The position numbers were made by a program, and so were the translations under genes. Positions 1 to 64,000 of a stretch of DNA of 64,000 nt are shown piece by piece. Below the pieces are notes generated by a model. It saw only the letters and a program-made list of their open reading frames with translations. It was not told the DNA's origin and did not search any database. This stretch comes from Panopea generosa (taxonomy: Eukaryota > Mollusca > Bivalvia > Adapedonta > Hiatellidae). How positions within the stretch are numbered: position 1 is the stretch's first letter; every line of letters starts with the position of its first letter. The stretch lies in assembly GCA_029582155.1 (NCBI GenBank), contig CM055905.1, positions 4,466,062 to 4,530,061 on the forward strand, in the 5' to 3' direction.

Positions 1-3000
1 ATGCTGGCTTATAATGACACCCTTCATACTAACCAGAAGTGAAAAACATACTCGACATGCTGGCTTATATTGACATCCTTTATAACTAACCAGAAGTAGA
101 AAAAATACATGACATGGTGGCTTCTATTGACATCCTCCATAACTAACCAGAAGTGGAAAACATACATGAAATTCTGGCTTATAATGGCATCGTTCATAAC
201 TAAACATAAGTATAAAACATAATGACATGCTGGCTTATATTGGCATCATTCATAACTAAACAGAAGAACAAAACAATAATGACATGCTGGCTTATAATGA
301 CATCCTTCATAACTAACCGGAATGCAAACCATATATGACATGCTGGCTTATATTGACATCCTTCATAACTAAACAGAAGTAGAAAACATACATGACTTGC
401 TGGCTTATAATGACATCCTTCATAACTAACCAGAAGTGAAAAACATATATGACATGCTGGCTTATATTGACATCCTTCATAACTAAACAGAAGTAAAAAA
501 TATACATGACTTGCTGGCTTATATTGACATCCTTCATAACTAACCAGAAGAAGGAAACATACATGACATGCTGACTTATAATGACATCCTTCATAACTAA
601 CCAGAAGTAGAAAACATGCATGACATGCTGGTTTATATTGACATCCTTCATAAATAAACAGAAGAATAAACAAACATCATATTCTGGCTTATAATGACAT
701 CTTTCATTACTAACCAGAAGTAGAAAACATAATTGACATTCTGGCTTATAATGACATCCTTCATTACTAACTAGAACTGGAAAACATACATGACATTCTG
801 ACTTATATTGCCATCATTCGTAACAAAACATAATTTGAAAATATACGCAACATATTGGCTTATCTTGACATCCGTCATATATAAACAGAAGAACAAAACA
901 TACTTGACATGCTGGCTGATATTGCCAGTCTTCATAACTAACCAGAAGTTGAAAAGATTCATGACATGATGGCTTATAATGGCATCCTTCATAACATACC
1001 AGAAAGGGAAAACATACATGACATTCTGGCTTTTATTAACATCATTCATAACAAAACCGAAGTGGAAAACATACACGACATGTTGGCTTAAAATGACATC
1101 GTTCATAACTAACCAGAAGGAAAAAACATACATGACATGCTGGCTTATAATTACATCTTTCATAACTAACCAGGTGTTGAAAACATACACGGCATGCTGG
1201 CTGATATTGACACCTTTCATAACTAAAAAGAAGTGGAAAATATGCTGGCTTATAATGACATCTTTCATAACTAACCAGATGTAGAAAACATACATGACAT
1301 GCTGGTTTATTATGACATTCTTCATTACTAACCAGAAGTAGAAAACATACATGACATTTTAGCTTATAATGACATCCTTCATTACTAACTAGAAGTGGAA
1401 AACATACATGACATTCTGGCTTATATTGCCATCATTGATAACAAAACATAAGTTGAAAATATACATGACATATTGGCTTATCTTGACATCCGTCATAACT
1501 AAACAGAAGTAAAAAACATACACGACATGCTGGCTTATATTGACATCCTTCATAACTAACCAGAAGAAGAAAACATACATGACATGCATGCTTATAATGA
1601 CATCCTTCATAACTAACCAGAAGTAGAAAAACAAATATGACATGCTGGCTTATATTGACATCCTTCATAACTAACCAGAAGAAGAAACATACATGACATG
1701 TTGGCTTAAAATGACATCGTTCATAACTAACCAGAAGGACAAAACATACATGACATGCTGGCGTATAATAACATCGTTCATAACTAAACATAAGTATAAA
1801 ACATACACGACATGCTGGCTTGTATTGACATCCTTCATAACTAACCAGAAGTAGAAAAGATACACGACATGATGGCTTATAATGACATCTTTCATTACTA
1901 ACCAGAAAGAGAAACAAACATGACATGGTGGCTTAAATTGACATCCTTCATAACTATCCAGAAGTAGAAAACATACATGACATGCTGACTTATATTGACA
2001 TCTTTCATAACTAACCAGAAATAGAAAACATACACGACATTCTGGCTTATATTGACATCTTTCATAACAATCAAGAAGAAAAAAACATACATGACATGCT
2101 GGCTTATAATGACATCCTTCTTAACTATCCAAAAGTAAAAAACATACATGACATGCTGGCTTATATTGACATCCTTCATAACTAACCAGAAGTAGAAAAC
2201 ATACACGACATGCTGGCTTATAATGACATCCTTCATAAATAAAGCAGAAGTAGATAAAATACATGACATTTTGACTATATGACATCCTTCTTAATTGAAT
2301 CAGAAGTAGAAAACATACATGACATTCTGACTTATATTGACATCATTCATAATTCACAATAAGTGAAAAACTTACATGACATGCTGGCTTATTATGACAT
2401 GCTTCATAACTAAACAGAAAAAGAAAAAAATACTCGACATGCTGGCTTATAATGACATCCTTCATAATTAACCAGATGTAAAAAACATACATGACATGCT
2501 GGCTTATATTGATATCATTCATAAATAAACAGAAGTATAAAACATACATGACATTCTGGATTATATTGACATCATTCATAACTAACCAGAAGTGGAAAAC
2601 ATGCACGACATACTGGAATATAATGCCACCCTTCACAACAAACCAGAAGTGGAAGACATGCTGGCCTATAATGATATCATTTATAACTAACCAGAAGTAG
2701 AAAAAGTACATGACATGCTGGTTTATATTGACATCCTTCATAAATAAACAGAAGAAGATATCATACATCATATTCTGGCTTATAATGACATCCTTCATTA
2801 CTAACCAGAAGGAGAAAACATACATGACATTCTGGCTTATAATGACATCCTTCATTACTAACTAGAACTGGAAAACATACATGACATTCTGGCTTATATT
2901 GCCATCATTCATAACAAAACATAAGTTGAAAATATACGCGACATGTTGGCTTATCTTGACATCCGTCATAAATAAAGAGAAGTAGAAAACATACTTGACA

Positions 3001-6000
3001 TGCTGGCTGATATTGACAGCCTTCATAACTAACCAGAAGTGGAAAAGATTCATGACATGATGAATTATAATGGCATCTTTCATAACTTACCAGAAAGGGA
3101 AAACATACATGACATTCTGACTTATATTGACATCATTCATAACAAAACAGAAATGGAAAACATACACGACATGATGACTTATATGGACATCCTTCATAAC
3201 TAACAAGAAATGAAAAACATACATGACATGCTGGCTTATAGTGACACCCTTCGTAACTATCCAGAAGTGAAAACATACATGACATGCTGGCTTATAATTA
3301 CATCTTTCATAACTAACCAGGTGTTGAAAACATACACGACATGATGGCTGATATTGACATCTTTCATAACTAACCAGAAGTGGAAAATATGCTGGCTTAT
3401 AACGACATCTTTCATAACTAACCAGATGTAGAAAACATACATGACATGCTGGTTTATTATGACATTCTTCATTACTAACCAGAAGTAACAAACATATATG
3501 ACATTCTAGCTTATAATGACATCGTTCATTACTAACTAGAAGTGGAAAACATACACGACATGCTGGCTTATATTGACATCCTTCATAACTAACCAGAAGA
3601 AGAAAACATACATGATATGCTGGCTTATATTGACATCCTTCATAACTAACCAGAAGTAGAAAACATACATGACATGTTGGCTTATATTGACATCCTTCAT
3701 AACTAACCAGAAAAAGAAACATACATGACATGCTGGCTTATAATGACATCGTTCATAACTAAACATAAGTATAAAACATACACGACATGCTGGCTTGTAT
3801 TGACATCCTTCATAACTAACCAGAAGTAGAAAAGATACACGACCTGATGGCTTGTAATTACATCTTTCATTACTAACCAGAAAGAGAAACAAACATGACA
3901 TGGAGGCTTAAATTGACATCCTTCATAACTATCCAGAAGTATAAAACATACACGACATGCTGGCTTATAATGACATCCTTCATAAATAAAGCAGAAGTAG
4001 AAAAACATACATGACATTCTGACTATATGACATCCTTCATAATTAAACCAGAAGTAGAAAACATACATCACATTCTGACTTATGTTGACATCCTTCATAA
4101 TTAACAAGAAGTGAAAAACTTACATGACATGCTGGCTTATATTGACATCATTCATAACTAACCAGAAGTGGAAAACATGCACGACATACTGGAATATAAT
4201 GCCACCCTTCACAACAAACCAGAAGTGGAAGACATGCTGGCCTATAATGATATCATTCATAACTAACCAGAAGTAGAAAAAGTTCATGACATGCTGGTTT
4301 ATATTGACATCCTTCATAAATAAACAGAAGAAGAAATCATACATCATATTTTGGCTTATAATGACATCTTTCATTACTAACCAGAAGTAGAAAACATATA
4401 TGACATTCTAGCTTATAATGACACCCTTCATTACTAACTAGAAGTGGAAAACATACATGACATTCTGGCTAACATTGCCATCATTCATAACAAAACATAA
4501 GTTGAAAATATACACGACATGTTGGCTTATCTTGACATCCGTCATAACTAAACAGAAGTAAAAAACATACACGACATGCTGGCTTATATTGACATCCTTC
4601 AAAACTAACCAGATGAAGAAAACATACATGATATGCTGGCTTATAATGACATCCTTCATAACTAACCAAAAAAAAGAAACATACATGACATGCTGGCTTA
4701 TAATGACATCGTTCATTACTGAACATAAGTATAAAACATACACGACATGCTGGCTTTTATTGACATCCTTCATAACTAACCAGAAGTAGAAAAGATACAC
4801 GACCTGATGGCTTATAATGACATCTTTCATTACTAACCAGAAAGAGAAACAAACATGACATGGTGGCTTAAATTTACATCCTTCATAACTATCAAGAAGT
4901 ATAAAACATACAAGACATACTGACTTATATTGACATCTTTCATAACTAACCAGAAATAGAAGACATACACGACATTCTGGCTTATATTGAAATCCTTCAT
5001 AACTATCCAGAAGTAAAAAACATACATGACATGCTGACTGATATTGCGTCCTTCATAACTATCCAGAAGTAGAAAACATACACGACATTCTGGCTGATAT
5101 TGACATCTTTCGTAACTATCCAGAGGTAAAAAGACATACACGACATTCTGGCCTATATTGACATCCTTCATAACTATCCAGAAGTAAAAAACATACACGA
5201 AATGCTGGCTTATATTGACATCCTTCTTAACTAACCAGAAGAAGAAAACATACATGACATGCTGGCTTATAATGACATCCTTCATAACTAACCAGAAGTA
5301 GAAAAACAAATATGACAGGCTGGCTTATAATGACATCCTTCATAACTATCCAGAAGTAAAAAACATTCATGACATGCTGGCTTATATTGACATCCTTCAT
5401 AACTAACCAGAAGTAGAAAACATACACTACATGCTGGCTTTTAATGACATCCTTCATATCTTACCAGAAAGGGAAAACATACATGACATTATGGTTTATA
5501 TTGACATCATTCATAACAAAACAGAAGTGGAAAACATACACGACATTCTGGCTTATAATGACATCCTTCATAACTAAAGCAGAAGTAGAAAACATACATG
5601 ACATTCTGACTATATGACATCCTTCATAATTAAACCAGAAGTAGAAAACATACATGATATTCTGACTTATATTGACATCCTTCATAATTAACAAGAAGTG
5701 AAAAACTTACTGACTTGCTGGCTTATAACGACATCCTTCATAATTAACCAGATGTAGAAAACATACATGACATGCTAGCTTATATTGATATCCTTCATAA
5801 CTAACCAGAAGTAGAAAACATACATGACATTCTGGATTATATTGACATCATTCATAACTAACCAGAAGTGGAAAACATAAACGACATACTGGAATATAAT
5901 GACACCCTTCACAACAAACCAGAAGTGGAAGACATGCTGGCTTATAATGATATCATTCATAACTAACCAGAAGTAGAAAACATACATGACATGCTGGTTT

Positions 6001-7617
6001 ATATTGACATCCTTCATAAATAAACAGAAGAAGAAATCATACGTCATATTCTGGCTTATAATGACATCCTTCATTACTAACCAGAAGTAGAAAACATACA
6101 TGACATTCTGGCTTATAATGACATCCTTCATTACTAACTAGAACTGGAAAACATACATGACATACTGGCTTATATTGCCATCATTCATAACAAAACATAA
6201 GGTAAAAATATACACGACATGTTGGCTTATCTTGACATCCGTCATAAATAAACAGAAGTAGAAAACATACACGACATGCTGGCTTATATTGACATTCTTC
6301 ATAACTAATCAGAAGTGGAAAACATTCATGACATGATGGCTTATAATGGCATCCTTCATATCTTACCAGAAAGGGAAAACATACATGACATTATGGCTTA
6401 TATTGACATCATTCATAACAAAACAGAAGTGGAAAACATACACGACATGATGACTTTTTAACACCCTTTTTAACTAACCAGAAATAGAAAACATACACGA
6501 CATGAAGAATTATATTGACATCCTTCATAAGTAAACCAGAAGTAGAAAAAAATAATATTCTGAATTATATTGACATCCTGCATAAATAACCAATGAAAGA
6601 AAAACATACATGACATGCTGGCTTATAATGACATCTTTTATAACTTACCAGGTGTTGAAAACATACATGACATGCTGTCTGATATTGACATCTTTCATAA
6701 CTAACCAGAAGTAGAAAACATACATGACATGCTGGTTTATTATGACATCCTTCATAACTTACCAGAAATAGAAAACATACATGACATTCTGGCTGATAAT
6801 GACACCTTTCATAACTAACCAGAAGTAGAAAACATACATGACATTCTGGCTTATATTGACATCCTTCATAATTAACCAGAAGTAGAAAACATTCATGACA
6901 TGCTAGCTTATAATGACACCTTCATAACTAACTAGAAATAAAAAACATACACGACATGATGAATTATAATGACATCCTTCATAACAAAACAGAAGTAGAA
7001 AACATACATGACATGCTGGCTTGTAATGACATCCTTCATAACTAGCCAGAAGTTGAAAACATACGACATGCTGGCTAATATTGACATCTTTCATAACTAA
7101 CCAGAAGTAGAAAATATACATGACATGCTGGCTTATATTGACATCCTTTATAACTAACGAGAAGTGGAAAAAAATATACATGACATGCTGGCTTATAATG
7201 ACATCCTACAAACTAACCAGAAGTGGAAAACATACATGACATGCTGGCTTATAATGACATCCTTCATAACTAACCCTAAGTAGAAAACATATATGACATT
7301 CTGACTTATATTGTCATCCTTCATAACTAGCCAGAAGTAGAAAACATACATGACATGCTGGCTTATATTGTCATCCTTCATAACTAACAAGAAGTTGAAA
7401 ACATACACGACATGCTGGCTCATATTGACATCCTTCATAACTAACCAGAAGTTGAAAACATACATGACATGCTGGTTTATTATGACATCCTTCATAACTT
7501 ACCAGAAATAGAAAACATACATGACATTCTGGCTCATATTGACATCCTTCATAACTAATCAGAAGTAGAAAACATACATAACATGCTGGGTTATATTGAC
7601 ATCCTTCATAACTGTAA
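1..7617. repeat. 57-bp minisatellite array (part 1)
   Basis: About 130 imperfect copies of a 57-bp unit, recognisable by the core GACATCCTTCATAACTAACC followed by AGAAGTAGAAAACATACATG. The unit is exactly 19 codons, so long open frames appear on the minus strand as a degenerate 19-residue repeat (around LVMKDVNISQHVMYVFYFW). They have no consistent start, signal peptide or domain and are taken as by-products of the period. A diagnostic variant unit (CTTATCTTGACATCCGTCAT) recurs near 860, 1475, 2950, 4525 and 6215, so blocks of roughly 1.5-1.7 kb have been copied as higher-order repeats. The array runs off the left edge. Confidence 0.95.
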
Positions 7618-8718
7618 CAAGGTTAACATTTTTACACATACAATGACTACACATAACTCTTAAGCTTTAACAATACTTTTTCTGTATAGGTACATTAATT
7701 ACATAAATGATAGTGAAGACTTTTTATATGTAGACTGCACAGTATAAAAGGGTCAGTTGTATTGGTTATTTGAGAGAGGAAGATGTGTTGTGTTGCATAA
7801 AGGTCTGGGACATTACATAGAGATAGGAAAATGATTTGTTGAAGTGAAGTTGAATGCAAGATGAGGCGAGAATGATGATATGAAGTTGATAATCAAGAAT
7901 TCTAGTGAAGTTTGGTGAGTGAAACATTGTTAATATTTAATATTGCTGGAATTATGTTTTTGTCTTATATTAGGTATCGCATAAATTCAAATATATTTTG
8001 CGATGTAATACAATATTGATATGTAAATACGATTTACGCGGGAAAATTATTATTAAATTCATCAATACCTTTTCTATAAAGTAAAAGCAATTTCCTTTTA
8101 ATTATAGAAATATCTCCTCCTTTTTGGTCTTGGTGAAGAATAGATGGAATGTCGATTTGTAGACCATAAAATTACGAAGCACCAAGATGAGTACATATTG
8201 ATTCTATGGTGGACAAGAATTTCCAAAACGTCAGCGTGTTAGAGAATGGAACTCTGAGACGTGACAAACAGTTGATATATAATTATATTCTTGGATACAC
8301 GACGTATATAGATTCCATGGTGACGTGAAATTCCACGACTAGATATGCTATGATATAGCATTTATTCTATGAAGATGTGAAGTGCATAAATTATAAGAAA
8401 TATAAAACAATTATACAGTGCAGAAGTAACATAAAATCTAACATTTTATGATATATGCTACTAGTTGTTGTGTTACAATATATTACAGTTTAGTCTGTTT
8501 GAGTGGAAAATTGATATATAATATATCAATATATTGTCATACATTATATTTTTTTTGAGTCCACATTTTCTCTTCTTAAACTATCTCTAACTTTTCTATC
8601 TAACTATGTCTCTGATTTATTAAATAGAATTACATTACATAAATTTATACTGGTGTAATAGTTGTTTATGATAACAATATCTTTACTGAACAAAATGACA
8701 ACATAAACTTTGTCGCAA
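7618..8718. other. Non-repetitive segment interrupting the 57-bp array
   Basis: The 57-bp repeat stops near 7617 and resumes near 8719 with the same unit in the same orientation. The 1.1 kb between is AT-rich, has no long open frame and no recognisable tRNA-like head. The two ends show only a weak possible inverted similarity, so insertion of a mobile element is possible but not shown. Confidence 0.6.
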
Positions 8719-9945
8719 TAACTATCCAGAAGAGATAAACGTACAAGACGTAACTAACCAGAAGTGGAAAACATGCACGACATGCTGGCTTCTATTGACA
8801 TCCTTCATAAGTAACCAGAAGTAGAAAATATACATGACATGCTGGCTTCTATTGACATCCTTCATAAGTAACCAGAAGTGAAAAACATACATGACTTGCT
8901 GGCTTATAATGACATTCTTCATAACTATCCGGAAGTGACAAACGTACATGATATGCTGGCTTATATTGACATCCGTTAAAACTAACCAGAAGTGGCAAAA
9001 CATACTTGACATGATGGCTTATAATGACATCCCATATAACAAACCAGAAATGGAAAACATACATGACATGCTTGCTTATAATGACATCCTTCATAATTAA
9101 CCCGAAGTAGAAAACATACATGACATGCTGGCTTATAATGACATCCTTCATTACTAACAAGAAGTTCAAAACATACACGGCATGCTGGCTTATATTAACA
9201 TCCTTCATAACTAAACAGGAGTAGAAAACATACATGACGTTCTGGCTTATAATGACATCCTTCATAACTAACAAGAAGTTCAAAACATACACGGCATGCT
9301 GGCTTATATTTACATCCTCCATAACTAAACAGAAGTAGAAAACATACATGACATTCTGGCTTATAATGACATCCTACATAACTAACCAGAAGTGGAAAAC
9401 ATGCACGACATGCTGGCTGATATTGATACCCTTCATAACTAACCAGAAGTGAAAAACATACATGTCATGCTGGCTTATATTGACATCTTTCATAACTATC
9501 CAGAAGTAGAAAACATACATGACATTCTGGGTAATATTGGCATCATTCATAACTAAACAGAAGAAGAAAACATACATGACATGCTGGCTTATAATGACAT
9601 CCTACATAACTAACCAGAAGTGGATAACATGCACGACATGCTGGCTGATATTGACATCCTTCATAACTAACCAGAAGTAGAAAATATACATGACATGTTG
9701 GCTTCTATTGACATCCTTCATAAGTAACCAGAAGTGAAACACATACTGGCTTACATTGACATCCTTCATAACTAAGCAGAAGAAGAAAACCTGCACGATA
9801 TTCTGGCTTATATTGACATCCTTCATAACTAATCAGAAGTAGAAAATATACATGACATGCTGGCTTATATTGACATCCTTCATAAATAACCAGAAGTAGA
9901 AAACATACACGACATGCTGGCTTATATTGAAAACAAGCATGGCAC
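8719..9945. repeat. 57-bp minisatellite array (part 2)
   Basis: About 21 further copies of the same 57-bp unit in the same orientation. The last recognisable unit ends near 9930 and passes into non-repetitive sequence. The minus-strand open frames here (for example 8849-9349) are again the 19-residue periodic by-product. Confidence 0.93.
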
Positions 9946-10515
9946 CGAATTTCATCCTCCGTAAATAACATGATGTGAAAACATGCATGACGTATAATCG
10001 TGGTAGTTTTCAAAAAAAAACAAGTCACTATCTAATATTTTTAAAAGTTTGCGTTCCGACGCTGTCTTCAAATCTATTATTAGATATAATAAGGCAGTCG
10101 CCATCCCGTATTTAGAAATTCTTATTTGAGGTGAACGTGATAAAATGGGCAATTGGCTAAGAACAAAATGTTAAAAGCGCCCTCTGGTGATCCCAAGGCT
10201 TAAATCCGTGCTAAAATTATTCAATGCCATTTGGTGTTGCATTACTAAACAATTTTTGAACCCATTGCAATGTTAGATTGTGTTATAATTTGTTCTACTG
10301 TAAGCATATAATCATGCACCGAAGCGTCCTCGGACTGATAAGAATGCAGTGTTTACTTCTAAAAGCATTTATGATATATAGACTTTATCAGTGGATAAAC
10401 GATTGTTGACATATATGTGTACTAGATCGACTGGGAAGTTCAAATATAATGTCATAGATATGAGTGCTCCTTCCAACAGGACATTTTAAACGAGATACAA
10501 CAAAGGCAGAACAAA
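9946..10515. other. Non-repetitive region upstream of the predicted start exon
   Basis: About 570 bp between the minisatellite and the predicted ATG exon. This is where a promoter and 5' UTR of the three-finger gene would lie if exon 1 is the first exon. I see no convincing TATA box at a suitable distance and no other gene, and an upstream non-coding exon cannot be excluded. Confidence 0.4.
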
Positions 10516-10525
10516 ATGGCAAAAC
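10516..10525 (+). CDS. Exon 1 coding part: start codon and first residues of signal peptide
   Basis: ATGGCAAAAC is followed directly by GTGAGTG, a good 5' splice site. It ends in phase 1. Joined to exon 2 it gives MAKLSIFVILVFLISIGY, a typical signal peptide with a charged N-terminus and a hydrophobic core. Only ten coding bases are present, so the call rests on the join. A different first exon is possible. Confidence 0.55.
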
Positions 10526-11081
10526 GTGAGTGAACCTTCTTCTTTTACTGTTCAGCTTGTTGTTACGTAATGATGGTATGTTTGTTTATTTGATATGATG
10601 AAAGCAGTCGAAAATGAAAGAAATATTGTGTCAGCACACTAAAAACACCAACAAACTCGGTGACCACAATATATATGACCTAGCAATGGAGCCATCTTTA
10701 TTTTCTAGTCTGAAATTCATATTCATAATACGGACGCTTGACATATATATTATCTCCCTTTATGAAGTTAAATATATATGAATTCACTGTATCTATATGA
10801 TCTAACGGGTTTATAAATCTGTCCTTTATAAAGCATGTGAGTAGTCATGAATCCTTAACTGGATCCTACTCATATAAAGCTATCACTCCATGTATGTAAA
10901 TTTGTCCACCCTGTCCAGATGTGTTGCATGTAATTCCATAGTATATAAGTCATGGTCGACACCAAATTTATTGGTTTGGCAGAGGCCTTGATATTGTATC
11001 TATGGTTTACATTGTAGCTAGGCGCATTCGCCGTAATCTGGTCTGTACATTTATGTCTTGGTTATTCACAAATAATTATCT

Positions 11082-11119
<38 letters not shown>

Positions 11120-14100
11120 CATCTGTTTTTGCAACCATAATATTTGTATTTGTTGCAGCAAGCACTTCCTAATCTCTCATTCCTCTCTAAATGTATATGT
11201 TATGAAGAAAAAAAGTCGGCCAAATAGATACATGTAATGCTTGTTTAGAGGTCGACGATGTTATGGACGCCATTGACCTGATGTTGACGTTATTTGTTCC
11301 AAAATTACCCAATCCAGATATTTAAAAAATACAAATACTTCATAATCGATATTAGCATACTGACGTGATCGTTCAATGAGTGACGTCATCAATGTAAATA
11401 ACTAACAAAACAAACAAACAAACAAAAGGGGCGGTAGTGTAATGGAAAGAGTGTTGACCGCTCATGTCAGTGGTTGCGAGTTCGATCCCCAGCTCGACCC
11501 GATGTCTCTCATAAAACACTCAGTACTAGTTCTACCTAGAAAGCGAACTTGAGAGCGGTTCATATAGCTCTGAGCTTTCATTGCAATCGAGCTAAAATAT
11601 ATTAGTATAAACTAAACTAACAAATAAATATTTTATTAGGCACAAACTTGTGTGTAAATAGCCAACACAAATATTACAACAGTATAGTGAAAACATGAAA
11701 ATAAAGTTATCAGAGAAGTAAATAAAATTAGTAATTATTGGTTAAATACAATTTAACCATCATAGTTATGTTATTAATTTATCAATTTTCTGTAAATATA
11801 AGCCATTATGGCTGAAAGTTAAATATTAACTCTTAAGTTTTATATAAATTTCGATAACTGAAAAATTTCGATGTTAAACAATGCTTGGCTCGAACAACCC
11901 TTAATTCGAAATATTTTGTCCCGTCCTGTCGGGTTCGAGTCATCGAAGTTCTACTGTACTTTATTTTAAAATACTATCTATGACGAAAACGTTTGGACAA
12001 CGTTAAATGTCACACCGACGTTTAATGTCGCAACTAACGTTATATGTCGCAAGACTGGTGTTAAATGTCACAAGCAAAGCTAATGTCGCAAAATCACCTG
12101 TCTCTAAATGTCGCACTTTTAACGCTAAATGTCGCAAGTTTTGTATCACTGGTATATGTCGCAACCCCAACGGTAAATGTCGCAGTTTTATTAGTGCAAA
12201 AATATAGTAAAATTGCAACGATTGATATAGTCGTATCATCTAAAATAAAGATGAAAGGATATGTTATTTTGATATTTTGAGCTTGCCATCTGATGTTGTG
12301 AAGTCTGGTGCGGTGCGGTGCGGTGCGGTCTGATTGTCTGTCAGGTTTGTAATAAGTGTATGTTCGGCCACCCGTCTGATGTATGACTTAATTTGCATTC
12401 ATTATTAGGCAAACAATCGCTGGAAATGGCATTTAGCTCTTTGCTTTAGAGTATCTACTTATAACTGGCATTGATTTAAAGGGGTAAACAAATACAAATA
12501 CAGCAGCTGTTGCATATGAAGGTGTGTAAACCATAAACGTATGTACCCATAAACCAATTTGTTTATTATGTGCTTGGCAAAATAAGTGAATCATCACACC
12601 GAATATGAGGCAGTTCAACCAGACAACCATGGTGTCTATATTTTGACTATAGTTTGACTAAAGAATGATCGAACTATATATTTCTGGTTCGACTACAAAG
12701 ATGTCGTTCTCAAACCACCGGTTCACTTACCGTTTCAATTTAGTGGAGTCTCACCGTAAGAAAAACCAAAGTCATTTGATCAATTTAAATGGACAGTGCC
12801 TGTATCAAACATCGGTTTATCCTATATATAAGTTAAAATATGTATTTATGCGATGGAATCAAGATTGTTGATCACTTGACGTTGATCATGTCACTCAATA
12901 GCGCAGTAAGTCGGGCTTGTTTTTTTTTCTGTATATCGGTGTTCGATCCTGTAGCGAGAATACCCTTTTATGTCCCTTTATACATTTATAACCCTAAACT
13001 CTAACAAATGATGTTTTGACCTTTGGCATTGTGTAGAAAGGTCATTCGTCTACTGGTATCGTGAGGGGAAGTTATGAATTGCTAGCAATATAATTTCATT
13101 TGTGTTTTACGGCACAAAACGCACTAAAGTAGAGCTGTAAGTACTGATTAGGAACTAAAGAACCCAGAGAGCCGTTGCAAGTTAGTTTGATATTCGTTTT
13201 CCGTCTTTTGATATTAAAGTATGTAACTAGTATGTCCAAGAACCTGATACCTCCCGAACCAGGTATATTAACCACTAATGAAATTGCAGGGAATTCTATG
13301 CCTGTTCCACAATTCATAGCAATTGAACGCTTACCAAACTATGACGTCATTTGAACTTTCAGTTGAAGCAACTGACCAATCAACGTGCTTAAATGCAATT
13401 TCCCAACATTGCTATTTAACGGACCCAATAGGGAGAGGTGTCCGTACTACAGATTAAGTATGTACCTCTTTAACGTTTGGGTCTGAGAAGTTTAAGTTAG
13501 GGTAAGTTGCAAGTTTAGACGAAATACGAATGTCAATCTAACTTCAGTCTACCCGATCAGACCTTCATTATAACGATGTATGCAATACAAGAACTCCTGG
13601 GGGGAAGATATAAACAAAAATAATTCTATGCTATGAACTTTCATCATCCTGGCCTTTATCCACGCAAACTTAATTTTACAATCTAAGCAGGCCAGAGAAT
13701 CAATATATAATTGATATGCAACTGCAATACTTTAGTTTGAAATTTAACAATGAATTTCCGGACATATCATCTGCAATACAAGTAACTGAGCGTCACCAGA
13801 GTCAGTTTATACAATAAATTCTGTTATCTACAATTGTGTGGTTTGTTAACGACTCTATACTACATGTATAATGGAGAGCTCAATAGTAAAGTAGCTCGTA
13901 GAACATCAAATCCGGCTTTAGCGGTGCGCATTATGGTCTTCGTGACCGATTTGATCTACGTCACTGTGTCTATAGGAACACACTTGGGTTGATTTACCGC
14001 CGTAACACCAATGAAATACTGTTGAAAAAACAACCCTTACGTTTAAACTCAAAACAAACAAAAATACGCCAGTAATGATAAAAAAAAATGTATATTAAAT

Positions 14101-17100
14101 TGTTTAATTAAAATTCGAAAGCAAGTACAAACGAAATACATGTAATGGTATTCACAAAATCCTAACGTCGATTATGCCTATACCAGATTTTATAGATTGT
14201 ATATCAACCACAAACTGTGTCTTAAATAAGAAAGAGCCAGGAATTTACCCAATATGAATGTGTGGTTATATTTCGTATTATAATTACTGAACCACTGACA
14301 GAACCAGTATAGAACACTGATAGGCGACACGGAGATATTACTAAACTGGTCAAGGGCGAGATAAAGCCTTGGTGTCGGTGTTTTGCTCACAATTTCATGA
14401 AATAGTGACGCGAGTAAGGATTCAATCAGGTTCCCCTGGAATACTTATCCAACGACATAACCATTGGACTAGCGCTCCACCATAGAACAATAGACGTGCG
14501 ATTCAAAATATATCAGTAGCAATCTCCTCCACTCTACCCACACACACCAACTTCGTTGTAAGAGATTTGGATTACTCACGAAAGTGATAAAGATTATATT
14601 ACTTACCTATACATGTTTTTACGCTGATAGAAAACAGTGCGACATTTCGCGTTGGAGTTGCGACATATACCGGTGGTACAAATCTTGCGACATTTAGCGT
14701 TAAAGGTGCGGCATTTAGTGGCTGATAATTTTGCGACATTTAAATTGGTTGCGACATTTAACGTCAGTCTTACGACATATAACGTTAGTTGCGACATTTA
14801 ACAATGCCACGAGCGTTTCCATCGTAATAGATTTATCTCTGCTACAAAATACCCTCTTTGCAATAATTTGAGCTCAATGGCTGAAGTTCCCTTTATTCAA
14901 CATTTCTTTTAAAAATTACAATTAAGTAAATATTATGAAATCTTAGGAAATCTCCATCACCATATACCGTACCTGATGATATAATAAAATTTAGCTCTGC
15001 TACAAATTATTCTCTCTGTAACAATTCGGTCTTAATGGCTGATTAGTCAATATTTGTATTCACAATTTCATTTTATGTTTCAGTTTCGATATTCGTTATC
15101 CTGGTCTTCCTTATTTCCATTGGTTATGGTAAGTTCAATAACAGTCTAAAATTGTGTACTGTCCCAGTAGGAATCACGTATCACAAGCGTAACCCAGGTT
15201 AGAAACCCTGTTTTAGTGGCCAGACTGAAGTATTAGTTTGGTATTCGAGTTTCATCTCCCGCCATTAAACTAAGTGTATCACAGAACCTGATATCTCCCA
15301 AATAATATGCACCCACACCACGCAATGAAAAAGCAGGGAATTCCATGCCTGGCTCACGATTCATAGCAACTGAACGTTTACTAAACTGTGCCGTCATTCA
15401 AACTTTCTCTGAAGCAACTAACCAGTCAACTTGCACAAATTGGGTTTTCCCAACATTGCTACATAACGGACCCAATTTTGAGACTGGTTCCGTTCTACAG
15501 ACTACATTAAACTCTAACCTTCTCAGCCTCCAATATAAAAGACTTATATACTTAAATATCGCATGACTTTAGTGTAAGTTGTATCAATAACAATAACATT
15601 TATTCAATAGTGGTAGTAGTTTGCTATTATGACGGATATGTAATAATTATAGTAAACCGGTTAGTCTTAATCATCAACGACGCCTGCTTTTCTCAAGGCA
15701 TACCACCATTGGAGACAGAAAATGCTACCGTGGGGAAGTCGCATAATGACGGTTATCAATAATCTTTGTTTCGTCTTATATTAGTGCTTATTGTTTTAGC
15801 TGAATGGCAATATTAATGTATTTTGAAAATTGTCAAAGCCTTGGTATGTTTGAATTGTGAATTTGGAAAAAAAATTGATGCTTGGAAATTGGGGTGTGAA
15901 TAAAAGATTTCTAACATCAACTTTCACTGTCAACAGTGTATACACTGCACAGAGTCATTTTTGACTCATGGGCTACATGACCTCTACATTTCTCATTATA
16001 ATGCAGAGGTTCCGAGTTTGACAAACAATCTAGTAGGGTTGTTTCATTTTTTAAAATTTTTCCTAGTTTCCAACTTCCCATACTAATACTAATATATATA
16101 TGATATATATGCGTGCTTTGTCAAACGTGCAATAAAATAAATTGTAATAAAGTTTCTTGTTATACCTTCTCAGTAGAGATTTATATACTACTGGAACAAT
16201 TTATGTATATTTACGTTTTATTTATAAGTATGTATAACAATTACAATTACAAGCTGTATTGCAATAAAGTGTTACTATTACAATGACAATGCCAATTCTT
16301 AATTCTGCAATGTAGGCCTCCGGCCCATAATACAACTGTTCAACAAATGCTACATACAAAGTGTACTATATAACAAAATACACAACAATAGAGGCACGTC
16401 AATATGATTTAGGTAATAACAAACATGTTAACATTCATCAAGCAGTTGTACACTATAACAATTGCGATAAAGCACCATAATGATATTTTAAATCTAATAA
16501 AATGATTTTGTTAATTTTTTTGATATACCTTTAAATATATTATATAATAAGTTGAAAATATGCACACATGTGTGTGCTAGTGAGTCTTGTCTAGAATACG
16601 TTGTAAAATCTTAGAATACCTGTCATAGGGGAAAGGCAAGAAAAGTCAATCATTTACATGTAGTTCTATTTTTCTCTGCTTGTTAAATGTCTCTCTTTCT
16701 TCTTTTTACGTCTCTATCTTCTTCACACTCTCTCTTTCTTTCTCTCACTCATTAACCTACTGTATACTTATAATTGCTTGCATAAGCATATATATATATA
16801 TATATATTGTTCTGTTATACCAATGATTTGTATATAATTCCTTGGTTATACACTGTAATTTAAAATGGAAGAACTTGTGACCCCATGTCAAAGTATTTGA
16901 AATAAAATATGTTTAAAATAAACTAAACCATACCAATGCATGGTGGCCATCTTGCATTTTCGCCATTTTTTCCCCATTTTGTCTGACTTCTTTTTTTTAT
17001 TCTTTATTGATAACCGTTTAACTTATATCAACGCAAAAGACACTTAAACACACCAACAATTAAGGTGTGTGTATGTGTGTGTGTGTGTGTGGGGGGGGGG

Positions 17101-20100
17101 GGATTTAATAAATTATTTACATTTTAAAAAAAAAAATCCCATACTAATGCAAAATAACTATATTGCAGCAATGCTATTACGACCGTTTCCACTGCGCTGT
17201 AGAAGATGTGACCGCGCTAGAAGCGAGAAGGACTGTGAAGGTTGGGTGGACTGCTCGGATGATGAGGTCTCCGTTTTCACTTTACAGTTGCATATATAAT
17301 ATCAATCTCCTTCGCAGAGTTAATGTTCCTTACACTCATTCACCTCTGCAAAAGGCTTAGTATCCTGAGTTTTGATAAAACTTAATAATTACAGTATATG
17401 CAGTTGTAAGCATATTGTTAAAACCAGACAATAAAACTAGAAACAAACCATCACTATTTTACATTAGAACAAACACAACAAAGCAGCTTGTACACAAATA
17501 AATGATGAACTGTTACTTGAAAGTCACGTGAAGCTGAAAGTAGTCCGGAGCCAAGGGCAGAGGTGAATGTAATGAGTCGAATGTGTTAGAGAGTAGTATA
17601 ACCATTGCACCGCCATTGCATACCCAATGGGGAAGAGATAGTGGTGTAAATAATCCGGTATTATTCAAGAAATGAACATACAATATTAGATAACATTTGT
17701 AAATTAATAAAACAATTCAAATCATTGGGATTTAAGCTAATTAGCATGTATGAATCTAGTTCACAGGAATAGTAAGTCAGTTGATTTCTTTTATAAAGTT
17801 ATTATGCATAAAACAGTGAACAATCCAAATATGCGCATGTCTCTATTTCGAATGTATCAATGGACCAAGAACTGCAGTTATGAACAGAAAGAAAATACAT
17901 ACGTTTGGAATTTTAAACAAACAACAACAATAACTAAATCATAGTTTAACTTAGATGATACATGTACTTTTGAATATTTAAATAAATTCCACCACACCAG
18001 CCTTAGTTTTACCTTACACAGAATAAGAAACTCATATCAGCATGGAATATATTTGATCAATTGAAAAAATCTAACCTCAGACAAAAAATGACATACTTTA
18101 TTTACTTTTTCTCTCATTCGGTTGCCTGTTTAGTTAAGGTAATTATTACTTCTACTATAATATACTTTAGCTGTCTTCTTATTTTAGATATTTATTTTCT
18201 CTCCCATTGTAAAGCTGCCCATTTATGTTGATTTTTTTCTCTCCTATTTCACTGTGACGTATTTTAGCTGCCCGTATACTTAAGGTTATTATTTTCTCTC
18301 CTAAATTCACTACGACGTATTTAGCTGCCCACATATTTTAGGTGATTATTTTCTCTCCTATTTCGCTCTGACATATTTTAGCTGCCCATATATTTTAGGT
18401 AATTATTTTCTCTCCTATTTCACTCTGACGTATATAAGCTGCCCATATATTTTAGGTGATTATTTTCTCTCTTATTTCACTCTGACAAATTTTAGCTGCC
18501 CATATATTTTAGATAATTATTTTCTCTACTATTTCACTCGGATGTAATTAAGCTGCCCATATATTTTAGGTAATTGTTTTCACTCCTATTTCACTCTGAC
18601 GTATTTTAGCTGCCCATATATTTTAGGTAATTATTTTCTCTCCTATTTCACTCGGACGTATTTTAGCTGCCCGTATATTTTAGGTAATTATTTTCTCTCC
18701 TATTTCACTCGGACGTATTTTAGCTGCCCGTATATTTTAGGTAATTATTTTCTCTCCTATTTCACTCGGATGTATTTTAGCTGCCCATATATTTTAGGTA
18801 ATTATTTTCTCTCCTTTTTCAGTAAGAGGTAATTTAGCTGCCCTTATATTTTAGGCAATTATTTTCTCTTCTATTTCACTCTGACATATTCTAGATGCCT
18901 TTTTATTTTTAGGTTTGCTTCATGGATGAAATTATTACGCCCCAATTAACGAAACTGTATGAATCTGGATGCCGTGCAAGAGATGTAAGTTTGTTTAGAA
19001 ATTAAAGTTTAAACATATATTAAAACAGCAAAATGGTTATTTAAGAACTTCATTAAAACATTGAAATATGACGACAAATTGGCTGGACTATAATGTAGTG
19101 GATAGAGCGTAGGCTGCACACGTCAGAGGTTGCAGGTTCGATCTCCAACTCGACCGATGTCTGTAACAAAACAGCACTTAGCACTGGTTCTAAGAAGCGG
19201 ACTCAAGAGCGCTTCATTTAAGCTCGGAATTTCATTGCAATCGATCTCAAAATAACAAGCATAAACTTAGTTGATTTTAAAAAACATCGACCAATTCTGG
19301 CAGTACCACCTGTTAAAATATTCAAATGTATGGATACAGCATATCTCAACCAAAGGTCGATGCAATTCATCCGCTCGTTAAATACACATGCTAGAATGTC
19401 TCAGATCAACGTAATGGTTTGGAAAAAAATATAGAAAAAAAGGTGTAGGGTACGGAGGTGGACGGGGTATCCAAAAAGGGTATGTAAACAATCTAAAGTA
19501 TTCCAGTGGTCGCTGTTCAAGTCCGCGTGTTGGAGTATTTTTTTAAGATCGCGGGCAACTCAACTTGGCAAAGATACGTACCTGATGTTAGCAGTCGTAA
19601 TTTATTTTTCTGACGTTTATTATAAACTATTTCCGTGTTATAACGTTTACACCTATCTGAATACCCAGCGTCTTAACAGGTACCCACCGTTTGTTAGAAT
19701 AAATACGTCTTAAAGTAAAAAAACAACAACATGTATTTGAATGATGATATATGTTTACTGAGTTTGAAGCGAGAATGTCGACTCGTGACACCACTACAAC
19801 AGTCATGGTATACTCGTATCAAACAAGCACACACAACTTTATAGAAGGGGATCAATATCCGTTAACATTGGGTTTAAAAAAGTGGCAGGGTTCCTGTCGC
19901 ATACACATGGTATGCTACATCACCCAGTCACAGTATACTGTCACCGGATACACCAGACCTAGAACCTTCTAACTGTTAAGCGCTGAGCGAGGTATGCTAC
20001 ATCACCCTGTCACAGTATACTGTCACCGGATACACCAGACGTAGAACCTTCTAACTGTTAAGCGCTGAGCGAGGTATACTACATCACCCAGTCACAGTAT

Positions 20101-23100
20101 TCTGTCACCGGAAACACCAGACCTAGAACCTTCTAACTGTTAAGCGCTGAGCGAGGTATGCTACATCACCCAGTCACAGTATACTGTCACCGGATTCACC
20201 AGACCTAGAACCTTCTAACTGTTAAGCACTGAGCGAGGTATGCTACATCACCCAGTCACAGACAGTCACCGGATACACCAGACCTAGAACCTTCTAACTG
20301 TTAAGCGCTGAGCGAGGTATACTACATCACCCAGTCACAGTATACTGTCACCGGATACACCAGACGTAGAACCTTCTAACTGTTAAGCGCTGAGCGAGGT
20401 ATACTACATCACCCAGTCACAGTATACTGTCACCGGGGTACACCAGACCTAGAACCTTCTAACTGTTAAGCGCTGAGTGAGGTATGCTACATCACCCAGT
20501 CACAGTATACTGTCACCGGATACACCAGACCTAGAACCTTCTAACTGTTAAGCGCTGAGCGAGGTATGCTACATCACCCAGTCACAGTATACTGTCACCG
20601 GATTCACCAGACCTAGAACCTTCTAACTGTTAAGCGCTGAGCGAGGTATGCTACATCACCCAGTCACAGTATACTGTCACCGGATACACCAGACCTAGAA
20701 CCTTGTAACTGTTAAGCGCTGAGCGAGGTATACTACATCACCCAGTCACAGTATACTGTCACCGGATACACCAGACCTAGAACCTTCTAACTGTTAAGCG
20801 CTGAGCGAGGTATACTACATCACCCAGTCACAGTATACTGTCACCGGATTCACCAGACCTAGAACCTTGTAACTGTTAAGCGCTGAGCGAGGTATGCTAC
20901 ATCACCCTGTCACAGTATACTGTCACCGGGATACACCAGACCTAGAACCTTCTAACTGTTAAGCGCTGAGCGAGGTATACTACATCACCCAGTCACAGTA
21001 TACTGTCACCGGATACACCAGACGTAGAACCTTCTAACTGTTAAGCGCTGAGCGAGGTATACTACATCACCCAGTCACAGTATACTGTCACCGGATACAC
21101 CAGACCTAGAACCTTCTAACTGTTAAGTGCTGAGCGAGGTATACTACATCACCCAGTCACAGTATACTGTCACCGGATACACCAGACGTAGAACCTTGTA
21201 ACTGTTAAGCGCTGAGCGAGGTATACTACATCACCCAGTCACAGTATACTGTCACCGGATACACCAGACCTAGAACCTTGTAACTGTTAAGCGCTGAGCG
21301 AGGTATACTACATCACCCAGTCACAGTATACTGTCACCGGATACACCAGACCTAGAACCTTGTAACTGTTAAGCGCTGAGCGAGGTATACTACATCACCC
21401 AGTCACAGTATACTGTCACCGGATACACCAGACCTAGAACCTTGTAACTGTTAAGCGCTGAGCGAGGTATACTACATCACCCAGTCACAGTATACTGTCA
21501 CCGGATACACCAGACCTAGAACCTTCTAACTGTTAAGCGCTGAGCGAGGTATACTACATCACCCAGTCACAGTATACTGTCACCGGATACACCAGACCTA
21601 GAACCTTCTAACTGTTAAGCGCTGAGCGAGGTATACTACATCACCCAGTCACAGTATACTGTCACCGGATACACCAGACCTAGAACCTTCTAACTGTAAA
21701 GCGCTGAGCGAGGTATACTACATCACCCAGTCACAGTATACTGTCACCGGATACACCAGACCTAGAACCTTCTAACTGTTAAGCGCTGAGCGAGGTATAC
21801 TACATCACCCAGTCACAGTATACTGTCACCGGATACACCAGACCTAGAACCTTCTAACTGTTAAGCGCTGAGCGAGGTATACTACATCACCCAGTCACAG
21901 TATACTGTCACCGGATACACCAGACCTAGAACCTTGTAACTGTTAAGCGCTGAGCGAGGTATGCTACATCACCCAGTCACAGTATACTGTCACCGGATAC
22001 ACCAGACCTAGAACCTTCTAACTGTTAAGTGCTGAGAGAGGAAGCTCCTAGTACCATTTTTCAAGTCTTTGGTAAGACCGGCAAAACACTCAAAGACCGA
22101 TCACGCCGGCATAATAAAAGATATAGGAAAGTATAGAAACAAAACGTATAATGAAGCCACCATGGCTCTAGCTTGACGCATACTTTCTTAATATTGTAAA
22201 ATGATTTTTATCTGGTGTTTCTTTATACTGCATTAATATTTTCATGTCTAACATGTTAATGTGTTGTGGACCGTATTGAGGAGCCCGTGGTCCAGTGGTA
22301 GAGCATAGGGAACATGATCAGGTAGACTGACCACGATAGATAAAAGAGTATCATTGGTTTATTTTAATCCAATATCCACAAAGTATCATGGTTCCATTGA
22401 AGTAACAATATTGCGATATTCGGCTATTTTATTGCACATTAAATGATACGAAAATCAATGCATGATTAAAATAACTCAACGTTTCATACAATTTTAACGT
22501 TAACGTCGTGTTACCCTCAAAAGTACCATTACCGTGCGCGACGTCATAGTAGTTACATATATACCACAATCACAAACTCTTGAACAAGTTATTGACCTCG
22601 CGAAACTCAACTGTTTTATTCGTACTATGACAATGGAGAAAAAATAAAGAGTTTAAATAAGATCACCTAATATACTGTTTCTGGGCCTTACTCTGCGCCC
22701 ATCATTCGTCATTGCTCTGTTATTGAAAAATAAAATCACTACTTCGTTCGTTTGATACGTTTTAAAACCCATTATAACTTTTGTTTCAATTCATACTTAA
22801 AGATGTGTTTGTCTGTTTGACATTATTTTATAATTACTCAAAATATTGGTACAGAGAAAGTGGTGTAAAAAGCTCTTAATGTAAATTCTTGCCAGAATAT
22901 GTCACCGTTCTTGCTTCAAATTTCCTATACCAAGATTTTCGAAAATGTTTTATTTTTATTTAAAACGCAATCGTTTCAGTAAACCATGGGTTTAAAAAAG
23001 CTTTTTTAGTGTTCCGTTAGCTCACCACAGTACCTGTGAAATATTTCGGAGCGCTAGGTCAAGTGCTAGGGAATAATTATTGGAAGGCCGTGGGTTCGAT

Positions 23101-26100
23101 CTTCTGCAACCATCATGTTTATTACTGGTTCTACCCAGGTAGACTTCGAGCGTGATTTGCCCAAGCTGTAACACTAAGTCGATGTCAAAAATATATAAAT
23201 AGATATATACTGAGCCAAATTTCTTATTGGTGACCCACATCTTGTCAGCATTTGTCAAAACAAGAAATAGCAAACATAACACCTATAAATATATCGTGTA
23301 CAAATATTCAATGTTATTATTGTATAAGCAATTTATATACAAATAACATAATAAATGAACAAGCTACATCACTATAGAGAGCGCTACCCTCAGTTCGAAA
23401 AGTCCCACTGTTTACATTGACTTTTACAGGGTGAATATGATATCATGCCATCTCTTACAACACAATTAGGAAACACACGAACCAATAAAAGGTTTGTCCC
23501 TGAGACTCGTTTGGGGTTTTAACGCCATTTTCAACACATTTCAGGTTATATATGGCATATCCAGTCTTATTGGTGGAGGAAGACCTCAGTCTGAGTAGAA
23601 CCATCATCTTTCCGCAAGTAACTTGATACTTTCTAACATGAAGTTTTTTAAACGAGCGGGACTCGAACCTACGACCTTAGCGGTGAGAGGTAAGTGATCT
23701 TGAGACGGTGCCTTAGAACACTCGGCCACGGAGACCCCTCCGAGACTCGTTAGATGATATTGTATTATCCAATAATTAGATATGTTTTGTCATTAATTTT
23801 CTAAAAATGAGTTTTCTATGGAATTTGAATGGTAATTTCAAATTATTGGGACTTTTAGTGTTTATTCATCTGGCATTATGAACATTTTATGTAAATTATA
23901 CATACAACAACGAAGTTGTATAGGATTAGGGTGAGTAACTCCAGAAACAAATATACGCGTGGATCCGGCTACGAATAGGAACAGAGCACAACATATTTTT
24001 TTTTCAGACTTGTACATAAATACATTGTCATTATAACATATTTACAACTCCATAACTCACAATAAACGTAAAAATAATACAAGAAATACATTTAATCCCA
24101 CTTCTTCAAGAAGAAAAAAAAGAAGAATAAGAATAAGAAGAAGAGGATGAAGACATTTATCAAACATTTAAATGTTTATCATCCTTTCATTGCCAAATGT
24201 ATATTTAAATTTCACATTAAACATTTAAAATGTTATTTCTTGATATACAGAGCAAATCCGATTAAAATATAATTATCATTTGATTTAAGTAATTCAATAA
24301 GCGTGTACATGGAGGTCTTTGAAAAATAATAATAAAACAAATCATCGTAGCAAGAACTCCACCTCGGTTTAGTTACAACATAAACAATATCTCTCGTTTC
24401 TTGGAACATGGTTTCTTGTATAACGACCAGTTTGAATTCTGAGAGTATGGGTAGATTACTTAATTCTAGTAACAAACAAGTATTACATGATTAATTGTGC
24501 AGGAGTGTAATAAACCCATGACATCTCTTTTATATATCATTTCCGAGTAATCCTTCGGTGTTTTTTCCGTATAACTCGGCTCTCGTACGTAATATGCCGA
24601 ACTTCCCCGGACGGAAACAAATATGCAATTTTTTTTTCGTTCCTTACAGACATGAGTAGACTGATATGATATATGTTAAATAAATGGTAATACACATACT
24701 ATTACATGTGATAAATGGTAATACATGTACTATTACATGTGATAAATGATAATACATGTACTATTACATGTGATAAATGGTAATACATATACTATTACAT
24801 GTGATAAATGGTAATACATATACTATTACATGTGATAAATGGTAATACATGTACTATTACATGTGATAAATGATAATACATGTACTATTACATGTGATAA
24901 ATGGTAATACATATACTATTACATGTGATAAATGGTAATACATGTACTATTACATGTGATAAATGGTAATACATGTACTATTACATGTGATAAATGATAA
25001 TACATGTACTATTACATGTGATAAATGATAATACATGTACTATTACATGTGATAAATGGTAATACATGTACTATTACATGTGATAAATGGTAATACATTT
25101 ACTATTACATGTGATAAATGATAATACATGTACTATTACATGTGATAAATGGTAATACATATACTATTATATGTGATAAATGATAAAACATATACTATTA
25201 CATGTGATAAATGGTAATACAATAAAAGTTGGATAAAACTATATAACGCTCGGTATAATATAGTTTTTTTAAATATATATGTTAACTTTTTTTTGTACGA
25301 GGAAAGCGAACTAGAAATTTTCCGTTCTGTTTGACGTCTTGTTACAATTATGAGTCACTCTATTTCGTTTACTTATTCTTTGTTACAGGCATGCTCTCAA
25401 GCAGGCAAAAGGCAGGCTTTACCGGAAATTATTGCTTGCAGTAAGTGCTGCAATACACGGGACTATTGCAACGAAGAGCTGTGTGGAATACAAAGAGGTA
25501 TGTAGAGCGTGTGGTCCAGTGGTAGAGCATCGAACCCATGATCGGAGGTCCGTGGGTTCGATCCTCCACCACGGCAATGTGCGGTGTCCGTGAACAAGAC
25601 ACCTTTTCCGCATATGCTTAGTACTATATAGTTCTGTCCGGGAAGACTTCGAGCATAATTTGTCTAAGTTGTAATTATTTATTTCACAACTGAAGTAAAA
25701 TAATTAAGTTTAAACTAGAATGTTGGCGTTAGATTCAAAGATACATGTTTATGTTACATAAATGCAGGCCACTGGTACACGAAAATGTACAAAACATGAT
25801 TCAAGTGAGTGAAAATGTTTAATCTGTTAGTTTTTACATAATTTAGCAGAATACATTTATTATTAGTATATAACATTATCGTCTGTAGATTTTGCAAACG
25901 GTGTTCTTAATCTAAAAGCATGATGCAGGTATTTAGCAGCATTCATAACTGTACTGAGTAAAACAAAATGTATCTTTATGTGGATGGATTATCCAGTTGC
26001 CATTAAAATGTATTAAAAGACCTGAATCATATGCAGGACATTGAAGAAAAGAGGTGATATCCGTCGTCGACTATAGATACATTTCTCATTTTACATATTG

Positions 26101-29100
26101 GACACAATATTAACGTCCTGTCAATTGCGGAGTGTCGACCAGTTCCACTATGAACAGAGGGACCAGTGTAAAGAAACTGGCCAGGTTCACGAGCCACAAT
26201 ATCAGCCCTGTAAAATGTATTTCTTTTAGATATTTATTTTCCATCAAAGTTTGGTGTTTTGTATTAAATAAAGTGTATTTTATTTAATTTCATGTTGTTT
26301 TGACTCCAAAGACGGTTTCTATGAAGGAAAATGCTCATTTCCCCATATTTTGTTCGCATTTTAATAGTTTTTTAATTATGAAGGCATTATTGCCACACAG
26401 ATATTTACTCTGATAATTGTCTAGCACACTGAGTAATATATGCCATTATTTTCTTGTGGCATGAGCTTTCACTGTTTGCATCATGATATAACATAAACTG
26501 GCTTAAAATGTAGCAACATTGCATATTTTCACTGTACATGTACACTTGGTATATTGTATTAAGCGAAAAGTGTAAAATTGACAAACAAAATATATATAGT
26601 TTTAAAAAAAATAAAGTATAATTCAAATTAAAAAAAAGCAAAATTTGATAAAAAAAAAAGTTTAATTTTATTGCATTAAACGGGGCCTTTTATGGGAGTT
26701 TATGAACCTCGTCTTTTGCAATATATTTTAGTGTGTTTGCTATATTTCGACCTTTGTTAACAAAAAAATGAATAAAAAGCATTTCATTATCATTAATAAG
26801 TAAAAACCGAATGGTTTTGTATGTTAAATCCACCAAAGCGTGACCAAATCGATGTTTCAATTGGATTGAATAACGGATCAAATTTAAATCGAAATGAAAT
26901 CATTTAATATGTCACAAAATATATTGCATTTTAAGGCGATGCATCTATTTTAGTCTCACCCAGGCGGGTAGCCCAAGTTAGGAAAGCCCTTTCAATATAT
27001 TATTTTGGCATGTTTTAATAGATATTATATTTGGTAATACTTTGTCAGTGAGTATATATATGTATGTTTAATAGATATTATATTTGGTAATACATTGTCA
27101 GTGAGTATATATATATGTATGTTTAATAGATATTATATTTGGTAATACTTTGTCAGTGAGTTTATATATGTTTATTAGATATTATATTTGGTAATACTTT
27201 GTCAGTGAGTATATATATGTATGTTTAATAGATATTATATTTGGTAACACTTTGTCAGTGAGTATATATATGTATGTTTAATAGATATTATATTTGGTAA
27301 TACTTTGTCAGTGAGTATATATATATGTATGTTTAATAGATATTATATTTGGTAATACTTTGTCAGTGAGTATATATATGTATGTTTAATAGATATTATA
27401 TTTGGTAATACTTTGTCAGTGAGTATATATATGTATGTTTATTAGATATTATATTTGGTAATACTTTGTCAGTGAGTATATATATGTATGCTATTTTGGC
27501 ATGTTTTAATAGATATTATATTTGGTAATACTTTGTCAGTGAGTATATATATATATGTATGCTATTTTGGCATGTTTTAATAGATATTATATTTGGTAAT
27601 ACTTTGTCAGTGAGTGTATTATATATGTATGTTTTTTTGGCATATTTTAATAGATATTATATTTGGTAATACTTTGTCAGTGAGTATATATATGTATGTT
27701 ATTTTGGCATGTTTTAATAGATATTATATTTGGTAATACTTTGTCAGTGAGTATATATATGTATGTTATTTTGGCATGTTTTAATAGATATTATATTTGG
27801 TAATACTTTGTCAGTGAGTATTTATATGTATGCTATTTTGGCATGTTTTAATAGATATTATATTAGGTAATACTTTGTCAGTAAGTATATATATATGTAT
27901 GCTATTTTGGCATGTTTTAATAGATATTATATTAGGTAATACTTTGTCAGTGAGTATATATATGTATGTTATTTTGGCATATTTTAATAGATATTATTTC
28001 TGGTAATACTTTGTCACTGAGTATATATATGCATGCTATTTTGGCATGTTTTAATAGATATTATATTAGGTAATACTTTGTCAGTGAGTGAATATATATG
28101 TATGTTATTTTGGCATATTTTAATAGATATTATATTAGGTAATACTTTGTCAGTGAGTATATATTTGTATGTTATTTTGGCATGGTTTAATAGATATTAT
28201 ATTTGGTAATACTTTGTCAGTCAGTATATATATGTATATTATTTTGGCATGGTTTAATAGAAATTATATTAGGTAATACTTTGTCAGTGAGTACATATAT
28301 GTATGCTATTTTGGCATGTTTTAATAGATATTATATTAGGTAATACTTTGTCAGTGAGTATATATATGTATGCTATTTTGGCATGGTTTAATAGATATTA
28401 TATTTGGTAATACTTTGTCAGTGAGTATATATATGTAAATTGTTTTGGCATATTTTAATAGATATTTATATTTGGTAATACTTTGTCAGTGAGTATAAAT
28501 ATATGTATATTGTTTTGGCATGTTTTAATAGATATTATATTAGGTAATACTTTGTCAGTGAGTATATATATGTATGCTATTTTGGCATGGTTTAATAGAT
28601 ATTATATTTGGTAATACTTTGTCAGTGAGTATAAATATATGTATATTGTTTTGGCATGTTTTAATAGATATTATATTAGGTAATACTTTGTCAGTGAGTA
28701 TATATATGTATGCTATTTTGGCATGGTTTAATAGATATTATATTTGGTAATACTTTGTCAGTGAGTATAAATATATGTATATTGTTTTGGCATGTTTTAA
28801 TAGATATTACATCTGGTAATACTTTGTCAGTGAGTATATATATGTGTATATTATATTGGAAAAAAATGTTTTTAGACAATTTTAAAATTTTCGAAAATTC
28901 CCTTTAACAGGACAACGTCAACGAACAACCTAAATTTTTTTCCCTGCAAAATGTGATTTTTTAATTATAGTATATTGCTTTAAAAATGTAAAATTTTCTT
29001 TGCAATTTGACGTTTTTGGCTTAATACGATATCATCAAAGATTATATGTACAGCGAAAATGTACAGTATTCCGACATTTTAAGCTATTTTAGGTAAATAT

Positions 29101-32100
29101 ATTCTGTTTTAACATTGGCGGCACTCCTACTACTAGACAATATTCACACATATCTCAGAGTGTACAGGGCAACATTCAAACATATCTCAGAGTGTACTGG
29201 ACAACATTCACACGTATCTCAGAGTGTACTGGACAATATTCACACGTATATCAGAGTATACTGGACAACATTCACACGTATCTCAGAGTGTACTGGACAA
29301 CATTCACACGTATCTCAGAGTGTACTGGACAACATTCACACGTATCTCAGAGTGTACTGGACAATATTCACACGTATCTCAGAGTGAACTGGACAACATT
29401 ATCACGTATCTCAGAGTGAACTGGACGACACTATCACGTATCTCAGAGTGTACTGGACAATATTCACACGTATCTCAGAGCGTACTGGACAACATTCACT
29501 CGTATCTCAGAGTGAACTGAACAACATTCACACGTATCTCAGAGTGATTTGGACAATATTAACACGTATCTCAGAGTGTACTGGACAACATCCACACGTA
29601 TCTCAGAGTGTACTCGAAACTATTCACACATATCTCAGAGTGTACTGGACAACATTCACACGTATCTCAAAGTGTACTGGACAATATTCACACGTATCTC
29701 AGAGTGTACTGGACAACATTCACACGTATCTCAGAGTGTACTGGACAATATTCACACGTATCTCAGAGTGTACTGGACAACATTCACACGTATCTCAGGG
29801 TGTACTGGACACCATTCACACGTATCTCAAAGTGTACTGGACAACATTCACACGTATCTCAGAGTGTACTAGACAATATTCACAAATATCTCAGAGTGTA
29901 CTGGACAACATTCACACACATCTCAGAGTGTACTGGACAACATTCACACGTTTCTCAGAGTGTACTGGACAACATTCACACATAGCTCAGAGTGTACTGG
30001 AAAACATTCACACATATCTTAGAGTGAACTGGACAACATTCACACGTATCTCAGAGTAAACTGGACAACATTCACACATATCTCAGAGTGTACTAAACAA
30101 CATTCACACGTATCTCAGAGTGTACTAGACAACATTCACACATATCTCAGAGTGTACTAGACAATATTCACACAAATCTCAGGGTGTACTAGACAACATT
30201 CACACATAGCTCAGAGTGTACTGGACAACATTCACACATATCTCAGAGTATACTGGACAACATTCACACGTATCTCGGAGTGTACTAGACAATATTCACA
30301 CATTTCTCAGAGTGTACTGGACAATATTTACAAGTATCTCAGATTACTGGACAACATTCACTCGTATCTCAGAGTGAACTGGACAACATTCACACGTATC
30401 TCAGATTGTACTAGACAATATTCACACGTATCTCAGAGTGTACTGGACAACATTCACTCGTATCTCAGAGTGTACTGGACAATATTCACACTTATCTCAA
30501 AGTATACTGGACAACATTCACACGTATCTCAGAGTGTACTGGACAACATTCACACGTATTTCAGAGTGTACTTGACAACATCCACACGTATCTTAGGTTG
30601 TACTGGACGATATTCATACGTATCTCAGAGTGTACTGGACAATATTCACACGTATCTCAGGTTGTACTGGACAATATTTACACGTATATCAGAGTGTACT
30701 GGACAACATTCACACGTATCTCAGGTTATACCGGACAACATTCACATGTATCTCAGGTTGTACTGGACAATTTTCACACGTATGTCAGAGTGTACTGGAA
30801 AACATTCAGACGTATCTCAGGTTGTACTGGACAATATTTACACGTATCTCAGAGTGTACTGGACAATATTCACACGTATCTCAAGTTGTACTGGACAATA
30901 TTTACACGTATCTCAAGAGTGTACTAGACAACATTCACACGTATCTCAGGTTGTACTGGACAATATTCACACGTATCTTAGGTTGTACTGGACAATATTC
31001 ACACATATCTCAGAGTGTACTGAACAATATTCACACATATCTCAGAATGTGGACAAAATTCACACGTATCTCAGGTTGTACTGGACAATATTTACACGTA
31101 TCTCAGAGTGTACTGTACAACATTCACACGTATCTCAGAGTGTACTGGACAACATTCACACGTATCTCAGGTTGTACTGGACAATATTTACACGTATCTC
31201 AGAGTGTACTGGACAACATTCACACGTATCTTAGAGTGTACTGGACAACATTCACACGTATCTCAGAGTGTACTGGACAATATTTACACGTATCTCAGAG
31301 TGTACTGTACAACATTCACACGTATCTCAGAGTGTACTGGATAACATTCACACGTATTTCAGGTTGTACTGGACAATATTTACACGTATCTCAGAGTGTA
31401 CTGGACAACATTCACACGTATGTTAGAGTGTACTGGACAACATTCACACGTATCTCAGGTTGTACTGGACAATATTTACACGTATCTCAGAGTGTACTGT
31501 ACAACATTCACACGTATCTCAGGTTGTTCTGGACAATATTCACACGTATCTCAGAGTGTACTGAACAATATCCACACATATCTCAGAGTGTACTGGACAA
31601 AATTCACACGTATCTCAGGTTGTACTGGACAATATTTATACGTATCTCAGAGTGTACTGTACAACATTCACACGTATCTCAGAGTGTACTGGACAACATT
31701 CACACGTATCTCAGGTTGTACTGGTCAATATTTATACGTATCTCAGAGTGTACTGGACAATAATTGCACGTATCTCAGATTGTACTGGACAACATTCACA
31801 CGTATCTCAGAGTGTACTGGACAATATTCACACGTATCTCAGAGTGTACTGGACAACATTCACACGTATCTCAGAGTGTTCTGGACAATATCGACACATA
31901 TCTCAGAGTGTACTGGACAATGTTGACACGTATCTCAGAGTGTACTGGACAACATTCACACGTATCTCAGAGTGTACTGGACAACATTCACACGTATCTC
32001 AGAGTGAACTGGACGCTATTCACACTTATCTCAAAGTATACTGGACAACATTCACACATACCTCAGAGTGTACTGGATAATATTTACACGTAATTCAGAG

Positions 32101-35100
32101 TGTACTTGACAACATCCACACGTATCTTAGGTTGTACTGGACGATATTCATACGTATCTCAGAGTGTACTGGACAATATTCACACGTATCTCAGGTTGTA
32201 CTGGACAATATTTACACGTATATCAGAGTGTACTGGACAACATTCACACGTATCTCAGTTTATACCGGACAACATTCACATGTATCTCAGGTTGTACTTG
32301 ACAATTTTCACACGTATGTCAGAGTGTACTGGACAACATTCACACGTATCTCAGGTTGTACTGGACAATATTTACACGTATCTCAGAGTGTACTGGACAA
32401 TATTCACACGTATCTCAAGTTGTACTGGACAATATTTACACGTATCTCAAGAGTGTACTAGACAATATTCACACGTATCTCAGGTTGTACTGGACAATAT
32501 TCACACGTATCTCAGGTTGTACTGGACAATATTCACACATATCTCAGAGTGTACTGAACAATATTCACACATATCTCAGAGTGTACTGGACAAAATTCAC
32601 ACGTATCTCAGGTTGTACTGGACAATATTTACACGTATCTCAGAGTGTACTGTACAACAATCACACGTATCTCAGAGTGTACTGGACAACATTCACACGT
32701 ATCTCAGGTTGTACTGGACAATATTTACGCGTATCTCAGAGTGTACTGGACAACATTCACACGTATCTCAGAGTGTACTGGACAACATTCACACGTATTT
32801 CAGAGTGTACTGGACAATATTTACACGTATCTCAGAGTGTACTGTACAACATTCACACGTATCTTAGAGTGTACTGGACAACATTCACACGTATCTCAGG
32901 TTGTACTGGACAATATTTACACGTATCTCAGAGTGTACTGGACAACATTCACACGTATCTCAGTTTGTTCTGGACAGTATTCACACGTATCTCAGAGTGT
33001 ACTGAACAATATTCACACGTATCTCAGAGTGTACTGAACAATATTCACACATATCTCAGAGTGTACTGGACAAAATTCACACGTATCTCAGGTTGTACTG
33101 GACAATAATTACACGTATCTCAGAGTGTACTGTACAACATTCACACGTATCTCAGAGTGTACTGGGCAACATTCACACGTATCTCAGGTTGTACTGGTCA
33201 ATATTTATACGTATCTCAGAGTGTACTGGACAATAATTGCACGTATCTCAGATTGTTCTGGACAACATTCACACGTATCTCAGAGTGTACTGGACAATAT
33301 TCACACTTATCTCAGAGTGTACTGGACAACATTCACACGTATCTTAGAGTGTTCTGGACAATATCGACACATATCTCAGAGTATACTGGACAATGTTGAC
33401 ACGTATCTCAGAGTGTACTGGACAACATTCACACGTATCTCAGAGTGTACTGGACAACATTCACACGTATCTCAAAGTGTACTGGACACCATTCACACGT
33501 ATCTCAGAGTGTACTGGACAACATTCACACGTATCTCAGAGTGTACTGGACAACATTCACACGTATATCAGGTTGTACTGGACAATATTCGCACGTATCT
33601 CAGATTGTACTGTACAACATTCGCACGTATCTCAGAATGTACTGGACACTATTCACACGTATCTCAGAGTGTACTGGACAACATTCACACGTATCTCAGA
33701 GTGTACTGGACAACATTCACACGTATCTCAGAGTGTTCTGGACAATATCGACACATATCTCAGAGTGTACTGGACAATATTTACACGTATCTCAGAGTGT
33801 ACTGGATAACATTCACACGTATCTCAGAGTGTACTGGACAACATTCACACGTATCTCAAAGTGAACTGGACAACATTCACACGTATCTCAGAGTGTACTG
33901 GACAACATTCACACATATCTCAGAGTGTACTGGACAATGAGCAAAATAAATATCTTTGTGGAGCAAGAATGTCTTCATAACAAAAGACGGCAACATTTAA
34001 ATACCAAAACAATAAACAAAATTCGGAATGTGGGTGGAAATGAATATTGACTTTAATTTTAATCGTCGTTGGAGTCATTCTATGAAAAAACTTTAAAAAA
34101 TGAAGTTTACACATTTTAAAAGAATTAAATGTATTTAATACAAATACAACACACTTTGGTGAAAAATAAGTATATAAAACAAATACATTATACAGGCCCG
34201 ATATATAGCCGGGTTTCTTTATAAAATAAGTTAGTAAGCCTTTATCTTTGAAATCTCAAGTATTGGACCGGTTTGGCAGTTGTTTTGTAAATGGACCTAC
34301 TGGCTGGTTAAGAATAAAAATGCGGATATTTCAGTGAGTGTAATGAAAAACAAACACTATTCCTTAACCCCTCTTCATTTTTTGGGACTTCTCTGAGATA
34401 AATTCATATACATTCTTCATAGCTAAAACTGTGGTCGGGTGGTCAAATGTGTCATCTCGAAATAATTTTCATCATGTCACTGCATTTATTTCTGCTTATA
34501 ATTTGCCAGCCTGATAAACATAAGTTTATCACGTCAACGATAATAGTTTATCAGGTACATGACGTCATTATGTGTACTTTTACAATTTGACCTGGACAGA
34601 ACTACTTTTTAACCCTATTTTTAACTGATTTTCACTTTCATAAAACGACGAATTAGAAATATTGACACGATAAACAGAATGCCATGTTATATCTGATAGT
34701 ATTTATAGAGCCTCGTCCTGTTTTTTTTTCTAAACCTCACCTGATAAAATTGATAACATCAGACACTAACAATGTATTCTCTTTATCTCTCACCGCTGAG
34801 GTCGTGGGTTCGGCCTAGCTTAATACTAGCTAAACTTATCAGTTACTGGCAGTGGTTCTGCTTAGATTCATTATGCAGTCATCCTTTTACCAATAATGCC
34901 ATTTTATCATCATTATGTAGTACAGCATTTTCCAAAAAAAATTGAGTTGAGGAAAAAGTTGAAATATTTAGTGAAACTGGGGCCGTATCAATATATAGTC
35001 TCAATTGTAGTCTGCTGGAAAAAAATCTTTAAAAAAATCCTTATTTGTTTTCTCTATCTCACCTGATACATTTTGGAATATCAGGCACTAAGATGACATT

Positions 35101-38100
35101 GGTATTCTCTATCTGACCTGGTACATTTTAGAATATCAGGCACTAAGATGACATTGGTATTCTCTATCTGACCCGGTACATTTTAGAATATCAGGCACTA
35201 AGATGACATTGGTATTCTCTATCTGACCCGGTACATTTTAGAATATCAGGCACTAAGATGACATTGGTATTCTCTATCTGACCTGGTACATTTTAGAATA
35301 TCAGGCACTAAGATGACATTGGTATTCTCTATATTTATTTATTTATTTATTTAGTTTAAACTTATTTATTTTACTTCCATTGTGAAACAAGTTCTTATAA
35401 CTTAAGCAAATCACGCTCGAAGTCTTTCTGGTTAGAACCAGTATTAAGCATATGCGGAAAAGTGTCTTTCTCAAAGACACCACACATAGACGTGGCGGAG
35501 GGTCGAACCCACGACCCTCAGATCATGGGTTCGGTGCTCTACCACGTGACCACGTAAGGGAATATCAGTGAGAAGTCCAGTTGCGTACATCGTCTTCGTT
35601 TTGCTGATCCTCGACCTGAGTTATGGCCCTTTTATTTTAACATACTGTCAGAGCCATTCCTTCTTAAGGTTTCGACCGATTTTTGCCAAACCTGCTAGGG
35701 AATATCAGTATGAAATCAAATTTCGCTTACAGGTTATTTACACTCATCAAAGTATACACAACGTCAGTGAATATCTTAATGTATTATAAGCCTAAACATA
35801 AACCTGAACAGCAATTATAAACAACTTGTTTTTCAGTCACTAATCAGACTATATGTAACAAACGTGATTATCCTAATGTATTATAAACTAAAAGTTAGTT
35901 ATTTACAAAAATAAACCAAAACAGCAATTATAAACAATTCTTTGTCTTTCAGGCAATAACCAAACTATATGTAACAAACGTGGTGATCCTAATGTATTAT
36001 AGGCTAAAAGCTAGTTACTTACAAAAATCAATCTAAACAGCAATTATAATTAATTTGTTGTTTTTCAGGCACTACTCAGACTGTATGCAACATACGTGTT
36101 GACCCTAATGTTTTATAAGCTAAAAGTTAGTTATTTACAAAAATAAACCTGAACAACAATTATAACTAATTTGTTGTTTTTCAGGCACTACTCAGACTGT
36201 ATGCAACATACGTGATGACCCTAATGTATTATAAGCTAAACGTTAGTAATTTACAAAAATAAATCTGAACAGCAATTATGATTAATTTGTTGCCTTTCAG
36301 GCACTAATCAAACTATATGTAACAGATGTGGCGATCCATATGGACTACATGCTACAAATCCCGTACAATTTCCGGAGGATTGTGCACACAGATCGCCCTG
36401 TAACACGGACGAAGTAAGTTATGTTATGTGTTTGAGGATTGTGCACACAGATCGCCCTTTAACGCCGATGAAGTAAGTTATGTTCTGTGTTGGGGATTGT
36501 GCACACCGATCGCCCTGTAACACGGATGAAGTAAGTTATGTTATGTGTTGGAGATTGTGCACACCGATCGCCCTGTAACACGGATGAAGTAAGTTATGTT
36601 ATGTGTTTGAGGATTGTGCACACAGATCGCCATGTAACACGGACGAAGTAAGTTATGTAATGTGTTTGAGGATTGTGCACACAGATCGCCCTTCAAGACG
36701 GACGAAGTAAGTTATGTAATGTGTTTGAGGATTGTGCACACAGATCGCCCTGTAACACGGATGAAGTAAGTTATGTTATGTGTTTGAGGATTGTGCACAC
36801 AGATCGCCCTGTAACACGGATGAAGTAAGTTATGTAATGTGTTTGCGGACTGTGCACACAGATCGCCCTATAACACGGATGAAGTAAGTTATGTTATGTG
36901 TTTGAGGACTGTGCACACATGTCGCCCTGTAACACGGATGAAGTAAGTTATGTTATGTGTTGGGGATTGTGCACACCGATCGCCCTGTAACACGGATGAA
37001 GTAAGATATGTTATGTGTTTGAGGATTGTGTACACAGATCGCCCTGTAACACGGACGAAGTAAGTTATGTAATGTGTTTGAGGATTGTGCACATCGATCG
37101 CCCTGTAACACGGACGAAGTAGGTTATGTTATGTGTTTGAAGATTGTGCACACCGATCGCCCTGTAACACGGATGAAGTAAGTTATGTTATGTGTTGAGG
37201 ATTGTGCACACAGATCGCCCTTTAACGCGGATGAAGTAAGTTATGTTATGTGTTGAGGATTGTGCACACAGATTGCCCTGTAACACGGATGAAGTAAGTT
37301 ATGTTATGTGTTTGAGGACTGTGCTCACATATCGCCCTGTAACACGGATGCAGTAAGTTATGTTATGTGTTGGGGATTGTACACACCGATCGCCCTTTAA
37401 CGCGGATGAAGTGAGTTATGTTATGTGTTGGGGATCGTGCACACCGATCGCCCTGTAACGCAGATGAAGTAAGTTATGTTATGTGTTGGGGATCGTGCAC
37501 ACCGATCGCCCTGTAACACGGATGAAGTAAGTTATGTTATGTGTTGGGGATTGTGCACACCGATGGCCCTGTAACACGGATGAAGTAAGTTATGTTATGT
37601 GTTGGGGATTGTGCACACAGATCACCCTTTAACGCGGATGAAGTAAGTTATGTTATGTGTTGGGGATCGTGCACACCAATCGCCCTGTAACACGGATGAA
37701 GTAAGTTATCTTATGTGTTGGGGATTGTGCACACAGATCGCTCTTTAACGCGGATGAAGTAAGTTATGTTATGTGTAGAAGATTGTGCACACAGATCGCC
37801 CTTTAACACGGATGAAGTAAGTTATGTTATGTGTTTAGGATTGTGCACAACGATCGCCCTGTAACACGGATGAATTAAGTTATGTTATGTGTTGGGGATT
37901 GTGCAAACAGATCGCCTTTTAACGCGGATGAAGTAAGTTATGTTATGTGTTGGGGATCGTGCACACCGATCGCCCTGTAACACGGATGAAGTAAGTTATG
38001 TTATGTGTTTGAGGACTGTGCTCACATATCGCCCTGTAACACGGATGCAGTAAGTTATGTTATGTGTTGGGGATTGTACACACCGATCGCCCTTTAACGC

Positions 38101-41100
38101 GGATGAAGTGAGTTATGTTATGTGTTGGGGATCGTGCACACCGATCGCCCTGTAACGCGGATGAAGTAAGTTATGTTATGTGTTGGGGATCGTGCACACC
38201 GATCGCCCTGTAACACGGATGAAGTAAGTTATGTTATGTGTTGGGGATTGTGCACACCGATGGCCCTGTAACACGGATGAAGTAAGTTATGTTATGTGTT
38301 GGGGATTGTGCACACAGATCACCCTTTAACGCGGATGAAGTAAGTTATGTTATGTGTTGGGGATCGTGCACACCAATCGCCCTGTAACACGGATGAAGTA
38401 AGTTATCTTATGTGTTGGGGATTGTGCACACAGATCGCTCTTTAACGCGGATGAAGTAAGTTATGTTATGTGTAGAAGATTGTGCACACAGATCGCCCTT
38501 TAACACAGATGAAGTAAGTTATGTTATGTGTTTAGGATTGTGCACAACGATCGCCCTGTAACACGGATGAATTAAGTTATGTTATGTGTTGGGGATTGTG
38601 CAAACAGATCGCCTTTTAACGCGGATGAAGTAAGTTATGTTATGTGTTGGGGATCGTGCACACCGATCGCCCTGTAACACGGATGAATAAAGTTATGTTA
38701 TGTATTGGGGAATGTGCACACCAATCGCCCTGTAACACGGATGAAGTAATTGATGTTATGTTGAGGATTGTGCACACAGATCGCCCTGTAACACGGATGA
38801 AGTAATTGATGTTATGTTGAGGATTGTGCACACAGATCGCCCTGTAACACGGATGAAGTAATTGATGTTATGTTGAGGATTGTGCACACAGATCGCCCTG
38901 TAACACGGATGAAGTAATTGATGTTATGTTGAGGATTGTGCACACAGATCGCCCTGTAACACGGATGAAGTAATTGATGTTATGTTGAGGATTGTGCACA
39001 CAGATCGCCCTGTAACACGGATGAAGTAATTTATGTTATGTGTTGGGGTTTGTGCACACAGATCGCCCTTTAACGCGGATGAAGTAAGTTATGTTATGTG
39101 TTGGGGATCGTGCACACCGATTGCCCTGTAACGCAGATAAAGTAAGTTATGTTATGTGTTGAGGATTGTGCGCACAGATCGCCCTTTAACGCGGACGAAG
39201 TAAGTTATGTTATGTGTTGGGGATCGTGCACACCGATGGCCCTTTAACGCCGATGAAGTAAGTTATGTTCTGTGTTGGGGATTGTGCACACCGATCGCCC
39301 TGTAACACGGATGAAGTAAGTTATGTTATGTGTTGGAGATTGTGCACACCGATCGCCCTGTAACACGGATGAAGTAAGTTATGTTATGTGTTGGGGATCG
39401 TGCGCACAGATCGCCCTTTAACGCAGATGAAGTAAGTTATGTTATGTGTTGGGGATCGTGCACACCGATCGCCCTGTAACACGGATGAAGTAAGTTATGT
39501 TATGTGTTGAGGATTGTGCACACAGATCGTGCTTTATTGCTGATGAAGTAAGTTATGTTATGTTATATGTTGGGGATCGTGCACACCGATGGCCCTTTAA
39601 CGCGGATGAAGTAAGTTATGTTATGTGTTGGGGATTGTTCACACCGATCACACTGTTACACGGATGAAGTAATTTATGTTATGTGTTGGGGATTGTGCAC
39701 ACAGATCGCCCTTTAACGCGGATGAAGTAAGTTATGTTATGTGTTGGGGATTTTGCACACATATCGCCCTTTAACGCGGATGAAGTAAATTATGTTATGT
39801 GTTGGTGATCGTGCACACCGATCGCCCTTTAACACGGATGAAGTAAGTTATGTTATGTGTTGGGGATCGTGCACACCGATCGCCCTGTTACACGGATAAA
39901 GTAAGTTATGTTATGTGTTGGGAATCGTGCACACTGATCGCCCTGAAACACGGATGAAGTAAGTTACGTTATGTGTTGGGGATTGTGCACACAGATCGCC
40001 ATTTAACGCGGATGAAGTAAGTTATGTTATATGTCGGGGATCGTGCACACCGATCGCCCTGTAACACGGATGAAGTAAGTTATTTGATGTGTTGAGGATT
40101 GTGCACACAGATTGCCCTTTAACGCTGATGAAGTAAGTTATGTTTTGTGTTGGGGATTGTGCACACCGATCGCCCTGTAACAAGGATGAAGTAAGTTATG
40201 TTATATGTTCAGGATTGTGCACACAGAACGCCCTTTAACGCGGATGAAGTTAGTTATGTAATATGTTGAGTATTGTGCACAACGATCGCCCTGTAACACG
40301 GATGAAGTAAGTTATGTTATGTGTTGGGGATTGTGCACATAGATCGCCCTTTAACGCGGATGAAGTAAGTTATTTTATGCGTTGGGTATCGTGCACACCG
40401 ATGGCCCTGTAACACGGATGAAGTAAGTTATTTTATGTGTTGAGGATTGTGCACACAGATCGCCCTTTAACGCGGATGAAGTAAGTTATGTTATGTGTTG
40501 AGGATTGTGCACACAGATCGCCCTTTAACGCAGATGATGTTAGTTATGTTATGTGTTGAGGATTGTGCACACATATCGCCCTGTAACACTGATGAAGTAA
40601 GTTATGGTATGTGTTTGAGGATTGTGCACACCGATCGTGCTTTAACGCGGATGAAGTAAGTTATGTTATGTGTTGGGGATTGTGCACACGGATCGCCCTT
40701 TAACACGGATGAAGTAAGTTATGTTATGTGTTCGGGATCGTGCACACCGATCGCCCTGTTACACGGATAAAGTAAGTTATGTTATGTGTTGGGAATCGTG
40801 CACACCGATCGCCCTGTAACACGGATGAAGTAAGTTACGTGATGTGTTGGGGATCGTGCACACCGATCGCCCTGTAACGCGGATGAAGTAAGTTATGTTA
40901 TGTGTTGAGGATTGTGCACACAGATTGCCCTTTAACGCGGATGAAGTAAGTTATGTTATGTGTTGGGGATCGTGCACACCGATGGCCCTTTAACGCGGAT
41001 GAAGTAAGTTTATGTCATGTGTTGGGGATTGTGCACACCGATCGCCCTGTAACACGGATGAAGTAAGTTATGTTATGTGTTGGGGATTGTGCGCACAGAT

Positions 41101-44100
41101 CGCCCTGCAACACGGATGAAGTAAGTTATGTTATGTGTTGAGGATTGTGCACACAGATCGTGCTTTAACGCGGATGAAGTAAGTTATGTTTTGTGTTGGG
41201 GATTGTGCACACAGATCGCCCTTGAACGCGGATGAAGTAAGTTATGTTATGTGTTGGGGATTGTGCACACCGATGGCCCTTTAACGCGGATGAAGTAAGT
41301 TATGTTCTGTGTTGGGGATTGTGCACACCGATCGCCCTGTAACACGGATGAAGTAAGTTATGTTATGTGTTGGGGATCGTGCGCACAGATCGCCCTTTAA
41401 CGCAGATGAAGTAAGTTATGTTATGTGTTGGGGATCGTGCACACCGATCGCCCTGCAACACGGATGAAGTAAGTTATGTTATGTGTTGAGGATTGTGCAC
41501 ACAGATCGTGCTTTAACGCGGATGAAGTAAGTTATGTTTTGTGTTGGGGATTGTGCACACAGATCGCCCTTGAACGCGGATGAAGTAAGTTATGTTATGT
41601 GTTGGGGATTGTGCACACCGATGGCCCTTTAACGCGGATGAAGTAAGTTATGTTCTGTGTTGGGGATTGTGCACACCGATCGCCCTGTAACACGGATGAA
41701 GTAAGTTATGTTATGTGTTGGGGATCGTGCGCACAGATCGCCCTTTAACGCAGATGAAGTAAGTTATGTTATGTGTTGGGGATCGTGCACACCGATCGCC
41801 CTGTAACACGGATGAAGTAAGTTATGTTATGTGTTGAGGATTGTGCACACAGATCGTGCTTTATCGCTGATGAAGTAAGTTATGTTATGTTATATGTTGG
41901 GGATCGTGCACACCGATGGCCCTTTAACGCGGATGAAGTAAGTTATGTTATGTGTTGGGGATTGTTCACACCGATCACACTGTTACACGGATGAAGTAAT
42001 TTATGTTATGTGTTGGGGATTGTGCACACAGATCGCCCTTTAACGCGGATGAAGTAAGTAATGTTATGTGTTGGGGATTTTGCACACATATCGCCCTTTA
42101 ACGCGGATGAAGTAAATTATGTTATGTGTTGGTGATCGTGCACACCGATCGCCCTTTAACACGGATGAAGTAAGTTATGTTATGTGTTGGGGATCGTGCA
42201 CACCGATCGCCCTGTTACACGGATAAAGTAAGTTATGTTATGTGTTGGGAATCGTGCACACTGATCGCCCTGAAACACGGATGAAGTAAGTTACGTTATG
42301 TGTTGGGGATTGTGCACACAGATCGCCATTTAACGCGGATGAAGTAAGTTATGTTATATGTCGGGGATCGTGCACACCGATCGCCCTGTAACACGGATGA
42401 AGTAAGTTATTTGATGTGTTGAGGATTGTGCACACAGATTGCCCTTTAACGCTGATGAAGTAAGTTATGTTTTGTGTTGGGGATTGTGCACACCGATCGC
42501 CCTGTAACAAGGATGAAGTAAGTTATGTTATATGTTCAGGATTGTGCACACAGAACGCCCTTTAACGCGGATGAAGTTAGTTATGTAATATGTTGAGTAT
42601 TGTGCACAACGATCGCCCTGTAACACGGATGAAGTAAGTTATGTTATGTGTTGGGGATTGTGCACATAGATCGCCCTTTAACGCGGATGAAGTAAGTTAT
42701 TTTATGCGTTGGGTATCGTGCACACCGATGGCCCTGTAACACGGATGAAGTAAGTTATTTTATGTGTTGAGGATTGTGCACACAGATCGCCCTTTAACGC
42801 GGATGAAGTAAGTTATGTTATGTGTTGAGGATTGTGCACACAGATCGCCCTTTAACGCAGATGATGTTAGTTATGTTATGTGTTGTGGATTGTGCACACA
42901 TATCGCCCTGTAACACGGATGAAGTAAGTTATGGTATGTGTTTGAGGATTGTGCACACCGATCGCCCTTTAACGCGGATGAAGTAAGTTATGTTATGTGT
43001 TGGGGATTGTGCACACGGATCGCCCTTTAACACGGATGAAGTAAGTTATGTTATGTGTTCGGGATCGTGCACACCGATCGCCCTGTTACACGGATAAAGT
43101 AAGTTATGTTATGTGTTGGGAATCGTGCACACCGATCGCCCTGTAACACGGATGAAGTAAGTCACGTGATGTGTTGGGGATCGTGCACACCGATCGCCCT
43201 GTAACGCGGATGAAGTAAGTTATGTTATGTGTTGAGGATTGTGCACACAGATTGCCCTTTAACGCGGATGAAGTAAGTTATGTTATGTGTTGGGGATCGT
43301 GCACACCGATGGCCCTTTAACGCGGATGAAGTAAGTTTATGTTATGTGTTGTGGATTGTGCACACCGATCGCCCTGTAACACGGATGAAGTAAGTTATAT
43401 TATGTGTTGGGGATTGTGCGCACAGATCGCTCTTTAACGCAGATGAAGTAAGTTATGTTATGTGTTGGGGATCGTGCACACCGATCGCCCTGTAACACGG
43501 ATGAAGTAAGTTATGTTATGTGTTGAGGATTGTGCACACAGATCGTGCTTTAACGCGGATGAAGTAAGTTATGTTTTGTGTTGGGGATTGTGCACACAGA
43601 TCGCCCTTGAACGCGGATGAAGTAAGTTATGTTATGTGTTGGGGATTGTGCACACATATCGCCCTTTGACGCGGATGAAGTAAGTTATGTTATGTGTTGG
43701 GGATCGTACACACCGATCGCCCTTTAACACGGATGAAGTAAGTTATGTTATGCGTTGGGGATCGTGCACACCGATCGCACTGTAACACGGATGAAGTAAG
43801 TTATGTTATGTGTTGGGGATTGTGCACAGAGATCGCCATTTAACGCGGATGAAGTAAGTTATGTTATGTGTTGGGGATCGTGCACACCGATCGCCCTGTA
43901 ACACGGATGAAATAAGTTATTTGATGTGTTGGGGATTGTGCAAACCGATCGCTCTGTAACGCGGATGAAGTAAGTTATGTTATGTGTTGAGGATTGTGCA
44001 CACAGATCGCCCTTTAACGCGGATGAAGTAATTTATGTTATGTGTTGAGGATTGTGCACAACGATCGCCGTGTATTACGGATGAAGTAAGTTATGTTATG

Positions 44101-47100
44101 TGTTGGGGATTGTGCACATAGATCGCCCTTTAACGCGGATGAAGTAAATTATTTTATGTGTTGGGTATCGTGCACACCGATCGCCCTGTAACACGGATGA
44201 AGTAAGTTATGTTATGTGTTGAGGATTGTGCACACAGATCGCCCTTTAACGCGGATGAAGTAAGTTATGTTATGTGTTGAGGATTGTGCACACAGAACGC
44301 CCTTTAACGCAGATGAAGTAAGTTATGTTATGTGTTGAGGATTGTGCACACAGATCGCCCTTTAACGCGGATGAAGTAATTTATGTTATGTGTTGAGGAT
44401 TGTGCACAACGATCGCCGTGTATTACGGATGAAGTAAGTTATGTTATGTGTTGGGGATTGTGCACATAGATCGCCCTTTAACGCGGATGAAGTAAATTAT
44501 TTCATGTGTTGGGTATCGTGCACACCGATCGCCCTGTAACACGGATGAAGTAAGTTATGTTATGTGTTGAGGATTGTGCACACAGATCGCCCTTTAACGC
44601 GGATGAAGTAAGTTATGTTATGTGTTGAGGATTGTGCACACAGAACGCCCTTTAACGCAGATGAAGTAAGTTATGTTATGTGTTGAGGATTGTGCACACC
44701 AATCGCTTTGTAACACGGATGAAGTAAGTTATGTTATGTGTTTGAGGATTGTGCACACCGATCGCCTTGTAACACGGATGAAGTAAGTTATGTTATGTTT
44801 TTGGTAATCGTTACAAATCTAAGAGCACCAACAATGAAATCACAGGAAATTTATGAAAGATGTTAAAATGTTATTCAACCATATACAGCTTCATATTTAT
44901 GGTGATAATATACTAAAGCAAATGTCAAACTATTGTAGCGGGATGAAAATATGCAATGGATAGAGTGTTGACCCCTCACACTATAAGTTGCGAGTACAAT
45001 TCCCAGCTCGTCCTGATGACCAATTCTACCAGGAAACGGAATCAAGTGTGATTAATATAAAATCTGAGATAACTTCACAATCGGGTTAAAATAAATTAAC
45101 GTAGCTGTTAACAGTGAAAGATCATTCTTAGATTTATTTGTTTGTTATTTTCCGTTGGCCTTTTAAGCCAATATATCCGCAAACTGTTCACTAAAATACC
45201 TGTCATCAATAAAGCTAAGCTCAACAGGCGGATCCAGAATTTATAGTCGGGTATTGATATCAAGTTCAGGGACGGATTTAGGATTTCAATCTAGAGTTGG
45301 CGGACTTAGGGGCGTAACACAAAATCGGAACTGGCACACATGAATTTCAGTAGACAACAGTGATTTTTAATAAACTATGGGAGATTAGGGGGGAGAGGTT
45401 GTCGTACGCTAGTTTTTTTTAAAGAGTACATCCGCCACTGGATAGTTGAATGACGTCATAATTTAGTATTAAAGCGTTAATAAACTTAATTCGGGAGATA
45501 TCTTGTTCTATGTATAGACTAGAATTTACAAGTGAATTGTCAAGACATGTATAACAGGCTATTGTACACGTAGACATAATTAAATGACATATTTCTATTG
45601 TTTGTTTTTAAATTTCAGATGTGTTACGCAAGTACACACTCGGTTGGAGAAGACGAACTCAGACATGAAACACAATGTATGAATAAAAAGGTATATGCAG
45701 TTGGGAATCGTCTACGTGTATCTAATATGTGTACATCCTTTTATCCTCCGCCACCGCTCGTAGAGCGGAGCAGGGGAATATAGAAATTGGTTGCGTCCGC
45801 CCGTCCGTGCTTCCGTGTGTCCCCTGCTGTAACATACGTGTATCTCCTTCAGTTGTGATTGTAATTTTAAATAAAATGGCACAAACGTTCACTAGGACAA
45901 GACGATGCGTCATGCGAATGACTTGGGTCTGTTCGTAAACTCAAGGTAAAGTGTTTGAACATCAAATGAATACATTGTGTAGTCATGTCCGGATCGTATC
46001 TTCTTTAATTGATATTGCATTTTTAAATAACTTCGCACAAATGTTCACTATAATAAGACGATGTGTCATGCCACTGACATGGGTATGTTCGTCAAAGGTC
46101 AAGGTCACAGCTCCGTCCGTCTGTCCACTGCTGTCCGGAACTTATCTTCCTTAGGTCTTCTTGGGTCTGTTCTTCAAAGGTCATGGTCACCTCTTATTTT
46201 ATTTCAAAATGGTCGGTTTTAAGTTCTGTTTTCACAATTCGAATCCTTTGGCATTTAGTACGGTATACTAGCGTCCTAATAATTTACTTTTTTACCGTAA
46301 ATACGGTTAATAATAATTATGAGCACTTCCGGCTATGGCCGTCAACTAGATCCTTCCGCGTTCGTTTTTAATGCTGTATTAGCAATGTTTGTATAGTCCG
46401 GTTAATATTGGGAATTTATGAACGTGAACACAATATAACAATGGCTTTCTCAAATGTCGTTTTACATGTATTTATGTACATGCTATTTGTTATCGTCTTG
46501 CTGACTTAAAACAAAGTTTAGTTACTAAGACGTGTGAAAAGACATATATTATGCACAATGATTACAGTTTGTCCCTCATTTACACAAAATTGGTAAATGA
46601 CCTTTGAAATAATGAATGAGATCGGATTGCTGAATACGGATTAGTACTTTCGCCAGTATTATGACCCAAAGTATTGACAATGGATTTTCCCTGACAATGC
46701 ATTAACATGTCTCTACTTCTAAGCAACCGTGATATTAATTTCTGCCATTTTCATTATTTTATTTAGATTTTTACACCCAGAAATTATATTAAATTACACA
46801 GCTCGCTAGCTGAAAAGTTTAAATCGGCAATAATCCCCTTACTTGTTACTTCTGTTACTTCGTCACAACAGCTTTCCAGGGTAGAATCCTTGGTCACGTG
46901 CATCATTTTTCTTACTCTTTCTCTTACATGTTTCAACATCGTACATCATTAACACAGGATTTTCTATATATATTTATTTCTTACATTGTTACAACTGTCA
47001 TTTAAACTTTAATGAATTTTATTAACACGTATGCAGTTTCTAAAACATATTTCAACACACGTCACCATTTTTGTATCAGTTCCTTCTTAAACATCAACCA

Positions 47101-50100
47101 TTATCTTAATCAAACCATGCAACTTAACCTCCCCCTCCCCACTTTTCAACTTTCCAAAGTATCCTACGATCTATAACCTCTCGCATACCAAAGTAAACTC
47201 TCTCATCCATCTGACTTGTCCTATTTAAAGGCCTCGCTAGAACCCTATACAGTCACACCTGGACCATTAAAAATACATTAGCCAGGGCTGCATCTCTGAA
47301 TGCGTACATTTGGTTAATTATCAACATGTAGAATTCTCCGGAATTGATCACCCTGTCACTCGCTAATTGTATACACCCAGCCAAAAGGAGTACCATACAT
47401 GGCATTTGGTTTTAGTGAATACACTATATCTCGCTTAAACAAGTACTCGCCGTCAATCATCTGGACATTTTAGCTTTCTTGCAAAAGTTATATATACATA
47501 TATCCAATCATGGTTCCAATATTAAACCTATTAAACTAATATAATAAAACCATGATAATTACTGAGTTACTCACTATAATACACAATTTAATGCTGAATA
47601 GCAACAGCAACGACTGGACTGAATATTACTTTATTTCGTCGGATACACCTTTTTATTATGCACAATGATGGAGGGAAGGGCGAGGTCGGATGCTCTAATA
47701 CACCATGTTTTAAGCTTCCCAGGGACGGATTTGCTATATGTTTTGACCGTTCCAAGGTGGTGTCCCCTTTTTGTCATTTTTACTGTTGCATGTGATGTTG
47801 GAGGACAACCTTAGAATGAATCTGAATAGAACAACTATCCTTCCACAAATAACTGGCAAACTTTCTCACATACTGTATTTGGAGCGGGATGGGCCTGGAA
47901 CCTACGACCTTTATTGCCTGGTACCCATTTTTGTTCTATACCTGTAAGTGTAGCGCCAATCGCCTACTTCAGATGCTACCACGTGACTGTACACTATGTA
48001 GAAATATATTGGATCCATTAAAATATTTCATATTGTACATTTCAAAAATCAACTTTATAAACAAACACCCGACAAAATGTTCCTCATGACGTTCGAACCG
48101 ATCCGAATAGTCCTATTTAGAATGTAAAAAGTGTTTAGAATGATTTTTGTTTCTTTACTACCGTGATAAATTCAATGATATTGTTAGGCAAGTTGAACGA
48201 AGCCCATGGGTAATAAACTTGTTAGGAAATATACTGGTCGTGCAAAAAATAAATTGCATTGTCTAAGCCGACTGTGTCAACATAGCAATGAAATGTATTT
48301 TATCGACTTTTTAATGTTGGGGAAATCCACGACCACAGGCGACATAATTGGTATTTTATCTACCTCTTTATCCGACCCCAAACACCAGCATTCACCACTC
48401 CCACATGATTTAAATGTGTTCAATAGTTTGAATAATGTTTATTTTTATTAGGTGGGGTTGAGTGGTGAGAATGGGATTATATGTTTTTGTTTGGGCATAG
48501 TGAGGGTGGGGGGAAGATTTTATAAACCGGCAAGGTTTCCATCTCGTCACATTCGATTTGACCTTGTCATTGGCTACATGATTCTTTTATTGAACGGGGT
48601 TTAAAAGCAGCGATTGAAATGGTCGGCTGAAAATAACGAATCAATTTGAACCAGTGAAATAGCTACTTTTAAATACCGTCCGGTATCTGCATCATGAAGT
48701 TATTATTGTTAATTTCAAAATATGATGTATTAAGTTGAAGCATGTAAGGCGATACATCGATTTGAAATAAGTAATACTATTAGATTTTTTGATTTACGTT
48801 TTCTTGCCAACTGGTAGATATGGGCAAATTTAGACAATTACTGACAAACAACGATTGTATTAGCTTTTTGTTTTCCTACCTGCTCTGAGCGTTCACATAT
48901 TCCAGCATTTTGAATTTTCTTAGAAAACGTCTGAAGGGAATGTATTTTGGTCTTGTAAACATACACCTATTTGTAGCGTTGATCATCACAATGCTCATAG
49001 ATAATCGTTTTTTTATCAGTGAAATAATTGATTGAATTGAATTTGTATAACCAGGGTGTATTGATGAGCAGGGAATCTTGTCTATGTAACGTTATACATA
49101 TCCAGACTAAATTTTCTTTTACCATTTAATCATATACAATAGGTGTTAGAGGTAATTCAAACGCCGATACTTGCGTTTTTCAGTTTTGCAGACATGTTTC
49201 GTCTATTGATTAAACATGCGATGTAATATTACAGTTATTGAACTAGAACAAGTTTTTTTCGCCGCGTAATGCGCATGTATGTGTATGTGTGTTTCCCGGC
49301 ATTTAAAATATAAAAAAAATGTCGTTTAAATAATAATAAAGCTTATATTTATTTATTGATGTCTCATCATATGTACAACATAGGACATAGTACATACACA
49401 TAAAATAACATATGCTATTCTAAAAAAGAATTATAAGAGACAATATACAACTCATAAAATATTTCTAATTCATAAAATATTTTTTCTAATCGCATTAATT
49501 ATTACAATTTGTTTACACTAACGTTTAATAAAAGTTGAAAACCCATTGCTAATCTTGACTTGCATCTAAAAGGTACTTAAAACAAAAATAATTAAAATTT
49601 GACAAGCAATAGAAGCACTAATGCGCATCTTATGAAATGTTTTAAAAGATCAATTAACACTTCAAATCAGCTTTTGTAATGAACTGATAAGCAATGAGCT
49701 TTCACACAGTAATATCATATAGACAGTAAATTTTACAAATAAAATGATATACAAACATTACTATAAAAGTAAAAATTCCGTTTCTTTAAAACGTTAAAAC
49801 AGGTTTTTGCAGTAAATCTTATCATCTCTTTATTTGAAAATAGAAACTTCATTTAATCACAATCATTTAAATTATGAAATTCAAGAGTAATATCATTGGC
49901 TTTAATTAATAAACCTCTTCATTCACTAACATATAAATTGCAGTTTAACATAACATGAAACTCATCTTCAATAAATTCACAACAATATGGACATAAGCGT
50001 TCATTTTCCGGAACATTTTCATATCGATTTGTTTCAATTCGTAGTGGTGCTATTCCACAACGAAATTTTGCGAAAGCCGACCTATGTTTATGCGGTAAAA

Positions 50101-53100
50101 CTATTTTACAATATTGTTCTGTGTTATATTCTGAATTAAAAAACATGTACGTTCTTAACTTATTTTGTCCAGTATCACTGACACCTGTGATTCAATTAAT
50201 ACTAGAATTCCACTCAGAAATGTAGATATTCATAATTATTTCAAAAACAGTATCATTTATTTGAGATTAACTTATAGTTGCCATTAATATCAAAGAAATG
50301 TGGCACTTTAAGATTAAAAAAGTTACATTTGACAACAAAGAACTAATTCTTACATTATATAAGCTACATAACTATGTGCTCAGATAAATATTCGTTTATT
50401 AAGTCGAGTGTCATTTGTATGGACATTGCGACTCCAGTGGTTACATATGCATTTCCATTGTTTAAGTAATGGTGGAGTACAGTCCATATCATCGAACACA
50501 ACTGCAGTAGTCGTGTACTTCCCGCTCCCTAGATACACACCGCTCTTTTTTGAATTGCGTTAATGCAAGCACATGATTTGGTGCCGCAAATCTAAGCTCC
50601 ATATGATATCACTGACCAAACTGACGAATCAAATAACTTTTTGAATACATCAAAAGGTATACCATCCAAAGATTTATACTTTGCAATTAAAAGACCTAAA
50701 GCGCGATCCGCACTCTGAGCAATTATTTGGCTGTTTCATTATAATCCAAAAACTCCGTAAGAGTAAGCACTAAATACACATATTTTTCCGATAACTTAAT
50801 ATCATTTACACCACATTTAATTACACTTAGTTCTAGGGATACAGCATGGTCTAAAATGAATGACATTACTTTTATTAGCATTAATGGACATATTATTTAT
50901 AATACACCAATTATTAAGTTCATTTAACATAAACTGCAAATTACCTTCAATTTTCAGACAGTAAAACGATATCATCAGCATACAGTAATATACTAATATT
51001 TTCTTGATCAATATCAATACCTTTACATAATGCCTTATACGTAATGGTAATTCATTAATAAATAAGTTAAATAATAATGGTGACAATTGACAGCCTTGTC
51101 TTAATCCAGAATTTACATTAAATTGTTCATTGTAATAATTACAAACTTTAACACATGATAAAACTGAATTATACAAATATTTCAGCGCTTTTAACATTTT
51201 ATCTGAAACACCTATATACGTTAACCCTTTACTTCATAGATACGCGCTTTCCCACACCAATCACAGAAGGCTTTTGAAAACAGTGCAGGAAGAGTTCAGA
51301 TTGCTCGTAACGAGCAATCTGAACTCTTCCTGCACTGTTTTCCACTCTGTCAGTTAATATAAACATAAATCACCCATTGCTGATACATGGTGAATTAATG
51401 CTTTCAATATTAGAGGTGTCCAAAGGTGTCTTTATGAAGTAAAGGGTTAAGCGGTCCCAAAGTTTATCTCTATTGATAAAGTCACAAGCCTTTTGAAAAT
51501 CAATAAAGGCGCAAACTGTTGAGTGTTTAAGTTGTTTTCCTAGTTTCGATTATATAAGTAAGTGATGAAATCAGACCAATAGTGCTACGTTTTTTCCGAA
51601 AACCAATTTGTTCATATAAAATTTATCATTTCTATCTGACCATAAAGTAAAACGATCGTTCAATATTGCAGTATACAATGTATACATTGATGACGCCAAC
51701 GCAAAACCTCCATAAGATAGAGGGTCTCCTGGATCGACGGAGCTTGACTTATGAATAGGATTGATAATGATTTTGCCCCACAATGATGGAACGCAACCAG
51801 ACTCAAAGTAAACAATAAAAGGAACATGTAAAAAACAAACTGAATTATCATTTTTCAAAACATCAGCATGTATATTATCAACACCATTGGCTTAATCGTT
51901 TTTAGCCTTATCAACTGCTTTTTTAACTTCAGAATTAGATATATTTCCATCTAAAAGAATATTAGATGTTAAACAAGTATTTTGAGATTGGCCATAATTT
52001 AAAGTTGCATTACGACAATTCAAGAGGTTACTGTAATTTCGTTCCCATCTATTTAAAACATCTTTAACATTCGAAGATAAGCTTCCGTCTTCCATTAGAA
52101 CCTCCATTGGAATCATTTTTTTCTTATCGTTATTTATACCAGTATTTCCTGTCCTGACTTTTTTATCAATTCAAAAGACATTTCTCCTATCTTGTTCAAA
52201 TATTTATCAAAGTTTACGACACTGGAAATTATTCGGACTGTTGCGGTAAAGGTGTAATTATTCCTATACATAAAAAGGGCGATTTATCTAATCCGCCCAA
52301 TTATCGTGGCATTATGTCGACAAATATAATGTCAAAAATATTCTTTCTCACCCTACGTAATAGAATAAATAAATGGTGCGAGGCGGAATAATTTTAACAA
52401 TGCATAATTTGTCTTTCGCAATAGTACATCTACTACATATTGACTATCAATTTTACTATATTAATAATTAAAATAGTTTTCATAAAAAAAAAATCAAAAT
52501 TATATTGTATTTTCGTGGATTACATGAAGGCGTCCGATACAGTTATTCACGATACCGTTTGGATTAAACTCGTCCAATCCGGTATCAGTTTTTAATCGGT
52601 TAACATAACCATGAATGGTTTATAAATTATGAAAAAAAAATTGTTGATAAATTTTGCTACTTGGGTACTAAATTCCATTACACTGGAAATATACCGCATG
52701 CTACAAAGGCATTATTAGATCAAGTTCCCAGAGCATATAACAGTTTACTTTCAGTATTTATTAGGATTAAATAAGATATCTTTCTTCGACTCTATGGTTG
52801 TGCCAATTCTATTATATGGATCGGAAGTTTGGGGTATTCATGAACATATGGTATTAGATCAATTACATCTAAGTTTTGCAAACCTATCGTAGGTGTTAAA
52901 CAACAAACTCCTAACGTAACTGTATTAGTCGAACTAGGAGATTTCCATTATCTGTTATCTATAAATAACGTGTAATAAGCTATTGGACAAAAGTTATGAA
53001 CAGAACCAATTCTATTCAATTTAAAGTTTTTAATAAACAAACTATTTTGCAAAATACCTGCTGTTGGGCTGGTAGTATGCATATGATATTAAATCGACGT

Positions 53101-54038
53101 GGTTTTTTGACTTGGTTTTTGAGATATTTGGTTGCATTTCAATTTAAAACATGTTTTGAATATGAATTTTACTTAGATTATATTTCAAATGAAACAAACC
53201 GTAAACATTAAACAATATTTCGACTGAGTACGCATAATTTAGTAATTGAAACTGGGAGATACACAAATGTACAAAGGGCTAGTAGTTTTTGCAGAGTATG
53301 TAATGGGGGTTGGTTGAATCATAGTGTCATTTTCTCAGATGTTGTCCCACATATAAAACAAATAAAAATAAATATATTTAACATAGTTTTTCCCAAATGT
53401 TAATAGTTTTAAAAACATAATGCCATCGAAGAATAAAAAAAAATTATTTGCAATTTGGCAACATTTATGACCGAAGCTCATAGGCTAAGGCAAGAAACTT
53501 TAAACAATTTACTTGATTGTTGATAAGATTTTAAATAATTTTGTAATACTTTTTAAATATGTTTAAATACCATGACTGCTTCAGTTTGAATATGTGATAT
53601 GAGTGTATTTGTTTGTATTTCATATCATTGTATGTCTATGGCATACTTAAATTAATTTGAATTTGTAAATGGCAATAGCCAATACGTTGCTGATATGCGA
53701 ATAAACTTGTTCTAGTTAAATTGTTGGTTTGTTTATAATACAATGTTACACCGTTGTATAAAATGTAAATCTATTTTTAGGTTTGCCAAAGTTTGATGGG
53801 CTATATACTAAATACTTCCACGGGGAGCGACACTCAGAACTCAAATTTGCCTGCAATCGTTGGTAAACGAAGTAGCGGCTCCAGTTCTATATGCGCCGTG
53901 TGCTGTGGGGACGATAAGTGCAATCGATATGCGTGCGAAACTGTCAAAAGTAACATATATTTGTCATACTTTAGTTTCTCAAAAAATCATTATGTAACTA
54001 TTGTTCTGGGTTCGATTTCACTACACATCTCAAGTTGA
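10516..54038 (+). CDS. Predicted two-domain Ly6/uPAR-like three-finger secreted protein (gene span, 8 coding exons)
   Basis: Spliced model of 258 codons: exons 10516-10525, 15084-15128, 17169-17266, 18913-18984, 25389-25497, 36301-36413, 45619-45690 and 53781-54038; all join phases agree. Residues 1-19 form a hydrophobic signal peptide. Domain 1 has cysteines at 29, 32, 41, 47, 53, 71, 77, 92, 95, 96, 102 and 107. Domain 2 has them at 118, 121, 139, 145, 151, 169, 175, 211, 214, 215, 220 and 225. The spacings C-x2-C, C-x5-C-x5-C-x17-C-x5-C and C-x2-CC are identical in both, and each domain ends with the CC...CN signature typical of Ly6/uPAR proteins. Each domain is built from three exons with the same phases (1-0, 0-0, 0-1), which implies tandem domain duplication. 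Family knowledge points to an extracellular ligand-binding or GPI-anchored protein; the ligand is unknown. The main doubts are the weak donor of exon 3 and the minimal start exon. Confidence 0.78.
10838..10895 (-). repeat. Single inverted unit of the 65-bp family
   Basis: The segment around AACTGGATCCTACTCATATA followed by AAGCTATCA is the reverse complement of the unit that forms the array at 61.5-62.4 kb (TGATAGCTTATATGAGTAGG then ATCCAGTT). Only one copy is seen here. Confidence 0.75.
11084..11113. repeat. (TA)n microsatellite
   Basis: Uninterrupted AT/TA dinucleotide run of about 30 bases. Confidence 0.9.
11428..11625 (+). mobile_element. tRNA-derived SINE (family A)
   Basis: A tRNA-like head with A-box-like GTAGTGTAATGGAAAGAGTG and B box GGTTGCGAGTTCGATCCC, then a shared tail containing CACTCAGTACTAGTTCTACC, GAGAGCGGTTCATATAGCTC and GCAATCGAGCTAAAATA. 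Copies with the same head and tail lie at about 19.1 and 44.95 kb and a tail fragment at 57.3 kb. A short CAAA-type run precedes it. Confidence 0.85.
11983..14830. mobile_element. Putative non-autonomous DNA transposon with long terminal inverted repeats
   Basis: The segment ~11985-12205 reappears inverted at ~14630-14820. Both arms carry several degenerate copies of a short subrepeat (ACGTTAAATGTCGCAA type), and translating either arm in the matching frame gives parallel peptides. The outer ends share GACGA...AAACG followed by TTAAATGTC. About 2.4 kb lies between, with no transposase-like frame, so this looks like a non-autonomous or internally replaced element. Small open frames in the arms are subrepeat artefacts. 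The superfamily is not recognised. Confidence 0.6.
13230..13445 (+). repeat. Dispersed repeat R1, copy 1
   Basis: Shares with 15280-15490 a string of blocks: CCTGATA-CTCCC, GCAGGGAATTC-ATGCCTG, CAATTCATAGCAA, TGAAGCAACTGACCAATCAA and CCCAACATTGCTA-TTAACGGACCC. It lies inside the inverted-repeat element. No coding frame. Confidence 0.7.
15084..15128 (+). CDS. Exon 2: hydrophobic core of the signal peptide
   Basis: The acceptor TTTATGTTTCAG precedes 45 bases, followed by the consensus donor GTAAGT. In the frame required by exons 1 and 3 it reads 14 mostly hydrophobic residues (SIFVILVFLISIGY) between two split codons. An in-frame ATG at 15075 lies before the AG and would give the wrong phase for exon 3. 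Cleavage is plausible after the alanine created at the exon 2/3 join. Confidence 0.65.
15280..15490 (+). repeat. Dispersed repeat R1, copy 2
   Basis: Same ordered blocks as the copy at 13230-13445, in the same orientation, about 2.05 kb away, located in the intron after exon 2. The open frame here is part of the repeat. Confidence 0.7.
15500..17068. other. Intron 2 remainder, no feature seen
   Basis: AT-rich intronic sequence with a short TA run near 16790. No gene, tRNA-like head or tandem array was recognised. Confidence 0.5.
17069..17102. repeat. (TG)n followed by poly-G
   Basis: TGTGTGTATGTGTGTG-type run passing into about 13 consecutive G, just 66 bases before exon 3. The open frame starting here is created by this run and continues into exon 3 in the correct frame only by chance. 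Confidence 0.9.
17169..17266 (+). CDS. Exon 3: domain 1, cysteines 1-4
   Basis: Acceptor CTATATTGCAG, entry phase 1, exit phase 0, 32 full codons. It contains CRRC, then DC and DC followed by SDDE. Exon 6 of domain 2 has CNRC, DC, PC then NTDE, with the same x5 spacing between the third and fourth cysteines and the exon ending four residues after the fourth. The donor is GAG|GTCTCC, poor beyond the GT. Reading on without splicing meets TAA at 17297-17299. The homology to exon 6 fixes the boundary better than the splice signal does. Confidence 0.72.
17267..18120. other. Intron 3 first part, no feature seen
   Basis: AT-rich intronic sequence. A short stretch near 17728-17760 (TTAAGCTAATTAGCATGTAT then GAATCTAGTTC) resembles one near 58590-58620, so it belongs to a dispersed repeat. 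No coding frame with support. Confidence 0.45.
18130..18912. repeat. 57-bp array ending at the exon 4 acceptor
   Basis: About 14 copies of a 57-bp unit: CTGCCCATATATTTTAGGTA, then ATTATTTTCTCTCCTATTTC, then ACTCGGACGTATTTTAG. The final, diverged unit ends ATGCCTTTTTATTTTTAG|GTTTGC, so the true acceptor of exon 4 falls at the homologous position of the unit's ATTTTAG|GT. Each unit therefore presents a pyrimidine-rich tract and AG like the genuine 3' splice site. Confidence 0.9.
18913..18984 (+). CDS. Exon 4: domain 1, cysteines 5-6
   Basis: 72 bases, 24 codons, phase 0 at both ends, between acceptor TTTTTATTTTTAG and donor GTAAGT. It begins VCFMDE and has a second cysteine 17 residues later (SGC). 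Exon 7 in domain 2 is also exactly 72 bases, with cysteines at the same two positions. The acceptor lies at the end of a 57-bp tandem array whose units resemble the acceptor region. Confidence 0.82.
19085..19265 (+). mobile_element. tRNA-derived SINE (family A)
   Basis: Head ATGTAGTGGATAGAGCGTAG and B box GGTTGCAGGTTCGATCTCC, then the family A tail (AGCACTGGTTCTAAGAAGCG, GCTTCATTTAAGCTCGGAAT, TTGCAATCGATCTCAAAATA). It lies 100 bases after exon 4 in the same orientation as the gene. Confidence 0.85.
19266..19890. other. Intron 4 segment, no feature seen
   Basis: Non-repetitive sequence between a SINE and the 82-bp array. The 73-codon open frame at 19751-19972 runs into the first repeat unit and has no recognisable domain. 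Confidence 0.4.
19900..22040. repeat. 82-bp minisatellite, about 26 copies
   Basis: Highly uniform unit of 82 bp (for example 19981 to 20063) starting CGCTGAGCGAGGTATACTAC and ending ACCTTCTAACTGTTAAG. Each unit carries the perfect 12-base palindrome ACAGTATACTGT. Copies differ at few sites (TATACT/TATGCT, CTTCTAA/CTTGTAA, ACCTAG/ACGTAG), in line with recent homogenisation. Confidence 0.97.
22284..22345 (+). mobile_element. SINE head fragment (family B)
   Basis: CCCGTGGTCCAGTGGTAGAG matches the start of the SINE at 25503, but the similarity is lost after about 35 bases. Confidence 0.5.
22346..23025. other. Intron 4 segment, no feature seen
   Basis: AT-rich non-coding sequence with no array, tRNA-like head or supported frame. 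Confidence 0.45.
23030..23215 (+). mobile_element. Diverged SINE (family B)
   Basis: B-box-like GGCCGTGGGTTCGATCTTCT followed by the family B tail: ACTGGTTCTACCCAGGTAGA, CTTCGAGCGTGATTTGCCCA, AGCTGTAA. It has the same order as 25503-25715. Confidence 0.7.
23560..23745 (-). mobile_element. tRNA-derived SINE (family C), reverse orientation
   Basis: Contains GGGACTCGAACCTACGACCT, the reverse complement of a B-box region, preceded by TTGGTGGAGGAAGACCTCAG and a tail shared in order with 47790-47930 (reverse) and 57470-57745 (forward). Confidence 0.7.
23746..24680. other. Intron 4 segment, no feature seen
   Basis: AT-rich sequence with a short AAGAAGAATAAG purine run near 24110-24150. The 80-codon minus frame at 24233-24475 has no recognisable domain. 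Confidence 0.4.
24681..25220. repeat. 31-bp minisatellite, about 17 copies
   Basis: Unit TAAATGGTAATACATGTACT then ATTACATGTGA. It has two ACATGT palindromes per unit and a main A/G plus G/A variant (TGGTAA/TGATAA, CATGTA/CATATA). It ends 168 bases before exon 5. Confidence 0.95.
25389..25497 (+). CDS. Exon 5: domain 1 C-terminal part with CC...CN signature
   Basis: 36 codons plus one base, phase 0 in and phase 1 out, between acceptor TTTGTTACAG and donor GTATGT. Cysteines are arranged C-x14-C-x2-CC-x5-C-x4-C, including CCNTRDYCNEELC, the hallmark end of Ly6/uPAR three-finger domains. It matches exon 8 except for a shorter central loop. A second perfect donor motif, GTAAGT at 25441-25446, lies inside the exon just before the CC pair. 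Its use would remove the last five cysteines apart from the one at residue 92 and change the frame. Confidence 0.85.
25503..25715 (+). mobile_element. tRNA-derived SINE (family B)
   Basis: Head GTGGTCCAGTGGTAGAGCAT and B box GGTCCGTGGGTTCGATCCTC, then a conserved body (ACACCTTTTCCGCATATGCT, AGTTCTGTCCGGGAAGACTT, CGAGCATAATTTGTCTAAGT). It begins five bases after the exon 5 donor, so it has inserted almost at the splice site. Confidence 0.85.
25716..26995. other. Intron 5 first part, no feature seen
   Basis: AT-rich intronic sequence with A-rich runs near 26600-26660. Minus-strand frames of 60-80 codons here have no supported function. Confidence 0.45.
26999..28860. repeat. AT-rich minisatellite, about 30 copies, two unit lengths
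   Basis: The core TTTAATAGATATTATATTTG, GTAATACTTTGTCAGTGAGT, ATATATATGTATG recurs about 30 times. Units before ~27480 are about 53 bp; later ones carry an added CTATTTTGGCATG block, making about 66 bp. Every unit contains TCAGTGAGTATAT, which resembles a 5' splice site. Small frames on both strands are periodic artefacts. Confidence 0.95.
28861..29130. other. Intron 5 spacer between arrays
   Basis: AT-rich, with no repeat and no coding frame. Confidence 0.5.
29132..33938. repeat. 32-bp minisatellite, about 150 copies
   Basis: Unit ACAACATTCACACGTATCTC then AGAGTGTACTGG. Variants include ATATTT for ACATTC and GGTTG for AGAGTG. The unit has no stop in any plus frame and is 32 bases long (not a multiple of 3), so open frames of up to 377 codons cycle through three registers with a 32-residue period. 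No signal peptide or known domain is present. Blocks are duplicated: the stretch starting near 30570 recurs from about 32100. Confidence 0.97.
33939..34780. other. Intron 5 segment, no feature seen
   Basis: Non-repetitive AT-rich sequence without a supported coding frame. Confidence 0.45.
34785..34885 (+). mobile_element. SINE head fragment (family C)
   Basis: TCTCACCGCTGAGGTCGTGG then GTTCGGCC resembles the B-box region of the family C copies at 57.5-57.6 kb. The tail is not clearly present. Confidence 0.5.
35045..35330. repeat. 55-bp tandem repeat, about 5 copies
   Basis: Unit AGATGACATTGGTATTCTCT, ATCTGACCTGGTACATTTTA, GAATATCAGGCACTA repeats at a 55-base spacing (35091 to 35146 and on). 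A diverged related copy is seen near 34735-34785 (CACCTGATAAAATTGATAAC, ATCAGACACTAA). Confidence 0.93.
35334..35560 (-). mobile_element. tRNA-derived SINE (family B), reverse orientation
   Basis: A TTTA-rich run is followed by the reverse complement of the 25503 SINE: AGTTTAAACTTATTTATTTT, CTCGAAGTCTTTCTGGTTAG, GCATATGCGGAAAAGTGTCT, GGGTCGAACCCACGACCCTC and GTGCTCTACCACGTGACCAC in order. Confidence 0.85.
35721..36300 (+). repeat. 116-bp array of exon 6 acceptor/5' end copies
   Basis: CAG|GC sites at 35837 (as CAG|TC), 35953, 36069 and 36185 precede the genuine exon start at 36301 at an exact 116-base step; a more diverged copy ends its CAG at 35732. After each AG the sequence matches the start of exon 6 (TNQTICN...), but the second cysteine codon TGT is CGT and an in-frame TAA or TAG follows about 15 codons in. 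AATAAA lies about 24 bases after the stop in three copies (35910, 36142, 36258). Each copy thus looks like a short pseudo-exon with its own acceptor, stop and polyadenylation hexamer. Confidence 0.9.
36301..36413 (+). CDS. Exon 6: domain 2, cysteines 1-4
   Basis: Acceptor TTGCCTTTCAG and donor GTAAGT; phase 1 in, phase 0 out, 37 full codons. It begins TNQTICNRCGDP, contains EDC and SPC, and ends NTDE. NQT is a potential N-glycosylation site. Both ends lie within tandem repeats derived from the exon: its 5' end is repeated upstream every 116 bp and its last ~40 bases with the donor are repeated downstream every 58 bp. Reading past the first donor meets TAA within the next unit, so this first donor gives the domain-completing product. 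Confidence 0.85.
36374..44803 (+). repeat. 58-bp array derived from the exon 6 3' end and donor site, about 145 copies
   Basis: The unit is GATTGTGCACACAGATCGCC, CTGTAACACGGATGAAGTAA, GTTATGTTATGTGTTGGG. The first copy is the genuine end of exon 6 (36374-36413) with its GTAAGT donor; all later copies repeat the coding end plus donor plus the first ~18 intron bases. Most units keep GTAAGT; variants include GTAATT, GTAAAT, GTGAGT and GTTAGT. Large blocks are duplicated (about 0.7 kb near 37.3 and 38.0 kb; about 2.3 kb near 39.5 and 41.9 kb). The array ends near 44803. Confidence 0.96.
44930..45115 (+). mobile_element. tRNA-derived SINE (family A)
   Basis: Head GCAATGGATAGAGTGTTGAC and B-box region AGTTGCGAGTACAATTCCCA, then a family A tail (GACCAATTCTACCAGGAAAC, CACAATCGGGTTAAAATAAA). 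More diverged than the 11.4-kb copy. Confidence 0.75.
45116..45618. other. Intron 6 end, dispersed repeat remnants
   Basis: A stretch around 45270-45430 (GGGACGGATTTAGGATTTCA onward) looks like a degraded interspersed repeat. No coding frame before exon 7. Confidence 0.35.
45619..45690 (+). CDS. Exon 7: domain 2, cysteines 5-6
   Basis: 72 bases, 24 codons, phase 0 at both ends; acceptor TTTTAAATTTCAG, donor GTATAT. It begins MCYAST and has the second cysteine 17 residues after the first (TQC). Length, phase and cysteine positions equal those of exon 4. Confidence 0.83.
45740..46370. repeat. Interspersed repeat with internal duplication
   Basis: Starts just after exon 7 with CTCGTAGAGCGGAGCAGGGG and a CCGCCCGTCCGTGCTTCCGT-type tract. 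Two related halves follow: GGCACAAACGTTCACTAGGA, CAAGACGATGCGTCATGCGA near 45877 and CGCACAAATGTTCACTATAA, TAAGACGATGTGTCATGCCA near 46035. The overlapping small frames on both strands are part of it and not supported as genes. Confidence 0.55.
46371..47789. other. Intron 7 segment, no feature seen
   Basis: AT-rich intronic sequence without a recognisable array, tRNA-like head or supported frame. Confidence 0.45.
47790..47935 (-). mobile_element. SINE remnant (family C), reverse orientation
   Basis: GTTGGAGGACAACCTTAGAA, AACTATCCTTCCACAAATAA and GGGCCTGGAACCTACGACCT occur in the same order as in 23560-23745. Confidence 0.55.
47936..49880. other. Intron 7 segment, no feature seen
   Basis: AT-rich sequence. 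The 81-codon plus frame at 48206-48451 has no domain I recognise and is not supported as a gene. The 3' end of the reverse-strand LINE may reach into its right part. Confidence 0.4.
49900..52160 (-). mobile_element. Decayed non-LTR retrotransposon (LINE), reverse strand
   Basis: Reading on the minus strand, remnants occur in the expected order. First come sequence upstream of reverse transcriptase (52116-51892) and RT N-terminal motifs (IINPIHKSSSVDPGDPLSYG, 51858-51571). Next are a WDR/KMLKAL region split by a MITE and the RT core GLRQGCQLSPLLFNLFINEL (51197-50817). Then comes a thumb-like part near 50700-50580 with VISYGA, and a C-terminal cysteine-rich segment LCPYC...FHVMLNC (50146-49919). 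The catalytic YADD-type motif region is displaced by frameshift and stops break the frame, so it is inactive. Confidence 0.85.
51225..51446. mobile_element. piggyBac-like MITE nested in the LINE
   Basis: Terminal inverted repeats CCCTTTACTTCATA (51225-51238) and TATGAAGTAAAGGG (51433-51446) are each flanked by TTAA (51221-51224 and 51447-51450). TTAA target-site duplication with CCC termini is characteristic of piggyBac elements. Inside is a perfect 33-base inverted repeat (51276-51308 and 51310-51342) around one base. Removing the element with one TTAA rejoins the LINE reverse transcriptase frame. Confidence 0.85.
52215..53520 (+). mobile_element. Decayed non-LTR retrotransposon (LINE), forward strand
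   Basis: Remnants in order: GVIIPIHKKGDLSNPPNYRG (near 52249), a degraded FVDYMKASDT block (near 52512), VVPILLYGSEVWGIHE (near 52795), KQQTPNVTVLVELGDFP (near 52900) and a cysteine-rich end (IETGRYTNVQRASSFCRVC near 53246-53300). Many stops and frameshifts. It lies head to head with the reverse-strand LINE and belongs to the same broad type. Confidence 0.8.
53781..54038 (+). CDS. Exon 8: domain 2 C-terminal part and hydrophobic tail
   Basis: Acceptor TCTATTTTTAG, phase 0 entry. The frame is open for 85 codons to TGA at 54036-54038. It starts VCQSLMG and carries ICAVCCGDDKCNRYAC, giving the same six closing cysteines as exon 5 with a longer central serine-rich loop. The last ~28 residues contain a hydrophobic stretch (YVTIVLGSISLHI) close to the C-terminus, which could be a GPI-attachment signal as in many Ly6 proteins. 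A moderate donor at 53950 (AAAA|GTAACA) could splice this tail out. Confidence 0.82.
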   Translation, partial: VCQSLMGYILNTSTGSDTQNSNLPAIVGKRSSGSSSICAVCCGDDKCNRYACETVKSNIYLSYFSFSKNHYVTIVLGSISLHISS

Positions 54039-54105
54039 GATTCTCCTCAATTTAAAAAAAGCTTTGAATTATTTGTAAAAGATAACATGCAAAATGAACA
54101 ATGTA

Positions 54106-54111
54106 AATAAA
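54106..54111 (+). terminator. Polyadenylation signal AATAAA after exon 8
   Basis: AATAAA begins 68 bases after the exon 8 stop codon, a usual position for a short 3' UTR. Confidence 0.5.
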
Positions 54112-54539
54112 GTTAGAGCATTAAAAAAATGAGTTGAGGAAAACCTCAAGTTGAGATGTTTAGAGAAGCTGGGCTATGGCCCATGTTTCAGCCAAAGGCT
54201 GGTTTGTCATTTATAAATACATTTGTAGTTGCGTATACTTATATAAATCAGGCATATAGGAGATCAGTTGTTTTTAATGTTTTCTAAAGTGTGTTACTTT
54301 TAAACCTCGTATACTTTTCACTGCGACGTACACTTTTGTCTGACAGTTAGCGAGAAGCTATTTAACTTTTGTAATAAATCGAAACACAGACTGCTTCCCG
54401 CTTTGTATCATCTACAAAATGACTTAAATAAACATTTTATTTAATAAAATCGAAAGAGTAAAATTTATTGTGGCAATGAATGGGCTAGATTTAATTTTAA
54501 GCAAGCTCTAAATCCTACGCCATATTACTTTCATTTGGA

Positions 54540-54830
54540 AGCTCATTTCATTAACATAATTTTATGACGTCATTAGGTCATTGCTTTATTTGCATATCAT
54601 TGGGTGAAAGAAGAGAGGCAGATCACTTAATTTACATAATTTTATGACGTCATTAACATACCTAAAATGTTTTATTTGCATGTTGTTGGATGAAAGAAGA
54701 GAGACAGAGCACTTCATTTACACACTTTTATGAAGTCATTACGCAATAAGCATACCTACAAATGTTCTATTTACATGCCATTGGGTGAAAGAAGAGAGAC
54801 AGTGCACTTCATTTGCATACGCACACCTCT
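54540..54830. repeat. About 90-bp direct repeat, three copies
   Basis: TTTTATGACGTCATTA, TTATTTGCAT and GGGTGAAAGAAGAGAG blocks recur, with GAAAGAAGAGAG at 54605, 54692 and 54786. It lies between exon 8 and the possible exon 9. Confidence 0.85.
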
Positions 54831-55066
54831 AATTTTCGAAGGAATGGTTGATTGAAAATAAGTTTGAAGAATAGTTATAAGATATTTAAAGAAAAAAATA
54901 GAGCAAACACTTAACCATGTAAAAACTAAATGGAAAGTAATCTGAGAGCAATAGACAGAGGGCGTATTTGCTTACACATTACTTATGTTAAGTTAGCTGT
55001 CTGTCTTCCTTGTGGAGAATAGAGCAGCCGATATGATTTAACCAAATTACATTTTATTTTTTTCAG

Positions 55067-55131
55067 GCCGCTTGGTGATGCTACACAAATACAATAGCTT
55101 GAATTTAACAACGCTGAAAGAAATATATTGA
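55067..55131 (+). CDS. Possible alternative terminal exon 9
   Basis: A strong acceptor (long T-rich tract then TTTTTTTCAG) is followed by a frame that, joined in phase 1 to the donor at 53949/53950, adds RLVMLHKYNSLNLTTLKEIY and stops at TGA 55129-55131. AATAAA follows at 55177. This would give a soluble tail with one NLT glycosylation site in place of the hydrophobic tail. It is only a possibility because the donor lacks G at +5. Confidence 0.4.
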
Positions 55132-55176
55132 TGTCACTTTGTGATGAGTATGCTTGATGTAATTATAAATTGTAAA

Positions 55177-55182
55177 AATAAA
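55177..55182 (+). terminator. Polyadenylation signal AATAAA after possible exon 9
   Basis: AATAAA 46 bases after the alternative stop at 55131, followed within ~20 bases by a T-rich stretch. Confidence 0.45.
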
Positions 55183-55199
55183 CCGTTTATGTATTTTTT

Positions 55200-56270
55200 T
55201 TACAATTTCCAAGAGTTAACCATAGTTTATACGGTTAGCACATTACGTCTTTTGCCTGGAGCTTGCCCCCAATGCCCTGGTACCAAGTAGCAATGCCAGA
55301 TCTCTGACGCTATCCACTTATAGCTAACTTCACAAAATTGTAAAGTGGCTCTCAAGAAATATGCGCGGTGAAAAGTAGTTCCACATGGATCGAACTGGAA
55401 AACTGCATTTAAAAGCTGAAGCTCATAAAAATGTTTAGCAGAAAAGACCACATAATGATGTTTAAATGTATTTGAAAACTAATTTAGACCTTAATAACCA
55501 GTTTTAAGTTAAATACAGGTTAATGGGAAATTAATGCGCGACTAGAGTGCTCACATTGTTTTTAGGAACGGAAGCTGGCAGTGCATTTTAACTTCTTTAT
55601 TTATTAACCGATTTCAATTTTTTTTATATGGTTAGATAGCTTAGAATATCTAGTTCAGATAATTGAAATCAATTATAAAGTGATTGAGCTAGTCATTTCA
55701 ATTAAATTAAAACAATATTTTTTTCGTTCGAAGAAACCTGGTGGTACCATTTACCTTTTTCAGTTACCGAAAATCTATAAAGAATTACGGAATATACAGT
55801 GTTTAAAAATATATCCTGAAAGTATATTATTTAGATTTAAATTTTGCGGTTTGAAAAAACTTCTGGTACCCCTTTAAATATTTTTAACTTTATTAATATG
55901 AATATATTTCAGTTCTACAAGATTATGTAAAATAAATTACGATATACTAGTAAACAAAATGAAAATCGGGTAAAATAAAATAATAACGATGGACTATTAA
56001 TAATTAAAATCTGACACTTGAGAATTTCAAAGGTTTGAGCACAATTTTGAAAACTCAATACTGTTTGGAGTTGAATTTTGAAAACATTTTATCCTTGATT
56101 GATTGATTGATTGATTTATTGTCGATACTTTAATAAATATATATCGCTTTGTCTTTACAAATATTTTTTCAAAGACATACGTTGGCAGTCTATTCGAAAT
56201 TCCGGCATTGATAGGTATACCCTAATGTACAAGCATTGAATTCCCTGTCTGCACTCCACTTTCTTCTAAA
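55200..56270. other. Downstream region, no feature seen
   Basis: AT-rich. Short frames at 55227-55451 (minus) and 55680-55877 (plus) have no recognisable domain or splice context. A short GATT run lies near 56096-56115. Confidence 0.4.
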
Positions 56271-56284
56271 AGCACTCTAATTCG

Positions 56285-56400
56285 TTTACCAAAGTGTGAC
56301 GCGTTTCAACTTCCGCTGAAGCAACCGACCAATCAGCGTGCTTGCTTGTTCTTGCTATGTAACGGTCAGAAGCGGGAAAGATTTGTCCGTTCCTACCTAC
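56285..56400 (+). repeat. Dispersed repeat R1, copy 3 (partial)
   Basis: GTTTACCAAAGTGTGACG, CAACTTCCGCTGAAGCAACC and GACCAATCAGCGTGCTTG, then TTGCTATGTAACGG, follow the block order of the copies at 13.2 and 15.3 kb. Confidence 0.6.
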
Positions 56401-56889
56401 CGTACGTTGTAAGATGTATTCCGTGCTTCTGCGACCTCATTGGTGAGAGGTCAGTGTACATTAGACATAACTTCAGACAAAATGACCACAAACGACCCTT
56501 CCTTTCAGAAATAAACTTTTACAACGACCAAAGAACTGTTATATATTTGAAATGTTAATTTTGTGTGGTTCAAGAATATGCTGTAATAGATATTTTGTTG
56601 TTCTCGTGGGTCCCAACTGTCTCTTTTGTCAGATTGGCTATATAGACAAATATGTTATTCGCGGAAAGTAAAAGGTTTTATTATTATCATTACTATAGTT
56701 ATTATAACTTTAACTTAGACATGCTTTATACATTTTCTTGTACTTCCCTATACAAGACGTAAAACAGGACTGATAACCATATTGCATTTAAATGATAAAA
56801 GCAACGCGTACAGATCTAGTCGTCGATAGTATTGATGTTTATCCCTGAAAACCCCATGAAAGACTTTTTTTGTAAACAAACCCTAACTG

Positions 56890-57000
56890 TGCGACTTTTA
56901 TGATTTTCTTTGAAGCAAATGACCAATCAGCGTGCTCCAATCTCATTGCTTTATACAGAGAGAGAGAGAGAGAGAGCTGGGTCCGTTGTACAGTTTAAAA
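56890..57000 (+). repeat. Dispersed repeat R1, copy 4, with (GA)n
   Basis: TTTGAAGCAAATGACCAATC then AGCGTGCTCCAA and CATTGCTTTATAC match R1. An (AG)n run of about 24 bases (56957-56977) sits inside, before GCTGGGTCCGTTGTACAG. Confidence 0.6.
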
Positions 57001-57264
57001 CTCCCAACACAATACAAGGGAGATAACGATAGGTGTTTTGTTAATTAGAGATAGTCAGAGTTAACGTTTATTAAACAATAGAGGTGTAAGCCCCCATTGA
57101 TTTTCCTTCATATTTCTATTGTAAACAAACTATTTTAAAGGGTTTTCATTAAAAAAAAGACCCACATCAAAGAAGGATAACTAACTTTTTCTTTCACAAT
57201 TCAAACATGACAGGCGTTCAAAGTGTTCTAAATACGCAAAAAAATGTCATGATGCCTCTAAAAA

Positions 57265-57365
57265 ACACACACACACTAATGGTTCCATCCTGAAAACGCA
57301 CTCGAAAGAGGTTCATATAAGTTCTGAACTGTCTTCGCAATCAAGGTAAATTAGTTTAAACTTGA
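57265..57365 (+). mobile_element. SINE tail fragment (family A)
   Basis: TGGTTCCATCCTGAAAACGC, ACTCGAAAGAGGTTCATATA, AGTTCTGAACTGTCTTCGCA, ATCAAGGTAAATTAG match the family A tail. The tRNA head is missing. Confidence 0.6.
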
Positions 57366-57469
57366 TTAATTTAATTTTTCTGTTATCGATTTGTGATCTA
57401 CTACAAGCCCGTATAATAAAGTATGACTACATTGGGTGAGTGGGTATGTTGATGTACAGTTGGGGCACC

Positions 57470-57745
57470 GTCAGCTTTGATAATACTTGTCTAATGACCG
57501 CATACCTCTCGCCGTTAAGGTCGTGGGTTCGAGCTTTTGAAATACCGATAACGCATATTGTAAAGTACAATACGGTCTACGAGGCGTGATCTAAGGCATT
57601 ATCGTCTAATCTCCACATGCCTCTCGCCGCTGAGGTCGTTAGAGCCAAGCTCGGCCCAACACAAAATGTGTGAGAAATGTTGTCATTTACTTGTTGAAGA
57701 ACGGTGGTTATACTCTGGTTATTCCGAGGTCTTCCTCAACCAATA
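57470..57745 (+). mobile_element. tRNA-derived SINE (family C)
   Basis: CCTCTCGCCGTTAAGGTCGT then GGGTTCGAGC, a second head-like piece near 57615, and a tail with GAACGGTGGTTATACTCTGG and TTATTCCGAGGTCTTCCTCA. The tail is the forward version of that at 23.6 kb. Confidence 0.65.
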
Positions 57746-57849
57746 AAACTGGTCATGTTATTAAAAACCCTGTTATGGAGATAATTAAACCATATTTAAA
57801 AAAGTTTGTTCAATCATATGATTAGAATACTTTTTATGTAAACGACAAT

Positions 57850-58135
57850 ACGCTGGAGTTAACCAGCGGAATTGGTTCATTGAACATTTAGCGTCAGTTA
57901 TGCAGACGAACAGTAAGCCTAACCACTCTCTCCTGTGATCCCGGAATGTTAACCAGTACGAGCACACCCATAAACATTCGCACATGAGAGTGAGAGACGA
58001 ATGATAACGAATCTCAAAATGTAATGTAACAATCATAAGGACGACTGTGGCGTGGCGGGGTTCGAACTCACGAGCTGTATTTGTAGACAAATGTGCTACC
58101 GTCTCTGCTAACCGGGTCCGGCCTTTACCAGTGTG
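57850..58135 (-). mobile_element. tRNA-derived SINE (family D), reverse orientation
   Basis: Shares ordered blocks with 58910-59180: GTTAACC, TGATCC/GGATCC then TGTTAACCA, GAGCACACCC, GAGAGACGAATGATAA and a right-end GGGGTTCGAACTCACGA, the reverse complement of a B box. The 133-codon minus frame here is inside this element and not a gene. Confidence 0.7.
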
Positions 58136-58909
58136 TGTGAAAGAGAATACGATTTGTAATTCTTTCTGATGTAAACATAGACACATGTTGATATCATTTC
58201 ATGCATTTAGGACGGACGGTTCAGAAAATGTATGACTCACATAATAAATACGTATACATCCTGATGACTTCTGGACCAATTGTGGGATTGCCATCTATCT
58301 GATTGGTTAATTCAAATTTTCCACCAGGCAAAACGAACATATTTTCTGCAAAGCACTTGTTTCGAAATATAGAACACATTTTTCAAAAATGTTAAAAAAA
58401 ACTGTACTAGATCAAGCCCAGACGACGTAAATATGTTTTTTGGAAAGCATGTTGCGAAATATAGAACGCATTTATCAGAATTCTTGGTTTAAACAATCTT
58501 TTATGAAGAAAAAAACTGCACAAAGAATATTACGTAATATTTGCAAAATATTAAAATGACAAACAAGTCTAAGAATTGGGTTTTGGATAAAGCTCATTAG
58601 CTTGTATGAATCTAGTTCCCAGAAATTACTAATGATTTACCATATTCGAGTGGTGATCTATAAAGCAGGTATGTTTTTTTTAATTTTGTTATTGTTGCAA
58701 CTTTAACGTTCGTTCACTGGTGTTGTTATTTCATATGAACGCAGTGTACAAACTGTTAAAGAAGAAGTTAAAAAAAAAGTTAAAAGTTAGAAATGGAGAT
58801 GATAAGTAGGAAGAAAAGAAAAGGTGAAAAGAAAATGGTTCTGCATGGGTGTCCAGATTGCTCCGGGGTTACAGAATAGGTAATGTGTATGTTGAACAAT
58901 ATGATTGAT

Positions 58910-59180
58910 TGATTAATTGAATATTTAGCGTCATTTTTATGTCATCGAGGGCTAACAGAAGATCAGTTAACCTAACCACTGTTTTATGGGATCCTGAAAG
59001 GTTAACCACTATTCAAGCACACCCAATTATCGCAAGTTACTGATAACATTCCCACTTGAATCAGCGGTGAGAGACGAATGATAATGAGACACGATGTCGT
59101 ATATCAATCGTCACCGAGACTGTTGCTGGACGGGGAGTCGAACTCACGATCCCCTGGATTGATAGTCAGACGCGTCTGTA
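58910..59180 (-). mobile_element. tRNA-derived SINE (family D), reverse orientation
   Basis: Second copy of the family D block order, ending GGGGAGTCGAACTCACGATC at the tRNA-like side. Confidence 0.7.
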
Positions 59181-59199
59181 CAATATGAACAATGATGTG

Positions 59200-59385
59200 T
59201 AGTTAAGTGGTTTAATGGTAGAGCGTTCGCCTCGCATGTGGGAGGACATGGGTTCGGCCCTCGGCCGGGTCATACCAAAATACTTGAAAAATGATACTCG
59301 AAGCTTTCTCACTCAGCATTTAGAGGATAGTTCTAGGTCTGGCCGGGTGTCGTATCAGTATAATGTGATAAGTATGAACATATAA
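59200..59385 (+). mobile_element. tRNA-derived SINE (family E)
   Basis: A well-preserved tRNA-like head: GTGGTTTAATGGTAGAGCGT (A box) and GACATGGGTTCGGCCCTC (B box). It is followed by a non-tRNA body (GATACTCGAAGCTTTCTCAC, TAGTTCTAGGTCTGGCCGGG). The loop arrangement and long tail argue against a true tRNA gene. Confidence 0.7.
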
Positions 59386-61490
59386 TGTGTCTACGGCATG
59401 ATACTCCAGTGTGGCAGCACTCAGAATTATGTATCAAGCAGACACCGTTGCGATATGACCGAAAATTCATTGTCGGTAAACAATTAGGACAGGGCCAATG
59501 GAAATCCGTTTCACCAGTTTCATAAACAAGTGAAATCTATGTTGGCGAATGTAAAAAAAATATGAAGAAATAAAAAAATCCAGCTCAGATGTTTTCTTTA
59601 TATGATATCCTGTTGAATACAACACCGTGGGAATGGCATTTAAATGTTGCATTACAAATATTTTGTTATATCTTTACTAATGTTATTATCGGGTTTAAAT
59701 CTATGCATTAATGAAACAGCAGATTTTGAAATATATGTGATTTGAATATTAGACAGATTAAATGGTGTACTAATTTATTTAAGCTTTATTGGGATGGTGG
59801 GGGTTGGGTGTATATTTAATTATTTAAGTATCTTCCATGGGTTTTCGGAGTGGATGGAAAATTCCGTCCGGGTGGATAACTGTTCCAGCGGTCACTCGCT
59901 AAAACAGTTACCTCGAGAGACAGAATTTTCATTCCGGACCAAAATAACCCACGATTACAACCCTAACTGTGTGATTTTTTAAAATTTTTGTTCCGGTTTA
60001 TTTTTAAGGAAACCATAGTGTTTTTTTCAGAATGAACACGTCATAGCGCTAGGAATTTATGAATAGCGTAACATTATAGTGCGATGAGGGGATAAGTGTG
60101 AACAGGGGATGTAGGATGAAATATCCATACATGGCTAAAACACGCGGAATTCCTTGTCCGGTATGCATGAAAACCGATTCTGCTACTAATGTCTATTTTC
60201 CGAGGATGTTCTTGACTTCTAAGGGAATTTTGTATCAGCTACTTACCTATACACAATTATTATAATGAGACCCGACGTTAATGACAAGTTTAACAGGTTG
60301 ACTCCCCCATTTCCAGAAGATCTGAGACCCATATACAAATATATGAATACAAATGTGTAGATACAAGGATATCTAAAAAAAATTCACATAATAAATATAT
60401 ACGACATTATATCGTATTTGTTATTTATGGTGCTGATCGTCGCTTTATTATTTTTTTTATTTCAGTCCAATTGCGACAGCATCAACTTGAGACAGTATTC
60501 TTAGCGCTGTCGCACTGGGGTATCACGTGGCAGACATATGGTATGATACCCTGATAACCCACTCTGTCACATTATACTGACACCTTAGAATCAGTAAATA
60601 GTACTATAATTTGCGTAACTAATAATATGAACTAGTAAAACATATACCACTTAGACGTACATTAAACCAAACACATATATTATGTATAGAATGTAAAATA
60701 GTTTTCTGAACTTCGTGGCTTTTCTTCGACCCCACCTCACACAAAACAGTGATAAACTTGTTACTTTGTGCCAATCTTTACCAATCGTAGGCGGAAATGA
60801 CCGAGCAATGTTCCGAATTTTATCTTAACACGTGATAGGCGTGAACATTAATAAACTAATAAACTAAACGCCCAACAGGTTTTTATAGTCATGCAACGCC
60901 AGAACATCGAGCTATAGGATGTTTTCTTATTTATATACTTGACCTGATATTTAGAGAAACGGAGAATTGTATCAACCGATTAAATGCCTGAGACTGAAAT
61001 ACAAGAACAGGTATGTGGAATTTTCAGGATTTTTTCGACATTAAACACTTATTCAGAGAATTATATAACACTGCTTGATGTAATCTGTGGGATTTTGAGT
61101 TTTTTCATGAAACGCATTTTCCAAGAATTTTATAGCTACTTAGTGTAAATATGAATTTTAAAGACCCACTGTAGTAATGTATCAGGCACAACTTTTATCT
61201 GGTTTCTATTTAGGACAGGAGCATAATTTACGTAATTGGATGAAAGTTATTTCGCACATAACTATGTGGTCGTCTATGGCAAAACCTGTAAAATATTTAT
61301 ATATATTTGGGATAGCTGTTTGTGAACATCAAGATTGTTATACACAGACCAGACCAAGGCGAAAACGCCTAACTACAATACAAGCCAATAACACAAGACA
61401 ATATAATCAACCAACTCAAAAGAAATGGTTGTAACCATAGGTTATATATCCAGGTTTAGCATGTAACACAACTGGACTGTAGTGACAATT
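59386..61490. other. Gene-poor region, no supported feature
   Basis: AT-rich. An 85-codon plus frame at 61177-61434 has no recognised domain. A diverged relative of the 82-bp unit may lie near 60560-60590 (CTCTGTCACATTATACTGAC). No gene can be supported. Confidence 0.4.
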
Positions 61491-61492
61491 TA

Positions 61493-62436
61493 CATGCATG
61501 TACTGATAACTTATTTGAGTAGGATCCAGTTAGAGATGCATAACTACTAACACGCTATGAACGTGTACTGATAACTTATTTGAATAGGGTCAAATTAGTG
61601 GTGCATAAATTACTAACACGCTACGAAGTGTACTTATGGCTTATTTGATTATCTTTTTTTGGTCACATGCTATATACATGTAACGATTAAATATTTGAGT
61701 AGAATCCAGTTAGTGGTGCATAACTACTTACACGCATTATACATGTACTGATAGTTTATTTGAATAGATAGGATCCAGTAAGCGATGCATAGCTACTCAC
61801 ATGCTATATACATATACTGACAGTTTATATGAGTATGATCCAGTTAGTGGTGCTTGACTACTCACATGCGTTTTACATGTACTGATAGTTTATTTGAGAA
61901 GGATCCAGTAAGTGATGCATATCTACTCAAATGCTATATACATGCACTAATAGCTTAGTTGAGTAGAGTCCAGTTAGTTGTGCTTGACTACTCACACGCG
62001 TTTTACATGTACTGCTAGTTTATATGAGTAGGATACAGTTAGTGGTGCATGACTACTGACACGCTATATACGTGTCCTGAAAGCTTATATGAGTAAGATC
62101 AAGTCAGTGGTGCATAACTACTCACACGCTATATACATGCACTGATATTTTGTTTGAGTAGGATACAGTTAGCGGTGCATAACTACTCACGCTATATACA
62201 TGTACTGATAGCTTACTTGAGTAGGATCCAGTTAGTGATTCATAACTACTCACACGCTATATATATGTTCTGATAGCTTTCTTAAGTAGGATCCAGTAAG
62301 TGGTGCATAACTACTAACATGCTATATACATATACTGATAGCTTTTTCGAGTGGAAACCTGATGGTGGTGCATACCTACTCACACGCTATATACATGAAC
62401 TGAAATGATATTTAAGTAGGATCTAGTTAGTGGTGC
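61493..62436. repeat. 65-bp minisatellite, about 15 copies
   Basis: Unit TGATAGCTTATTTGAGTAGG, ATCCAGTTAGTGGTGCATAA, CTACTCACACGCTATATACA, TGTAC. Divergence between copies is moderate, so it looks older than the 82-bp array. One inverted solitary unit lies at 10.84-10.90 kb. Confidence 0.93.
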
Positions 62437-62438
62437 AA

Positions 62439-64000
62439 AGTGGGTTGTACCTGAATATCCTGATATCTGCTATTTAGCGGGTTGTGATCAGCTGTAATGA
62501 TGTCTGACTTTTAGTGGGTGTACCTGAATATCCTGAAATCTGCACTTTAGTGGGTTGTGATCAACTGTTATGATATCTGACTTTTAGTGGGGTGTACCTG
62601 AATATCCTGATATCTGCTATTTAGTGGGTTGTGATCAACTGTAATGATATCTGCCATTTAATGGGTTGTACCTGAATATCCTGATATCTGCCATTTAGTG
62701 GGTTGTGATCAACTGTAATGATATCTGACTTTTAGTAGGGTGTACCTGAATATCCTGATATCTGCCATTTAGTGTGTTGTGATCAACTGTAATGATATCT
62801 GACTTTTAGTGGTGTGTACCTGAATATCCTGATATCTGCTATTTAGTGGGTTGTGATCAACTGTAATGATGTCTGCCATTTAATGGGTTGTACCTGAATA
62901 TCCTGATATCTGCCATTTAGTGGGTTGTGATCAACTGCAATGATATCTGACTTTTAGTGGTGTATACCTGAATATCCTGATAACCGCTTTTTAGTGGGTT
63001 GTGATCAACTGTAATGATATCTGCCGTTTAGTAGGGTGTACCTGAATATCTTGATATCTGCCATTTAGTGTGTTGTGATCAACTATAATGATATCTACCA
63101 TTAAGTGGGTTGTACCTGAATATCGTGATATTTGCCATTTAGTGGGTTGTACCTGAATATCCTGATATCTGCCATTTAGTCGGTTGTGATCAACTGTTAT
63201 GATATCTGACTTTTAATGGGTTGTGATCAACTGTAATGATATCTGCCAATTAGTGGGTTGTAGTTGAATATCCTTATATTTGCTTATAAGTTTGTTGTAC
63301 CTGAATATACTGATATCTGCCATTTAGTGGGTTGTGATCAACTATAATGATATCTGCCATTTAGTTGAATGTGATCAACTGTTATGCTATTTGCCATTTA
63401 GTGGGATTTACCTGAATATCCTATTATCTGCCATTTAGTGGGGGGTTTCTGAATATCCTGATATCTGCCATTTAATGGGTTGTGATCAACTCTAATGATA
63501 TTTGCCATTTAGTGGGTGGTATCTGAATATCCTTATATCTGCCATTTAGTGGGTTCTGATCAACTCTAATATTATATGCCAATTAGTGGGTTGTACCTGA
63601 ATATCCTGATATCTGCCAATTAGAGGGTTGTATCTGAATATGCTAATATCTGCTATTTAGTGGGTTGTGATCAACTGTAATGATATCTGCCATTTAGTGG
63701 GTTGTACCTGAATATCCTGATATCTGCCAATTAGTGGACTGTACTTGAATATCCTGATATCTGCCAATTCCTGAATATCCTGATATCTGCCAATTAGTGG
63801 ATTGTACCTGAATATCCTGATATCTGCCAATTAGTGGTTTGTACCTGAATATCATGATATCTGTCATTTAGTGGGTTGTGATCAACTGTAATGATATCTA
63901 CCATTTAGTGGGCTGTACCTGAATATCCTGATATCTGCCATTGAATGGGTTGTGATCAACTGTAATGATATCTGCCAATAGTGGGTTGTGATCAACTGTA
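62439..64000. repeat. Composite minisatellite of two alternating ~37-bp half-units
   Basis: Half-unit a is GGTTGTACCTGAATATCCTG then ATATCTGCCATTTAGTG. Half-unit b is GGTTGTGATCAACTGTAATG then ATATCTGCCATTTAGTG. They share the last half, and mostly alternate a-b but with runs of a alone near 63590-63850. The array runs off the right edge. Confidence 0.95.

Follow-up and report, generated by a model that had tools for sequence, protein, structure and literature searches.

Minisatellite-like duplications of intron-exon boundaries, termed mirages, have been described in amphioxus, in Adh3 and in the globin genes BflGb6 and BflGb9 (PMC3087553, which cites Canestro et al. 2002 on this subject). 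RT-PCR results there suggested that normal splicing continues unimpaired (PMC3087553). Human segmental-duplication genes likewise carry internal tandem repeats where exons meet introns (PMC2812944), and earthworm metallothionein genes combine intron minisatellites with duplications of exon 4 (PMC12783039).

The array analyzed here lies in a 64-kb stretch of DNA (the window) and spans the donor of an exon that we call A2. The preliminary description knew of nothing like it, yet this kind of structure was already published as amphioxus mirages (PMC3087553). The A2 array and these mirages have in common a tandem duplication across an exon boundary, which may be 5' or 3', numerous units that carry AG/GT signals, and an authentic exon at the edge of the array (PMC3087553). 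Unit lengths are comparable (10-72 bp in amphioxus Adh3, 150-160 bp in the globins), and copy number varies in amphioxus (PMC3087553) and differs among paralogues of the present gene family. The copy numbers themselves differ, with 145 units in 8.4 kb here versus six and three units in two BflGb6 haplotypes (PMC3087553). Also unlike the situation in the cephalochordate, both edges of a single predicted exon are duplicated here (PMC3087553). The human repeats, too, occupy exon-intron boundaries in tandem and could affect splicing; they reportedly gave rise to novel introns that transcripts support (PMC2812944). In contrast to them, the A2 unit contains a donor but, by eye, no convincing acceptor, and the acceptor of the intron is outside the array. 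Introns are reportedly also derived from tandem arrays (Zhuo et al. 2007); in introns of this type, donor and acceptor both lie in repeat copies that flank the intron. We rejected such an origin for the present intron: its acceptor at 45619 is 0.8 kb past the array, and BLAST (E 0.01) found no match to 45560-45760 elsewhere in the window. Earthworm metallothioneins resemble the host family as invertebrate genes with large intronic minisatellites, but the first-intron repeats are not described, in the portion of the report used here, as crossing an exon edge (PMC12783039). The closest published cases found in a limited literature search are those of amphioxus, at far lower copy number; what is new here is the copy number and the involvement of both edges of one exon.

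Host gene and arrays at its exon edges

The predicted exons and the arrays associated with them are as follows.

17168..17266, + strand: exon A1 (first domain), resembling the A exons of paralogues by eye
18231..18914, + strand: 57-bp array, 12 copies, the last ending at the exon B1 acceptor (TTTTTAG/GT)
18913..18984, + strand: exon B1, VCFMDEIITPQLTKLYESGCRARD, phase 0-0
25389..25497, + strand: exon C1, ACSQAGKRQALPEIIACSKCCNTRDYCNEELCGIQR, phase 0-1
35794..36324, + strand: 116-bp array across the A2 acceptor, 4.6 copies (TRF)
36301..36413, + strand: exon A2 (exon 6 of the preliminary description), 113 nt, phase 1-0, from a scan combining pattern and splice score
36376..44803, + strand: 58-bp array, 145 copies (TRF bounds 36377-44798, outer bases by eye; anchors and unit alignment)
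45619..45690, + strand: exon B2, MCYASTHSVGEDELRHETQCMNKK, phase 0-0
53781..53949, + strand: exon C2, ending SICAVCCGDDKCNRYACETVK, phase 0-1
88676-88744, in window coordinates: paralogue B exon

From its predicted protein, the host gene looks three-finger/Ly6-like rather than a member of a filed family. By eye, the cysteine pattern and a CC..D.CN motif fit a three-finger protein, and we take these features as a signature of the uPAR/Ly6-like type. The three-finger profile PF00087 (E 0.033, 15.4 of 21.2 bits, residues 1-77) stayed below its curated cut-off, as did PF01064 (E 0.099, 14.1 of 20.9 bits, residues 1-79), and the predicted protein had no PDB match. Exon A2 encodes GTNQTICNRCGDPYGLHATNPVQFPEDCAHRSPCNTDE, the first codon being split with C1, and corresponds to the first part of a second three-finger-like domain. 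Its phases agree with those of the preceding and following exons, and its acceptor and donor score 10.5 and 8.6. A genome-wide search with A2 (E up to 10) gave 26 matches, every one of them inside this locus. Upstream of A2, exons A1, B1 and C1 were detected, which leaves its preliminary number, exon 6, provisional, and a scan for a 5' signal-peptide exon yielded none. Because this exon was not detected and the splice sites of A1 are weak at both ends (-0.3 and -0.8), the host gene may have partly lost its function; if so, no splicing argument is needed to explain tolerance of the array. Fifteen minus-strand hits of A type in the exon scan, inside a 57-bp array at 645-9127, were taken as chance products of that repeat and dropped.

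TRF reports the A2 donor array at 36377-44798, with a period of 58, 144.9 copies and 89% matches. The unit consists of the last 38 nt of exon A2, the donor GAA/GTAAGT and the start of the intron, so that exon sequence, splice site and adjoining intron recur together in 145 copies. An anchor search located these 145 units, whose 144 spacings are mostly 58 bp (120 cases), with 17 of 59, five of 56 and two of 63 bp. The exonic 38 nt of the first unit (36376-36413) are themselves the 3' end of A2. On the + strand, GTAAGT occurs 119 times in the array versus 14 times in the remainder of the window, and GAAGTAAGT 112 times versus none; these enrichments are beyond chance. TRF and anchors thus confirm the unit across the exon end, the GAA/GTAAGT donor, the approximately 145 copies and the 8.4 kb of the preliminary description, and the anatomy supports its view of a minisatellite seeded on an exon-intron boundary. 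A coding array was rejected: neither strand contains an ORF of at least 90 aa between 34,256 and 46,077, and among distinct units conservation is highest at codon position 3 (0.948, versus 0.88 and 0.896), which argues that the exonic part of the array is without coding constraint.

At the other edge of A2, the 116-bp array carries decoy acceptors at 35837, 35953, 36069 and 36185, each followed in frame by VL and a stop. These four score 9.0-12.3, versus 10.5 for the authentic acceptor. The donor of the predicted exon A2 lies in the first 58-bp unit and its acceptor in the last 116-bp copy. The preliminary description had overlooked this acceptor-edge array, as well as the 57-bp array at B1, which takes in only approximately two exon bases. 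BLAST of 16 exon or array stretches against the window (E 0.01) revealed no further exon-derived arrays. Beyond the window, an 11-copy, donor-bearing array of 68-bp units (72,684-73,434 in window coordinates) was set aside, as we could link its unit to no exon.

Paralogues of the host gene sit downstream, and in these the duplicated boundary is the donor of exon B, present in one, five and seven copies across three paralogues. The exon B peptide is the same in two of the three and differs in its last residue in the third. The one-copy boundary indicates that the unexpanded state survives.

Origin of the array and possible roles

We consider it likely that the array is a very large mirage, that is, a chance duplication of a junction that grew by repeat turnover, is tolerated, and is essentially neutral. 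A segment across the A2 donor would have been duplicated in tandem, and unequal exchange or slippage, which also copied blocks of many units at once, would then have expanded the repeat like any other minisatellite. Whenever a junction is duplicated in tandem, one of the copies would remain attached to the intact exon. Exon definition favors the innermost pair of acceptor and donor; pairing of the nearest sites would still yield normal mRNA, and outlying decoys would either be removed as part of the intron or lead to transcripts that contain stops. Donor 1 is accordingly the predicted site of splicing, and the array is probably tolerated rather than useful, because this first donor remains joined to the exon.

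By eye, the exon and the array consensus disagree at two of the 38 shared nucleotides. One is the first base, which is A in the exon, whereas 88 of the 144 units have G and 53 have A; the other is a synonymous C/T difference (GAC/GAT). Over these 38 nt, the 24 units nearest the exon differ from it by 3.42 on average, the following 24 by 3.96, and the four later blocks by 4.75-5.25, and divergence correlates with distance from the exon (Spearman 0.26, the units not being independent). Near-identical blocks are evident where successive units show just 0-2 differences from those 40, 12 or 6 units away; like the differing copy numbers of the paralogues, they may hint at length instability. Such blocks are where assemblies can fail, and a misassembled mirage has been noted in the amphioxus draft genome (PMC3087553), so a real but shorter array might have been over-expanded and its copy number inflated. 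We regard this as very improbable, because 85 of the 144 aligned units are distinct, which demands a long array whatever the exact number, and the window contains no N.

Two functional readings can be weighed against the neutral one. According to the preliminary description, the array could compete for or buffer U1, or protect the intron; such a platform would recruit many U1 snRNPs and, by telescripting, prevent early polyadenylation within the long intron. Published work has established that U1 silences poly(A) sites in introns. Among 144 aligned units, which include the authentic donor but not the partial 145th unit, GT is kept in 140 and GTAAGT in 118. However, the count of GTAAGT constraint that the preliminary description called for places this core only tenth among 58 six-base windows, or 15th when the 85 distinct units are used. 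The donor core is mildly better conserved than the remainder of the unit, just mildly over the median, so a selected U1 role is unsupported. The 9-mer GAAGTAAGT ranks third of 58 in all units and fourth in distinct units, and weak constraint on it is therefore possible. Duplex energies with U1 are also modest for array sites (-5.6 to -7.2, versus -8.5 kcal/mol for the C1 donor), and poly(A) hexamers are scarce where the array is (one in 8,385 bp) but plentiful in the 8,090-bp B2-C2 intron (34), which lacks such an array. Given conservation, energies and placement of poly(A) signals, we dropped telescripting as the leading reading and give it only the slightest chance. Alternatively, regulated use of downstream donors might generate stop-containing mRNAs and lower the output of the gene. 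Of the 119 GTAAGT sites, the first alone joins A2, B2 and C2 without a stop, in agreement with the earlier proposal that it alone yields the full protein; the other 118 give a stop. A TAA in the next unit, as also proposed, is what 117 of the 119 sites encounter, but not donor 2, which shifts the frame and meets a stop beyond the extension. The four decoy acceptors that score close to the authentic one also fit a switch of this kind. Nevertheless, stops are the expected result of nearly any decoy, a clear conservation signal is absent from the unit alignment, and exon definition would favor the innermost sites, making such a switch quite improbable.

Splice junctions as possible seeds of minisatellites

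The neutral reading invokes a chance duplication, but four of 18 family junctions lie in arrays, which is above random seeding, and "chance" may therefore be too simple. Instead, splice junctions might be preferred minisatellite seeds in this genome, and A2 one product of a genome-wide tendency; we view this as possible, if rather unlikely. The four junctions compare with 0.25-0.30 expected by seed length and 0.50-0.61 by edge unit (Poisson P 1e-4 to 0.0035; 0.002-0.02 without the ascertained A2 donor). The 18 include the two junctions of A1 with its weak sites and allow a 5-base tolerance at array ends; remaining paralogues were excluded as recent copies, and the count is the same with paralogue B exon edges at 88674/88742 or 88676-88744. 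Tandem triplets of MAGGTRAGT also number 5,049, versus 1,484 for the mirror, 1,562 for a permutation and 1,720 for the mirror of that permutation, and the single motif outside arrays (156 kb) is not commoner than its mirror (four versus nine).

Other tests point the opposite way. Of 29 matched proteasome exons, 12 were analyzed, and none of their 24 junctions, set by score and in some cases with low scores, lies in an array. At these 12 loci, TRF found one single-base run and one three-copy 10-bp repeat approximately 90 bp past an exon, neither spanning a junction. If the tendency were restricted to genes rich in arrays, it would be compatible with this null result. Triplets of MAGGTATGT show no excess (2,607 versus 2,427 for the mirror), several MAGGTRAGT loci resemble by eye one dispersed 51-bp family, and GTRAGT occurs in six of 58 local array consensus units versus 5.5 expected. 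For AGGTAAGT, the array excess (6,775 versus 1,966) is partly base rate, because outside arrays, too, single copies of the motif outnumber those of its mirror (15 versus 5). An acceptor-like motif in the 58 local arrays (five versus 0.58 expected) was discounted, because three of the five belong to one 51-bp family and five patterns had been tried. These tests are thus divided on whether splice junctions are favored seeds, some suggesting it and others not.

The A2 array is a natural experiment on donor choice, in which more than 100 near-identical candidates are presented to the splicing machinery, with decoy acceptors flanking the other side of the exon and with paralogues that provide a graded series of one, five and seven copies of another junction. 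A more speculative proposal, which we consider unlikely, is that minisatellites in this genome arise preferentially at the splice junctions of fast-evolving genes, so that exons end up between growing fields of decoy acceptors and donors, with A2 as the extreme. If this is true, A2 would test directly the choice of the innermost pair by exon definition, against four decoys upstream and approximately 140 downstream.

Exon A2 and its two junction arrays

The gene described here lies on the plus strand and encodes two domains that we take, partly from motifs, to be three-finger/Ly6-like, with exons designated A1, B1 and C1 for the first domain and A2, B2 and C2 for the second. An array is built on the 3' edge of exon A2 (36301-36413):

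36377-44798, plus strand: 58-bp array (TRF: period 58, 144.9 copies, 89% matches)

The copy number of about 145 given in the preliminary description for this exon-edge and donor array is correct, as an anchor search also found 145 units, with spacings of 58 (n = 120), 59 (n = 17), 56 (n = 5) and 63 (n = 2). The donor GT is retained in 140 of 144 aligned units, and GTAAGT in 118. These units include 85 distinct sequences, with an average pairwise difference of 10.8%, and nearly identical blocks reappear 40, 12 and 6 units apart, which indicates recent turnover. The genome searched comprises 1.474 Gb in 39 contigs, with the window at C12:4466062-4530061; in a search that scored just the top candidates, a query of 171 bases (exon plus first units) gave 144 matches, and all those listed lie at this locus.

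The observation of an amplified exon edge was thus accurate, and it was understated. On the acceptor side of exon A2 is a 116-bp array of 4.6 copies (TRF), in which ~60 bases of intron, a TTTCAG acceptor and ~40 bases of the exon are repeated. Its four additional ("decoy") acceptors score 9.0-12.3 versus 10.5 for the authentic site, and each is followed by an in-frame stop. The acceptor of exon B1 is the end of a 57-bp array of 12 copies, and is the weakest junction case because the array and exon have just about two exon bases in common.

When GTAAGT sites were computationally joined to exons B2 and C2, one of 119, the first, produced a stop-free product, which bears out the earlier claim that this donor alone yields the full protein. 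For donor 2, the stop falls beyond the extension, and for the other 117 sites it lies inside. Exon definition provides a general reason to expect use of the first donor, which is presumably the one actually used.

The preliminary description also proposed comparing GTAAGT with the rest of the unit. Among 58 six-base stretches, GTAAGT is the 10th most conserved over the 144 units and the 15th over the 85 distinct units; the corresponding ranks of the 9-mer GAAGTAAGT are 3rd and 4th. Conservation outside the donor is depressed by five columns that are polymorphic array-wide; without them, its mean is 0.963, versus 0.969 for the donor. The best-conserved position of the exonic part is codon position 3. 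The array donor therefore appears to be under weak constraint at most. These ranks, together with modest U1 duplex energies (-5.6 to -7.2 kcal/mol; the exon C1 donor pairs more strongly, at -8.5) and the placement of poly(A) hexamers (the array has 1, the intron preceding A2 has 15 and that following B2 has 34), do not support the U1 function previously suggested for the array.

The Ly6-like gene and its paralogues

An exon scan of 264 kb, based on cysteine pattern, splice scores and phases, recovered B1, C1, A2, B2 and C2 in the window, as well as A and C exons of downstream paralogues. Its other 15 rows are on the minus strand within a further 57-bp array, at 645-9127. Exon A1 was located by motif. 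Three exons encode each domain: A (phase 1-0), B (phase 0-0) and C (phase 0-1). Against Pfam, the spliced protein gave PF00087 (E 0.033) and PF01064 (E 0.099), both below family cut-offs, and a PDB search with it gave no match. Because the splice sites of A1 score weak and a search for a 5' exon found none, the gene may not work as a whole.

Copies of exon B, spotted by eye and not by the scan, form a series:

88676-88744 (beyond the window): paralogue exon B; last 20 exon nt plus 87 bases from the GTATGT donor on, five tandem copies
132242-132310 (beyond the window): exon B of the next paralogue; boundary in seven copies
L049:990-1058: exon B of a further paralogue on C12; boundary present exactly once

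The peptides of the latter two are identical, and the first differs at its last residue. The single-boundary copy is the unexpanded state beside expanded ones, and the series shows that junction duplication occurs in this family with the exon remaining open. Tandem paralogues on C12 are located at 84736-91379 and 129064-135000 (both beyond the window; the latter has a C exon with an in-frame TAG) and at C12:4652264-4657569. A further C exon is at C15:1340722-1340874, with no A or B there among the matches listed.

Possible seeding of arrays at splice junctions

Tandem repeats of period at least 10 account for 48% of the window, and for 27% of the 100 kb on its left and 38% of the 100 kb on its right (264 kb surveyed, of which 10,500 bases are N), so minisatellites are the local background. 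The 65-bp and 37/74-bp arrays occur twice, ~44 kb apart (61499-64000 and, beyond the window, 105522-108086), and the region is therefore tandemly duplicated. A 32-bp array of 150 copies (29131-33937, plus strand) has open frames in several reading frames, the longest of 388 aa; a repeat of this type of period may remain open without coding. Adjoining open frames at 49919-52170 (minus strand) resemble, by eye and by motif, fragments of a LINE-type reverse transcriptase.

Four of the 18 junctions counted, 12 in this gene and 6 in one paralogue, are inside arrays, versus 0.25-0.30 expected with random seeds or 0.50-0.61 by edge units. The A2 donor had been chosen for its array, and was therefore left out of a retest, in which enrichment persisted (P 0.002-0.02). 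In a proteasome control, 0 of 24 junctions were in arrays (12 exons examined of 29 exon matches; Fisher P 0.027, rising to 0.064 when the A2 donor is omitted). Genome-wide, three tandem copies of MAGGTRAGT gave 5,049 matches, versus 1,484 for its mirror, 1,562 for a permutation and 1,720 for the permutation's mirror. Counted by hand among the matches listed for the first 56.28 Mb of contig C1, and merged when within 20 kb, these correspond to 15 loci, versus 2 for the mirror and 5 for the permutation. Several of these 15 loci, however, apparently belong to a single dispersed family, and for MAGGTATGT, the other donor class, there is no genome-wide excess (2,607 matches versus 2,427 for its mirror), with 13 loci of the motif itself counted by hand in the same part of contig C1. 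The evidence thus points both ways, and favoured seeding at junctions stays a suggestion.

Donor-like arrays also occur where no exon was recognised. The C1-A2 intron contains GTGAGT 28 times, and at 27014-28859 a 53/67-bp array whose unit carries a donor-like site, TCA followed by GTGAGTATAT, with no exon seen adjoining. Likewise, no exon was recognised at the edge of a 68-bp array of 11 copies (72684-73434, beyond the window), whose consensus unit contains AAGGTAAGT. Some AGGTAAGT arrays (for example, C1:12661835-12662074 and C1:13327841-13329642) apparently derive, judged by eye, from a tRNA-like dispersed repeat that is also present in the window near 23,690.

Relation to known boundary repeats

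The preliminary description knew of no account of a boundary-seeded minisatellite on the scale of the A2 array, which in its anatomy nevertheless belongs to an already known kind: the "mirages" of amphioxus, or minisatellite-like tandem duplications of intron-exon boundaries. In the available text on mirages (PMC3087553), all anatomical features compared here are shared by the A2 array, and its copy number is far above those given there. As far as their available texts indicate, human boundary repeats (PMC2812944) and earthworm metallothionein introns (PMC12783039) are more distant from it than mirages are. The size of the array, the double-edged exon A2 and the paralogue series of one, five and seven copies make this case well suited to testing how splice sites are chosen.
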